Shown: positions 1-64,000 of the stretch, piece by piece
Layout: each line of letters starts with the position of its first letter
How positions within the stretch are numbered: the stretch's first letter is position 1
From: Aphanomyces cochlioides
Lineage: Eukaryota > Oomycota > Saprolegniomycetes > Saprolegniales > Verrucalvaceae
Direction: 5' to 3'
Assembly: GCA_019828595.1 (NCBI GenBank)
Contig: JAHQRK010000022.1
Coordinates: 1,116,001 to 1,180,000 of the forward strand
DNA: 64,000 nucleotides
Translations under genes and position numbers: made by a program
The notes under the pieces: model-generated
What the model was told of the DNA's origin: nothing
What the model saw: the letters and a program-made list of their open reading frames with translations, nothing else
Database searches by the model: none

Positions 1-1110
1 ACACCAAGTATGGCTATCTATCTCATAGCCGTTCGGAAGTTATGACTCCTTCAAATTTGGCCGCCGAGACGCCCGATTGGAAAAAACACTGGTTTTGGCT
101 AGCGCTCTCCCGCTACACACTACCTATGGCGATTCTAATGGTGCGCTATCCTTCGTACGTATCGTCGCTACGATTCTGCCAAGTGGCTCCATGCACCGCG
201 GCGCCGTTCGAAATCCAGCTCCGACGATGCTCGCGCTCGAGACCTATCCGCGCATGGCGCATGTCAAAATGGCACCTCCCAAATATTTTACCCTTTTTTA
301 TTATTTTTGGGAGGTTTACCCCAAAAGCCCAACCCACAAGGGATTTTCCCTCTATCTCGCCACCTTCAACTCCGACGAAGACGCTCCTGAAATCAACTTT
401 GCTTGTCATGGAACGACCGACCTCGTTGATTTTTTTGGCTGGTCAAATCGTCCAAGAACATTTTATTTTGGATGGTCTTTTCTCTCAAACCCAGCTTTTC
501 CCATGGTTCCAGCGATTTAATTCGGCCTCCTGAGGTCGAATTAAATTGGCCACGACCTTTTTGGATTTTTTGGGCTCCTACCTCTTGCCAATTTATTTTC
601 CTTGGGCCTGATTTTACTCTGTTTCGACCCTTTTGTCAATTTTTGGCCTTCCTCTCCTGTCGATTTATTTATTCATGGATCGACCCCAACTCAAGCTTTT
701 ATTTACTTGGCCTTTTTCACTGTGTACCTCCACTTGGAACTTTTATCAAGACTTTTGTATACAAATATTCAAGTCCTCCACAGTCAACCCGAAATTGCCT
801 AGTATCTCGCCACCACCAACTCGGATCAAGATGGTCATGAAAAGAAAGTTGCTTGTATGGCTCTTTTCTATACTGTTGAATTTTTTCACAGCCTGAATCG
901 CCATGCAACATTTTCTTTCTGCCATGGTTCCTCCAAATTACCCCACACCCCAAGTCTATTTCGGTTAAGCAACACTGGACGATTTTCCACAAGAACCTTC
1001 CAAGGTCACATTTCGCAACACATATTTATTATGCGACCTATGAAGCCAAAATCGAAAGTCTAGTTTGCGGCCCTTTTGGGCCATATTAATTCTTTAATAT
1101 ACTCAGTTAA
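1..1110 (+). mobile_element. LINE-A copy 0, 3' end (cut by window start)
   Basis: This is the last 1110 nt of a LINE-A element and matches 26754-27863 of the complete copy almost base for base. It holds only the distal 3' UTR, including the terminal GGCCC-TTTT-GGGCC hairpin and the tail ATACTCAGTTAA. It is followed at 1111 by the duplicated target and the 3' half of a tRNA-Val gene, so it is inserted like the other copies. Whether it is full length cannot be told. The open frames here are not thought to be coding. Confidence 0.93.
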
Positions 1111-1154
1111 CCTTGACGTGGAGAAGGTCCCCGGTTCAAGTCCGGGTAAGACCA
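1111..1154 (+). pseudogene. tRNA-Val(GAC) 3' half, downstream of LINE-A
   Basis: Starts with the target copy CCTTGACGTGGAGAA, then the variable loop, T-arm with B box, acceptor strand and discriminator A. The 5' half lies outside the window. A T5 run follows at 1158-1162. Confidence 0.93.
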
Positions 1155-2267
1155 TCCTTTTTCGACCCAAATCAACTTTTTTTGCTTCCCGAATGATATC
1201 TCGGCCAATATTTTCTTCCCAACACACGCTATCTCTTATGGCACCTCACATGCTCTTCTTTCAACCGCATCACAACCCGTCATCCCCGCACGCCGACGAA
1301 ATGCGTGTAAAATGACAAAAGTACTAGACTTTGCGTCTCCATTTCTCATCCATGAGGCAAGTGTACCAATCATAAAACACGCATAAATAGAACAGTTCAA
1401 ACTGGACTTTCACCGAGACCCTGACACGACAAATATTCCATCTCAGTTTCACTTCAGAAAGGACGATTTTAAATCCTCATTGACTTGGAGGGGACGCTAC
1501 TTGAGAAACCCTTCCAGTCATTCCTTACTCTCTTCAAAGCAACAAACTTTTCCAAAATGGACCCAACTTAAACTTAACCACACTAAACAAATCTCAACAA
1601 CAGGTAGCTCCAAAGAAACAGCGATTCGTTCAAATGAATACACAATCGTATCAACCGAGCGCTGGATAGACACATCCACTCGACCTCAGAGTATGTCTCT
1701 CAAAACAATGACAGACAAGATGGAAGAGAGCATCCAATTGGACCGTTGGAACTTATTATAGATTCCAAGATACATATATGTAGATGATTACAGGAGGTCC
1801 ATCGTTCCCTGTGAGTTTGTGTGTTTAGACTCGTTTTTTGTGGGAGGGGGCGATGATCCGCTTTTGGTTTGAAATGAAAGTATTTGAATAGGTCTACGAG
1901 AGGAGACAAACATTTTCTCCCAAGCCCTTCGAGTATTGCATGTTGGCGAGGACTGACCACTCAGTTTGTCTAGGCTTTGGTTGCGAAAATAGAGTGCGCT
2001 GAAGGATTTTTGTGTCCAGAGTCGTCGTGAATGGTATGGAAACAGATCACAGACGTGGAGAGAGGAGATGATGTTTGTGACTTGTGAGGTCGAGTCTATC
2101 GTGGGCCGTGTGGTGACAGGATGTTAGTATAGGCGATGTTGTTGTGTGTGCTGACGTGATGGGTTTGGCGTTGAATGTGTGACAAGGATAGTGTTCCAAT
2201 GGTTGTGAGAGGGTGCTGGTGTGTGATTGATGTGAATGATGAGCAAGGTAGGCATAGTAGACATGGA
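1155..2267. repeat. Array spacer, unit 0
   Basis: Non-coding spacer of the 1.18-kb tandem unit. The first ~615 nt are rich in C and A and the rest in G and T on this strand. The switch falls at the perfect 12-bp palindrome TACATATATGTA (1771-1782). No RNA gene or credible ORF is visible; short frames recur because the unit recurs. This copy has a private 6-bp insertion near 2210, an A at the GACAAACATTTTC site shared only with the next spacer, and GGATAGAC in the first half. Confidence 0.9.
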
Positions 2268-2311
2268 GGTCTTATAGTGTAGCGGTTATCACGTCTCCTT
2301 GACGTGGAGAA
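2268..2311 (+). pseudogene. tRNA-Val(GAC) 5' half, upstream of truncated LINE-A
   Basis: Acceptor 5' strand, D-arm with A box and complete anticodon arm of the array tRNA, ending in the left target copy 2297-2311. The following GGT also matches the right flank, so the duplication may be up to 18 bp. Confidence 0.93.
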
Positions 2312-2314
2312 GGT

Positions 2315-4367
2315 GGGGGCGAAATCTCAAAATCGAGTGCACACTTTTTGTTCGGGAAAATTGCGCCACGGTGCCTAAAAGATTCTCCCATGTCTCCTCC
2401 TCAAGATGTGCCAGTTTGCGAGTGCTCAAACCTCGCCAAACTCGCGAAACAAAATTCGAAAGGAAATTCGACCCGGTGACACCCATTTTGAACCGGTTTC
2501 AACCCGTCACCAAAAGTGAAATTTCTCTCGACCTACTGCGTGGATTTCTACGTTTAGTGGCTTGTTATCTCAGTTGAATCGAGCTCTATGCCGACACCAA
2601 CTAGCACATATTGCAGATCTATGGTTCAAAACCACGAACCCATTTTGGACTGTCACCCAAACCGGTGAAACACCAGGACAACTCGAACGCTTCCCCTACG
2701 GTCACCGAGTGACATCTAGGGGTCTAGTGGGTGGCTCCACCACTTATTACGACTAGCTAAAGCGTTAGAACGCCCTGAAACATCCTGGTTTGCTCGCAAT
2801 CCTCAATCCAAAATGTCAACCGCCCCTATCCACCGGCTACAAAACCTTAAGTCGGCTACAGGTCGCAAATCATTTCCTATCGACCGGCTATGACTCTTTT
2901 CCATCCTATCATGGCTAGACGAGTGTTTTAAGCCATCAAGAGCGATGATTGAAGCCCTGGAACCTACTTGCCGTCGCCCCGACAACTTTTGGTGAAATGG
3001 CTAAAACTCATCGGAATGGCTCCTGAACGCAAATCAACTCCGATCGCCCAACTTAGAGTTGGAGAGGCTCGAGAATGTCCTCGCGATGGATTTGAGCTAT
3101 CAAGCACCATGATAGCAGCACAGGAACCCAACTTCCGATTCCAAACCATTTTGAGCCGATAAGGCTCCAAAACGACCATCGTAGCTCATTTCAGCTACAC
3201 GACTCTATATGCACCGATTAATATGGTGCATCCACCGCTAGCCTCCATTGATGGAGGACACCAAGTATGGCTATCTATCTCATAGCCGTTCGGAAGTTAT
3301 GACTCCTTCAAATTTGGCCGCCGAGACGCCCGATTGGAAAAAACACTGGTTTTGGCTAGCGCTCTCCCGCTACACACTACCTATGGCGATTCTAATGGTG
3401 CGCTATCCTTCGTACGTATCGTCGCTACGATTCTGCCAAGTGGCTCCATGCACCGCGGCGCCGTTCGAAATCCAGCTCCGACGATGCTCGCGCTCGAGAC
3501 CTATCCGCGCATGGCGCATGTCAAAATGGCACCTCCCAAATATTTTACCCTTTTTTATTATTTTTGGGAGGTTTACCCCAAAAGCCCAACCCACAAGGGA
3601 TTTTCCCTCTATCTCGCCGCCTTCAACTCCGACGAAGACGCTCCTGAAATCAACTTTGCTTGTCATGGAACGACCGACCTCGTTGATTTTTTTGGCTGGT
3701 CAAATCGTCCAAGAACATTTTATTTTGGATGGTCTTTTCTCTCAAACCCAGCTTTTCCCATGGTTACAGCGATTTAATTCGGCCTCCTGAGGTCGAATTA
3801 AATTGGCCACGACCTTTTTGGATTTTTTGGGCTCCTACCTCTTGCCAATTTATTTTCCTTGGGCCTGATTTTACTCTGTTTCGACCCTTTTGTCAATTTT
3901 TGGCCTTCCTCTCCTGTCGATTTATTTATTCATGGATCGACCCCAACTCAAGCTTTTATTTACTTGGCCTTTTTCACTGTGTACCTCCACTTGGAACTTT
4001 TATCAAGACTTTTGTATACAAATATTCAAGTCCTCCACAGTCAACCCGAAATTGCCTAGTATCTCGCCACCACCAACTCGGATCAAGATGGTCATGAAAA
4101 GAAAGTTGCTTGTATGGCTCTTTTCTATACTGTTGAATTTTTTCACAGCCTGAATCGCCATGCAACATTTTCTTTCTGCCATGGTTCCTCCAAATTACCC
4201 CACACCCCAAGTCTATTTCGGTTAAGCAACACTGGACGATTTTCCACAAGAACCTTCCAAGGTCACATTTCGCAACACATATTTATTATGCGACCTATGA
4301 AGCCAAAATCGAAAGTCTAGTTTGCGGCCCTTTTGGGCCATATTAATTCTTTAATATACTCAGTTAA
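2315..4367 (+). mobile_element. LINE-A, 5'-truncated copy (3' UTR only)
   Basis: A 2.05-kb copy equal to 25812-27863 of the complete element. It starts at the G-run of the CCCCC-T-GGGGG hairpin in the 3' UTR, so it lacks both ORFs. It ends in ATACTCAGTTAA and has the usual target duplication (2297-2311 and 4368-4382). It shares variants with copy 0, such as GCCTAGTATC at its 3' side, that differ from the full-length copies. 5' truncation at a strong hairpin is what incomplete target-primed reverse transcription would give. Confidence 0.95.
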
Positions 4368-4411
4368 CCTTGACGTGGAGAAGGTCCCCGGTTCAAGTCC
4401 GGGTAAGACCA
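4368..4411 (+). pseudogene. tRNA-Val(GAC) 3' half
   Basis: Right half of the tRNA split by the truncated LINE-A. It retains the T-arm with B box, the acceptor 3' strand and a downstream T5 run. Confidence 0.93.
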
Positions 4412-5517
4412 TCCTTTTTCGACCCAAATCAATTTTTTTGCTTCCCGAATGATATCTCGGCCAATATTTTCTTCCCAACACACGCTATCTCTTATGGCAC
4501 CTCACATGCTCTTCTTTCAACCGCATCACAACCCGTCATCCCCGCACGCCGACGAAATGCGTGTAAAATGACAAAAGTACTAGACTTTGCGTCTCCATTT
4601 CTCATCCATGAGGCAAGTGTACCAATCATAAAACACGCATAAATAGAACAGTTCAAACTGGACTTTCACCGAGACCCTGACACGACAAATATTCCATCTC
4701 AGTTTCACTTCAGAAAGGACGATTTTAAATCCTCATTGACTTGGAGGGGACGCTACTTGAGAAACCCTTCCAGTCATTCCTTACTCTCTTCAAAGCAACA
4801 AACTTTTCCAAAATGGACCCAACTTAAACTTAACCACACTAAACAAATCTCAACAACAGGTAGCTCCAAAGAAACAGCGATTCGTTCAAATGAATACACA
4901 ATCGTATCAACCGAGCGCTGGATCGACACATCCACTCGACCTCAGAGTATGTCTCTCAAAACAATGACAGACAAGATGGAAGAGAGCATCCAATTGGACC
5001 GTTGGAACTTATTATAGATTTCAAGATACATATATGTAGATGATTACAGGAGGTCCATCGTTCCCTGTGAGTTTGTGTGTTTAGACTCGTTTTTTGTGGG
5101 AGGGGGCGATGATCCGCTTTTGGTTTGAAATGAAAGTATTTGAATAGGTCTACGAGAGGAGACAAACATTTTCTCCCAAGCCCTTCGAGTATTGCATGTT
5201 GGCGAGGACTGACCACTCAGTTTGTCTAGGCTTTGGTTGCGAAAATAGAGTGCGCTGAAGGATTTTTGTGTCCAGAGTCGTCGTGAATGGTATGGAAACA
5301 GATCACAGACGTGGAGAGAGGAGATGATGTTTGTGACTTGTGAGGTCGAGTCTATCGTGGGCCGTGTGGTGACAGGATGTTAGTATAGGCGATGTTGTTG
5401 TGTGTGCTGACGTGATGGGTTTGGCGTTGAATGTGTGACAAGGATAGTGTTCCAATGGTTGTGAGAGGGTGTGTGATTGATGTGAATGATGAGCAAGGTA
5501 GGCATAGTAGACATGGA
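4412..5517. repeat. Array spacer, unit 1
   Basis: 1106 nt. Diagnostic variants: one T fewer in the T-run near 4433, GATTTCAAG near 5018, the CATTTTC variant shared with unit 0, and GGATCGAC. No gene seen. Confidence 0.9.
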
Positions 5518-5590
5518 GGTCTTATAGTGTAGCGGTTATCACGTCTCCTTGACGTGGAGAAGGTCCCCGGTTCAAGTCCGGGTAAGACCA
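5518..5590 (+). tRNA. tRNA-Val: tRNA-Val(GAC), intact
   Basis: A 73-nt tRNA without intron. The acceptor stem GGTCTTA/TAAGACC is fully paired. The D-arm GTG/CAC carries A box TAGTGTAGCGG (5525-5535). The anticodon stem TCTCC/GGAGA closes loop TTGACGT, giving anticodon GAC (Val, codons GUC/GUU). The variable loop is AGGTC, the T-stem CCCGG/CCGGG, and the B box GGTTCAAGTCC (5569-5579). Discriminator is A; CCA is not encoded. The D-arm closely resembles known eukaryotic tRNA-Val. G34 is unusual for eukaryotic valine tRNAs, which usually have A34. This is the uninterrupted target of the array's retroelements. Confidence 0.95.
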
Positions 5591-6697
5591 TCCTTTTTCG
5601 ACCCAAATCAACTTTTTTTGCTTCCCGAATGATATCTCGGCCAATATTTTCTTCCCAACACACGCTATCTCTTATGGCACCTCACATGCTCTTCTTTCAA
5701 CCGCATCACAACCCGTCATCCCCGCACGCCGACGAAATGCGTGTAAAATGACAAAAGTACTAGACTTTGCGTCTCCATTTCTCATCCATGAGGCAAGTGT
5801 ACCAATCATAAAACACGCATAAATAGAACAGTTCAAACTGGACTTTCACCGAGACCCTGACACGACAAATATTCCATCTCAGTTTCACTTCAGAAAGGAC
5901 GATTTTAAATCCTCATTGACTTGGAGGGGACGCTACTTGAGAAACCCTTCCAGTCATTCCTTACTCTCTTCAAAGCAACAAACTTTTCCAAAATGGACCC
6001 AACTTAAACTTAACCACACTAAACAAATCTCAACAACAGGTAGCTCCAAAGAAACAGCGATTCGTTCAAATGAATACACAATCGTATCAACCGAGCGCTG
6101 GATCGACACATCCACTCGACCTCAGAGTATGTCTCTCAAAACAATGACAGACAAGATGGAAGAGAGCATCCAATTGGACCGTTGGAACTTATTATAGATT
6201 CCAAGATACATATATGTAGATGATTACAGGAGGTCCATCGTTCCCTGTGAGTTTGTGTGTTTAGACTCGTTTTTTGTGGGAGGGGGCGATGATCCGCTTT
6301 TGGTTTGAAATGAAAGTATTTGAATAGGTCTACGAGAGGAGACAAACTTTTTCTCCCAAGCCCTTCGAGTATTGCATGTTGGCGAGGACTGACCACTCAG
6401 TTTGTCTAGGCTTTGGTTGCGAAAATAGAGTGCGCTGAAGGATTTTTGTGTCCAGAGTCGTCGTGAATGGTATGGAAACAGATCACAGACGTGGAGAGAG
6501 GAGATGATGTTTGTGACTTGTGAGGTCGAGTCTATCGTGGGCCGTGTGGTGACAGGATGTTAGTATAGGCGATGTTGTTGTGTGTGCTGACGTGATGGGT
6601 TTGGCGTTGAATGTGTGACAAGGATAGTGTTCCAATGGTTGTGAGAGGGTGTGTGATTGATGTGAATGATGAGCAAGGTAGGCATAGTAGACATGGA
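5591..6697. repeat. Array spacer, unit 2 (reference unit)
   Basis: 1107 nt, taken as the reference spacer; together with the tRNA it gives the 1180-bp period. The palindrome TACATATATGTA lies at 6207-6218, where the strand composition changes from C/A-rich to G/T-rich. It carries GGATCGAC and the CTTTTTC variant. No gene seen. Confidence 0.9.
5594..5598 (+). terminator. Pol III T5 terminator
   Basis: TTTTT begins 4 nt after the discriminator base of the 5518 tRNA, a normal RNA polymerase III stop. Confidence 0.85.
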
Positions 6698-6770
6698 GGT
6701 CTTATAGTGTAGCGGTTATCACGTCTCCTTGACGTGGAGAAGGTCCCCGGTTCAAGTCCGGGTAAGACCA
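6698..6770 (+). tRNA. tRNA-Val: tRNA-Val(GAC), intact
   Basis: Base-for-base the same as the gene at 5518, exactly 1180 bp downstream. All stems are paired, A and B boxes are present, and a T5 run follows at 6774-6778. Confidence 0.95.
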
Positions 6771-7877
6771 TCCTTTTTCGACCCAAATCAACTTTTTTTG
6801 CTTCCCGAATGATATCTCGGCCAATATTTTCTTCCCAACACACGCTATCTCTTATGGCACCTCACATGCTCTTCTTTCAACCGCATCACAACCCGTCATC
6901 CCCGCACGCCGACGAAATGCGTGTAAAATGACAAAAGTACTAGACTTTGCGTCTCCATTTCTCATCCATGAGGCAAGTGTACCAATCATAAAACACGCAT
7001 AAATAGAACAGTTCAAACTGGACTTTCACCGAGACCCTGACACGACAAATATTCCATCTCAGTTTCACTTCAGAAAGGACGATTTTAAATCCTCATTGAC
7101 TTGGAGGGGACGCTACTTGAGAAACCCTTCCAGTCATTCCTTACTCTCTTCAAAGCAACAAACTTTTCCAAAATGGACCCAACTTAAACTTAACCACACT
7201 AAACAAATCTCAACAACAGGTAGCTCCAAAGAAACAGCGATTCGTTCAAATGAATACACAATCGTATCAACCGAGCGCTGGATCGACACATCCACTCGAC
7301 CTCAGAGTATGTCTCTCAAAACAATGACAGACAAGATGGAAGAGAGCATCCAATTGGACCGTTGGAACTTATTATAGATTCCAAGATACATATATGTAGA
7401 TGATTACAGGAGGTCCATCGTTCCCTGTGAGTTTGTGTGTTTAGACTCGTTTTTTGTGGGAGGGGGCGATGATCCGCTTTTGGTTTGAAATGAAAGTATT
7501 TGAATAGGTCTACGAGAGGAGACAAACTTTTTCTCCCAAGCCCTTCGAGTATTGCATGTTGGCGAGGACTGACCACTCAGTTTGTCTAGGCTTTGGTTGC
7601 GAAAATAGAGTGCGCTGAAGGATTTTTGTGTCCAGAGTCGTCGTGAATGGTATGGAAACAGATCACAGACGTGGAGAGAGGAGATGATGTTTGTGACTTG
7701 TGAGGTCGAGTCTATCGTGGGCCGTGTGGTGACAGGATGTTAGTATAGGCGATGTTGTTGTGTGTGCTGACGTGATGGGTTTGGCGTTGAATGTGTGACA
7801 AGGATAGTGTTCCAATGGTTGTGAGAGGGTGTGTGATTGATGTGAATGATGAGCAAGGTAGGCATAGTAGACATGGA
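6771..7877. repeat. Array spacer, unit 3
   Basis: 1107 nt, matching unit 2 at the diagnostic sites (GGATCGAC, CTTTTTC). No gene seen. Confidence 0.9.
6774..6778 (+). terminator. Pol III T5 terminator
   Basis: TTTTT 4 nt after the tRNA at 6698-6770. Confidence 0.85.
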
Positions 7878-8001
7878 GGTCTTATAGTGTAGCGGTTATC
7901 ACGTCTCCTTGACGTGGAGAAGATACTCAGTTAACCGCTTAAAATATACTCAGTTAACCTTGACGTGGAGAAGGTCCCCGGTTCAAGTCCGGGTAAGACC
8001 A
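7878..8001 (+). pseudogene. tRNA-Val(GAC) with 36-bp LINE-tail insertion
   Basis: The tRNA is lengthened by 51 bp: 36 bp of insert (7922-7957) plus the 15-bp target duplication (7907-7921 and 7958-7972). A and B boxes are both present but further apart, so pol III could still transcribe it. A working tRNA would need removal of the extra 51 nt, as for an intron. The T5 run follows at 8005-8009. Confidence 0.9.
7922..7957 (+). mobile_element. LINE-A tail mini-insertion
   Basis: Two copies of ATACTCAGTTAA, the last 12 nt of LINE-A, separated by CCGCTTAAAAT, and inserted at the LINE-A target with target duplication. Most likely an extremely 5'-truncated LINE-A product with the tail copied twice. 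Confidence 0.85.
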
Positions 8002-9108
8002 TCCTTTTTCGACCCAAATCAACTTTTTTTGCTTCCCGAATGATATCTCGGCCAATATTTTCTTCCCAACACACGCTATCTCTTATGGCACCTCACATGC
8101 TCTTCTTTCAACCGCATCACAACCCGTCATCCCCGCACGCCGACGAAATGCGTGTAAAATGACAAAAGTACTAGACTTTGCGTCTCCATTTCTCATCCAT
8201 GAGGCAAGTGTACCAATCATAAAACACGCATAAATAGAACAGTTCAAACTGGACTTTCACCGAGACCCTGACACGACAAATATTCCATCTCAGTTTCACT
8301 TCAGAAAGGACGATTTTAAATCCTCATTGACTTGGAGGGGACGCTACTTGAGAAACCCTTCCAGTCATTCCTTACTCTCTTCAAAGCAACAAACTTTTCC
8401 AAAATGGACCCAACTTAAACTTAACCACACTAAACAAATCTCAACAACAGGTAGCTCCAAAGAAACAGCGATTCGTTCAAATGAATACACAATCGTATCA
8501 ACCGAGCGCTGGATAGACACATCCACTCGACCTCAGAGTATGTCTCTCAAAACAATGACAGACAAGATGGAAGAGAGCATCCAATTGGACCGTTGGAACT
8601 TATTATAGATTCCAAGATACATATATGTAGATGATTACAGGAGGTCCATCGTTCCCTGTGAGTTTGTGTGTTTAGACTCGTTTTTTGTGGGAGGGGGCGA
8701 TGATCCGCTTTTGGTTTGAAATGAAAGTATTTGAATAGGTCTACGAGAGGAGACAAACTTTTTCTCCCAAGCCCTTCGAGTATTGCATGTTGGCGAGGAC
8801 TGACCACTCAGTTTGTCTAGGCTTTGGTTGCGAAAATAGAGTGCGCTGAAGGATTTTTGTGTCCAGAGTCGTCGTGAATGGTATGGAAACAGATCACAGA
8901 CGTGGAGAGAGGAGATGATGTTTGTGACTTGTGAGGTCGAGTCTATCGTGGGCCGTGTGGTGACAGGATGTTAGTATAGGCGATGTTGTTGTGTGTGCTG
9001 ACGTGATGGGTTTGGCGTTGAATGTGTGACAAGGATAGTGTTCCAATGGTTGTGAGAGGGTGTGTGATTGATGTGAATGATGAGCAAGGTAGGCATAGTA
9101 GACATGGA
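8002..9108. repeat. Array spacer, unit 4
   Basis: 1107 nt, with the GGATAGAC variant, unlike its neighbours on both sides. No gene seen. Confidence 0.9.
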
Positions 9109-9232
9109 GGTCTTATAGTGTAGCGGTTATCACGTCTCCTTGACGTGGAGAAGATACTCAGTTAACCGCTTAAAATATACTCAGTTAACCTTGACGTGGA
9201 GAAGGTCCCCGGTTCAAGTCCGGGTAAGACCA
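9109..9232 (+). pseudogene. tRNA-Val(GAC) with 36-bp LINE-tail insertion
   Basis: Same structure and same insert sequence (9153-9188) as the locus at 7878, 1231 bp downstream. Identity of the insert points to amplification of the already interrupted unit. Confidence 0.9.
9153..9188 (+). mobile_element. LINE-A tail mini-insertion
   Basis: Second copy of the double-tail insert, identical to 7922-7957. Confidence 0.85.
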
Positions 9233-10338
9233 TCCTTTTTCGACCCAAATCAACTTTTTTTGCTTCCCGAATGATATCTCGGCCAATATTTTCTTCCCAA
9301 CACACGCTATCTCTTATGGCACCTCACATGCTCTTCTTTCAACCGCATCACAACCCGTCATCCCCGCACGCCGACGAAATGCGTGTAAAATGACAAAAGT
9401 ACTAGACTTTGCGTCTCCATTTCTCATCCATGGGCAAGTGTACCAATCATAAAACACGCATAAATAGAACAGTTCAAACTGGACTTTCACCGAGACCCTG
9501 ACACGACAAATATTCCATCTCAGTTTCACTTCAGAAAGGACGATTTTAAATCCTCATTGACTTGGAGGGGACGCTACTTGAGAAACCCTTCCAGTCATTC
9601 CTTACTCTCTTCAAAGCAACAAACTTTTCCAAAATGGACCCAACTTAAACTTAACCACACTAAACAAATCTCAACAACAGGTAGCTCCAAAGAAACAGCG
9701 ATTCGTTCAAATGAATACACAATCGTATCAACCGAGCGCTGGATCGACACATCCACTCGACCTCAGAGTATGTCTCTCAAAACAATGACAGACAAGATGG
9801 AAGAGAGCATCCAATTGGACCGTTGGAACTTATTATAGATTCCAAGATACATATATGTAGATGATTACAGGAGGTCCATCGTTCCCTGTGAGTTTGTGTG
9901 TTTAGACTCGTTTTTTGTGGGAGGGGGCGATGATCCGCTTTTGGTTTGAAATGAAAGTATTTGAATAGGTCTACGAGAGGAGACAAACTTTTTCTCCCAA
10001 GCCCTTCGAGTATTGCATGTTGGCGAGGACTGACCACTCAGTTTGTCTAGGCTTTGGTTGCGAAAATAGAGTGCGCTGAAGGATTTTTGTGTCCAGAGTC
10101 GTCGTGAATGGTATGGAAACAGATCACAGACGTGGAGAGAGGAGATGATGTTTGTGACTTGTGAGGTCGAGTCTATCGTGGGCCGTGTGGTGACAGGATG
10201 TTAGTATAGGCGATGTTGTTGTGTGTGCTGACGTGATGGGTTTGGCGTTGAATGTGTGACAAGGATAGTGTTCCAATGGTTGTGAGAGGGTGTGTGATTG
10301 ATGTGAATGATGAGCAAGGTAGGCATAGTAGACATGGA
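9233..10338. repeat. Array spacer, unit 5
   Basis: 1106 nt, with a private 1-nt deletion (CATGGGCAAG near 9430) and GGATCGAC. No gene seen. Confidence 0.9.
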
Positions 10339-10462
10339 GGTCTTATAGTGTAGCGGTTATCACGTCTCCTTGACGTGGAGAAGATACTCAGTTAACCGCT
10401 TAAAATATACTCAGTTAACCTTGACGTGGAGAAGGTCCCCGGTTCAAGTCCGGGTAAGACCA
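10339..10462 (+). pseudogene. tRNA-Val(GAC) with 36-bp LINE-tail insertion
   Basis: Third consecutive locus with the same 36-bp insert (10383-10418) and target duplication. Confidence 0.9.
10383..10418 (+). mobile_element. LINE-A tail mini-insertion
   Basis: Third copy of the double-tail insert. Confidence 0.85.
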
Positions 10463-11569
10463 TCCTTTTTCGACCCAAATCAACTTTTTTTGCTTCCCGA
10501 ATGATATCTCGGCCAATATTTTCTTCCCAACACACGCTATCTCTTATGGCACCTCACATGCTCTTCTTTCAACCGCATCACAACCCGTCATCCCCGCACG
10601 CCGACGAAATGCGTGTAAAATGACAAAAGTACTAGACTTTGCGTCTCCATTTCTCATCCATGAGGCAAGTGTACCAATCATAAAACACGCATAAATAGAA
10701 CAGTTCAAACTGGACTTTCACCGAGACCCTGACACGACAAATATTCCATCTCAGTTTCACTTCAGAAAGGACGATTTTAAATCCTCATTGACTTGGAGGG
10801 GACGCTACTTGAGAAACCCTTCCAGTCATTCCTTACTCTCTTCAAAGCAACAAACTTTTCCAAAATGGACCCAACTTAAACTTAACCACACTAAACAAAT
10901 CTCAACAACAGGTAGCTCCAAAGAAACAGCGATTCGTTCAAATGAATACACAATCGTATCAACCGAGCGCTGGATCGACACATCCACTCGACCTCAGAGT
11001 ATGTCTCTCAAAACAATGACAGACAAGATGGAAGAGAGCATCCAATTGGACCGTTGGAACTTATTATAGATTCCAAGATACATATATGTAGATGATTACA
11101 GGAGGTCCATCGTTCCCTGTGAGTTTGTGTGTTTAGACTCGTTTTTTGTGGGAGGGGGCGATGATCCGCTTTTGGTTTGAAATGAAAGTATTTGAATAGG
11201 TCTACGAGAGGAGACAAACTTTTTCTCCCAAGCCCTTCGAGTATTGCATGTTGGCGAGGACTGACCACTCAGTTTGTCTAGGCTTTGGTTGCGAAAATAG
11301 AGTGCGCTGAAGGATTTTTGTGTCCAGAGTCGTCGTGAATGGTATGGAAACAGATCACAGACGTGGAGAGAGGAGATGATGTTTGTGACTTGTGAGGTCG
11401 AGTCTATCGTGGGCCGTGTGGTGACAGGATGTTAGTATAGGCGATGTTGTTGTGTGTGCTGACGTGATGGGTTTGGCGTTGAATGTGTGACAAGGATAGT
11501 GTTCCAATGGTTGTGAGAGGGTGTGTGATTGATGTGAATGATGAGCAAGGTAGGCATAGTAGACATGGA
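10463..11569. repeat. Array spacer, unit 6
   Basis: 1107 nt with GGATCGAC, like the reference unit. No gene seen. Confidence 0.9.
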
Positions 11570-11613
11570 GGTCTTATAGTGTAGCGGTTATCACGTCTCC
11601 TTGACGTGGAGAA
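11570..11613 (+). pseudogene. tRNA-Val(GAC) 5' half, upstream of SINE
   Basis: Left half ending in the target copy 11599-11613; A box and full anticodon arm are retained. Confidence 0.93.
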
Positions 11614-11974
11614 GGGGGGGGGGGGAAATTGGCTCAGTGGTAGAGCACACGCTTCGTAAGCGAGAGGTCACCGGTTCGATCCCGGGCTAGGACGAGGGAT
11701 TTGCAACCCCTCCACCCCCCCTGTCCGAAAGCACGGTATTTAATGGGATGTATGTGATCGGGAAACTTAAGTGCGCCTCGAACTTACAAGAGAAGGATTG
11801 TCCGGAAGCGGTTACCGGAATGAAAGTGTCAGTTTAATGTGGCCGTTCTGTAAAAACGTGTCGAATCGCTGTACTACCGAAAAGGTAGAACTATCAAGAC
11901 AAAGCCGTTAGACCTGGTCCAGCTGAGTTAAAGTAGTTCATATCCACTATAACCTAGGTAATATACTCAATAAA
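11614..11974 (+). mobile_element. SINE with tRNA-Thr(CGT)-like head and LINE-A-like tail
   Basis: A 361-bp non-coding element. It begins with 12 G, then a tRNA-like head with A box TGGCTCAGTGG (11630-11640), D-stem GCTC/GAGC, an anticodon loop TTCGTAA (CGT, Thr-like), and B box GGTTCGATCC (11673-11682). The acceptor stem no longer pairs. The body holds the hairpins CCGG..CCGG and CTACC-GAAAA-GGTAG. The last 16 nt, TAATATACTCAATAAA, differ from the LINE-A end at two sites. There is no TTTT run inside; the first pol III stop is the T5 of the split tRNA at 12022-12026. It probably moves with LINE-A enzymes. Confidence 0.92.
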
Positions 11975-12018
11975 CCTTGACGTGGAGAAGGTCCCCGGTT
12001 CAAGTCCGGGTAAGACCA
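11975..12018 (+). pseudogene. tRNA-Val(GAC) 3' half, downstream of SINE
   Basis: Right target copy 11975-11989, B box and acceptor 3' strand. Its T5 run at 12022-12026 would also end a SINE transcript. Confidence 0.93.
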
Positions 12019-13125
12019 TCCTTTTTCGACCCAAATCAACTTTTTTTGCTTCCCGAATGATATCTCGGCCAATATTTTCTTCCCAACACACGCTATCTCT
12101 TATGGCACCTCACATGCTCTTCTTTCAACCGCATCACAACCCGTCATCCCCGCACGCCGACGAAATGCGTGTAAAATGACAAAAGTACTAGACTTTGCGT
12201 CTCCATTTCTCATCCATGAGGCAAGTGTACCAATCATAAAACACGCATAAATAGAACAGTTCAAACTGGACTTTCACCGAGACCCTGACACGACAAATAT
12301 TCCATCTCAGTTTCACTTCAGAAAGGACGATTTTAAATCCTCATTGACTTGGAGGGGACGCTACTTGAGAAACCCTTCCAGTCATTCCTTACTCTCTTCA
12401 AAGCAACAAACTTTTCCAAAATGGATCCAACTTAAACTTAACCACACTAAACAAATCTCAACAACAGGTAGCTCCAAAGAAACAGCGATTCGTTCAAATG
12501 AATACACAATCGTATCAACCGAGCGCTGGATAGACACATCCACTCGACCTCAGAGTATGTCTCTCAAAACAATGACAGACAAGATGGAAGAGAGCATCCA
12601 ATTGGACCGTTGGAACTTATTATAGATTCCAAGATACATATATGTAGATGATTACAGGAGGTCCATCGTTCCCTGTGAGTTTGTGTGTTTAGACTCGTTT
12701 TTTGTGGGAGGGGGCGATGATCCGCTTTTGGTTTGAAATGAAAGTATTTGAATAGGTCTACGAGAGGAGACAAACTTTTTCTCCCAAGCCCTTCGAGTAT
12801 TGCATGTTGGCGAGGACTGACCACTCAGTTTGTCTAGGCTTTGGTTGCGAAAATAGAGTGCGCTGAAGGATTTTTGTGTCCAGAGTCGTCGTGAATGGTA
12901 TGGAAACAGATCACAGACGTGGAGAGAGGAGATGATGTTTGTGACTTGTGAGGTCGAGTCTATCGTGGGCCGTGTGGTGACAGGATGTTAGTATAGGCGA
13001 TGTTGTTGTGTGTGCTGACGTGATGGGTTTGGCGTTGAATGTGTGACAAGGATAGTGTTCCAATGGTTGTGAGAGGGTGTGTGATTGATGTGAATGATGA
13101 GCAAGGTAGGCATAGTAGACATGGA
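12019..13125. repeat. Array spacer, unit 7
   Basis: 1107 nt. Carries ATGGATCCAAC (T near 12425), a variant limited to units 7, 8 and 9. No gene seen. Confidence 0.9.
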
Positions 13126-13169
13126 GGTCTTATAGTGTAGCGGTTATCACGTCTCCTTGACGTGGAGAA
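13126..13169 (+). pseudogene. tRNA-Val(GAC) 5' half, upstream of SINE
   Basis: Left half ending in the target copy 13155-13169. Confidence 0.93.
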
Positions 13170-13528
13170 TGAGGGGGGAAATTGGCTCAGTGGTAGAGCA
13201 CACGCTTCGTAAGCGAGAGGTCACCGGTTCGATCCCGGGCTAGGACGAGGGATTTGCAACCCCCCTCCCCCCCTGTCCGAAAGCACGGTATTTAATGGGA
13301 TGTATGTGATCGGGAAACTTAAGTGCGCCTCGAACTTACAAGAGAAGGATTGTCCGGAAGCGGTTACCGGAATGAAAGTGTCAGTTTAATGTGGCCGTTC
13401 TGTAAAAACGTGTCGAATCGCTGTACTACCGAAAAGGTAGAACTATCAAGAGACAAAGCCGTTAGACCTGGTCCAGCTGAGTTAAAGTAGTTCATATCCA
13501 CTATAACCTAGGTAATATACTCAATAAA
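13170..13528 (+). mobile_element. SINE, second copy
   Basis: 359 bp. Its 5' junction reads TGA plus six G before AAATTGG, unlike the pure G-run of the first copy. It has a changed C-rich tract near 13259 and an AG insertion near 13450 (CAAGAGACAAAG). Head, boxes and tail are otherwise the same. Confidence 0.92.
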
Positions 13529-13572
13529 CCTTGACGTGGAGAAGGTCCCCGGTTCAAGTCCGGGTAAGACCA
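13529..13572 (+). pseudogene. tRNA-Val(GAC) 3' half, downstream of SINE
   Basis: Right target copy 13529-13543 plus T-arm and acceptor 3' strand; T5 run follows. Confidence 0.93.
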
Positions 13573-14679
13573 TCCTTTTTCGACCCAAATCAACTTTTTT
13601 TGCTTCCCGAATGATATCTCGGCCAATATTTTCTTCCCAACACACGCTATCTCTTATGGCACCTCACATGCTCTTCTTTCAACCGCATCACAACCCGTCA
13701 TCCCCGCACGCCGACGAAATGCGTGTAAAATGACAAAAGTACTAGACTTTGCGTCTCCATTTCTCATCCATGAGGCAAGTGTACCAATCATAAAACACGC
13801 ATAAATAGAACAGTTCAAACTGGACTTTCACCGAGACCCTGACACGACAAATATTCCATCTCAGTTTCACTTCAGAAAGGACGATTTTAAATCCTCATTG
13901 ACTTGGAGGGGACGCTACTTGAGAAACCCTTCCAGTCATTCCTTACTCTCTTCAAAGCAACAAACTTTTCCAAAATGGATCCAACTTAAACTTAACCACA
14001 CTAAACAAATCTCAACAACAGGTAGCTCCAAAGAAACAGCGATTCGTTCAAATGAATACACAATCGTATCAACCGAGCGCTGGATAGACACATCCACTCG
14101 ACCTCAGAGTATGTCTCTCAAAACAATGACAGACAAGATGGAAGAGAGCATCCAATTGGACCGTTGGAACTTATTATAGATTCCAAGATACATATATGTA
14201 GATGATTACAGGAGGTCCATCGTTCCCTGTGAGTTTGTGTGTTTAGACTCGTTTTTTGTGGGAGGGGGCGATGATCCGCTTTTGGTTTGAAATGAAAGTA
14301 TTTGAATAGGTCTACGAGAGGAGACAAACTTTTTCTCCCAAGCCCTTCGAGTATTGCATGTTGGCGAGGACTGACCACTCAGTTTGTCTAGGCTTTGGTT
14401 GCGAAAATAGAGTGCGCTGAAGGATTTTTGTGTCCAGAGTCGTCGTGAATGGTATGGAAACAGATCACAGACGTGGAGAGAGGAGATGATGTTTGTGACT
14501 TGTGAGGTCGAGTCTATCGTGGGCCGTGTGGTGACAGGATGTTAGTATAGGCGATGTTGTTGTGTGTGCTGACGTGATGGGTTTGGCGTTGAATGTGTGA
14601 CAAGGATAGTGTTCCAATGGTTGTGAGAGGGTGTGTGATTGATGTGAATGATGAGCAAGGTAGGCATAGTAGACATGGA
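13573..14679. repeat. Array spacer, unit 8
   Basis: 1107 nt with the ATGGATCCAAC and GGATAGAC variants. No gene seen. Confidence 0.9.
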
Positions 14680-14752
14680 GGTCTTATAGTGTAGCGGTTA
14701 TCACGTCTCCTTGACGTGGAGAAGGTCCCCGGTTCAAGTCCGGGTAAGACCA
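14680..14752 (+). tRNA. tRNA-Val: tRNA-Val(GAC), intact
   Basis: Same 73-nt sequence as at 5518 and flanked by units with the T variant, so an empty target lies between two SINE-bearing loci. Confidence 0.95.
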
Positions 14753-15859
14753 TCCTTTTTCGACCCAAATCAACTTTTTTTGCTTCCCGAATGATATCTC
14801 GGCCAATATTTTCTTCCCAACACACGCTATCTCTTATGGCACCTCACATGCTCTTCTTTCAACCGCATCACAACCCGTCATCCCCGCACGCCGACGAAAT
14901 GCGTGTAAAATGACAAAAGTACTAGACTTTGCGTCTCCATTTCTCATCCATGAGGCAAGTGTACCAATCATAAAACACGCATAAATAGAACAGTTCAAAC
15001 TGGACTTTCACCGAGACCCTGACACGACAAATATTCCATCTCAGTTTCACTTCAGAAAGGACGATTTTAAATCCTCATTGACTTGGAGGGGACGCTACTT
15101 GAGAAACCCTTCCAGTCATTCCTTACTCTCTTCAAAGCAACAAACTTTTCCAAAATGGATCCAACTTAAACTTAACCACACTAAACAAATCTCAACAACA
15201 GGTAGCTCCAAAGAAACAGCGATTCGTTCAAATGAATACACAATCGTATCAACCGAGCGCTGGATAGACACATCCACTCGACCTCAGAGTATGTCTCTCA
15301 AAACAATGACAGACAAGATGGAAGAGAGCATCCAATTGGACCGTTGGAACTTATTATAGATTCCAAGATACATATATGTAGATGATTACAGGAGGTCCAT
15401 CGTTCCCTGTGAGTTTGTGTGTTTAGACTCGTTTTTTGTGGGAGGGGGCGATGATCCGCTTTTGGTTTGAAATGAAAGTATTTGAATAGGTCTACGAGAG
15501 GAGACAAACTTTTTCTCCCAAGCCCTTCGAGTATTGCATGTTGGCGAGGACTGACCACTCAGTTTGTCTAGGCTTTGGTTGCGAAAATAGAGTGCGCTGA
15601 AGGATTTTTGTGTCCAGAGTCGTCGTGAATGGTATGGAAACAGATCACAGACGTGGAGAGAGGAGATGATGTTTGTGACTTGTGAGGTCGAGTCTATCGT
15701 GGGCCGTGTGGTGACAGGATGTTAGTATAGGCGATGTTGTTGTGTGTGCTGACGTGATGGGTTTGGCGTTGAATGTGTGACAAGGATAGTGTTCCAATGG
15801 TTGTGAGAGGGTGTGTGATTGATGTGAATGATGAGCAAGGTAGGCATAGTAGACATGGA
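14753..15859. repeat. Array spacer, unit 9
   Basis: 1107 nt; last of the three units with ATGGATCCAAC. No gene seen. Confidence 0.9.
14756..14760 (+). terminator. Pol III T5 terminator
   Basis: TTTTT 4 nt after the tRNA at 14680-14752. Confidence 0.85.
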
Positions 15860-15901
15860 GGTCTTATAGTGTAGCGGTTATCACGTCTCCTTGACGTGGA
15901 G
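15860..15901 (+). pseudogene. tRNA-Val(GAC) 5' half, upstream of SINE
   Basis: Left half. The target copy reads CCTTGACGTGGAG followed by GAA, with one extra G compared with the other loci, so the exact junction is uncertain by a few bases. Confidence 0.9.
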
Positions 15902-16259
15902 GAAGGGGGGAAATTGGCTCAGTGGTAGAGCACACGCTTCGTAAGCGAGAGGTCACCGGTTCGATCCCGGGCTAGGACGAGGGATTTGCAACCCCTCCAC
16001 CCCCCCTGTCCGAAAGCACGGTATTTAATGGGATGTATGTGATCGGGAAACTTAAGTGCGCCTCGAACTTACAAGAGAAGGATTGTCCGGAAGCGGTTAC
16101 CGGAATGAAAGTGTCAGTTTAATGTGGCCGTTCTGTAAAAACGTGTCGAATCGCTGTACTACCGAAAAGGTAGAACTATCAAGACAAAGCCGTTAGACCT
16201 GGTCCAGCTGAGTTAAAGTAGTTCATATCCACTATAACCTAGGTAATATACTCAATAAA
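15902..16259 (+). mobile_element. SINE, third copy
   Basis: About 358 bp. The 5' junction is GAA plus six G before AAATTGG. The body follows the first copy, without the AG insertion of the second, and the tail is the same. Confidence 0.91.
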
Positions 16260-16303
16260 CCTTGACGTGGAGAAGGTCCCCGGTTCAAGTCCGGGTAAGA
16301 CCA
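16260..16303 (+). pseudogene. tRNA-Val(GAC) 3' half, downstream of SINE
   Basis: Right target copy 16260-16274 plus B box and acceptor 3' strand. Confidence 0.93.
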
Positions 16304-17410
16304 TCCTTTTTCGACCCAAATCAACTTTTTTTGCTTCCCGAATGATATCTCGGCCAATATTTTCTTCCCAACACACGCTATCTCTTATGGCACCTCACAT
16401 GCTCTTCTTTCAACCGCATCACAACCCGTCATCCCCGCACGCCGACGAAATGCGTGTAAAATGACAAAAGTACTAGACTTTGCGTCTCCATTTCTCATCC
16501 ATGAGGCAAGTGTACCAATCATAAAACACGCATAAATAGAACAGTTCAAACTGGACTTTCACCGAGACCCTGACACGACAAATATTCCATCTCAGTTTCA
16601 CTTCAGAAAGGACGATTTTAAATCCTCATTGACTTGGAGGGGACGCTACTTGAGAAACCCTTCCAGTCATTCCTTACTCTCTTCAAAGCAACAAACTTTT
16701 CCAAAATGGACCCAACTTAAACTTAACCACACTAAACAAATCTCAACAACAGGTAGCTCCAAAGAAACAGCGATTCGTTCAAATGAATACACAATCGTAT
16801 CAACCGAGCGCTGGATAGACACATCCACTCGACCTCAGAGTATGTCTCTCAAAACAATGACAGACAAGATGGAAGAGAGCATCCAATTGGACCGTTGGAA
16901 CTTATTATAGATTCCAAGATACATATATGTAGATGATTACAGGAGGTCCATCGTTCCCTGTGAGTTTGTGTGTTTAGACTCGTTTTTTGTGGGAGGGGGC
17001 GATGATCCGCTTTTGGTTTGAAATGAAAGTATTTGAATAGGTCTACGAGAGGAGACAAACTTTTTCTCCCAAGCCCTTCGAGTATTGCATGTTGGCGAGG
17101 ACTGACCACTCAGTTTGTCTAGGCTTTGGTTGCGAAAATAGAGTGCGCTGAAGGATTTTTGTGTCCAGAGTCGTCGTGAATGGTATGGAAACAGATCACA
17201 GACGTGGAGAGAGGAGATGATGTTTGTGACTTGTGAGGTCGAGTCTATCGTGGGCCGTGTGGTGACAGGATGTTAGTATAGGCGATGTTGTTGTGTGTGC
17301 TGACGTGATGGGTTTGGCGTTGAATGTGTGACAAGGATAGTGTTCCAATGGTTGTGAGAGGGTGTGTGATTGATGTGAATGATGAGCAAGGTAGGCATAG
17401 TAGACATGGA
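16304..17410. repeat. Array spacer, unit 10
   Basis: 1107 nt; back to ATGGACCCAAC, with GGATAGAC. No gene seen. Confidence 0.9.
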
Positions 17411-17483
17411 GGTCTTATAGTGTAGCGGTTATCACGTCTCCTTGACGTGGAGAAGGTCCCCGGTTCAAGTCCGGGTAAGACCA
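17411..17483 (+). tRNA. tRNA-Val: tRNA-Val(GAC), intact
   Basis: Full 73-nt gene with all stems paired, between a SINE-split locus and the first full-length LINE-A locus. Confidence 0.95.
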
Positions 17484-18590
17484 TCCTTTTTCGACCCAAA
17501 TCAACTTTTTTTGCTTCCCGAATGATATCTCGGCCAATATTTTCTTCCCAACACACGCTATCTCTTATGGCACCTCACATGCTCTTCTTTCAACCGCATC
17601 ACAACCCGTCATCCCCGCACGCCGACGAAATGCGTGTAAAATGACAAAAGTACTAGACTTTGCGTCTCCATTTCTCATCCATGAGGCAAGTGTACCAATC
17701 ATAAAACACGCATAAATAGAACAGTTCAAACTGGACTTTCACCGAGACCCTGACACGACAAATATTCCATCTCAGTTTCACTTCAGAAAGGACGATTTTA
17801 AATCCTCATTGACTTGGAGGGGACGCTACTTGAGAAACCCTTCCAGTCATTCCTTACTCTCTTCAAAGCAACAAACTTTTCCAAAATGGACCCAACTTAA
17901 ACTTAACCACACTAAACAAATCTCAACAACAGGTAGCTCCAAAGAAACAGCGATTCGTTCAAATGAATACACAATCGTATCAACCGAGCGCTGGATAGAC
18001 ACATCCACTCGACCTCAGAGTATGTCTCTCAAAACAATGACAGACAAGATGGAAGAGAGCATCCAATTGGACCGTTGGAACTTATTATAGATTCCAAGAT
18101 ACATATATGTAGATGATTACAGGAGGTCCATCGTTCCCTGTGAGTTTGTGTGTTTAGACTCGTTTTTTGTGGGAGGGGGCGATGATCCGCTTTTGGTTTG
18201 AAATGAAAGTATTTGAATAGGTCTACGAGAGGAGACAAACTTTTTCTCCCAAGCCCTTCGAGTATTGCATGTTGGCGAGGACTGACCACTCAGTTTGTCT
18301 AGGCTTTGGTTGCGAAAATAGAGTGCGCTGAAGGATTTTTGTGTCCAGAGTCGTCGTGAATGGTATGGAAACAGATCACAGACGTGGAGAGAGGAGATGA
18401 TGTTTGTGACTTGTGAGGTCGAGTCTATCGTGGGCCGTGTGGTGACAGGATGTTAGTATAGGCGATGTTGTTGTGTGTGCTGACGTGATGGGTTTGGCGT
18501 TGAATGTGTGACAAGGATAGTGTTCCAATGGTTGTGAGAGGGTGTGTGATTGATGTGAATGATGAGCAAGGTAGGCATAGTAGACATGGA
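17484..18590. repeat. Array spacer, unit 11
   Basis: 1107 nt, same diagnostic states as unit 10. No gene seen. Confidence 0.9.
17487..17491 (+). terminator. Pol III T5 terminator
   Basis: TTTTT 4 nt after the tRNA at 17411-17483. Confidence 0.85.
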
Positions 18591-18634
18591 GGTCTTATAG
18601 TGTAGCGGTTATCACGTCTCCTTGACGTGGAGAA
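18591..18634 (+). pseudogene. tRNA-Val(GAC) 5' half, upstream of LINE-A copy 1
   Basis: Left half ending in the target copy 18620-18634. A pol III A box remains about 125 nt upstream of LINE-A ORF1 without its B box. Confidence 0.93.
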
Positions 18635-18714
18635 CTTTCGTTTTTGCTTTGTAGGTTAAACTACCACAGCCCCCCAACGGAAAATCTTGCTTTTTAGGTG
18701 CTTTCGACAACGTC

Positions 18715-21240
18715 ATGGCCTCTAGCGCGGAAAAAACCATCCTTTCGACGGTGTCTCGATTCGCTCAACGTGAATCGACGCCTGACCCTAGCCAAGCGAC
18801 GCCCGGTCCGAGCCGAGAAGCCGCTGAAAAACCTCCTTCCTCTAGGAACAGCGCCGCTGCGTCCGACTCTCTTCGTAGGGAAAATGTTTCCAACCAAGAT
18901 GGTGTTGACTTAGGTGGTGACACTGGTCCAAATATGGACAAAAAAAATGGACCCGATGATGCAGGAATGGGTATGGATATTAATGGTTCCAACGAAAAAC
19001 CTGCCTCTGACGCCAATGGTGGCAAATTACTCAAGGATTCTGACAAGCCTGGGGAGAATATTACCCATCCTGACGGCACCCCTCATGGACGAGTTTTACC
19101 TAATTCGAAAAATCCCTCCAAAGATGGGACAAACTCTCCTGCCAAACCCTCCAACCCCAAAAAACAAGCTTCGTCCAACAACGAAGGCAAAAAAACCAAC
19201 TCGAAGAAAAATAATGTATGGGAAGGAGCCCGCCATGTGAAAACCCAATTGGTTCGCAACACTGGTGGGCATCCCATTGACGACTCTGAATTGGAAGAAT
19301 TAATTCGACAAGCTCGAGAATTCCGCCAAAACCCTACTGCTATGGATGAATTCATTGAAGACATCTTGAAAACTCCATCCTCGAAGGCTTGCACTGTGGA
19401 CATTCCTCTGGGAGAAGCTTTCCGTCAAGTCAAGGACTACCAAATCCGAGCGAATTTAATTACCCAAAACCCGGGTACGCTTTGGGAATCGAAATTCAAG
19501 GAAATTCTGTTCCACAAGAAAAACCCGACTACTCTCTCTTTGACGTTTTATGACGATGATCTATTGCGCAAAACTTGTGGAACCTCCCTTCGTCTGGGAA
19601 AACAAGAATTTACTGTGCCTGAATATTCTCCCCACTCGAAACTTTATTTTATTACTTTCAACAACCTGGTGGATCACGATATTCAAAAAGCGATTTTGAA
19701 AAAGTTGGAAGAGCTCACTCACTGCGTCATTGTTGGTTTTAACCCCAGTACTGACAATTTATTACGCTCGACCCAATTTCGAGTCCTTTTTGACTCCGAA
19801 ACTCCTCCTTTGGCATTGGTACCAGATGATGGAGGCGAGCCTCTGAGAGAAATCGAGATCCAAAACCAAGTTTATGTTTTTCAACATAAAATTCGGTCCC
19901 TCAATCAAACGGTCCCTCCCAGCGTTCAAGCTAGACTGGAAAAAGCCAAACAAAAAGACGACGCTAAAAAGAATACAGACCATGTCGAGGAAAACGCTAC
20001 AGAGGAAAAAACTGATGCTCCCGAAAATCCATCGACAGAAAACCAACCACCCAACACCCCGAAGGAAAATACTGGCACAACTGGAAACTCCGAATCCCCT
20101 AATGCCGATCCCAAGGAAAATCAAAATGGCAAGGAAAACTTTGTCGACCTGTCAAGCGATGTGGACATGGAACAAGAGGAGAAATCAAATATCGAAGAGG
20201 AAGAAATGGTAGCTCAACCCAAGAAGATATTAAATCCTCCACAATCACCCAAGGGCTCGAGCGAGAATAATATTATTCTCACAGACAAACCCAATTTATC
20301 CCAGGACGAATTTAAACCAACTCGAGCCGGTTTTATTCAAGGTCCCCAATACAAAATATCAGCTACCTCGATTCCAACACAAAATCGATTCGCTATCCTC
20401 AGCTCAGACGACTCTGACGTGACAACATCAGGCACAACGGTTCCTCGATTCCATCTTGATATCGTTCCTACCGACACGCCCAAAAAACGTCCTGCTTCGT
20501 CCCCAAAATCAACGATACCCAAAAAAATTCCAGCCTCTACGAAACCAGCAGGAGCCAAAGTGAAGGCTCAAATCACAGAGCTGAAGAAAAAACTGAATGA
20601 ATCCACCAACCCATTGGTATTTCATGATGAAACCCTCAACCAACCTGGCTTTATTGGAAATATCTATATGGACCCAAAATCTCGCAAAATCGCATCCAAT
20701 TTAATTGCCTCGAGAGGAATTATACGTTTAATGGCTGGAGAAAATCCCATGCAAGCTATTGATGAAGAACGATTTACCTCGTACTACCAAAAACAGCATG
20801 GCCATCCTCCTCCTGAAAATTACAGCCCCACAAATCTATTCCAAAGTTTGTGTCCAAATGACGAAGACTACCACATGAGAAGATCTCTAGCAGCAATCGA
20901 TCTATTTCTGTCCAACAGAGCACCTGAAGCTTATACGAACGATGAGTATATTAATCTGTGCCTGAAAGACAAAGTCCACCGTTGGCCCAATTGCAATTTA
21001 ATCACGGACGCCTCCTTGATTAAATTAATTTCCAGTCCTGCTGCTGGAAACCTGGTGCAACATCATAAAATTGAAGAAGAGTTGAGCCATATTGTGAAAG
21101 ATCTGGCACTCCAAACAATTGACCCTACGAAGTGTTTTGACTCGGATACTGATGCCTTGTTAACTTTACTTCCGGACGAAAAGGCTCCTGAACTCGACTA
21201 CAAAGAACTTGGCGATGATGACAATGCAGACTCCAATTGA
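18715..21240 (+). CDS. LINE-A ORF1 protein (841 aa)
   Basis: First ORF of LINE-A. The start is the first ATG, 80 nt into the element. By position it should be the RNA-binding protein of the retrotransposon particle; no CCHC knuckle or known domain is recognised. Three parts are visible: a Ser/Pro/Gly/Asn-rich N-terminus (1-180); a folded-looking block (~241-400) with motifs KQEFTVPEY, KLYFITFNN and VYVFQHKI; then an acidic, Lys/Glu/Pro-rich linker (~400-640) and a second block (~644-805) with SLAAIDLFLSNRAPE and KLISSPAAGN. Both blocks have counterparts in LINE-B ORF1. This copy has Leu106 where copies 2-4 have Pro, and Asp835 where copies 2-3 have Gly. Confidence 0.93.
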   Translation: MASSAEKTILSTVSRFAQRESTPDPSQATPGPSREAAEKPPSSRNSAAASDSLRRENVSNQDGVDLGGDTGPNMDKKNGPDDAGMGMDINGSNEKPASDANGGKLLKDSDKPGENITHPDGTPHGRVLPNSKNPSKDGTNSPAKPSNPKKQASSNNEGKKTNSKKNNVWEGARHVKTQLVRNTGGHPIDDSELEELIRQAREFRQNPTAMDEFIEDILKTPSSKACTVDIPLGEAFRQVKDYQIRANLITQNPGTLWESKFKEILFHKKNPTTLSLTFYDDDLLRKTCGTSLRLGKQEFTVPEYSPHSKLYFITFNNLVDHDIQKAILKKLEELTHCVIVGFNPSTDNLLRSTQFRVLFDSETPPLALVPDDGGEPLREIEIQNQVYVFQHKIRSLNQTVPPSVQARLEKAKQKDDAKKNTDHVEENATEEKTDAPENPSTENQPPNTPKENTGTTGNSESPNADPKENQNGKENFVDLSSDVDMEQEEKSNIEEEEMVAQPKKILNPPQSPKGSSENNIILTDKPNLSQDEFKPTRAGFIQGPQYKISATSIPTQNRFAILSSDDSDVTTSGTTVPRFHLDIVPTDTPKKRPASSPKSTIPKKIPASTKPAGAKVKAQITELKKKLNESTNPLVFHDETLNQPGFIGNIYMDPKSRKIASNLIASRGIIRLMAGENPMQAIDEERFTSYYQKQHGHPPPENYSPTNLFQSLCPNDEDYHMRRSLAAIDLFLSNRAPEAYTNDEYINLCLKDKVHRWPNCNLITDASLIKLISSPAAGNLVQHHKIEEELSHIVKDLALQTIDPTKCFDSDTDALLTLLPDEKAPELDYKELGDDDNADSN

Positions 21241-21340
21241 CTCGCCAACACACAAAATCAATTAAAACCACAATCACCACACCCCGACCCAAACCAACAC
21301 AACGACTTGAAGTCAAAAAATCAAAACCCAAATATTAATC

Positions 21341-24300
21341 ATGACCGTGACCACAATTAACGCGCTACCACAAGCCATTATCGACTGGGATATTAGCTTG
21401 TTTTCTCTCAACACAAATGGTCTCTCCAACTCTTTCCACCACCTTCTCAAGAACTTTCTCCTCAAAAACTCTATCTCACTTATCCAAGAAACTCGACTGC
21501 CTTACCCCAGCGACCATGGCAAAATCAATTTCTACTGGAAAAAACATACCAACCAACAAGGCACTTTCTTCTACGAGGAGCCAATTTATTCCATCAGCCA
21601 TACCTCTCATCCTACTGGAGGCCTTGCTACATTTATTCATCCTGACTGCCCTCTGGACAATTGCACCAATTTAAACCACTCTTGGGACAAACCTCTCCTC
21701 CGTGGTCGTTATTTACTTATATCGGCCACTCTGGACAATATCCCGGTTTTTATTCACAACATCTATGCTCCGTACGACTATCACGACCGTGTGGATTTTT
21801 TTAATGATCTGCCTCGCGATTTTCCACTCGAAGCTTTTCATATTGTTGGTGGCGACTTTAACGTTATTTTCTCCCCAACATTAGATTCATGCCGTCCTTC
21901 GACTCATGCGACCCATGGCTCATATGAACTCAACCTATGGCTACAAGATTTACACCTCGTTGACATTTTCCGTCAACAAAATCCACTGAAACGTGCTTTC
22001 ACAAGTCCAAAATTTGTCAATCGGCTTGACTATATTTTCATCTCGTCTGCTATGGCATCCCTACGTCATCTGAAATTTCGTCACCTGGAACTAATTCCTC
22101 ATGCTGACCACACTCCCTGCAAATTATTGACCAAACGTCCAGCAGTATCAATGGGACCTGGTCCATGGAAAACACCACAATGGGTTCTCAACAATGACAA
22201 GGCCAAATTAATTATCTCTCGTCAACTTGAAACCTTCCTTACCAAGACCCAATTAAACTCAAATGTTGGTCTACATTTCGACACCATGATCACCAACATG
22301 CGAAATCAATTAAAATACCTACACGACGAGTTGGTCGAAAATCAACAAAGGCCTCTCAAGAAATTATCTATGGATTTGGCTTTATTGATTCGGGATTACC
22401 AAAACGCCCCATGTGCGTCCTTGATGGCACGTATCAAAACAATTCAAGCTGCCATACATGAATATCATGACAGGAAAAAAGTCCTACGGGAAGATACTGC
22501 TATGCAAACTCATCTCGAGAAAGCGGAAAGGTGTACCAAATTTCACCTGAAGCCACCTCGCACAATCCCTTTACAAAAATCTCCCTTCAAGGCACTCAAA
22601 ATGTCCAATGGAAATATTGCTTCTGATCAACAATCAATTTCCTCGACACTCCACGAGTTTTATTCTGACCTGTATGGCGACCATGAGGCAGTTGACAAGG
22701 AAAGAATGGCCAAGTATTTAAAAACTCTGATATCTCGCCGACTCAATATCGACGACAAGAGATTTATTGGGGCTCCTCTCACGGCAAACGAATTTTATTT
22801 TGCCATTAAACACTCCAAACGGAATTCAACTCCTGGGCCAAATTCACTGCCCTACGAAATTTTGAAAATGTTTCCCCATGAATGGTCCCTGGCTTTGGAA
22901 ATGCTATACTATTACCAAATCAACTCTCACTCCAACTTGGCACCCTCCCAATTGACAAGTTTAATTGTACTGCTGTACAAAAAGGACGACAAACTACTCC
23001 CAAAAAATTACCGTCCCATCAGCTTGGTCAATATCGACGTGAAAATCCTCACAATGGTCCTTGCAGAACGAATGCAGAGAATCATTCAGTCGATAGTCCA
23101 CCCGGATCAAACAGGTTTTATTCGTGGTCGATCAATCCAAACCAATTTACTGCGCTTGGAAGACCTGAATCACTTTATGAAGTTTTATTCCTCCGAGTCT
23201 ATTGTGGCCCTCTTGGACTTTGAAAAAGCCTTTGATAGGGTCAACCATTCCTATTTATTGGCAACCCTGAAGGAATTTAATTTTCCACCGTCCTTTCTCA
23301 ACATGGTCAAAGTGCTTTATTCAAATCGTCGTGGACGAATTATTGTCAATGGACATTTATCCAACCCATTTAAGATCCAACGTGGTGTTTTACAAGGCGA
23401 CCCATTATCACCTCTTTTATTTGTCTTGGCGCTAGAACCTATGTGTTTAGCCATACGCAAGAGAAAAGATTTGGGCATACGAATTGGTCATCACACTCAC
23501 ACCGGGAGCTATTATGCAGACGACTCCCAATTGTACTCCAAAAATACATCGACGTTGCAACTCCAACTCGACATCGTCAAAAAATTCTGTGATATCTCTG
23601 GTTTCAAGTTAAATCTCTCCAAGACAGAATTATTAACCCATGCCAATTTACCTCCAGACCTGGCACCTTTGGCTATTACTGATGACAAACCTGCTAAATC
23701 GTTGGGCCTTTTAATTTCTCCCAACATCACAGCCACAACACGTTTAAATTCGCTATTGGAGAAATTGGTCTCAAGAACACAATTATGGTCTTATCGAGCA
23801 CGAACCCTACCCGGAAAAGTGACAATCCTAAGGTCAATTTGTTTTCCTGTGCTCTGGTATCAACTCCAATTTATTCCGATCGACAAAGAATATGCCAAAC
23901 TATTCGACAAGGTCGCCAAGCAATTTATTCACGGCGATACAATTGATCCATATTCGACTCAACGTTATTTGCATCAATTCAACTCGGACATTATTTTCCT
24001 TCCAAAAGCACAAGGTGGTCTCGGATTTAAATCGTCTACCCACTGGTGGTCAAAACTACACCGGGTCATGACCTTTAAATGCTTCAAGCTACTCCTAGCA
24101 CCACCTCACAACTCGTATGGTCAAACGAAATTGCCAGCATGGCTATCCATTGGAGAATATTTACTCTCCAGAGCCTTCAGTCCATGGGGAAATTTTTATG
24201 ATCTCCTTTTCATGAGTCCACACTCTAGTATGTACAAAGCCATATCACACCAAGATAAGGTTCCACCTCTCTGGTCAGCATTTACTCGACTATGGTTATC

Positions 24301-25426
24301 CTTATCTCCAACCCCACTTAAATTTCCCACAGTACAAGTCGATGGAAATTTTCCACTTTGGCACAATCAATTCTTACCCTTGGAGAAAACTGTCTTTGAA
24401 CACTGCTATCCAAAGACTTATGATTATGCTGTATCACTGGCAAAATTAAATTTTACCCATGTTCGCCACCTACTCGATGAAAATGGCAATCTTATGGATC
24501 GGAAAATCCTGTTAGATTGGATTAAATCTCAATGCTCAAGACGCCATTTAGCCACTCCCGATCATAAATGGTGGTATGCTCTACACGGGAGACTTAAAGC
24601 TATTCTACCATCTCCACCCGAGGACACAGAAATAAATTTTCGTCAGCCTACACCTTATCGGCAAACGGCTACCAAAATTACTTGGGCTGGAAATTTTAAA
24701 GATGGCTTTTTACCCTTTATTGATGCCACCTTGGATGATTTAACTCATGAATTTAAATCCAAATCAGCTCAGGAGGTTTTACCCACAGCGCATTTATTGG
24801 TACCCTCGGATTTTTATGCCCACAAGGAAAATATTAAAGTGGTCGCATTCTACAGGCAGCCCAAATTTATTCTGCCAACGTATAGTGCTTTCATATATCG
24901 ACTGCTTATACGAGCCTTACCTCTCCGATACAAATTCAAGTACTCGGACGATATCCCGAACACTTGTATTTTTTGTCATGAAGTGGAGACGTATAAACAT
25001 TTCACCTTGGACTGTCCATATACTCGAGCATGTTGGAGTCCATTTAAATCCATGGCCAGATCCCTTAACTTTACTTGGCCAACTACCATGGAAAAAATAT
25101 TCTTCTCTCCTATAGCACTCCAAGACAAAGACCTCCAAGCTGGATTTAATTTGCTGTGGCCAATTTTTTTATCTTGTATTTGGTATACAATTTGGAAAAC
25201 TCGGTGCGACAGGATTTACCGTCCAGATTTACCTAACAAAACACCTATGACGATATCCAGCTTAGCAGGACACATTATAAAGCGGCATCTGTACCAAGTC
25301 AATCGAGCCTCCTTGGACGACTCCACGAAGGCTTCCTTGACATCGGTGCTTCATAGTTTGCACCAGAATGAGTGGTTCTCTGCCCAAATCTTACCACAAT
25401 CTCAAAACGAGACCTTGGAACCTTAA
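21341..25426 (+). CDS. LINE-A ORF2: APE endonuclease and reverse transcriptase (1361 aa)
   Basis: Nicks target DNA and copies the element RNA from the nick. The endonuclease (~18-260) shows N24-T-N-G, QETR 49-52 (Glu50), GDFN 171-174, RLDY 228-231 and HADH 254-257, the expected catalytic set. The reverse transcriptase (~540-800) shows NYRPISL from 556, LDFEKAFD (Asp626), GVLQGDP 682-688 and YADD 725-728. A C-terminal zinc motif C1209-x2-C1212-x7-H1220-x4-C1225 is typical of LINE ORF2. The ATG is 100 nt after the ORF1 stop and in another frame, so reinitiation or internal entry is needed. Target choice in the tRNA anticodon arm is inferred from insertion sites. Leu163, Ala1087 and Lys1112 are Pro, Ser and Glu in copies 2 and 3. 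Confidence 0.97.
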   Translation: MTVTTINALPQAIIDWDISLFSLNTNGLSNSFHHLLKNFLLKNSISLIQETRLPYPSDHGKINFYWKKHTNQQGTFFYEEPIYSISHTSHPTGGLATFIHPDCPLDNCTNLNHSWDKPLLRGRYLLISATLDNIPVFIHNIYAPYDYHDRVDFFNDLPRDFPLEAFHIVGGDFNVIFSPTLDSCRPSTHATHGSYELNLWLQDLHLVDIFRQQNPLKRAFTSPKFVNRLDYIFISSAMASLRHLKFRHLELIPHADHTPCKLLTKRPAVSMGPGPWKTPQWVLNNDKAKLIISRQLETFLTKTQLNSNVGLHFDTMITNMRNQLKYLHDELVENQQRPLKKLSMDLALLIRDYQNAPCASLMARIKTIQAAIHEYHDRKKVLREDTAMQTHLEKAERCTKFHLKPPRTIPLQKSPFKALKMSNGNIASDQQSISSTLHEFYSDLYGDHEAVDKERMAKYLKTLISRRLNIDDKRFIGAPLTANEFYFAIKHSKRNSTPGPNSLPYEILKMFPHEWSLALEMLYYYQINSHSNLAPSQLTSLIVLLYKKDDKLLPKNYRPISLVNIDVKILTMVLAERMQRIIQSIVHPDQTGFIRGRSIQTNLLRLEDLNHFMKFYSSESIVALLDFEKAFDRVNHSYLLATLKEFNFPPSFLNMVKVLYSNRRGRIIVNGHLSNPFKIQRGVLQGDPLSPLLFVLALEPMCLAIRKRKDLGIRIGHHTHTGSYYADDSQLYSKNTSTLQLQLDIVKKFCDISGFKLNLSKTELLTHANLPPDLAPLAITDDKPAKSLGLLISPNITATTRLNSLLEKLVSRTQLWSYRARTLPGKVTILRSICFPVLWYQLQFIPIDKEYAKLFDKVAKQFIHGDTIDPYSTQRYLHQFNSDIIFLPKAQGGLGFKSSTHWWSKLHRVMTFKCFKLLLAPPHNSYGQTKLPAWLSIGEYLLSRAFSPWGNFYDLLFMSPHSSMYKAISHQDKVPPLWSAFTRLWLSLSPTPLKFPTVQVDGNFPLWHNQFLPLEKTVFEHCYPKTYDYAVSLAKLNFTHVRHLLDENGNLMDRKILLDWIKSQCSRRHLATPDHKWWYALHGRLKAILPSPPEDTEINFRQPTPYRQTATKITWAGNFKDGFLPFIDATLDDLTHEFKSKSAQEVLPTAHLLVPSDFYAHKENIKVVAFYRQPKFILPTYSAFIYRLLIRALPLRYKFKYSDDIPNTCIFCHEVETYKHFTLDCPYTRACWSPFKSMARSLNFTWPTTMEKIFFSPIALQDKDLQAGFNLLWPIFLSCIWYTIWKTRCDRIYRPDLPNKTPMTISSLAGHIIKRHLYQVNRASLDDSTKASLTSVLHSLHQNEWFSAQILPQSQNETLEP

Positions 25427-27863
25427 AAGGCATGTTATATTGCAACCTTTGAAGAAATTCACCTAAGTCACCCAAACCAATGGGAAAACTCAAAGTGGAT
25501 TTTCTCGCGACCCACTTGGCCTTTTCATGCGTTTGATGGCTCGTTAGCCCCAGCTAACAGAGCTCTATGAACACACCAAGTAACTTTATCTCATGCCGAG
25601 TCGTTCACAAAATCGACTTGACTTTATCCGTTCACCCAAAATGGCAAAACTATCGACAACCCTGGCATTGCCCTGACGATCATTTCAGACATTCTAATGG
25701 TCTTCAGGGTTGCTAGACATCCCAAGCAGACAAACGCAAGCGTTAGATTGCAAAAAAGTGCAGTGGTTCTCTCACAACAACACTTTGAAAATTGTTACGA
25801 CGTCTCCCCCTGGGGGCGAAATCTCAAAATCGAGTGCACACTTTTTGTTCGGGAAAATTGCGCCACGGTGCCTAAAAGATTCTCCCATGTCTCCTCCTCA
25901 AGATGTGCCAGTTTGCGAGTGCTCAAACCTCGCCAAACTCGCGAAACAAAATTCGAAAGGAAATTCGACCCGGTGACACCCATTTTGAACCGGTTTCAAC
26001 CCGTCACCAAAAGTGAAATTTCTCTCGACCTACTGCGTGGATTTCTACGTTTAGTGGCTTGTTATCTCAGTTGAATCGAGCTCTATGCCGACACCAACTA
26101 GCACATATTGCAGATCTATGGTTCAAAACCACGAACCCATTTTGGACTGTCACCCAAACCGGTGAAACACCAGGACAACTCGAACGCTTTCCCTACGGTC
26201 ACCGAGTGACATCTAGGGGTCTAGTGGGTGGCTCCACCACTTATTACGACTAGCCAAAGCGTTAGAACGCCCTGAAACATCCTGGTTTGCTCGCAATCCT
26301 CAATCCAAAATGTCAACCGCCCCTATCCACCGGCTACAAAACCTTAAGTCGGCTACAGGTCGCAAATCATTTCCTATCGACCGGCTATGACTCTTTTCCA
26401 TCCTATCATGGCTAGACGAGTGTTTTAAGCCATCAAGAGCGATGATTGAAGCCCTGGAACCTACTTGCCGTCGCCCCGACAACTTTTGGTGAAATGGCTA
26501 AAACTCATCGAAATGGCTCCTGAACGCAAATCAACTCCGATCGCCCAACTTAGAGTTGGAGAGGCTCGAGAATGTCCTCGCGATGGATTTGAGCTATCAA
26601 GCACCATGATAGCAGCACAGGAACCCAACTTCCGATTCCAAACCATTTTGAGCCGATAAGGCTCCAAAACGACCATCGTAGCTCATTTCAGCTACACGAC
26701 TCTATATGCACCGATTAATATGGTGCATCCACCGCTAGCCTCCATTGATGGAGGACACCAAGTATGGCTATCTATCTCATAGCCGTTCGGAAGTTATGAC
26801 TCCTTCAAATTTGGCCGCCGAGACGCCCGATTGGAAAAAACACTGGTTTTGGCTAGCGCTCTCCCGCTACACACTACCTATGGCGATTCTAATGGTGCGC
26901 TATCCTTCGTACGTATCGTCGCTACGATTCTGCCAAGTGGCTCCATGCACCGCGGCGCCGTTCGAAATCCAGCTCCGACGATGCTCGCGCTCGAGACCTA
27001 TCCGCGCATGGCGCATGTCAAAATGGCTCCTCCCAAATATTTTACCCTTTTTTATTATTTTTGGGAGGTTTACCCCAAAAGCCCAACCCACAAGGGATTT
27101 TCCCTCTATCTCGCCACCATCAACTCCGATGAAGACGCTCCTGAAATCAACTTTGCTTGTCATGGAACGACCGACCTCGTTGATTTTTTTGGCTGGTCAA
27201 ATCGTCCAAGAACATTTTATTTTGGATGGTCTTTTCTCTCAAACCCAGCTTTTCCCATGGATCCAGCGATTTAATTCGGCCTCCTGAGGTCGAATTAAAT
27301 TGGCCACGACCTTTTTGGATTTTTTGGGCTCCTACCTCTTGCCAATTTATTTTCCTTGGGCCTGATTTTACTCTGTTTCGACCCTTTTGTCAATTTTTGG
27401 CCTTCCTCTCCTGTCGATTTATTTATTCATGGATCGACCCCAACTCAAGCTTTTATTTACTTGGCCTTTTTCACTGTGTACCTCCACTTGGAACTTTTAT
27501 CAAGACTTTTGTATACAAATTTTCAAGTCCTCCACAGTCAACCCGAAATTGCCTCGTATCTCGCCACCACCAACTCGGATCAAGATGGTCATGAAAAGAA
27601 AGTTGCTTGTATGGCTCTTCTCTATACTGTTGAATTTTTTCACAGCCTGAATCGCCATGCAACATTTTCTTTCTGCCATGGTTCCTCCAAATTACCCCAC
27701 ACCCAAGTCTATTTCGGTTAAGCAACACTGGACGATTTTCCACAAGAACCTTCCAAGGTCACATTTCGCAACACATATTTATTATGCGACCTATGAAGCC
27801 AAAATCGAAAGTCTAGTTTGCGGCCCTTTTGGGCCATATTAATTCTTTAATATACTCAGTTAA
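25427..27863 (+). other. LINE-A 3' UTR, 2.44 kb, hairpin-rich
   Basis: No convincing coding sequence; frames of 120-180 aa overlap each other and are broken differently among copies. It holds many perfect short hairpins, such as 25543-25558 (GTTAGC/GCTAAC), 25806-25816 (CCCCC/GGGGG), 25972-26008 (GGTGAC/GTCACC around TTGAA/TTCAA) and a dense run at 26119-26784. A diverged direct repeat lies at 27105-27230 and 27555-27682. The end has GGCCC-TTTT-GGGCC (27822-27835) and the tail shared with the SINE. Probably an RNA domain read by the reverse transcriptase. Confidence 0.8.
27822..27863 (+). promoter_or_regulatory. LINE-A 3'-terminal hairpin and SINE-shared tail
   Basis: A 5-bp perfect stem with TTTT loop (27822-27835) is followed by 28 nt ending TAATATACTCAGTTAA, matched 14/16 by the SINE end. 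In stringent LINE/SINE pairs such a 3' segment is what the reverse transcriptase recognises; that role is inferred here. Confidence 0.7.
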
Positions 27864-27907
27864 CCTTGACGTGGAGAAGGTCCCCGGTTCAAGTCCGGGT
27901 AAGACCA
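27864..27907 (+). pseudogene. tRNA-Val(GAC) 3' half, downstream of LINE-A copy 1
   Basis: Right target copy 27864-27878, B box, acceptor strand and discriminator A. Confidence 0.93.
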
Positions 27908-29014
27908 TCCTTTTTCGACCCAAATCAACTTTTTTTGCTTCCCGAATGATATCTCGGCCAATATTTTCTTCCCAACACACGCTATCTCTTATGGCACCTC
28001 ACATGCTCTTCTTTCAACCGCATCACAACCCGTCATCCCCGCACGCCGACGAAATGCGTGTAAAATGACAAAAGTACTAGACTTTGCGTCTCCATTTCTC
28101 ATCCATGAGGCAAGTGTACCAATCATAAAACACGCATAAATAGAACAGTTCAAACTGGACTTTCACCGAGACCCTGACACGACAAATATTCCATCTCAGT
28201 TTCACTTCAGAAAGGACGATTTTAAATCCTCATTGACTTGGAGGGGACGCTACTTGAGAAACCCTTCCAGTCATTCCTTACTCTCTTCAAAGCAACAAAC
28301 TTTTCCAAAATGGACCCAACTTAAACTTAACCACACTAAACAAATCTCAACAACAGGTAGCTCCAAAGAAACAGCGATTCGTTCAAATGAATACACAATC
28401 GTATCAACCAAGCGCTGGATAGACACATCCACTCGACCTCAGAGTATGTCTCTCAAAACAATGACAGACAAGATGGAAGAGAGCATCCAATTGGACCGTT
28501 GGAACTTATTATAGATTCCAAGATACATATATGTAGATGATTACAGGAGGTCCATCGTTCCCTGTGAGTTTGTGTGTTTAGACTCGTTTTTTGTGGGAGG
28601 GGGCGATGATCCGCTTTTGGTTTGAAATGAAAGTATTTGAATAGGTCTACGAGAGGAGACAAACTTTTTCTCCCAAGCCCTTCGAGTATTGCATGTTGGC
28701 GAGGACTGACCACTCAGTTTGTCTAGGCTTTGGTTGCGAAAATAGAGTGCGCTGAAGGATTTTTGTGTCCAGAGTCGTCGTGAATGGTATGGAAACAGAT
28801 CACAGACGTGGAGAGAGGAGATGATGTTTGTGACTTGTGAGGTCGAGTCTATCGTGGGCCGTGTGGTGACAGGATGTTAGTATAGGCGATGTTGTTGTGT
28901 GTGCTGACGTGATGGGTTTGGCGTTGAATGTGTGACAAGGATAGTGTTCCAATGGTTGTGAGAGGGTGTGTGATTGATGTGAATGATGAGCAAGGTAGGC
29001 ATAGTAGACATGGA
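27908..29014. repeat. Array spacer, unit 12
   Basis: 1107 nt. Carries CAACCAAGCG (A near 28410), a variant found only in the three spacers directly behind full-length LINE-A copies. No gene seen. Confidence 0.9.
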
Positions 29015-29087
29015 GGTCTTATAGTGTAGCGGTTATCACGTCTCCTTGACGTGGAGAAGGTCCCCGGTTCAAGTCCGGGTAAGACCA
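29015..29087 (+). tRNA. tRNA-Val: tRNA-Val(GAC), intact
   Basis: Full gene, same sequence as at 5518; the only uninterrupted locus between LINE-A copy 1 and the nested SINE/LINE-B locus. Confidence 0.95.
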
Positions 29088-30194
29088 TCCTTTTTCGACC
29101 CAAATCAACTTTTTTTGCTTCCCGAATGATATCTCGGCCAATATTTTCTTCCCAACACACGCTATCTCTTATGGCACCTCACATGCTCTTCTTTCAACCG
29201 CATCACAACCCGTCATCCCCGCACGCCGACGAAATGCGTGTAAAATGACAAAAGTACTAGACTTTGCGTCTCCATTTCTCATCCATGAGGCAAGTGTACC
29301 AATCATAAAACACGCATAAATAGAACAGTTCAAACTGGACTTTCACCGAGACCCTGACACGACAAATATTCCATCTCAGTTTCACTTCAGAAAGGACGAT
29401 TTTAAATCCTCATTGACTTGGAGGGGACGCTACTTGAGAAACCCTTCCAGTCATTCCTTACTCTCTTCAAAGCAACAAACTTTTCCAAAATGGACCCAAC
29501 TTAAACTTAACCACACTAAACAAATCTCAACAACAGGTAGCTCCAAAGAAACAGCGATTCGTTCAAATGAATACACAATCGTATCAACCGAGCGCTGGAT
29601 AGACACATCCACTCGACCTCAGAGTATGTCTCTCAAAACAATGACAGACAAGATAGAAGAGAGCATCCAATTGGACCGTTGGAACTTATTATAGATTCCA
29701 AGATACATATATGTAGATGATTACAGGAGGTCCATCGTTCCCTGTGAGTTTGTGTGTTTAGACTCGTTTTTTGTGGGAGGGGGCGATGATCCGCTTTTGG
29801 TTTGAAATGAAAGTATTTGAATAGGTCTACGAGAGGAGACAAACTTTTTCTCCCAAGCCCTTCGAGTATTGCATGTTGGCGAGGACTGACCACTCAGTTT
29901 GTCTAGGCTTTGGTTGCGAAAATAGAGTGCGCTGAAGGATTTTTGTGTCCAGAGTCGTCGTGAATGGTATGGAAACAGATCACAGACGTGGAGAGAGGAG
30001 ATGATGTTTGTGACTTGTGAGGTCGAGTCTATCGTGGGCCGTGTGGTGACAGGATGTTAGTATAGGCGATGTTGTTGTGTGTGCTGACGTGATGGGTTTG
30101 GCGTTGAATGTGTGACAAGGATAGTGTTCCAATGGTTGTGAGAGGGTGTGTGATTGATGTGAATGATGAGCAAGGTAGGCATAGTAGACATGGA
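29088..30194. repeat. Array spacer, unit 13
   Basis: 1107 nt with CAACCGAGCG and a private AGATAGAAG change near 29655. No gene seen. Confidence 0.9.
29091..29095 (+). terminator. Pol III T5 terminator
   Basis: TTTTT 4 nt after the tRNA at 29015-29087. Confidence 0.85.
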
Positions 30195-30238
30195 GGTCTT
30201 ATAGTGTAGCGGTTATCACGTCTCCTTGACGTGGAGAA
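30195..30238 (+). pseudogene. tRNA-Val(GAC) 5' half, upstream of SINE/LINE-B nest
   Basis: Left half ending in the target copy 30224-30238. Its 3' half is 9 kb away at 39274. Confidence 0.93.
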
Positions 30239-30260
30239 GGGGGGGGAAATTGGCTCAGTG
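30239..30260 (+). mobile_element. SINE, fourth copy, 5' piece
   Basis: Eight G, then AAATTGGCTCAGTG: the start of the SINE up to the D-loop of its tRNA head, where LINE-B cuts in. The last 19 bp (30242-30260) are repeated at 38920-38938. Confidence 0.93.
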
Positions 30261-32177
30261 TACAATCGCGTATATTGAATTTAATTATACGCTAAATAAT
30301 AATGACCGTCATTAATCACTCTTGAGTGAATAATATTGGTACTTGTGAGATTTGAGCGCATGTAGTTTTACCTCTTGAAACTTGATTTTGTTGTATCAGT
30401 TGATACAGGTAAAAGTTGGCTTCTTGACACGTCGCATGTGCTGTCGATTGTGGTCTTCAAGTCGTGTAACAACATGAATGGTCTTGGGTGATGTGGACAT
30501 GGGACAGACTTGTCTTGTCTTCGACGTCAGATGGGTGTGGAGTAATCTTGGACTGGCTTCAGAACGTCCACATGTTGCTTTGACTAATCTTGGACAGGAC
30601 CATTGGCACCAGATGATGTGTGAACTAATCTTCCACTGGATTTTTTCTTGTCGCAAAGTGCCATCGTCGTTGAACGTTGGTGCGTCACCGTCGATTGTGC
30701 AGTCGTCATGGGTGCCTTGTGGTCGCATGTTCTTGGGTCGTTGATCGTGTCTTGATGTTTGTATGGTCTTGCCTGAGGAAGTTCACTGGATTTTTTTCTT
30801 GCCGGACTTGAAAATTTTGAGTGGCGGAGAACTTCCTTGAGGATGTTTTGAAAAGTTCCTTGGCCATTTTTCAATTTTGCCGCTGCCATGCCGCCGTGAT
30901 ACTGTCGCTCTGCTGCTTCGTTTGGCCGCTGCTGTTGCTGTTCGTGGTCGTGTTGTGCTGTTGTTGCCGCTTGGTGTGCCGTGCTGCTGCTGCTGTGGTC
31001 GCTTGCTGTGCCGTGTCGTTGCCTTGCCTTGGTTTGCTGCTGCTGTGTCCGTGCTGCTGCTGCTGTGGTCGCTTGCTGTGCCGTGTCGTTGTTGCCGCTA
31101 CCGTGTCCGTGCTGCCGTGTTTTTGCCGCTTGCTATGCCGACGCTCGTGTGACTTGCCGTGGGTGCGACTTGCCGTGGGTGCGATCTGCCATGGGTGCGA
31201 TGGGTGCGACCGCGATACACGATGGCTGAAGAAGGCGATGGGCTTCAAGGAAGACAAGATTCAAGGCGTTCAAGAACAAGAGCCAGCTGGAGCGAATAGC
31301 GAGCGGTCAAATCTCCGTCCCTTCGTGAGTGTCGGGACGCAGGGCCTCACCCGTCTTTCTGCTCGTGGTTTGATTCGGCTGGCTTTTGAGAAGAAGGCGT
31401 CCAAGGCGTTCAAGGAAGAAAAGCGCGAAGACTTTTTTCCAAGTCGGCTCTGCTTTTGTGGAGTCGCCAGCGTGTCGCTTGGAGTGCCGAAAAAAGCTGG
31501 CTGTGGGGTGTGACGAGGGGGGGATACCTCCGATCGCTCCTAGGCCAGTTGGTAGTCCCCCTACCCGGATACTTCTTGAGGGCGCGTTGCCTTTTTACTT
31601 TGCCGCCGTCGAGTCGTGGCTTCGGCCGCGACTTTCAACCCTTGGGACTTTGTCTCAAGGGGACGCCCCGGGGCTTCAAGGAAGACTTCAGCGATTTGGC
31701 TTGGTTTGTATCTCGTGCTTGTTGGTATGACTTGTTTAGGAAAGCGAGCGATTTTTGCGACCGGTCGCCCATTTTGGCGCCGATGATTCGTCGTCGGCGC
31801 GTCCAAGAAGGTGGGAATTGGCTACGCCGGGCCAGCCATCCGAGGTCCATTCGACCAACTTCGTAAGTTGTTTCCTTTGTTTTTGCTTGACTTTTGTGCT
31901 TAGCTTGTTTTTTTCTTGCTTTTTCAAGCGAAGTTGGCGAAAACCACCAAGTCTTTCCGAAAGACCTCGCCGATTTTGTGCGAAGCGCTGCCCAATTTTT
32001 TAATTTCGTAATTCACCCTTGAATTGTCGATTTTTCTGGATTTTTGTAGTTGAATTTCAACTTGGTTGGACTTGCCTTCAAAACTTTGGCACGCTTGCGG
32101 GTAAGTTTGCTTCAATTCAAACAAAGATCTCACTTCAACTTGTAGATCCATCATGTTGACTAATCGAGCCGGAGTAA
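30261..32177 (-). other. LINE-B 3' UTR with CAG-rich tract
   Basis: Non-coding end of LINE-B. The terminal part folds into GCGTATA/TATACGC (30268-30274 with 30286-30292), with a second inverted repeat, TAATGAC/GTCATTA, just inside. A tract near 30890-31140 is rich in CTG/GCC (CAG on the element strand). Open frames of 100-230 aa on both strands here are low in complexity (Cys/Leu or Gln/His runs) and are not called. Confidence 0.75.
30981..31091. repeat. 41-bp direct repeat, period 70, in LINE-B 3' UTR
   Basis: 30981-31021 is repeated exactly at 31051-31091. Both contain GTGCTGCTGCTGCTGTGG and GCTGTGCCGTGTCGTTG. Likely slippage growth of a CTG-rich tract. Confidence 0.85.
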
Positions 32178-35100
32178 TCAAGCCAACTTGAACTTGAAGA
32201 TTGCGGGATGTTTACTCAAAAATCGGCGGTACGAACCACGGTGTCTTAACAATCCAAGGATAATCATTGCCTGTTGATAGGTGTCTTGATCGTGAATGTG
32301 GCGAAGCCATCGGCGGACATTAGACGCCCAAAAAGTCAACGCAACATCGTTCAACGCTGGTAAGTGTGGTGTCTTGGCTCCGTCAAACTTGACTTTGTTT
32401 CGGTGTGTCCATAGGAGGTGAAGAATGCCGCAAGCAAGCATAAACCAGAGCCGATGGAGAACGTCTCGATATCGAGCCCATCGCTGCGCGACTTGAAAAG
32501 CATCGATGTTTTCGACCCACTCCCAGGTAAAGCGAACCCCAAACAAACTCCATGCCTCACGATGTTGTAGCCAAAGATCTCGTGTGATTGTGCATTCCAT
32601 GAACAAGTGCCGCAATGTTTCTCGCGCATAACAATTCGGGTAGCAGCATCGAAGTGCTCTTGGGACAGTGGCCTCCTTGTACTTGAATTTATTGCCCACT
32701 GGGATGATGTCGTAGAGAATTCGCGTCCAAAGATCTGCTTGAACTGGCGTCACAAGACTGGCAAAAGGCTTGACAAAATGTGAAAGGTATTTGGCGATTT
32801 TCGCTCGAGTCTCACGTGTGCTAGAGTGGAAGGGATGCGGCCGCGTTAACAAAGGAGCATGGAAGCTCACTCGCTTGATGATTTTCGTTGTCCACGACTT
32901 GAACGGTACGTCGACATCTCCTTGTCGATATGAAATCACCGTTTGCGGACTAGGATCGTTTTCAACCGGGGCGTCTAGCCGCTTGTTGGCTTGAGTCCAA
33001 ACATTCGTTGCAATCAGCGTCACCAGCTTGTAAAAGTGCTTGAAGGATGTCGGGACAGGTAATTCTTCGACGAAGTGATCTAGGTGGTCTTCCATCGACT
33101 CACGAAACTCATCGTAGGTTGGCCACGTTCGACCTGGAGTCAACAAGTCTTCAAGGCAGTGTATGCTTCTTCGAGCAAGGTGTCTGTACCAGTCGCGATG
33201 GTTTTGAAGCGTGATTGCAAGCGACGATATCCCGTCTCGACCCGGGACTTGAAAGAGAGGGTGCGACGACATCCACAATGGCATTTGTGTCATCTGACTC
33301 AGCGTAGGCTCGTGTGGTGTCTTCATTGTCATTGGAATTTGAGCCCATTGCTTCCAGACATTGCGCCAAAACGGTGAGAGCAACTTGAACTGGACGAGCT
33401 TATTGTTTGGGCTAGGATGATACATCATGAAGTCCCAATTTGTCACTCGAGAGTATGGATACATGCAACGACTCAAGCGATCTGTCGGTAAGATTGCCCA
33501 TTGTGGAGGCTCTTCTTGATCAGCTTGGACTAGGAGTTGAAGACGAGTGACTCTTTGTTTTCGAATCACTGAAGCAATATGCGGCACTTTGAAGCCCGTC
33601 TTCGAGTCATGGATCAAGCCACTTGGAGCAAGGGCCAAATACTTGTCTTCGGCTTGCGTGCGTCGACTCATGACAAACTTGTTGACCATAGACTGCCATT
33701 TTCGCACGGTATTGTCTGGTATCGGTAGCACCATCGTGTAATGCCAAAGCTGTGATAGGATCATCGTTTTCACAAGCAACCGCCTGCCTTTGAGGGTTCT
33801 TGCTCGACACGCCCACGTGGTAAACGACTTGTAAAACTTATCGCTGATTGCATTGATTTGAAGCATAGGATCCAATTGGTGTCCCAGTTCAATCCCAAGA
33901 TATTTCACTGGCGTTCCACTTGGTACCATGTTCAATCTTGGATGTTGGAATACTGATTGATTGTTGTCTAGCGTCAAGACTTTGCTCTTACTGCGATTGA
34001 GTTTTGCTCCAGAGTGACGGCAAAACTCGTCGACGAGCTTAAGCTGTTCTTCCAAGTCGCCCACGGAGCTGGAGATGAGCGATGTGTCGTCGGCGAAGAG
34101 AAGAACGGAAGCGATCCCAGAGTCCGAGAAAGCGTAACCATACTCGGGATGATTGCGAAGCATTTGAGCGAGCGGTTCTATCGTCAAGACGAAAAGCATC
34201 GAAGACAACGGATCGCCTTGCTTGACTCCTCGCGATGGATAGTATGGATCGGTAAGTCTGCCATTGATGTTCAAACTGACTTGAGTTTGGTTGTAAAGTA
34301 ACTTAACCCAGTCAATGAAGTGATCTCCAACATTGAATTTCTTCAAAACGGCGAACATGAACTCATGATTCACACGATCATAGGCCTTTTCAAAGTCCAG
34401 GAACATCGCGTAGGCTTCTTGATTGAAGGTGGTGCAATGATGTTGAAGGTCTTGCAGAAAGATGACATGATCATGGATCCGCCTGCCTTTGACGAAGCCA
34501 TTTTGTTCGGGTTGGACGATCAACGGTAAGACTTGTGACATTCGATACGCTAACGCGCGCGATAGGACTTTGACTTCAACTGGAATCAAGGCAATGGGTC
34601 GATAGTTCGCTGGGTTGCGTCGATCGCCGCCTTTGAAGAGCAACGATATGGCGGACCAGCGTTGCGAGGCCAACATGATGCCTTCCTGAAGTTGGTGGTT
34701 GAAGACTACCGACAAGATTTCGCCAAACAAGGCTGGATGTAGCTGGTAAAAGCCAGCCGAGAACCCATCTATTCCAGGTGACTTGTGAGGATTCATCGTC
34801 TTGATGGATTGCGCTAGCTCTTCGATCGTCAACGGCGCATCCAAAGCCTCTGAATCGTCTTGGGGTAAGTTTCTCTCAAGTACATTCAAGAACTGTGACT
34901 TCTCTTGTGGACTTGTAGGTTGAAAGTCGCCTTCACTCATCACCGCCGACCAATGACGATTGAATGCTGCATGAATTTCCTCTGGTATGGCAGTGACGTT
35001 TCCTTGTTCGTCGTAACATTCGACGATAGGTATGGAAAACTGCCGAGCGCGTGGTTTGCGAAAGAAATGACTTGTCGGTGCCTCGTTTTGGGTGGCGTGG

Positions 35101-36350
35101 AAGTCAAAACTCAAGTCCGCGTGGTGCTGTTTCAAGTCTTGCTTCTTGGTCTCATACTGTGTCCTTGCAGTATTGAGAGCTGCTTCGGTGAGGCGTCCGT
35201 GATGATGTCGTAACTGAGCTTGTAGCCATTGGATCTTGGCCTCTTGAAGTGCGTTCTTTTGGTTCGTTACCATTCGAGCGTGATATTTCTGAAGAAAGCG
35301 TTTGGTGCGGCGTTGCCATTGAGTCCACAAGACCCCTGGCTGGTTCGATGTCCGCAGTCGCTCGAGCAGTTCGCTGGCTTCGGACACAATCGCCTCTCGA
35401 ACTTCTCGGATCGCCAAAAGTTCTTTTGGCAGCTTCCAGTAGCTCTTGACGCGTGTTGTTTTTACTGGTTGGAGCTCCACTTTGTGCCATAAGTGATCTG
35501 TGTTTGCTGTAGGCTCGAAGTACTCGCCAGCAGAATACATTCGACACAAGGCAGGCTGAAGGAAGATGTAATCAAGCCGATTGAGTCCCTTCGGCGAAGA
35601 GTAAACCTTCTTCGTGGGGTTGAAAGATCTCCAGGCGTCGACGACCTCAAGTTCTTGTAGCCACGCGAAACAAGACTGCCTGTTGACTTGGTGGTTTGAG
35701 GTGGTGGAGCCTCTTGAGTCCAATGCTCGATCCATCGGGAGATTGAAGTCTCCCATGACGACATGTTTGGACGCGATTGGGAAGTTTCGTGGCAAGGCAT
35801 CAAAGAAGGCGTCTCGCTCGCTGTCTTCAACAGGTGCGTAGACATTGTGGTAGTAGATGGGGTCGTCTCCCCACATTGAACTGACCACCATGTAGCGATC
35901 TTCGATGTCGTATTGGCGTTCATGGTGAAGTGTGTTGAAGCCAGGGATGGTGTGTTGGAAGATCATGGCGACGCCACCAGATCGGTATTGTTCAAGTTCG
36001 CCTCCCAGAAGCCGATGGTCATTGGCAGCAATGAAGTACTTGTCATGACCAAGAGCGTGAGCAAGGTGAAACATGAACGTGGAGAATTTCTTCTCACTGG
36101 CAAATTTGGTTTCTTGTAGGGCAACGATCTCGTTCCGTGAGATCATGGTGTTGACAAGTTGGTTTCCATTGTCTCTCGAAAGGCCATTTATATTGGCCGT
36201 GACAATGGACAAGTTGACAAGTGAAGAGTTGGGGAACGTTGGCTGTGGTGGTTGTTGGTTTGGATGCGATGAAGTTGGCTGCACTGAAGCCGCGAGGACC
36301 TTAGTACAACAAGTTGTTCCTGCGTTGCAGGCGGGTATTGTCGTTGCCAA
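32178..36350 (-). CDS. LINE-B ORF2: APE endonuclease and reverse transcriptase (~1390 aa)
   Basis: Endonuclease motifs: NINGL near the N-terminus, QETK 79-82, GDFN 200-203, RLDY 258-261 and TDH 284-286. Reverse transcriptase: NYRPIAL, LDFEKAYD (Asp652), GVKQGDPLS and FADD 752-755. C-terminal zinc motif C1236-x3-C1240-x7-H1248-x4-C1253. The frame opens after a stop at 36360-36362 and has no ATG before the endonuclease; 36350 is a TTG. It overlaps the ORF1 end by about 60 nt in the +1 frame, so translation probably needs a +1 frameshift, a non-AUG start or termination-reinitiation. The insertion site suggests it nicks the D-loop/A-box of tRNA-like DNA (inference from one insertion). Confidence 0.95.
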   Translation of the reverse strand: MATTIPACNAGTTCCTKVLAASVQPTSSHPNQQPPQPTFPNSSLVNLSIVTANINGLSRDNGNQLVNTMISRNEIVALQETKFASEKKFSTFMFHLAHALGHDKYFIAANDHRLLGGELEQYRSGGVAMIFQHTIPGFNTLHHERQYDIEDRYMVVSSMWGDDPIYYHNVYAPVEDSERDAFFDALPRNFPIASKHVVMGDFNLPMDRALDSRGSTTSNHQVNRQSCFAWLQELEVVDAWRSFNPTKKVYSSPKGLNRLDYIFLQPALCRMYSAGEYFEPTANTDHLWHKVELQPVKTTRVKSYWKLPKELLAIREVREAIVSEASELLERLRTSNQPGVLWTQWQRRTKRFLQKYHARMVTNQKNALQEAKIQWLQAQLRHHHGRLTEAALNTARTQYETKKQDLKQHHADLSFDFHATQNEAPTSHFFRKPRARQFSIPIVECYDEQGNVTAIPEEIHAAFNRHWSAVMSEGDFQPTSPQEKSQFLNVLERNLPQDDSEALDAPLTIEELAQSIKTMNPHKSPGIDGFSAGFYQLHPALFGEILSVVFNHQLQEGIMLASQRWSAISLLFKGGDRRNPANYRPIALIPVEVKVLSRALAYRMSQVLPLIVQPEQNGFVKGRRIHDHVIFLQDLQHHCTTFNQEAYAMFLDFEKAYDRVNHEFMFAVLKKFNVGDHFIDWVKLLYNQTQVSLNINGRLTDPYYPSRGVKQGDPLSSMLFVLTIEPLAQMLRNHPEYGYAFSDSGIASVLLFADDTSLISSSVGDLEEQLKLVDEFCRHSGAKLNRSKSKVLTLDNNQSVFQHPRLNMVPSGTPVKYLGIELGHQLDPMLQINAISDKFYKSFTTWACRARTLKGRRLLVKTMILSQLWHYTMVLPIPDNTVRKWQSMVNKFVMSRRTQAEDKYLALAPSGLIHDSKTGFKVPHIASVIRKQRVTRLQLLVQADQEEPPQWAILPTDRLSRCMYPYSRVTNWDFMMYHPSPNNKLVQFKLLSPFWRNVWKQWAQIPMTMKTPHEPTLSQMTQMPLWMSSHPLFQVPGRDGISSLAITLQNHRDWYRHLARRSIHCLEDLLTPGRTWPTYDEFRESMEDHLDHFVEELPVPTSFKHFYKLVTLIATNVWTQANKRLDAPVENDPSPQTVISYRQGDVDVPFKSWTTKIIKRVSFHAPLLTRPHPFHSSTRETRAKIAKYLSHFVKPFASLVTPVQADLWTRILYDIIPVGNKFKYKEATVPRALRCCYPNCYARETLRHLFMECTITRDLWLQHREAWSLFGVRFTWEWVENIDAFQVAQRWARYRDVLHRLWFMLACGILHLLWTHRNKVKFDGAKTPHLPALNDVALTFWASNVRRWLRHIHDQDTYQQAMIILGLLRHRGSYRRFLSKHPAIFKFKLA

Positions 36351-38859
36351 CGAATGCTGTTAACGAGCTGTCTGTAGGCTGGTAGGCATCAATACTGAGC
36401 TGCCATATCCGCGAAGACATCTCGGTTTTGCACACACGATTCAGTTCTTCCGCAAAGTATTGCCCGAACAGCGACTTCAGCAAAGCCCAGAGCGTGGATG
36501 GTGCCAACATGCGGCCATGTTTGGCTGGAAGCCACGCTACTGGCTGACGAGTGAGGTACAAGATCCATGCGTCATTTCTGAAGACTAACGGAGCTTGCAC
36601 AGCGATCCATAGTTCGAAAGCGGCAAGAGCATCTTCCACTTGATCCGTTGGGAAGGCAGGGTGTTTTGGTGCGTCCTCGAAGAAACCCAAGACGCTTGAG
36701 ATTTCTTCAAGCCTGGTCCACTTTGGATGTTCTTGAAAGGTAAACTTGAATCCATTCGTGAATGAATCGACCACTGGTAGTTGTGTCGCCGACATCCAAC
36801 GTTGCCAAGCGTGCATACGGACGACCTTGAGGTAATCACTGTACGTATGTGTGGCTAACTTGGTTAGGACGACGTTCATGCTTTGGGTGTGGGAATGGAT
36901 GACTTTCCAGAGTCCGTCAACGTTGCATCGACGTATGTAGTCGACAACATCAAGTTCCGTTCCGGAGATGTCCGTGGTGTTGGCTTGGTTGTGGTGTTGG
37001 AAGGCAGCTCCTTCCCCAACGCTGGCTTGGAGCACTTGGACAAGCTCCTCCATGGTGAGGTTGTCTGGGTGCCAGCAAAGCTTGCTGTCGACAACATGTT
37101 GCCTCTTCACGAAGGCGTCACGTGCTTTCAAGCTTTCTTCTGGGATCTTCTTGATCGCAGGTATGTACACACGAGTTGGTGTTTCATGCTGAGAATCCAC
37201 TGGCATAGTAGTTGCTTCGATGGTTGCGAGAGCATTGAAGAAGTTGTCGGAGGCCCACGATACAAATGATGGGGACGCTTGTGCAGCGGCTACTCGCTTC
37301 TTCGAACGAGGTACAACAAATCCATCTTCGTCGACAGATTGACTCGTGGTGCGTTTAGTTGATTTTGGATCGACTTCCATGTTGGTGCTCAACTGCGATG
37401 AAGCAGGAGGAACAATTGGCTCGGTCTCTAGAGGTGTGACTTCCATGTCTTGTGGCTCTTCCTCTCTACCCTGGAGTAAAGGTTCTTCGTTTGATTTTGG
37501 CTCGGTATGAGGAGGGATCACTTCCATATTTTGTGACTCTTCACCCTGACCTTGGATTATAGGTTCTTCGTGTTGTTTTTCCTCGTTGACTTTGGCGCGT
37601 TTGGTTTGTTTGGCTCCTTGGTCCACTGCGCCTTGTCCTTCTGGTTCCGGCACTTGCTTCTCCGGACTTTGCATCAACGCTGCGGCGTGGTCCAAGTCCA
37701 AGCAATGAGGTGAAGCAGAAGAGGTGCGAGAAGCCGAGCGTTGGAAGTTCTTGACAAACACATTGTAGGCCACACCATCCATCTTCAGTCGGTCTGCTGG
37801 ATGACCGTTGACGACTAGTTGTTTGGGGACTTCTGCCTCCAAGAAGTAGACGCGCCACACATTGGACTGGCAGGAGACATTGGGTATGTGTTGCCGATAC
37901 GCTTGAAAGATTGGCTTCATCTTCAAACGTCGTAGCAAACGGAAGAGCTTGACAGAGTCGAAGTTGAATCGAATGCCCACGATGTCCATAAAGAAGAACT
38001 TGTCCATCGGGTCGTTCGATTCTTGAGATGATCCGCTGACCTTGACCGTAGGCACTGGAATCGTGAACTCCTTGCCGAAGATCGAAATGGTTTTCCCAGC
38101 GAGCATGTCCTTCACGTCGCGCGAGGTAATGGACACGACGATGTCGCCGGTGCGCGTTTTGTTGAGTTGAACGAATTCCAATAGGAGGTACGCCCATTCG
38201 GCATCTTGGTTTTCCTTGAAGATCGCGTCGATGATCTTCTCGTTGGTATAGGCCTTGTCGGAGAAGGCTCCATCAGTTTCGATCCACATCGTGGTGGTGG
38301 CCTTCTTGACCTTGACTGGGGTCGCCTGCGAGATGGCCTCAAGCAAGTCTTCCTCGTTTGCATCTTCTTGGCTCGCGAGGTCGATGAGTTTGCTGAGGTA
38401 CTCCGGCTTGGGGCGGTTGACGACAGTCTTGACTCGTTTCGGAGGTGCATTGTCTTGATCGCCCTTGAGTAGGTCGGCATAGGATTTTTTCTTGGGTTGT
38501 TCTTGTTCTTTTTGAGGAGGACTCTCGCGCGGCGGAGCACCAACGGGATCGGAGAGATCGATGATAACTCGGCGCGGCGCAGGGTCGTTAGCTTGGTCGG
38601 GTGGAGGGGCTTGTTGGGACATATTGGCATCTTCGGCGTGGTGGAATCCATCTTCATGGCGCTTGCCGGACTCGCTCGCGTTGGACTCGACAGAGATTTC
38701 GTTGGCGGGTGCGTGGAGAAGGCGATCTTGAGCGTCGGCGGAAGGAGACGGCGTCGGACCCTGCTCGTCCACTGGTGGACCAGAAGGGACAAGGTACTTC
38801 ACGGAGGAGACATTCGGCATAGAGGGCTTGGCAGCATCGGCGGCAGCGGTAGACGACAT
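36301..38859 (-). CDS. LINE-B ORF1 protein (852 aa)
   Basis: First ORF of LINE-B, from an ATG 60 nt inside the element's 5' end; the likely RNA-binding partner of ORF2. No CCHC knuckle is seen. The N-terminus (~1-190) is acidic and Pro/Ala-rich. Block 1 (~221-372) has GKEFTIP, KFFFMDIVG and YNVFVKNF, aligning with KQEFTVP, KLYFITFNN and VYVFQHKI in LINE-A ORF1. The middle has a two-fold repeat of about 27 aa (EEPIIQGQGEESQNMEV, then EEPLLQGREEEPQDMEV). Block 2 (~720-815) has DALAAFELWIA, matching SLAAIDLFLS of LINE-A. The two ORF1s are therefore distant homologues. The stop at 36301 lies inside the start of ORF2. Confidence 0.92.
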   Translation of the reverse strand: MSSTAAADAAKPSMPNVSSVKYLVPSGPPVDEQGPTPSPSADAQDRLLHAPANEISVESNASESGKRHEDGFHHAEDANMSQQAPPPDQANDPAPRRVIIDLSDPVGAPPRESPPQKEQEQPKKKSYADLLKGDQDNAPPKRVKTVVNRPKPEYLSKLIDLASQEDANEEDLLEAISQATPVKVKKATTTMWIETDGAFSDKAYTNEKIIDAIFKENQDAEWAYLLLEFVQLNKTRTGDIVVSITSRDVKDMLAGKTISIFGKEFTIPVPTVKVSGSSQESNDPMDKFFFMDIVGIRFNFDSVKLFRLLRRLKMKPIFQAYRQHIPNVSCQSNVWRVYFLEAEVPKQLVVNGHPADRLKMDGVAYNVFVKNFQRSASRTSSASPHCLDLDHAAALMQSPEKQVPEPEGQGAVDQGAKQTKRAKVNEEKQHEEPIIQGQGEESQNMEVIPPHTEPKSNEEPLLQGREEEPQDMEVTPLETEPIVPPASSQLSTNMEVDPKSTKRTTSQSVDEDGFVVPRSKKRVAAAQASPSFVSWASDNFFNALATIEATTMPVDSQHETPTRVYIPAIKKIPEESLKARDAFVKRQHVVDSKLCWHPDNLTMEELVQVLQASVGEGAAFQHHNQANTTDISGTELDVVDYIRRCNVDGLWKVIHSHTQSMNVVLTKLATHTYSDYLKVVRMHAWQRWMSATQLPVVDSFTNGFKFTFQEHPKWTRLEEISSVLGFFEDAPKHPAFPTDQVEDALAAFELWIAVQAPLVFRNDAWILYLTRQPVAWLPAKHGRMLAPSTLWALLKSLFGQYFAEELNRVCKTEMSSRIWQLSIDAYQPTDSSLTAFVGNDNTRLQRRNNLLY

Positions 38860-38919
38860 TGGTCGAGGGGTACCTTACTTTGGCTGTTGACTTGAGTGGT
38901 TGACGGCAAAAGTAAAAGT

Positions 38920-39273
38920 GGGGGAAATTGGCTCAGTGGTAGAGCACACGCTTCGTAAGCGAGAGGTCACCGGTTCGATCCCGGGCTAGGACGAGGGATT
39001 TGCAACCCCTCCACCCCCCCTGTCCGAAAGCACGGTATTTAATGGGATGTATGTGATCGGGAAACTTAAGTGCGCCTCGAACTTACAAGAGAAGGATTGT
39101 CCGGAAGCGGTTACCGGAATGAAAGTGTCAGTTTAATGTGGCCGTTCTGTAAAAACGTGTCGAATCGCTGTACTACCGAAAAGGTAGAACTATCAAGACA
39201 AAGCCGTTAGACCTGGTCCAGCTGAGTTAAAGTAGTTCATATCCACTATAACCTAGGTAATATACTCAATAAA
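38920..39273 (+). mobile_element. SINE, fourth copy, 3' piece
   Basis: Begins with the 19-bp duplicated part of the tRNA head (38920-38938) and continues through B box, body and tail to 39273. Apart from the LINE-B insertion it follows the first SINE copy closely. Confidence 0.93.
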
Positions 39274-39317
39274 CCTTGACGTGGAGAAGGTCCCCGGTTC
39301 AAGTCCGGGTAAGACCA
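39274..39317 (+). pseudogene. tRNA-Val(GAC) 3' half, downstream of SINE/LINE-B nest
   Basis: Right target copy 39274-39288 plus T-arm and acceptor 3' strand. Confidence 0.93.
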
Positions 39318-40423
39318 TCCTTTTTCGACCCAAATCAACTTTTTTTGCTTCCCGAATGATATCTCGGCCAATATTTTCTTCCCAACACACGCTATCTCTT
39401 ATGGCACCTCACATGCTCTTCTTTCAACCGCATCACAACCCGTCATCCCCGCACGCCGACAAATGCGTGTAAAATGACAAAAGTACTAGACTTTGCGTCT
39501 CCATTTCTCATCCATGAGGCAAGTGTACCAATCATAAAACACGCATAAATAGAACAGTTCAAACTGGACTTTCACCGAGACCCTGACACGACAAATATTC
39601 CATCTCAGTTTCACTTCAGAAAGGACGATTTTAAATCCTCATTGACTTGGAGGGGACGCTACTTGAGAAACCCTTCCAGTCATTCCTTACTCTCTTCAAA
39701 GCAACAAACTTTTCCAAAATGGACCCAACTTAAACTTAACCACACTAAACAAATCTCAACAACAGGTAGCTCCAAAGAAACAGCGATTCGTTCAAATGAA
39801 TACACAATCGTATCAACCGAGCGCTGGATCGACACATCCACTCGACCTCAGAGTATGTCTCTCAAAACAATGACAGACAAGATGGAAGAGAGCATCCAAT
39901 TGGACCGTTGGAACTTATTATAGATTCCAAGATACATATATGTAGATGATTACAGGAGGTCCATCGTTCCCTGTGAGTTTGTGTGTTTAGACTCGTTTTT
40001 TGTGGGAGGGGGCGATGATCCGCTTTTGGTTTGAAATGAAAGTATTTGAATAGGTCTACGAGAGGAGACAAACTTTTTCTCCCAAGCCCTTCGAGTATTG
40101 CATGTTGGCGAGGACTGACCACTCAGTTTGTCTAGGCTTTGGTTGCGAAAATAGAGTGCGCTGAAGGATTTTTGTGTCCAGAGTCGTCGTGAATGGTATG
40201 GAAACAGATCACAGACGTGGAGAGAGGAGATGATGTTTGTGACTTGTGAGGTCGAGTCTATCGTGGGCCGTGTGGTGACAGGATGTTAGTATAGGCGATG
40301 TTGTTGTGTGTGCTGACGTGATGGGTTTGGCGTTGAATGTGTGACAAGGATAGTGTTCCAATGGTTGTGAGAGGGTGTGTGATTGATGTGAATGATGAGC
40401 AAGGTAGGCATAGTAGACATGGA
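39318..40423. repeat. Array spacer, unit 14
   Basis: 1106 nt with a private 1-nt deletion (GCCGACAAATG near 39460) and GGATCGAC. No gene seen. Confidence 0.9.
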
Positions 40424-40496
40424 GGTCTTATAGTGTAGCGGTTATCACGTCTCCTTGACGTGGAGAAGGTCCCCGGTTCAAGTCCGGGTAAGACCA
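40424..40496 (+). tRNA. tRNA-Val: tRNA-Val(GAC), intact
   Basis: Last intact gene of the array in the window; every later locus holds a LINE-A. Sequence as at 5518. Confidence 0.95.
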
Positions 40497-41603
40497 TCCT
40501 TTTTCGACCCAAATCAACTTTTTTTGCTTCCCGAATGATATCTCGGCCAATATTTTCTTCCCAACACACGCTATCTCTTATGGCACCTCACATGCTCTTC
40601 TTTCAACCGCATCACAACCCGTCATCCCCGCACGCCGACGAAATGCGTGTAAAATGACAAAAGTACTAGACTTTGCGTCTCCATTTCTCATCCATGAGGC
40701 AAGTGTACCAATCATAAAACACGCATAAATAGAACAGTTCAAACTGGACTTTCACCGAGACCCTGACACGACAAATATTCCATCTCAGTTTCACTTCAGA
40801 AAGGACGATTTTAAATCCTCATTGACTTGGAGGGGACGCTACTTGAGAAACCCTTCCAGTCATTCCTTACTCTCTTCAAAGCAACAAACTTTTCCAAAAT
40901 GGACCCAACTTAAACTTAACCACACTAAACAAATCTCAACAACAGGTAGCTCCAAAGAAACAGCGATTCGTTCAAATGAATACACAATCGTATCAACCGA
41001 GCGCTGGATCGACACATCCACTCGACCTCAGAGTATGTCTCTCAAAACAATGACAGACAAGATGGAAGAGAGCATCCAATTGGACCGTTGGAACTTATTA
41101 TAGATTCCAAGATACATATATGTAGATGATTACAGGAGGTCCATCGTTCCCTGTGAGTTTGTGTGTTTAGACTCGTTTTTTGTGGGAGGGGGCGATGATC
41201 CGCTTTTGGTTTGAAATGAAAGTATTTGAATAGGTCTACGAGAGGAGACAAACTTTTTCTCCCAAGCCCTTCGAGTATTGCATGTTGGCGAGGACTGACC
41301 ACTCAGTTTGTCTAGGCTTTGGTTGCGAAAATAGAGTGCGCTGAAGGATTTTTGTGTCCAGAGTCGTCGTGAATGGTATGGAAACAGATCACAGACGTGG
41401 AGAGAGGAGATGATGTTTGTGACTTGTGAGGTCGAGTCTATCGTGGGCCGTGTGGTGACAGGATGTTAGTATAGGCGATGTTGTTGTGTGTGCTGACGTG
41501 ATGGGTTTGGCGTTGAATGTGTGACAAGGATAGTGTTCCAATGGTTGTGAGAGGGTGTGTGATTGATGTGAATGATGAGCAAGGTAGGCATAGTAGACAT
41601 GGA
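40497..41603. repeat. Array spacer, unit 15
   Basis: 1107 nt, with the states of the reference unit (GGATCGAC, CAACCGAGCG). No gene seen. Confidence 0.9.
40500..40504 (+). terminator. Pol III T5 terminator
   Basis: TTTTT 4 nt after the tRNA at 40424-40496. Confidence 0.85.
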
Positions 41604-41647
41604 GGTCTTATAGTGTAGCGGTTATCACGTCTCCTTGACGTGGAGAA
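41604..41647 (+). pseudogene. tRNA-Val(GAC) 5' half, upstream of LINE-A copy 2
   Basis: Left half ending in the target copy 41633-41647. Confidence 0.93.
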
Positions 41648-41730
41648 CGACTTTCGTTTTTGCTTTGTAGGTTAAACTACCACAGCCCCCCAACGGAAAA
41701 TCTTGCTTTTTAGGTGCTTTCGACAACGTC

Positions 41731-44257
41731 ATGGCCTCTAGCGCGGAAAAAACCATCCTTTCGACGGTGTCTCGATTCGCTCAACGTGAATCGACGCCTG
41801 ACCCTAGCCAAGCGACGCCCGGTCCGAGCCGAGAAGCCGCTGAAAAACCTCCTTCCTCTAGGAACAGCGCCGCTGCGTCCGACTCTCTTCGTAGGGAAAA
41901 TGTTTCCAACCAAGATGGTGTTGACTTAGGTGGTGACACTGGTCCAAATATGGACAAAAAAAAATGGACCCGATGATGCAGGAATGGGTATGGATATTAA
42001 TGGTTCCAACGAAAAACCTGCCTCTGACGCCAATGGTGGCAAATTACCCAAGGATTCTGACAAGCCTGGGGAGAATATTACCCATCCTGACGGCACCCCT
42101 CATGGACGAGTTTTACCTAATTCGAAAAATCCCTCCAAAGATGGGACAAACTCTCCTGCCAAACCCTCCAACCCCAAAAAACAAGCTTCGTCCAACAACG
42201 AAGGCAAAAAAACCAACTCGAAGAAAAATAATGTATGGGAAGGAGCCCGCCATGTGAAAACCCAATTGGTTCGCAACACTGGTGGGCATCCCATTGACGA
42301 CTCTGAATTGGAAGAATTAATTCGACAAGCTCGAGAATTCCGCCAAAACCCTACTGCTATGGATGAATTCATTGAAGACATCTTGAAAACTCCATCCTCG
42401 AAGGCTTGCACTGTGGACATTCCTCTGGGAGAAGCATTCCGTCAAGTCAAGGACTACCAAATCCGAGCGAATTTAATTACCCAAAACCCGGGTACGCTTT
42501 GGGAATCGAAATTCAAGGAAATTCTGTTCCACAAGAAAAACCCGACTACTCTCTCTTTGACGTTTTATGACGATGATCTATTGCGCAAAACTTGTGGAAC
42601 CTCCCTTCGTCTGGGAAAACAAGAATTTACTGTGCCTGAATATTCTCCCCACTCGAAACTTTATTTTATTACTTTCAACAACCTGGTGGATCACGATATT
42701 CAAAAAGCGATTTTGAAAAAGTTGGAAGAGCTCACTCACTGCGTCATTGTTGGTTTTAACCCCAGTACTGACAATTTATTACGCTCGACCCAATTTCGAG
42801 TCCTTTTTGACTCCGAAACTCCTCCTTTGGCATTGGTACCAGATGATGGAGGCGAGCCTCTGAGAGAAATCGAGATCCAAAACCAAGTTTATGTTTTTCA
42901 ACATAAAATTCGGTCCCTCAATCAAACGGTCCCTCCCAGCGTTCAAGCTAGACTGGAAAAAGCCAAACAAAAAGACGACGCTAAAAAGAATACAGACCAT
43001 GTCGAGGAAAACGCTACAGAGGAAAAAACTGATGCTCCCGAAAATCCATCGACAGAAAACCAACCACCCAACACCCCGAAGGAAAATACTGGCACAACTG
43101 GAAACTCCGAATCCCCTAATGCCGATCCCAAGGAAAATCAAAATGGCAAGGAAAACTTTGTCGACCTGTCAAGCGATGTGGACATGGAACAAGAGGAGAA
43201 ATCAAATATCGAAGAGGAAGAAATGGTAGCTCAACCCAAGAAGATATTAAATCCTCCACAATCACCCAAGGGCTCGAGCGAGAATAATATTATTCTCACA
43301 GACAAACCCAATTTATCCCAGGACGAATTTAAACCAACTCGAGCCGGTTTTATTCAAGGTCCCCAATACAAAATATCAGCTACCTCGATTCCAACACAAA
43401 ATCGATTCGCTATCCTCAGCTCAGACGACTCTGACGTGACAACTTCAGGCACAACGGTTCCTCGATTCCATCTTGATATCGTTCCTACCGACACGCCCAA
43501 AAAACGTCCTGCTTCGTCCCCAAAATCAACGATACCCAAAAAAATTCCAGCCTCTACGAAACCAGCAGGAGCCAAAGTGAAGGCTCAAATCACAGAGCTG
43601 AAGAAAAAACTGAATGAATCCACCAACCCATTGGTATTTCATGATGAAACCCTCAACCAACCTGGCTTTATTGGAAATATCTATATGGACCCAAAATCTC
43701 GCAAAATCGCATCCAATTTAATTGCCTCGAGAGGAATTATACGTTTAATGGCTGGAGAAAATCCCATGCAAGCTATTGATGAAGAACGATTTACCTCGTA
43801 CTACCAAAAACAGCATGGCCATCCTCCTCCTGAAAATTACAGCCCCACAAATCTATTCCAAAGTTTGTGTCCAAATGACGAAGACTACCACATGAGAAGA
43901 TCTCTAGCAGCAATCGATCTATTTCTGTCCAACAGAGCACCTGAAGCTTATACGAACGATGAGTATATTAATCTGTGCCTGAAAGACAAAGTCCACCGTT
44001 GGCCCAATTGCAATTTAATCACGGACGCCTCCTTGATTAAATTAATTTCCAGTCCTGCTGCTGGAAACCTGGTGCAACATCATAAAATTGAAGAAGAGTT
44101 GAGCCATATTGTGAAAGATCTGGCACTCCAAACAATTGACCCTACGAAGTGTTTTGACTCGGATACTGATGCCTTGTTAACTTTACTTCCGGACGAAAAG
44201 GCTCCTGAACTCGACTACAAAGAACTTGGCGATGGTGACAATGCAGACTCCAATTGA
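41731..44257 (+). pseudogene. LINE-A ORF1, frameshifted in an A9 run
   Basis: Same ORF1 as in copy 1, but the run at 41956-41964 has nine A where the other copies have eight. The first frame, from the ATG at 41731, ends at 41976 after 81 aa. The rest is open in the shifted frame to 44257 and keeps both conserved blocks. Unless polymerase or ribosome slippage on the A-run restores the frame, this copy makes no full ORF1. An assembly error in a homopolymer is also possible. Downstream residues match copy 3 (Pro at the 106 site, Gly at 835). Confidence 0.88.
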
Positions 44258-44357
44258 CTCGCCAACACACAAAATCAATTAAAACCACAATCACCACACC
44301 CCGACCCAAACCAACACAACGACTTGAAGTCAAAAAATCAAAACCCAAATATTAATC

Positions 44358-47300
44358 ATGACCGTGACCACAATTAACGCGCTACCACAAGCCATTATCG
44401 ACTGGGATATTAGCTTGTTTTCTCTCAACACAAATGGTCTCTCCAACTCTTTCCACCACCTTCTCAAGAACTTTCTCCTCAAAAACTCTATCTCACTTAT
44501 CCAAGAAACTCGACTGCCTTACCCCAGCGACCATGGCAAAATCAATTTCTACTGGAAAAAACATACCAACCAACAAGGCACTTTCTTCTACGAGGAGCCA
44601 ATTTATTCCATCAGCCATACCTCTCATCCTACTGGAGGCCTTGCTACATTTATTCATCCTGACTGCCCTCTGGACAATTGCACCAATTTAAACCACTCTT
44701 GGGACAAACCTCTCCTCCGTGGTCGTTATTTACTTATATCGGCCACTCTGGACAATATACCGGTTTTTATTCACAACATCTATGCTCCGTACGACTATCA
44801 CGACCGTGTGGATTTTTTTAATGATCTGCCTCGCGATTTTCCACCCGAAGCTTTTCATATTGTTGGTGGCGACTTTAACGTTATTTTCTCCCCAACATTA
44901 GATTCATGCCGTCCTTCGACTCATGCGACTCATGGCTCATATGAACTCAACCTATGGCTACAAGATTTACACCTCGTTGACATTTTCCGTCAACAAAATC
45001 CACTGAAACGTGCTTTCACAAGTCCAAAATTTGTCAATCGGCTTGACTATATTTTCATCTCGTCTGCTATGGCATCCCTACGTCATCTGAAATTTCGTCA
45101 CCTGGAACTAATTCCTCATGCTGACCACACTCCCTGCAAATTATTGACCAAACGTCCAGCAGTATCAATGGGACCTGGTCCATGGAAAACACCACAATGG
45201 GTTCTCAACAATGACAAGGCCAAATTAATTATCTCTCGTCAACTTGAAACCTTCCTTACCAAGACCCAATTAAACTCAAATGTTGGTCTACATTTCGACA
45301 CCATGATCACCAACATGCGAAATCAATTAAAATACCTACACGACGAGTTGGTCGAAAATCAACAAAGGCCTCTCAAGAAATTATCTATGGATTTGGCTTT
45401 ATTGATTCGGGATTACCAAAACGCCCCATGTGCGTCCTTGATGGCACGTATCAAAACAATTCAAGCTGCCATACATGAATATCATGACAGGAAAAAAGTC
45501 CTACGGGAAGATACTGCTATGCAAACTCATCTCGAGAAAGCGGAAAGGTGTACCAAATTTCACCTGAAGCCACCTCGCACAATCCCTTTACAAAAATCTC
45601 CCTTCAAGGCACTCAAAATGTCCAATGGAAATATTGCTTCTGATCAACAATCAATTTCCTCGACACTCCACGAGTTTTATTCTGACCTGTATGGCGACCA
45701 TGAGGCAGTTGACAAGGAAAGAATGGCCAAGTATTTAAAAACTCTGATATCTCGCCGACTCAATATCGACGACAAGAGATTTATTGGGGCTCCTCTCACG
45801 GCAAACGAATTTTATTTTGCCATTAAACACTCCAAACGGAATTCAACTCCTGGGCCAAATTCACTGCCCTACGAAATTTTGAAAATGTTTCCCCATGAAT
45901 GGTCCCTGGCTTTGGAAATGCTATACTATTACCAAATCAACTCTCACTCCAACTTGGCACCCTCCCAATTGACAAGTTTAATTGTACTGCTGTACAAAAA
46001 GGACGACAAACTACTCCCAAAAAATTACCGTCCCATCAGCTTGGTCAATATCGACGTGAAAATCCTCACAATGGTCCTTGCAGAACGAATGCAGAGAATC
46101 ATTCAGTCGATAGTCCACCCGGATCAAACAGGTTTTATTCGTGGTCGATCAATCCAAACCAATTTACTGCGCTTGGAAGACCTGAATCACTTTATGAAGT
46201 TTTATTCCTCCGAGTCTATTGTGGCCCTCTTGGACTTTGAAAAAGCCTTTGATAGGGTCAACCATTCCTATTTATTGGCAACCCTGAAGGAATTTAATTT
46301 TCCACCGTCCTTTCTCAACATGGTCAAAGTGCTTTATTCAAATCGTCGTGGACGAATTATTGTCAATGGACATTTATCCAACCCATTTAAGATCCAACGT
46401 GGTGTTTTACAAGGCGACCCATTATCACCTCTTTTATTTGTCTTGGCGCTAGAACCTATGTGTTTAGCCATACGCAAGAGAAAAGATTTGGGCATACGAA
46501 TTGGTCATCACACTCACACCGGGAGCTATTATGCAGACGACTCCCAATTGTACTCCAAAAATACATCGACGTTGCAACTCCAACTCGACATCGTCAAAAA
46601 ATTCTGTGATATCTCTGGTTTCAAGTTAAATCTCTCCAAGACAGAATTATTAACCCATGCCAATTTACCTCCAGACCTGGCACCTTTGGCTATTACTGAT
46701 GACAAACCTGCTAAATCGTTGGGCCTTTTAATTTCTCCCAACATCACAGCCACAACACGTTTAAATTCGCTATTGGAGAAATTGGTCTCAAGAACACAAC
46801 TATGGTCTTATCGAGCACGAACCCTACCCGGAAAAGTGACAATCCTAAGGTCAATTTGTTTTCCTGTGCTCTGGTATCAACTCCAATTTATTCCGATCGA
46901 CAAAGAATATGCCAAACTATTCGACAAGGTCGCCAAGCAATTTATTCACGGCGATACAATTGATCCATATTCGACTCAACGTTATTTGCATCAATTCAAC
47001 TCGGACATTATTTTCCTTCCAAAAGCACAAGGTGGTCTCGGATTTAAATCGTCTACCCACTGGTGGTCAAAACTACACCGGGTCATGACCTTTAAATGCT
47101 TCAAGCTACTCCTAGCACCACCTCACAACTCGTATGGTCAAACGAAATTGCCAGCATGGCTATCCATTGGAGAATATTTACTCTCCAGAGCCTTCAGTCC
47201 ATGGGGAAATTTTTATGATCTCCTTTTCATGAGTCCACACTCTAGTATGTACAAAGCCATATCACACCAAGATAAGGTTCCACCTCTCTGGTCAGCATTT

Positions 47301-48443
47301 ACTCGACTATGGTTATCCTTATCTCCAACCCCACTTAAATTTCCCACAGTACAAGTCGATGGAAATTTTCCACTTTGGCACAATCAATTCTTACCCTTGG
47401 AGAAAACTGTCTTTGAACACTGCTATCCAAAGACTTATGATTATGCTGTATCACTGGCAAAATTAAATTTTACCCATGTTCGCCACCTACTCGATGAAAA
47501 TGGCAATCTTATGGATCGGAAAATCCTGTTAGATTGGATTAAATCTCAATGCTCAAGACGCCATTTAGCCACTCCCGATCATAAATGGTGGTATGCTCTA
47601 CACGGAAGACTTAAGTCTATCCTTCCATCTCCACCCGAGGACACAGAAATTAATTTTCGTCAGCCTACACCTTATCGGCAAACGGCTACCGAAATTACTT
47701 GGGCTGGAAATTTTAAAGATGGCTTTTTACCCTTTATTGATGCCACCTTGGATGATTTAACTCATGAATTTAAATCCAAATCAGCTCAGGAGGTTTTACC
47801 CACAGCGCATTTATTGGTACCCTCGGATTTTTATGCCCACAAGGAAAATATTAAAGTGGTCGCATTCTACAGGCAGCCCAAATTTATTCTGCCAACGTAT
47901 AGTGCTTTCATATATCGACTGCTTATACGAGCCTTACCTCTCCGATACAAATTCAAGTACTCGGACGATATCCCGAACACTTGTATTTTCTGTCATGAAG
48001 TGGAGACGTATAAACATTTCACCTTGGACTGTCCATATACTCGAGCATGTTGGAGTCCATTTAAATCCATGGCCAGATCCCTTAACTTTACTTGGCCAAC
48101 TACCATGGAAAAAATATTCTTCTCTCCTATAGCACTCCAAGACAAAGACCTCCAAGCTGGATTTAATTTGCTGTGGCCAATTTTTTTATCTTGTATTTGG
48201 TATACAATTTGGAAAACTCGGTGCGACCGGATTTACCGTCCAGATTTACCTAACAAAACACCTATGACGATATCCAGCTTAGCAGGACACATTATAAAGC
48301 GGCATCTGTACCAAGTCAATCGAGCCTCCTTGGACGACTCCACGAAGGCTTCCTTGACATCGGTGCTTCATAGTTTGCACCAGAATGAGTGGTTCTCTGC
48401 CCAAATCTTACCACAATCTCAAAACGAGACCTTGGAACCTTAA
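44358..48443 (+). CDS. LINE-A ORF2, copy 2 (1361 aa)
   Basis: Full-length endonuclease-reverse transcriptase with every motif of copy 1 in place (QETR, GDFN, RLDY, HADH, GVLQGDP, YADD, CCHC). It differs from copy 1 by Pro163, Ser1087 and Glu1112 and agrees with copy 3 at these sites. It could act even though ORF1 of this copy is broken, if ORF1 protein is supplied by another copy. Confidence 0.96.
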   Translation: MTVTTINALPQAIIDWDISLFSLNTNGLSNSFHHLLKNFLLKNSISLIQETRLPYPSDHGKINFYWKKHTNQQGTFFYEEPIYSISHTSHPTGGLATFIHPDCPLDNCTNLNHSWDKPLLRGRYLLISATLDNIPVFIHNIYAPYDYHDRVDFFNDLPRDFPPEAFHIVGGDFNVIFSPTLDSCRPSTHATHGSYELNLWLQDLHLVDIFRQQNPLKRAFTSPKFVNRLDYIFISSAMASLRHLKFRHLELIPHADHTPCKLLTKRPAVSMGPGPWKTPQWVLNNDKAKLIISRQLETFLTKTQLNSNVGLHFDTMITNMRNQLKYLHDELVENQQRPLKKLSMDLALLIRDYQNAPCASLMARIKTIQAAIHEYHDRKKVLREDTAMQTHLEKAERCTKFHLKPPRTIPLQKSPFKALKMSNGNIASDQQSISSTLHEFYSDLYGDHEAVDKERMAKYLKTLISRRLNIDDKRFIGAPLTANEFYFAIKHSKRNSTPGPNSLPYEILKMFPHEWSLALEMLYYYQINSHSNLAPSQLTSLIVLLYKKDDKLLPKNYRPISLVNIDVKILTMVLAERMQRIIQSIVHPDQTGFIRGRSIQTNLLRLEDLNHFMKFYSSESIVALLDFEKAFDRVNHSYLLATLKEFNFPPSFLNMVKVLYSNRRGRIIVNGHLSNPFKIQRGVLQGDPLSPLLFVLALEPMCLAIRKRKDLGIRIGHHTHTGSYYADDSQLYSKNTSTLQLQLDIVKKFCDISGFKLNLSKTELLTHANLPPDLAPLAITDDKPAKSLGLLISPNITATTRLNSLLEKLVSRTQLWSYRARTLPGKVTILRSICFPVLWYQLQFIPIDKEYAKLFDKVAKQFIHGDTIDPYSTQRYLHQFNSDIIFLPKAQGGLGFKSSTHWWSKLHRVMTFKCFKLLLAPPHNSYGQTKLPAWLSIGEYLLSRAFSPWGNFYDLLFMSPHSSMYKAISHQDKVPPLWSAFTRLWLSLSPTPLKFPTVQVDGNFPLWHNQFLPLEKTVFEHCYPKTYDYAVSLAKLNFTHVRHLLDENGNLMDRKILLDWIKSQCSRRHLATPDHKWWYALHGRLKSILPSPPEDTEINFRQPTPYRQTATEITWAGNFKDGFLPFIDATLDDLTHEFKSKSAQEVLPTAHLLVPSDFYAHKENIKVVAFYRQPKFILPTYSAFIYRLLIRALPLRYKFKYSDDIPNTCIFCHEVETYKHFTLDCPYTRACWSPFKSMARSLNFTWPTTMEKIFFSPIALQDKDLQAGFNLLWPIFLSCIWYTIWKTRCDRIYRPDLPNKTPMTISSLAGHIIKRHLYQVNRASLDDSTKASLTSVLHSLHQNEWFSAQILPQSQNETLEP

Positions 48444-50880
48444 AAGGCATGTTATATTGCAACCTTTGAAGAAATTCACCTAAGTCACCCAAACCAATGG
48501 GAAAACTCAAAGTGGATTTTCTCGCGACCCACTTGGCCTTTTCATGCGTTTGATGGCTCGTTAGCCCCAGCTAACAGAGCTCTATGAACACACCAAGTAA
48601 CTTTATCTCATGCCGAGTCGTTCACAAAATCGACTTGACTTTATCCGTTCACCCAAAATGGCAAAACTATCGACAACTCTGGCATTGCTCTGACGATCAT
48701 TTCAGACATTCTAATGGTCATCAGGGTTGCTAGACATCCCAAGCAGACAAACGCAAGCGTTAGATTGCAAAAAAGTGCAGTGGTTCTCTCACAACAACAC
48801 TTTGAAAATTGTTACGACGTCTCCCCCTGGGGGCGAAATCTCAAAATCGAGTGCACACTTTTTGTTCGGGAAAATTGCGCCACGGTGCCTAAAAGATTCT
48901 CCCATGTCTCCTCCTCAAGATGTGCCAGTTTGCGAGTGCTCAAACCTCGCCAAACTCGCGAAACAAAATTCGAAAGGAAATTCGACCCGGTGACACCCAT
49001 TTTGAACCGGTTTCAACCCGTCACCAAAAGTGAAATTTCTCTCGACCTACTGCGTGGATTTCTACGTTTAGTGGCTTGTTATCTCAGTTGAATCGAGCTC
49101 TATGCCGACACCAACTAGCACATATTGCAGATCTATGGTTCAAAACCACGAACCCATTTTGGACTGTCACCCAAACCGGTGAAACACCAGGACAACTCGA
49201 ACGCTTTCCCTACGGTCACCGAGTGACATCTAGGGGTCTAGTGGGTGGCTCCACCACTTATTACGACTAGCCAAAGCGTTAGAACGCCCTGAAACATCCT
49301 GGTTTGCTCGCAATCCTCAATCCAAAATGTCAACCGCCCCTATCCACCGGCTACAAAACCTTAAGTCGGCTACAGGTCGCAAATCATTTCCTATCGACCG
49401 GCTATGACTCTTTTCCATCCTATCATGGCTAGACGAGTGTTTTAAGCCATCAAGAGCGATGATTGAAGCCCTGGAACCTACTTGCCGTCGCCCCGACAAC
49501 TTTTGGTGAAATGGCTAAAACTCATCGGAATGGCTCCTGAACGCAAATCAACTCCGATCGCCCAACTTAGAGTTGGAGAGGCTCGAGAATGTCCTCGCGA
49601 TGGATTTGAGCTATCAAGCACCATGATAGCAGCACAGGAACCCAACTTCCGATTCCAAACCATTTTGAGCCGATAAGGCTCCAAAACGACCATCGTAGCT
49701 CATTTCAGCTACACGACTCTATATGCACCGATTAATATGGTGCATCCACCGCTAGCCTCCATTGATGGAGGACACCAAGTATGGCTATCTATCTCATAGC
49801 CGTTCGGAAGTTATGACTCCTTCAAATTTGGCCGCCGAGACGCCCGATTGGAAAAACCACTGGTTTTGGCTAGCGCTCTCCCGCTACACACTACCTATGG
49901 CGATTCTAATGGTGCGCTATCCTTCGTACGTATCGTCGCTACGATTCTGCCAAGTGGCTCCATGCACCGCGGCGCCGTTCGAAATCCAGCTCCGACGATG
50001 CTCGCGCTCGAGACCTATCCGCGCATGGCGCATGTCAAAATGGCACCTCCCAAATATTTTACCCTTTTTTATTATTTTTGGGAGGTTTACCCCAAAAGCC
50101 CAACCCACAAGGGATTTTCCCTCTATCTCGCCACCTTCAACTCCGACGAAGACGCTCCTGAAATCAACTTTGCTTGTCATGGAACGACCGACCTCGTTGA
50201 TTTTTTTGGCTGGTCAAATCGTCCAAGAACATTTTATTTTGGATGGTCTTTTCTCTCAAACCCAGCTTTTCCCATGGTTCCAGCGATTTAATTCGGCCTC
50301 CTGAGGTCGAATTAAATTGGCCACGACCTTTTTGGATTTTTTGGGCTCCTACCTCTTGCCAATTTATTTTCCTTGGGCCTGATTTTACTCTGTTTCGACC
50401 CTTTTGTCAATTTTTGGCCTTCCTCTCCTGTCGATTTATTTATTCATGGATCGACCCCAACTCAAGCTTTTATTTACTTGGCCTTTTTCACTGCGTACCT
50501 CCACTTGGAATTTTTATCAAGACTTTTGTATACAAATTTTCAAGTCCTCCACAGTCAACCCGAAATTGCCTCGTATCTCGCCACCACCAACTCGGATCAA
50601 GATGGTCATGAAAAGAAAGTTGCTTGTATGGCTCTTCTCTATACTGTTGAATTTTTTCACAGCCTGAATCGCCATGCAACATTTTCTTTCTGCCATGGTT
50701 CCTCCAAATTACCCCACACCCAAGTCTATTTCGGTTAAGCAACACTGGACGATTTTCCACAAGAACCTTCCAAGGTCACATTTCGCAACACATATTTATT
50801 ATGCGACCTATGAAGCCAAAATCGAAAGTCTAGTTTGCGGCCCTTTTGGGCCATATTAATTCTTTAATATACTCAGTTAA
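48444..50880 (+). other. LINE-A 3' UTR, copy 2
   Basis: Same hairpin-rich 3' UTR as copy 1, ending in the GGCCC-TTTT-GGGCC hairpin and ATACTCAGTTAA. It keeps ATCGGA/TCCGAT pairing near 49525-49557, which copy 1 has lost by a G-to-A change. Confidence 0.8.
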
Positions 50881-50924
50881 CCTTGACGTGGAGAAGGTCC
50901 CCGGTTCAAGTCCGGGTAAGACCA
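50881..50924 (+). pseudogene. tRNA-Val(GAC) 3' half, downstream of LINE-A copy 2
   Basis: Right target copy 50881-50895 plus B box and acceptor 3' strand. Confidence 0.93.
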
Positions 50925-52031
50925 TCCTTTTTCGACCCAAATCAACTTTTTTTGCTTCCCGAATGATATCTCGGCCAATATTTTCTTCCCAACACACGCT
51001 ATCTCTTATGGCACCTCACATGCTCTTCTTTCAACCGCATCACAACCCGTCATCCCCGCACGCCGACGAAATGCGTGTAAAATGACAAAAGTACTAGACT
51101 TTGCGTCTCCATTTCTCATCCATGAGGCAAGTGTACCAATCATAAAACACGCATAAATAGAACAGTTCAAACTGGACTTTCACCGAGACCCTGACACGAC
51201 AAATATTCCATCTCAGTTTCACTTCAGAAAGGACGATTTTAAATCCTCATTGACTTGGAGGGGACGCTACTTGAGAAACCCTTCCAGTCATTCCTTACTC
51301 TCTTCAAAGCAACAAACTTTTCCAAAATGGACCCAACTTAAACTTAACCACACTAAACAAATCTCAACAACAGGTAGCTCCAAAGAAACAGCGATTCGTT
51401 CAAATGAATACACAATCGTATCAACCAAGCGCTGGATAGACACATCCACTCGACCTCAGAGTATGTCTCTCAAAACAATGACAGACAAGATGGAAGAGAG
51501 CATCCAATTGGACCGTTGGAACTTATTATAGATTCCAAGATACATATATGTAGATGATTACAGGAGGTCCATCGTTCCCTGTGAGTTTGTGTGTTTAGAC
51601 TCGTTTTTTGTGGGAGGGGGCGATGATCCGCTTTTGGTTTGAAATGAAAGTATTTGAATAGGTCTACGAGAGGAGACAAACTTTTTCTCCCAAGCCCTTC
51701 GAGTATTGCATGTTGGCGAGGACTGACCACTCAGTTTGTCTAGGCTTTGGTTGCGAAAATAGAGTGCGCTGAAGGATTTTTGTGTCCAGAGTCGTCGTGA
51801 ATGGTATGGAAACAGATCACAGACGTGGAGAGAGGAGATGATGTTTGTGACTTGTGAGGTCGAGTCTATCGTGGGCCGTGTGGTGACAGGATGTTAGTAT
51901 AGGCGATGTTGTTGTGTGTGCTGACGTGATGGGTTTGGCGTTGAATGTGTGACAAGGATAGTGTTCCAATGGTTGTGAGAGGGTGTGTGATTGATGTGAA
52001 TGATGAGCAAGGTAGGCATAGTAGACATGGA
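50925..52031. repeat. Array spacer, unit 16
   Basis: 1107 nt with the LINE-linked CAACCAAGCG variant near 51425. It is the only spacer between LINE-A copies 2 and 3. No gene seen. Confidence 0.9.
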
Positions 52032-52075
52032 GGTCTTATAGTGTAGCGGTTATCACGTCTCCTTGACGTGGAGAA
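52032..52075 (+). pseudogene. tRNA-Val(GAC) 5' half, upstream of LINE-A copy 3
   Basis: Left half ending in the target copy 52061-52075. Confidence 0.93.
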
Positions 52076-52155
52076 CTTTCGTTTTTGCTTTGTAGGTTAA
52101 ACTACCACAGCCCCCCAACGGAAAATCTTGCTTTTTAGGTGCTTTCGACAACGTC

Positions 52156-54681
52156 ATGGCCTCTAGCGCGGAAAAAACCATCCTTTCGACGGTGTCTCGA
52201 TTCGCTCAACGTGAATCGACGCCTGACCCTAGCCAAGCGACGCCCGGTCCGAGCCGAGAAGCCGCTGAAAAACCTCCTTCCTCTAGGAACAGCGCCGCTG
52301 CGTCCGACTCTCTTCGTAGGGAAAATGTTTCCAACCAAGATGGTGTTGACTTAGGTGGTGACACTGGTCCAAATATGGACAAAAAAAATGGACCCGATGA
52401 TGCAGGAATGGGTATGGATATTAATGGTTCCAACGAAAAACCTGCCTCTGACGCCAATGGTGGCAAATTACCCAAGGATTCTGACAAGCCTGGGGAGAAT
52501 ATTACCCATCCTGACGGCACCCCTCATGGACGAGTTTTACCTAATTCGAAAAATCCCTCCAAAGATGGGACAAACTCTCCTGCCAAACCCTCCAACCCCA
52601 AAAAACAAGCTTCGTCCAACAACGAAGGCAAAAAAACCAACTCGAAGAAAAATAATGTATGGGAAGGAGCCCGCCATGTGAAAACCCAATTGGTTCGCAA
52701 CACTGGTGGGCATCCCATTGACGACTCTGAATTGGAAGAATTAATTCGACAAGCTCGAGAATTCCGCCAAAACCCTACTGCTATGGATGAATTCATTGAA
52801 GACATCTTGAAAACTCCATCCTCGAAGGCTTGCACTGTGGACATTCCTCTGGGAGAAGCTTTCCGTCAAGTCAAGGACTACCAAATCCGAGCGAATTTAA
52901 TTACCCAAAACCCGGGTACGCTTTGGGAATCGAAATTCAAGGAAATTCTGTTCCACAAGAAAAACCCGACTACTCTCTCTTTGACGTTTTATGACGATGA
53001 TCTATTGCGCAAAACTTGTGGAACCTCCCTTCGTCTGGGAAAACAAGAATTTACTGTGCCTGAATATTCTCCCCACTCGAAACTTTATTTTATTACTTTC
53101 AACAACCTGGTGGATCACGATATTCAAAAAGCGATTTTGAAAAAGTTGGAAGAGCTCACTCACTGCGTCATTGTTGGTTTTAACCCCAGTACTGACAATT
53201 TATTACGCTCGACCCAATTTCGAGTCCTTTTTGACTCCGAAACTCCTCCTTTGGCATTGGTACCAGATGATGGAGGCGAGCCTCTGAGAGAAATCGAGAT
53301 CCAAAACCAAGTTTATGTTTTTCAACATAAAATTCGGTCCCTCAATCAAACGGTCCCTCCCAGCGTTCAAGCTAGACTGGAAAAAGCCAAACAAAAAGAC
53401 GACGCTAAAAAGAATACAGACCATGTCGAGGAAAACGCTACAGAGGAAAAAATTGATGCTCCCGAAAATCCATCGACAGAAAACCAACCACCCAACACCC
53501 CGAAGGAAAATACTGGCACAACTGGAAACTCCGAATCCCCTAATGCCGATCCCAAGGAAAATCAAAATGGCAAGGAAAACTTTGTCGACCTGTCAAGCGA
53601 TGTGGACATGGAACAAGAGGAGAAATCAAATATCGAAGAGGAAGAAATGGTAGCTCAACCCAAGAAGATATTAAATCCTCCACAATCACCCAAGGGCTCG
53701 AGCGAGAATAATATTATTCTCACAGACAAACCCAATTTATCCCAGGACGAATTTAAACCAACTCGAGCCGGTTTTATTCAAGGTCCCCAATACAAAATAT
53801 CAGCTACCTCGATTCCAACACAAAATCGATTCGCTATCCTCAGCTCAGACGACTCTGACGTGACAACTTCAGGCACAACGGTTCCTCGATTCCATCTTGA
53901 TATCGTTCCTACCGACACGCCCAAAAAACGTCCTGCTTCGTCCCCAAAATCAACGATACCCAAAAAAATTCCAGCCTCTACGAAACCAGCAGGAGCCAAA
54001 GTGAAGGCTCAAATCACAGAGCTGAAGAAAAAACTGAATGAATCCACCAACCCATTGGTATTTCATGATGAAACCCTCAACCAACCTGGCTTTATTGGAA
54101 ATATCTATATGGACCCAAAATCTCGCAAAATCGCATCCAATTTAATTGCCTCGAGAGGAATTATACGTTTAATGGCTGGAGAAAATCCCATGCAAGCTAT
54201 TGATGAAGAACGATTTACCTCGTACTACCAAAAACAGCATGGCCATCCTCCTCCTGAAAATTACAGCCCCACAAATCTATTCCAAAGTTTGTGTCCAAAT
54301 GACGAAGACTACCACATGAGAAGATCTCTAGCAGCAATCGATCTATTTCTGTCCAACAGAGCACCTGAAGCTTATACGAACGATGAGTATATTAATCTGT
54401 GCCTGAAAGACAAAGTCCACCGTTGGCCCAATTGCAATTTAATCACGGACGCCTCCTTGATTAAATTAATTTCCAGTCCTGCTGCTGGAAACCTGGTGCA
54501 ACATCATAAAATTGAAGAAGAGTTGAGCCATATTGTGAAAGATCTGGCACTCCAAACAATTGACCCTACGAAGTGTTTTGACTCGGATACTGATGCCTTG
54601 TTAACTTTACTTCCGGACGAAAAGGCTCCTGAACTCGACTACAAAGAACTTGGCGATGGTGACAATGCAGACTCCAATTGA
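52156..54681 (+). CDS. LINE-A ORF1 protein, copy 3 (841 aa)
   Basis: Intact ORF1 with the eight-A run (52381-52388) and both conserved blocks. Compared with copy 1 it has Pro106, Gly835 and Ile433 in place of Thr. The acidic linker and block boundaries are the same. It probably provides the RNA-binding function for this copy, for copy 2, which lacks an intact ORF1, and possibly for the SINE. Confidence 0.93.
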   Translation: MASSAEKTILSTVSRFAQRESTPDPSQATPGPSREAAEKPPSSRNSAAASDSLRRENVSNQDGVDLGGDTGPNMDKKNGPDDAGMGMDINGSNEKPASDANGGKLPKDSDKPGENITHPDGTPHGRVLPNSKNPSKDGTNSPAKPSNPKKQASSNNEGKKTNSKKNNVWEGARHVKTQLVRNTGGHPIDDSELEELIRQAREFRQNPTAMDEFIEDILKTPSSKACTVDIPLGEAFRQVKDYQIRANLITQNPGTLWESKFKEILFHKKNPTTLSLTFYDDDLLRKTCGTSLRLGKQEFTVPEYSPHSKLYFITFNNLVDHDIQKAILKKLEELTHCVIVGFNPSTDNLLRSTQFRVLFDSETPPLALVPDDGGEPLREIEIQNQVYVFQHKIRSLNQTVPPSVQARLEKAKQKDDAKKNTDHVEENATEEKIDAPENPSTENQPPNTPKENTGTTGNSESPNADPKENQNGKENFVDLSSDVDMEQEEKSNIEEEEMVAQPKKILNPPQSPKGSSENNIILTDKPNLSQDEFKPTRAGFIQGPQYKISATSIPTQNRFAILSSDDSDVTTSGTTVPRFHLDIVPTDTPKKRPASSPKSTIPKKIPASTKPAGAKVKAQITELKKKLNESTNPLVFHDETLNQPGFIGNIYMDPKSRKIASNLIASRGIIRLMAGENPMQAIDEERFTSYYQKQHGHPPPENYSPTNLFQSLCPNDEDYHMRRSLAAIDLFLSNRAPEAYTNDEYINLCLKDKVHRWPNCNLITDASLIKLISSPAAGNLVQHHKIEEELSHIVKDLALQTIDPTKCFDSDTDALLTLLPDEKAPELDYKELGDGDNADSN

Positions 54682-54781
54682 CTCGCCAACACACAAAATC
54701 AATTAAAACCACAATCACCACACCCCGACCCAAACCAACACAACGACTTGAAGTCAAAAAATCAAAACCCAAATATTAATC

Positions 54782-57700
54782 ATGACCGTGACCACAATTA
54801 ACGCGCTACCACAAGCCATTATCGACTGGGATATTAGCTTGTTTTCTCTCAACACAAATGGTCTCTCCAACTCTTTCCACCACCTTCTCAAGAACTTTCT
54901 CCTCAAAAACTCTATCTCACTTATCCAAGAAACTCGACTGCCTTACCCCAGCGACCATGGCAAAATCAATTTCTACTGGAAAAAACATACCAACCAACAA
55001 GGCACTTTCTTCTACGAGGAGCCAATTTATTCCATCAGCCATACCTCTCATCCTACTGGAGGCCTTGCTACATTTATTCATCCTGACTGCCCTCTGGACA
55101 ATTGCACCAATTTAAACCACTCTTGGGACAAACCTCTCCTCCGTGGTCGTTATTTACTTATATCGGCCACTCTGGACAATATCCCGGTTTTTATTCACAA
55201 CATCTATGCTCCGTACGACTATCACGACCGTGTGGATTTTTTTAATGATCTGCCTCGCGATTTTCCACCCGAAGCTTTTCATATTGTTGGTGGCGACTTT
55301 AACGTTATTTTCTCCCCAACATTAGATTCATGCCGTCCTTCGACTCATGCGACTCATGGCTCATATGAACTCAACCTATGGCTACAAGATTTACACCTCG
55401 TTGACATTTTCCGTCAACAAAATCCACTGAAACGTGCTTTCACAAGTCCAAAATTTGTCAATCGGCTTGACTATATTTTCATCTCGTCTGCTATGGCATC
55501 CCTACGTCATCTGAAATTTCGTCACCTGGAACTAATTCCTCATGCTGACCACACTCCCTGCAAATTATTGACCAAACGTCCAGCAGTATCAATGGGACCT
55601 GGTCCATGGAAAACACCACAATGGGTTCTCAACAATGACAAGGCCAAATTAATTATCTCTCGTCAACTTGAAACCTTCCTTACCAAGACCCAATTAAACT
55701 CAAATGTTGGTCTACATTTCGACACCATGATCACCAACATGCGAAATCAATTAAAATACCTACACGACGAGTTGGTCGAAAATCAACAAAGGCCTCTCAA
55801 GAAATTATCTATGGATTTGGCTTTATTGATTCGGGATTACCAAAACGCCCCATGTGCGTCCTTGATGGCACGTATCAAAACAATTCAAGCTGCCATACAT
55901 GAATATCATGACAGGAAAAAAGTCCTACGGGAAGATACTGCTATGCAAACTCATCTCGAGAAAGCGGAAAGGTGTACCAAATTTCACCTGAAGCCACCTC
56001 GCACAATCCCTTTACAAAAATCTCCCTTCAAGGCACTCAAAATGTCCAATGGAAATATTGCTTCTGATCAACAATCAATTTCCTCGACACTCCACGAGTT
56101 TTATTCTGACCTGTATGGCGACCATGAGGCAGTTGACAAGGAAAGAATGGCCAAGTATTTAAAAACTCTGATATCTCGCCGACTCAATATCGACGACAAG
56201 AGATTTATTGGGGCTCCTCTCACGGCAAACGAATTTTATTTTGCCATTAAACACTCCAAACGGAATTCAACTCCTGGGCCAAATTCACTGCCCTACGAAA
56301 TTTTGAAAATGTTTCCCCATGAATGGTCCCTGGCTTTGGAAATGCTATACTATTACCAAATCAACTCTCACTCCAACTTGGCACCCTCCCAATTGACAAG
56401 TTTAATTGTACTGCTGTACAAAAAGGACGACAAACTACTCCCAAAAAATTACCGTCCCATCAGCTTGGTCAATATCGACGTGAAAATCCTCACAATGGTC
56501 CTTGCAGAACGAATGCAGAGAATCATTCAGTCGATAGTCCACCCGGATCAAACAGGTTTTATTCGTGGTCGATCAATCCAAACCAATTTACTGCGCTTGG
56601 AAGACCTGAATCACTTTATGAAGTTTTATTCCTCCGAGTCTATTGTGGCCCTCTTGGACTTTGAAAAAGCCTTTGATAGGGTCAACCATTCCTATTTATT
56701 GGCAACCCTGAAGGAATTTAATTTTCCACCGTCCTTTCTCAACATGGTCAAAGTGCTTTATTCAAATCGTCGTGGACGAATTATTGTCAATGGACATTTA
56801 TCCAACCCATTTAAGATCCAACGTGGTGTTTTACAAGGCGACCCATTATCACCTCTTTTATTTGTCTTGGCGCTAGAACCTATGTGTTTAGCCATACGCA
56901 AGAGAAAAGATTTGGGCATACGAATTGGTCATCACACTCACACCGGGAGCTATTATGCAGACGACTCCCAATTGTACTCCAAAAATACATCGACGTTGCA
57001 ACTCCAACTCGACATCGTCAAAAAATTCTGTGATATCTCTGGTTTCAAGTTAAATCTCTCCAAGACAGAATTATTAACCCATGCCAATTTACCTCCAGAC
57101 CTGGCACCTTTGGCTATTACTGATGACAAACCTGCTAAATCGTTGGGCCTTTTAATTTCTCCCAACATCACAGCCACAACACGTTTAAATTCGCTATTGG
57201 AGAAATTGGTCTCAAGAACACAACTATGGTCTTATCGAGCACGAACCCTACCCGGAAAAGTGACAATCCTAAGGTCAATTTGTTTTCCTGTGCTCTGGTA
57301 TCAACTCCAATTTATTCCGATCGACAAAGAATATGCCAAACTATTCGACAAGGTCGCCAAGCAATTTATTCACGGCGATACAATTGATCCATATTCGACT
57401 CAACGTTATTTGCATCAATTCAACTCGGACATTATTTTCCTTCCAAAAGCACAAGGTGGTCTCGGATTTAAATCGTCTACCCACTGGTGGTCAAAACTAC
57501 ACCGGGTCATGACCTTTAAATGCTTCAAGCTACTCCTAGCACCACCTCACAACTCGTATGGTCAAACGAAATTGCCAGCATGGCTATCCATTGGAGAATA
57601 TTTACTCTCCAGAGCCTTCAGTCCATGGGGAAATTTTTATGATCTCCTTTTCATGAGTCCACACTCTAGTATGTACAAAGCCATATCACACCAAGATAAG

Positions 57701-58867
57701 GTTCCACCTCTCTGGTCAGCATTTACTCGACTATGGTTATCCTTATCTCCAACCCCACTTAAATTTCCCACAGTACAAGTCGATGGAAATTTTCCACTTT
57801 GGCACAATCAATTCTTACCCTTGGAGAAAACTGTCTTTGAACACTGCTATCCAAAGACTTATGATTATGCTGTATCACTGGCAAAATTAAATTTTACCCA
57901 TGTTCGCCACCTACTCGATGAAAATGGCAATCTTATGGATCGGAAAATCCTGTTAGATTGGATTAAATCTCAATGCTCAAGACGCCATTTAGCCACTCCC
58001 GATCATAAATGGTGGTATGCTCTACACGGAAGACTTAAGTCTATCCTTCCATCTCCACCCGAGGACACAGAAATTAATTTTCGTCAGCCTACACCTTATC
58101 GGCAAACGGCTACCGAAATTACTTGGGCTGGAAATTTTAAAGATGGCTTTTTACCCTTTATTGATGCCACCTTGGATGATTTAACTCATGAATTTAAATC
58201 CAAATCAGCTCAGGAGGTTTTACCCACAGCGCATTTATTGGTACCCTCGGATTTTTATGCCCACAAGGAAAATATTAAAGTGGTCGCATTCTACAGGCAG
58301 CCCAAATTTATTCTGCCAACGTATAGTGCTTTCATATATCGACTGCTTATACGAGCCTTACCTCTCCGATACAAATTCAAGTACTCGGACGATATCCCGA
58401 ACACTTGTATTTTCTGTCATGAAGTGGAGACGTATAAACATTTCACCTTGGACTGTCCATATACTCGAGCATGTTGGAGTCCATTTAAATCCATGGCCAG
58501 ATCCCTTAACTTTACTTGGCCAACTACCATGGAAAAAATATTCTTCTCTCCTATAGCACTCCAAGACAAAGACCTCCAAGCTGGATTTAATTTGCTGTGG
58601 CCAATTTTTTTATCTTGTATTTGGTATACAATATGGAAAACTCGGTGCGACCGGATTTACCGTCCAGATTTACCTAACAAAACACCTATGACGATATCCA
58701 GCTTAGCAGGACACATTATAAAGCGGCATCTGTACCAAGTCAATCGAGCCTCCTTGGACGACTCCACGAAGGCTTCCTTGACATCGGTGCTTCATAGTTT
58801 GCACCAGAATGAGTGGTTCTCTGCCCAAATCTTACCACAATCTCAAAACGAGACCTTGGAACCTTAA
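54782..58867 (+). CDS. LINE-A ORF2, copy 3 (1361 aa)
   Basis: Intact endonuclease-reverse transcriptase. It shows the same protein states as copy 2 at the sites compared (Pro163, Ser1087, Glu1112), with all catalytic and zinc residues kept. The 100-nt gap after ORF1 is unchanged, so the mode of ORF2 translation is the same in every copy. Confidence 0.96.
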   Translation: MTVTTINALPQAIIDWDISLFSLNTNGLSNSFHHLLKNFLLKNSISLIQETRLPYPSDHGKINFYWKKHTNQQGTFFYEEPIYSISHTSHPTGGLATFIHPDCPLDNCTNLNHSWDKPLLRGRYLLISATLDNIPVFIHNIYAPYDYHDRVDFFNDLPRDFPPEAFHIVGGDFNVIFSPTLDSCRPSTHATHGSYELNLWLQDLHLVDIFRQQNPLKRAFTSPKFVNRLDYIFISSAMASLRHLKFRHLELIPHADHTPCKLLTKRPAVSMGPGPWKTPQWVLNNDKAKLIISRQLETFLTKTQLNSNVGLHFDTMITNMRNQLKYLHDELVENQQRPLKKLSMDLALLIRDYQNAPCASLMARIKTIQAAIHEYHDRKKVLREDTAMQTHLEKAERCTKFHLKPPRTIPLQKSPFKALKMSNGNIASDQQSISSTLHEFYSDLYGDHEAVDKERMAKYLKTLISRRLNIDDKRFIGAPLTANEFYFAIKHSKRNSTPGPNSLPYEILKMFPHEWSLALEMLYYYQINSHSNLAPSQLTSLIVLLYKKDDKLLPKNYRPISLVNIDVKILTMVLAERMQRIIQSIVHPDQTGFIRGRSIQTNLLRLEDLNHFMKFYSSESIVALLDFEKAFDRVNHSYLLATLKEFNFPPSFLNMVKVLYSNRRGRIIVNGHLSNPFKIQRGVLQGDPLSPLLFVLALEPMCLAIRKRKDLGIRIGHHTHTGSYYADDSQLYSKNTSTLQLQLDIVKKFCDISGFKLNLSKTELLTHANLPPDLAPLAITDDKPAKSLGLLISPNITATTRLNSLLEKLVSRTQLWSYRARTLPGKVTILRSICFPVLWYQLQFIPIDKEYAKLFDKVAKQFIHGDTIDPYSTQRYLHQFNSDIIFLPKAQGGLGFKSSTHWWSKLHRVMTFKCFKLLLAPPHNSYGQTKLPAWLSIGEYLLSRAFSPWGNFYDLLFMSPHSSMYKAISHQDKVPPLWSAFTRLWLSLSPTPLKFPTVQVDGNFPLWHNQFLPLEKTVFEHCYPKTYDYAVSLAKLNFTHVRHLLDENGNLMDRKILLDWIKSQCSRRHLATPDHKWWYALHGRLKSILPSPPEDTEINFRQPTPYRQTATEITWAGNFKDGFLPFIDATLDDLTHEFKSKSAQEVLPTAHLLVPSDFYAHKENIKVVAFYRQPKFILPTYSAFIYRLLIRALPLRYKFKYSDDIPNTCIFCHEVETYKHFTLDCPYTRACWSPFKSMARSLNFTWPTTMEKIFFSPIALQDKDLQAGFNLLWPIFLSCIWYTIWKTRCDRIYRPDLPNKTPMTISSLAGHIIKRHLYQVNRASLDDSTKASLTSVLHSLHQNEWFSAQILPQSQNETLEP

Positions 58868-61304
58868 AAGGCATGTTATATTGCAACCTTTGAAGAAATT
58901 CACCTAAGTCACCCAAACCAATGGGAAAACTCAAAGTGGATTTTCTCGCGACCCACTTGGCCTTTTCATGCGTTTGATGGCTCGTTAGCCCCAGCTAACA
59001 GAGCTCTATGAACACACCAAGTAACTTTATCTCATGCCGAGTCGTTCACAAAATCGACTTGACTTTATCCGTTCACCCAAAATGGCAAAACTATCGACAA
59101 CTCTGGCATTGCTCTGACGATCATTTCAGACATTCTAATGGTCATCAGGGTTGCTAGACATCCCAAGCAGACAAACGCAAGCGTTAGATTGCAAAAAAGT
59201 GCAGTGGTTCTCTCACAACAACACTTTGAAAATTGTTACGACGTCTCCCCCTGGGGCGAAATCTCAAAATCGAGTGCACACTTTTTGTTCGGGAAAATTG
59301 CGCCACGGTGCCTAAAAGATTCTCCCATGTCTCCTCCTCAAGATGTGCCAGTTTGCGAGTGCTCAAACCTCGCCAAACTCGCGAAACAAAATTCGAAAGG
59401 AAATTCGACCCGGTGACACCCATTTTGAACCGGTTTCAACCCGTCACCAAAAGTGAAATTTCTCTCGACCTACTGCGTGGATTTCTACGTTTAGTGGCTT
59501 GTTATCTCAGTTGAATCGAGCTCTATGCCGACACCAACTAGCACATATTGCAGATCTATGGTTCAAAACCACGAACCCATTTTGGACTGTCACCCAAACC
59601 GGTGAAACACCAGGACAACTCGAACGCTTTCCCTACGGTCACCGAGTGACATCTAGGGGTCTAGTGGGTGGCTCCACCACTTATTACGACTAGCCAAAGC
59701 GTTAGAACGCCCTGAAACATCCTGGTTTGCTCGCAATCCTCAATCCAAAATGTCAACCGCCCCTATCCACCGGCTACAAAACCTTAAGTCGGCTACAGGT
59801 CGCAAATCATTTCCTATCGACCGGCTATGACTCTTTTCCATCCTATCATGGCTAGACGAGTGTTTTAAGCCATCAAGAGCGATGATTGAAGCCCTGGAAC
59901 CTACTTGCCGTCGCCCCGACAACTTTTGGTGAAATGGCTAAAACTCATCGGAATGGCTCCTGAACGCAAATCAACTCCGATCGCCCAACTTAGAGTTGGA
60001 GAGGCTCGAGAATGTCCTCGCGATGGATTTGAGCTATCAAGCACGATGATAGCAGCACAGGAACCCAACTTCCGATTCCAAACCATTTTGAGCCGATAAG
60101 GCTCCAAAACGACCATCGTAGCTCATTTCAGCTACACGACTCTATATGCACCGATTAATATGGTGCATCCACCGCTAGCCTCCATTGATGGAGGACACCA
60201 AGTATGGCTATCTATCTCATAGCCGTTCGGAAGTTATGACTCCTTCAAATTTGGCCGCCGAGACGCCCGATTGGAAAAACCACTGGTTTTGGCTAGCGCT
60301 CTCCCGCTACACACTACCTATGGCGATTCTAATGGTGCGCTATCCTTCGTACGTATCGTCGCTACGATTCTGCCAAGTGGCTCCATGCACCGCGGCGCCG
60401 TTCGAAATCCAGCTCCGACGATGCTCGCGCTCGAGACCTATCCGCGCATGGCGCATGTCAAAATGGCACCTCCCAAATATTTTACCCTTTTTTATTATTT
60501 TTGGGAGGTTTACCCCAAAAGCCCAACCCACAAGGGATTTTCCCTCTATCTCGCCACCATCAACTCCGATGAAGACGCTCCTGAAATCAACTTTGCTTGT
60601 CATGGAACGACCGACCTCGTTGATTTTTTTGGCTGGTCAAATCGTCCAAGAACATTTTATTTTGGATGGTCTTTTCTCTCAAACCCAGCTTTTCCCATGG
60701 ATCCAGCGATTTAATTCGGCCTCCTGAGGTCGAATTAAATTGGCCACGACCTTTTTGGATTTTTTGGGCTCCTACCTCTTGCCAATTTATTTTCCTTGGG
60801 CCTGATTTTACTCTGTTTCGACCCTTTTGTCAATTTTTGGCCTTCCTCTCCTGTCGATTTATTTATTCATGGATCGACCCCAACTCAAGCTTTTATTCAC
60901 TTGGCCTTTTTCACTGCGTACCTCCACTTGGAATTTTTATCAAGACTTTTGTATACAAATTTTCAAGTCCTCCACAGTCAACCCGAAATTGCCTCGTATC
61001 TCGCCACCACCAACTCGGATCAAGATGGTCATGAAAAGAAAGTTGCTTGTATGGCTCTTCTCTATACTCTTGAATTTTTTCACAGCCTGAATCGCCATGC
61101 AACATTTTCTTTCTGCCATGGTTCCTCCAAATTACCCCACACCCCAAGTCTATTTTGGTTAAGCAACACTGGACGATTTTCCACAAGAACCTTCCAAGGT
61201 CACATTTCGCAACACATATTTATTATGCGACCTATGAAGCCAAAATCGAAAGTCTAGTTTGCGGCCCTTTTGGGCCATATTAATTCTTTAATATACTCAG
61301 TTAA
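58868..61304 (+). other. LINE-A 3' UTR, copy 3
   Basis: Same layout as copy 1. The C-run/G-run hairpin near 59246 has one G fewer. In the GCTATCA/TGATAGC hairpin near 60031 the only change (C to G) falls in the loop, leaving the stem paired. Confidence 0.8.
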
Positions 61305-61348
61305 CCTTGACGTGGAGAAGGTCCCCGGTTCAAGTCCGGGTAAGACCA
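61305..61348 (+). pseudogene. tRNA-Val(GAC) 3' half, downstream of LINE-A copy 3
   Basis: Right target copy 61305-61319 plus B box and acceptor 3' strand. Confidence 0.93.
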
Positions 61349-62452
61349 TCCTTTTTCGACCCAAATCAACTTTTTTTGCTTCCCGAATGATATCTCGGCC
61401 AATATTTTCTTCCCAACACACGCTATCTCTTATGGCACCTCACATGCTCTTCTTTCAACCTCACAACCCGTCATCCCCGCACGCCGACGAAATGCGTGTA
61501 AAATGACAAAAGTACTAGACTTTGCGTCTCCATTTCTCATCCATGAGGCAAGTGTACCAATCATAAAACACGCATAAATAGAACAGTTCAAACTGGACTT
61601 TCACCGAGACCCTGACACGACAAATATTCCATCTCAGTTTCACTTCAGAAAGGACGATTTTAAATCCTCATTGACTTGGAGGGGACGCTACTTGAGAAAC
61701 CCTTCCAGTCATTCCTTACTCTCTTCAAAGCAACAAACTTTTCCAAAATGGACCCAACTTAAACTTAACCACACTAAACAAATCTCAACAACAGGTAGCT
61801 CCAAAGAAACAGCGATTCGTTCAAATGAATACACAATCGTATCAACCAAGCGCTGGATAGACACATCCACTCGACCTCAGAGTATGTCTCTCAAAACAAT
61901 GACAGACAAGATGGAAGAGAGCATCCAATTGGACCGTTGGAACTTATTATAGATTCCAAGATACATATATGTAGATGATTACAGGAGGTCCATCGTTCCC
62001 TGTGAGTTTGTGTGTTTAGACTCGTTTTTTGTGGGAGGGGGCGATGATCCGCTTTTGGTTTGAAATGAAAGTATTTGAATAGGTCTACGAGAGGAGACAA
62101 ACTTTTTCTCCCAAGCCCTTCGAGTATTGCATGTTGGCGAGGACTGACCACTCAGTTTGTCTAGGCTTTGGTTGCGAAAATAGAGTGCGCTGAAGGATTT
62201 TTGTGTCCAGAGTCGTCGTGAATGGTATGGAAACAGATCACAGACGTGGAGAGAGGAGATGATGTTTGTGACTTGTGAGGTCGAGTCTATCGTGGGCCGT
62301 GTGGTGACAGGATGTTAGTATAGGCGATGTTGTTGTGTGTGCTGACGTGATGGGTTTGGCGTTGAATGTGTGACAAGGATAGTGTTCCAATGGTTGTGAG
62401 AGGGTGTGTGATTGATGTGAATGATGAGCAAGGTAGGCATAGTAGACATGGA
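61349..62452. repeat. Array spacer, unit 17
   Basis: 1104 nt with a private 3-bp deletion (CAACCTCACAAC near 61459) and the LINE-linked CAACCAAGCG variant. No gene seen. Confidence 0.9.
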
Positions 62453-62496
62453 GGTCTTATAGTGTAGCGGTTATCACGTCTCCTTGACGTGGAGAA
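62453..62496 (+). pseudogene. tRNA-Val(GAC) 5' half, upstream of LINE-A copy 4
   Basis: Left half ending in the target copy 62482-62496; the 3' half lies beyond the window. Confidence 0.92.
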
Positions 62497-64000
62497 CGAC
62501 TTTCGTTTTTGCTTTGTAGGTTAAACTACCACAGCCCCCCAACGGAAAATCTTGCTTTTTAGGTGCTTTCGACAACGTCATGGCCTCTAGCGCGGAAAAA
62601 ACCATCCTTTCGACGGTGTCTCGATTCGCTCAACGTGAATCGACGCCTGACCCTAGCCAAGCGACGCCCGGTCCGAGCCGAGAAGCCGCTGAAAAACCTC
62701 CTTCCTCTAGGAACAGCGCCGCTGCGTCCGACTCTCTCCGTAGGGAAAATGTTTCCAACCAAGATGGTGTTGACTTAGGTGGTGACACTGGTCCAAATAT
62801 GGACAAAAAAAATGGACCCGATGATGCAGGAATGGGTATGGATATTAATGGTTCCAACGAAAAACCTGCCTCTGACGCCAATGATGGCAAATTACCCAAG
62901 GATTCTGACAAGCCTGGGGAGAATATTACCCATCCTGACGGCACCCCTCATGGACGAGTTTTACCTAATTCGAAAAATCCCTCCAAAGATGGGACAAACT
63001 CTCCTGCCAAACCCTCCAACCCCAAAAAACAAGCTTCGTCCAACAACGAAGGCAAAAAAACCAACTCGAAGAAAAATAATGTATGGGAAGGAGCCCGCCA
63101 TGTGAAAACCCAATTGGTTCGCAACACTGGTGGGCATCCCATTGACGACTCTGAATTGGAAGAATTAATTCGACAAGCTCGAGAATTCCGCCAAAACCCT
63201 ACTGCTATGGATGAATTCATTGAAGACATCTTGAAAACTCCATCCTCGAAGGCTTGCACTGTGGACATTCCTCTGGGAGAAGCTTTCCGTCAAGTCAAGG
63301 ACTACCAAATCCGAGCGAATTTAATTACCCAAAACCCGGGTACGCTTTGGGAATCGAAATTCAAGGAAATTCTGTTCCACAAGAAAAACCCGACTACTCT
63401 CTCTTTGACGTTTTATGACGATGATCTATTGCGCAAAACTTGTGGAACCTCCCTTCGTCTGGGAAAACAAGAATTTACTGTGCCTGAATATTCTCCCCAC
63501 TCGAAACTTTATTTTATTACTTTCAACAACCTGGTGGATCACGATATTCAAAAAGCGATTTTGAAAAAGTTGGAAGAGCTCACTCACTGCGTCATTGTTG
63601 GTTTTAACCCCAGTACTGACAATTTATTACGCTCGACCCAATTTCGAGTCCTTTTTGACTCCGAAACTCCTCCTTTGGCATTGGTACCAGATGATGGAGG
63701 CGAGCCTCTGAGAGAAATCGAGATCCAAAACCAAGTTTATGTTTTTCAACATAAAATTCGGTCCCTCAATCAAACGGTCCCTCCCAGCGTTCAAGCTAGA
63801 CTGGAAAAAGCCAAACAAAAAGACGACGCTAAAAAGAATACAGACCATGTCGAGGAAAACGCTACAGAGGAAAAAACTGATGCTCCCGAAAATCCATCGA
63901 CAGAAAACCAACCACCCAACACCCCGAAGGAAAATACTGGCACAACTGGAAACTCCGAATCCCCTAATGCCGATCCCAAGGAAAATCAAAATGGCAAGGA
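62497..64000 (+). mobile_element. LINE-A copy 4, 5' part (cut by window end)
   Basis: Starts CGACTTTCG like copy 2 and runs through the 5' UTR into ORF1. The locus begins 10,421 bp after that of copy 3, the third step of the 10.4-kb repeat. Confidence 0.94.
62580..64000 (+). CDS. LINE-A ORF1 protein, copy 4, partial
   Basis: ORF1 from its ATG, open to the window end (473 codons), so the N-terminal region, block 1 and part of the acidic linker are present. The A-run has eight A (62805-62812), so the frame is intact here. Asp102 replaces the Gly of the other copies. Whether the rest is intact cannot be seen. Confidence 0.9.
   Translation, partial: MASSAEKTILSTVSRFAQRESTPDPSQATPGPSREAAEKPPSSRNSAAASDSLRRENVSNQDGVDLGGDTGPNMDKKNGPDDAGMGMDINGSNEKPASDANDGKLPKDSDKPGENITHPDGTPHGRVLPNSKNPSKDGTNSPAKPSNPKKQASSNNEGKKTNSKKNNVWEGARHVKTQLVRNTGGHPIDDSELEELIRQAREFRQNPTAMDEFIEDILKTPSSKACTVDIPLGEAFRQVKDYQIRANLITQNPGTLWESKFKEILFHKKNPTTLSLTFYDDDLLRKTCGTSLRLGKQEFTVPEYSPHSKLYFITFNNLVDHDIQKAILKKLEELTHCVIVGFNPSTDNLLRSTQFRVLFDSETPPLALVPDDGGEPLREIEIQNQVYVFQHKIRSLNQTVPPSVQARLEKAKQKDDAKKNTDHVEENATEEKTDAPENPSTENQPPNTPKENTGTTGNSESPNADPKENQNGK

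What the first reader, a model, noticed from the sequence alone, without database searches (positions are those of the whole stretch)
18591..27907. LINE-A inserts into one exact site in the anticodon arm of a tRNA-Val gene
All thirteen interrupted loci break the tRNA at the same place, in tRNA-sense orientation. Twelve show the CCTTGACGTGGAGAA duplication where both sides are visible or implied; one left copy (15889) has an extra G. The right junction shows where the primer strand was cut: on the bottom strand, just 3' of the complement of CCTTGACG, with the second cut 15 bp away. Known tRNA-associated LINEs of Dictyostelium insert beside tRNA genes, whereas this element splits the gene. A sequence-specific APE-type LINE using the anticodon loop as its target would be a distinct specificity.
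Basis: partly seen in the sequence, partly recalled or inferred. Interest (0 to 1): 0.9.

Follow-up and report, generated by a model that had tools for sequence, protein, structure and literature searches.

The report
LINE that splits tRNA genes
In a water mould, a young family of jumping elements copies itself into the anticodon arm of many different tRNA genes, a short companion element sits in the same place, and related elements use a second spot in tRNA genes, so the inside of tRNA genes serves as a shared landing place.

Summary
All 13 interrupted tRNA-Val genes in the window break at one site with a 15-bp duplication. They are not all LINE-A: six are LINE-A, three are 36-bp tail dimers, and four are a tRNA-headed SINE, one carrying another LINE (LINE-B). 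In a 264-kb piece of the contig, 40 of 93 tRNA-Val units are interrupted, 40 of 40 at this site, with many 5' ends. Genome-wide, the tail also lies in the anticodon arm of Ala, Arg, Gly and other tRNAs; rejoining flanks restored a tRNA at 9 of 19 loci tested. So the target is wider than one tRNA-Val site, and leaky: 12 of 28 distinct sampled targets outside the Val array are not tRNA-like, and one further copy splits a 5S rRNA gene. LINE-A is an APE-type, L1-group LINE. The sister lineage (LINE-B, LINE-C) inserts antisense at the A box of tRNA-type sequences, 40 of 40 sampled 3' junctions. One host gene points to Aphanomyces, an oomycete. tRNA-specific LINEs with another endonuclease type were known; I file this as a new variant.

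The parts
18591..18634 (+). 5' part of a split tRNA-Val gene (nt 1-44, including the left 15-bp duplication 18620-18634)
   Evidence: the intact neighbour 17411-17483 was called tRNA-Val (gac) by ARAGORN
18635..27863 (+). full-length LINE-A, 9229 bp, 3' end AATATACTCAGTTAA, no poly(A)
18715..21240 (+). LINE-A ORF1, 841 aa, no Pfam family above its cut-off
21341..25426 (+). LINE-A ORF2, 1361 aa: APE-type endonuclease (N-terminal), reverse transcriptase, zf-RVT-like stretch just under its cut-off
27864..27907 (+). right 15-bp duplication (27864-27878) and 3' part of the split tRNA-Val gene (nt 30 on)
1..1110 (+). right part of a 5'-truncated LINE-A copy (2056 bp; begins outside the window)
2312..4367 (+). 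5'-truncated LINE-A copy, 2056 bp, in tRNA-Val
7922..7957 (+). 36-bp insert of two LINE-A tail pieces (also 9153-9188 and 10383-10418)
11614..11974 (+). SINE in tRNA-Val, tRNA-like head (RF00005), tail AATATACTCAATAAA
13170..13528 (+). SINE in tRNA-Val
15904..16259 (+). SINE in tRNA-Val (variant left junction)
30239..39273 (+). SINE in tRNA-Val, itself interrupted by LINE-B
30261..38919 (-). LINE-B, 8659 bp, antisense, in the tRNA-like head of the SINE (duplication GGGGGAAATTGGCTCAGTG); ORF1 36301-38859, ORF2 32178-36350
41648..50880 (+). full-length LINE-A, 9233 bp, in tRNA-Val
52076..61304 (+). full-length LINE-A, 9229 bp, in tRNA-Val
62497..64000 (+). full-length LINE-A, 9231 bp, cut by the window end
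29015..29087 (+). intact tRNA-Val (gac), an unused target; also 5518-5590, 6698-6770, 14680-14752, 17411-17483 and 40424-40496

Best explanation
LINE-A is a young two-ORF LINE of the L1 group. Inferred mechanism: target-primed reverse transcription inside tRNA genes. Its APE-type endonuclease nicks the bottom strand in the 5' side of the anticodon stem (junction after gene nt 26-29 in nine rejoined tRNAs). The freed 3' end, which nearly always ends in GG, pairs with CC at or next to the element RNA's 3' end and primes cDNA synthesis. The top strand is cut about 15-19 bp further on, giving the duplication. The element lands in tRNA sense orientation and splits the gene. A SINE with a tRNA-like head and nearly the same 15-nt tail is copied by the same machinery into the same place. 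The target is recognised mainly through anticodon-arm DNA sequence, which would also explain leakage to non-tRNA sites and a 5S rRNA gene. Multicopy tRNA arrays make the damage tolerable, and unequal exchange then copies interrupted units. Shown: junctions, duplications, orientation, tail sharing, protein domains, near-identity of ten copies. Inferred: enzyme steps, RNA-primer pairing, SINE dependence on LINE-A, mode of recognition, tolerance.
For: 40 of 40 interrupted units in the 264-kb piece use one site, with several unrelated 5' ends (full length; truncations leaving 8601, 6163, 5913, 3379 and 2056 bp; tail dimers; full and truncated SINE). Exact tail matches genome-wide: 270 followed by C, 3 not; 100 continue as the Val target, 108 as the Ala target. 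Rejoined flanks gave a tRNA at 9 of 19 loci tested: Arg(acg), Ala(cgc) twice, Ala(agc) twice, Ala(tgc) twice, Gly(tcc), Val(gac) on C14; neither flank alone gave that tRNA. 16 of 28 distinct sampled targets outside the Val array have a B box 20-25 nt after the junction; about 0.0023 per site is expected from 19 kb of host DNA, and a rough binomial P is 8e-30 if the 5429 first-look tRNA candidates are taken as the genome's tRNA number (distinct targets are not fully independent). The N-terminal 267 aa match L1 endonuclease structures, E 2.5e-9; the stretch with NIYAP, GDFN, the Asp of LDY and the last DH carries the score, NxNG and QET align in a weak separate stretch. Best whole-protein PDB match: LINE-1 ORF2 protein, E 2.9e-66. 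Ten full-length array copies are 99.6-100% identical, ORF2 open in 10 of 10, ORF1 full in 8 of 10.
Against: 12 of 28 distinct sampled targets are not tRNA-like. Of 20 sampled full-length 5' junctions (none from the C15 Val array, of 64 genome-wide) 10 show a tRNA 5' half, 1 a 5S gene, 1 another LINE-A, 8 other DNA (by eye): a strong preference, not an absolute one. 10 of 19 rejoined loci gave no tRNA. Genome-wide counts rest on exact end patterns, so older, changed copies were not seen; the protein search that would show them failed twice. 3 of 44 sampled junctions lack the CC. The steady distance to the B box would also fit guidance by the Pol III machinery. Pfam did not report the endonuclease of LINE-A itself at E 0.1. 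No enzyme, RNA or read data.
Confidence: 0.82

Rival explanations
1. Targeting is done chiefly by the Pol III machinery: TFIIIC or TFIIIB bound at the A and B boxes recruits the element, and the endonuclease only picks a nearby CC (GG on the nicked strand).
For: B box lies 20-25 nt from the junction in all 16 tRNA-like targets although the target letters differ; one further non-tRNA target is a 5S rRNA gene, also a Pol III gene; Dictyostelium TRE5-A ORF1 protein interacts with TFIIIB (PMC5911963, passages).
Against: One exact bond within the Val array; 12 distinct targets have no B box, yet begin with CC, and 2 of the 12 begin with CCGCTTCG, the letters of the tRNA-Ala(cgc) target (noticed after the fact).
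Confidence: 0.3
2. The interrupted array units descend from one or few founder insertions amplified with the array.
For: Some classes are clearly copied: 36-bp insert three times in a row, 2056-bp copy twice, 6163-bp copy twice, the SINE junction TGAGGGGGG nine times; 91 spacers are 99.2-100% identical.
Against: Many unrelated 5' ends and two tail types in the array, and insertions at separate tRNA loci on other contigs.
Confidence: 0.04
3. The element recognises a hairpin or cruciform extruded by the anticodon-stem inverted repeat, not a sequence.
For: tRNA targets are inverted repeats and the two cuts lie on either side of the loop.
Against: Eight rejoined targets that gave no tRNA have fold z-scores of -0.8 to 0.9 against shuffles. 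The test is weak: the four tRNA targets in it reach only -0.7 to -1.0, and one non-tRNA target (L095/L035) does fold into a stem.
Confidence: 0.1
4. Collapsed or mis-joined assembly created the split genes.
For: Long near-identical arrays are hard to assemble; reads were not available.
Against: Junctions with duplications also occur at tRNA and non-tRNA loci on many other contigs.
Confidence: 0.02

Closest known systems
tRNA-specific NeSL/LIN elements (NeSL-1_TV in tRNA-Pro; LIN15_SM in tRNA-Arg; LIN25_SM in tRNA-Glu; PMC4640811, passages)
   Same: Non-LTR retrotransposons specific for tRNA genes.
   Different: They belong with NeSL, a group with a restriction-like endonuclease (by recall and the paper's context); LINE-A has an APE-type one and groups with L1. 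Each is given for one tRNA; LINE-A uses several. Where inside the tRNA they insert was not in the passages seen.
Dewa of zebrafish (PMC3706591, passages; APE type and Tx1 clade by recall)
   Same: Site-specific element tied to tRNA genes.
   Different: [quoted passage not shown] not compared by sequence here.
TRE5/TRE3 and NLTR-A/B of dictyostelids (PMC5911963, passages)
   Same: L1-type LINEs that seek tRNA genes.
   Different: They insert outside the gene (2-6 bp upstream for NLTR-A, 40-54 bp upstream for TRE5, 40-150 bp downstream for TRE3).
Dada DNA transposons (PMC3706591 and PMC8869645, passages)
   Same: Insert inside many tRNA genes at two hot spots, around the anticodon and at nt 8-13 (A box side); some also in 5S rRNA genes.
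   Different: DDE transposase, 6-7 bp duplications, opposite orientation at the anticodon; LINE-A has RT and APE, duplications of about 15-19 bp, and is in sense.
R1, TRAS/SART, Keno, Mutsu and similar APE-type site-specific LINEs (recalled; partly PMC4640811)
   Same: APE endonuclease, exact target in multicopy sequence, fixed 3' end.
   Different: Targets are rRNA, telomere or snRNA; here the inside of tRNA genes, across isoacceptors.
Oomycete tRNA arrays of Phytophthora infestans (PMC9584435, passages)
   Same: Large tandem arrays of tRNA genes in an oomycete.
   Different: No inserted LINEs are described in the 12 of 29 places shown to me.

Membership tests
L1-group APE-type LINE | RT that groups with L1 | tested here: met
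   Best PDB match LINE-1 ORF2 protein E 2.9e-66, R2 E 1.7e-26; RT tree of 56 rows (midpoint root) puts LINE-A on one side of a 99/95 branch with the LINE-1 row and plant rows
L1-group APE-type LINE | N-terminal APE-type endonuclease | tested here: met
   Match to L1 endonuclease structures E 2.5e-9; relative P0005 carries PF03372; Pfam itself missed LINE-A
L1-group APE-type LINE | two ORFs, target duplications, variable 5' truncation, fixed 3' end | tested here: met
Tx1 clade of site-specific LINEs | RT inside the Tx1 clade | not testable with these tools
   No named Tx1 reference sequence was at hand
NeSL/R2-type LINEs with restriction-like endonuclease | restriction-like endonuclease | tested here: not met
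   APE found instead; R2 proteins match only in the RT part; a restriction-like domain was not searched for by itself
Dictyostelid TRE elements | insertion at a distance outside the tRNA gene | tested here: not met
   40 of 40 array inserts lie inside the gene
Dada transposons | DDE transposase and 6-7 bp duplications | tested here: not met
   RT and APE in ORF2, no transposase among Pfam matches; duplications of 15-19 bp in the nine tRNA-restoring loci
Strictly site-specific LINE | nearly all copies in one target | tested here: inconclusive
   All 40 array inserts conform, 12 of 28 distinct targets outside the Val array are not tRNA-like

The most novel reading that the evidence does not exclude
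A whole clade of APE-type, L1-group LINEs in an Aphanomyces-like oomycete lives in tRNA genes and has divided them up: the LINE-A lineage with its SINE takes the anticodon arm in sense orientation and splits the gene, and the sister lineage of LINE-B and LINE-C takes the D-arm/A box in antisense orientation, where the long duplication seems to leave a complete tRNA copy behind. Both act across several isoacceptors. This would be the tRNA counterpart of R1 and R2 sharing the 28S rRNA gene, at much the same two spots that Dada DNA transposons use in fish.
Probability: 0.75. Interest if true: 0.8.

Novelty: new variant of a known kind. Interest (0 to 1): 0.74.

Why it matters
Site-specific LINEs show how a non-LTR element finds its target and tolerates its host. 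Here one genome holds two sister lineages with two exact sites in tRNA genes, a SINE that shares one of them, 64 exact full-length 5' ends of LINE-A, ten near-identical copies with open frames measured, and a set of leaked sites. That is a natural experiment on what an APE endonuclease reads, how the RNA end meets the primer strand, and how host tRNA arrays pay the cost. It also shows DNA transposons (Dada) and LINEs converging on much the same two spots of tRNA genes.

Tried and rejected
Single founder spread by array exchange: rejected as sole cause. Hairpin recognition: a weak test did not support it. Rfam at E 0.1 on 20 loci around junctions judged non-tRNA: one hit, 5S rRNA in L117. Pfam on ORF1: nothing above cut-off. 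First LINE-C test, a 736-bp nested copy against 64 ORF2 proteins, gave no match; a longer copy settled it. A pattern for tRNA-Val(aac) with 2 mismatches returned only GAC copies in the 100 of 219 rows shown and does not answer whether Val(aac) exists. ARAGORN on one SINE found no complete tRNA; Rfam found a tRNA-like head. Eight windows at predicted 3' ends of full-length copies: 5 held the tail (one Ala, one degenerate tRNA-like, one 5S, two other DNA), 3 did not (L114, L116, L121); these five are not in the count of 28. Papers: nine searches, lists capped; none of the listed titles and abstract starts named an APE-type LINE inside tRNA genes. The library holds open-licence papers only; Kojima and Fujiwara 2004 was not seen. 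The introductions of PMC4640811 and PMC8869645 do list tRNA genes among targets of non-LTR elements in general terms.

Rows dropped: 9 of 64 ORF2 candidates were left out of the tree (fragments or split matches). In the target count, two internal tail copies inside L066 were dropped, leaving 28 of 30 distinct flanks; L031 was excluded as a chance tail match. The array count uses 93 units with an exact left half; one further unit had an exact right half only.

Full report
What was checked. The 64-kb window lies in G000:C15:1116001-1180000 of a 76.2-Mb genome in 94 contigs. An intronless NADP-isocitrate dehydrogenase frame to the left of the array is 97% identical over 98% of its length to Aphanomyces astaci, against 82-85% for the named Phytophthora and Peronospora proteins in the upper part of the list. 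On this one gene the host is an oomycete of or near the genus Aphanomyces; the species is not known. Large tRNA tandem arrays are known from the oomycete Phytophthora infestans (PMC9584435, passages read).

The site. In the window 13 tRNA-Val(gac) genes are interrupted and 6 are intact. In the stitched 264-kb piece of C15, 93 units could be read: 53 intact, 40 interrupted, 40 of 40 at the same bond, after nt 29 of the gene, with the 15-bp CCTTGACGTGGAGAA on both sides (two have GGAGGA at the end of the left one). 20 inserts end in the LINE-A tail, 20 in the SINE tail. The 5' ends differ: full length beginning CTTTCG, CGACTTTCG, TGACTTTCG or GGACTTTCG; truncations leaving 8601, 6163, 5913, 3379 and 2056 bp; 36-bp double tails; SINE heads with varied G runs; and a 288-bp truncated SINE. 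Some classes recur in neighbouring units and are array copies, but the set cannot come from one founder.

Beyond the Val array. The exact tail AATATACTCARTWAA occurs 273 times in the genome; 270 are followed by C and 3 are not, and one of these 3 is a chance match by its flanks. 100 continue as the Val target, 99 of them on C15 and one on C14, and 108 as the tRNA-Ala target CCGCTTNGCATGCGG, on C12, C18, C22, C24 and C27 in the 100 rows shown. I sampled 42 loci outside the Val array (20, 20, 2). They hold 44 junctions, 41 of them starting with CC, and after dropping two internal tails 28 distinct targets: 16 have a B box 20-25 nt downstream, 12 do not. Where both flanks were at hand, I rejoined them at 19 loci; 9 gave an ARAGORN tRNA: Arg(acg), Ala(cgc) twice, Ala(agc) twice, Gly(tcc), Ala(tgc) twice and Val(gac) on C14; 10 gave none, among them the 5S gene and two loci that look tRNA-like by eye (L029, L059). 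In the nine, the junction follows gene nt 26-29 and the duplication is 15-19 bp (one mismatch allowed); elsewhere it ranges from 11 to 21 bp by the same rule, with one poor case of 5 bp (L107/L119). Asp(gtc) is read by eye from right flanks only, Thr(agt) from a left flank only. Of 20 sampled full-length 5' junctions out of 64 genome-wide (none taken from the C15 Val array), 10 show a tRNA 5' half (one degenerate, L107), 1 is a 5S rRNA gene, 1 another LINE-A, and 8 other DNA (by eye). So the preference is strong but not absolute, and copies with changed ends were not surveyed.

The proteins. ORF2 (1361 aa) has a reverse transcriptase (Pfam E 7e-39) and a zf-RVT match just under its cut-off. 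Pfam did not report the endonuclease, but a PDB search with the N-terminal 267 aa matches L1 endonucleases (E 2.5e-9); the first two catalytic stretches align only weakly. The whole protein matches LINE-1 ORF2 protein best (human by recall). In the RT tree LINE-A groups with P0004 (93% identical) and P0005 (43%), both from unnamed ENA contigs, and with P0006; this clade is sister to the LINE-B clade (the two together 100/99), which holds proteins named Aphanomyces astaci (P0167) and A. euteiches (P0172); both lie with the LINE-1 row and plant rows. Ten full-length array copies are 99.6-100% identical; ORF2 is open in 10 and ORF1 full in 8.

A second site in the same kind of gene. LINE-B in the window sits antisense in the SINE's tRNA-like head, in its A-box region. 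Its exact 3' end occurs 38 times in the genome. I sampled 20: all 20 continue as CACTGMGCYA, that is, antisense insertion just after a tRNA-type acceptor stem and A box, in 12 different 17-nt sequences, at least one of them again a SINE head (L080). A third element, LINE-C, was found nested in another SINE of the array. Its exact 3' end occurs 203 times; 20 of 20 sampled lie at the same place, 8 sequences. Some of these are the 5' ends of tRNA-Ala genes seen whole elsewhere (GGGGATGTAGCTCA, GGGGTTGTAGCTCA); for most, only this half was read, and the other flank could not be fetched. Three loci already held (L072, L096, L111) show a LINE-B-type 5' end directly followed by a tRNA-Ala 5' half that runs on to the LINE-A or SINE site (by eye); so LINE-B seems to leave a complete tRNA copy on one side, unlike LINE-A. 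The letters next to the element are partly element-borne: tRNA-Ala(agc) reads GCTCAGATGG, LINE-B copies in it read GCTCAGTG and LINE-C copies GCTCAATG. I read this as pairing of the element RNA's end with the target (inference). A 4.98-kb stretch behind one LINE-C end encodes an ORF2 62% identical to P0165 and 38% to LINE-B.

How it works. Known for APE-type LINEs and taken over here: nick, primer extension on the element RNA, second-strand cut, duplication. Specific to this case: the nick in the 5' strand of the anticodon stem; the near-constant CC at the 3' junction; the two tails in the 36-bp inserts, best read as a template jump between two RNA ends, one of which carried CCGCTT, the start of the Ala target (inference). 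Two ways of finding the target remain: reading the DNA letters, which I favour because some non-tRNA targets share letters with tRNA targets next to the nick, and guidance by the Pol III complex, which the steady B-box distance and the 5S insertion would also fit.

Novelty. Retrotransposons specific for tRNA genes are in print for NeSL-1_TV (tRNA-Pro), LIN15_SM (tRNA-Arg) and LIN25_SM (tRNA-Glu) (PMC4640811, passages), in the group with the restriction-like endonuclease (recall and context). Dewa sits in the spacer of tRNA-Leu (PMC3706591, passages). Dictyostelid elements insert outside the gene (PMC5911963, passages). Dada DNA transposons use the anticodon region and nt 8-13 (PMC8869645, passages). 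A paper on oomycete retrotransposons has no word beginning with tRNA in its main text (PMC5348765, passages). Nine searches of the open-licence library (three with capped lists) listed no APE-type LINE inside tRNA genes by title or abstract start. I file it as a new variant: a known way of life, with a different endonuclease class, several isoacceptors, a SINE at the same site, and a sister lineage at a second exact site.

Noticed in passing
window 30261-38919 (-): LINE-B is a second LINE at tRNA-type A boxes, antisense; 20 of 20 sampled of 38 exact 3' ends agree. At least two (L075, L077) are followed, after the 17-bp target, by what looks like another LINE-B 5' end.
   Followed up: yes
C15:1207789-1208959; L142: LINE-C, 203 exact 3' ends, same A-box place (20 of 20 sampled). 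Behind its ORF2 lies a further 464-aa frame without a Pfam match, with a Cys...His arrangement that by eye recalls a cysteine protease.
   Followed up: partly
window 5518-5590 and the other intact copies: The arrayed tRNA-Val has anticodon GAC; by recall eukaryotes normally read these codons with an AAC anticodon, and P. infestans has Val-AAC genes in an array. Whether this gene is used is open (one search did not settle it).
   Followed up: partly
window 7922-7957, 9153-9188, 10383-10418; L066: Short inserts or stretches made of LINE-A tails with CCGCTT between them, which look like template jumping from an RNA that ran on into a tRNA-Ala target.
   Followed up: partly
L110 and L117 (C33): A full-length LINE-A splits a 5S rRNA gene (Rfam 5S on L117, E 4e-6; left part by eye).
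   Followed up: yes
C24, loci L071 and L072: The split tRNA-Ala(agc) is directly followed by a whole tRNA-His(gtg).
   Followed up: no
window 26745-27287 and 3248-3790, 49762-50304, 60185-60727: A 180-aa frame with TTG start in the long LINE-A 3' region, in 4 copies in the window; no Pfam match for the one scanned, 3248-3790.
   Followed up: no
C15 array, 264-kb piece: Two main spacer lengths, 1108 bp (43) and 1114 bp (33), which could order the history of the array.
   Followed up: no
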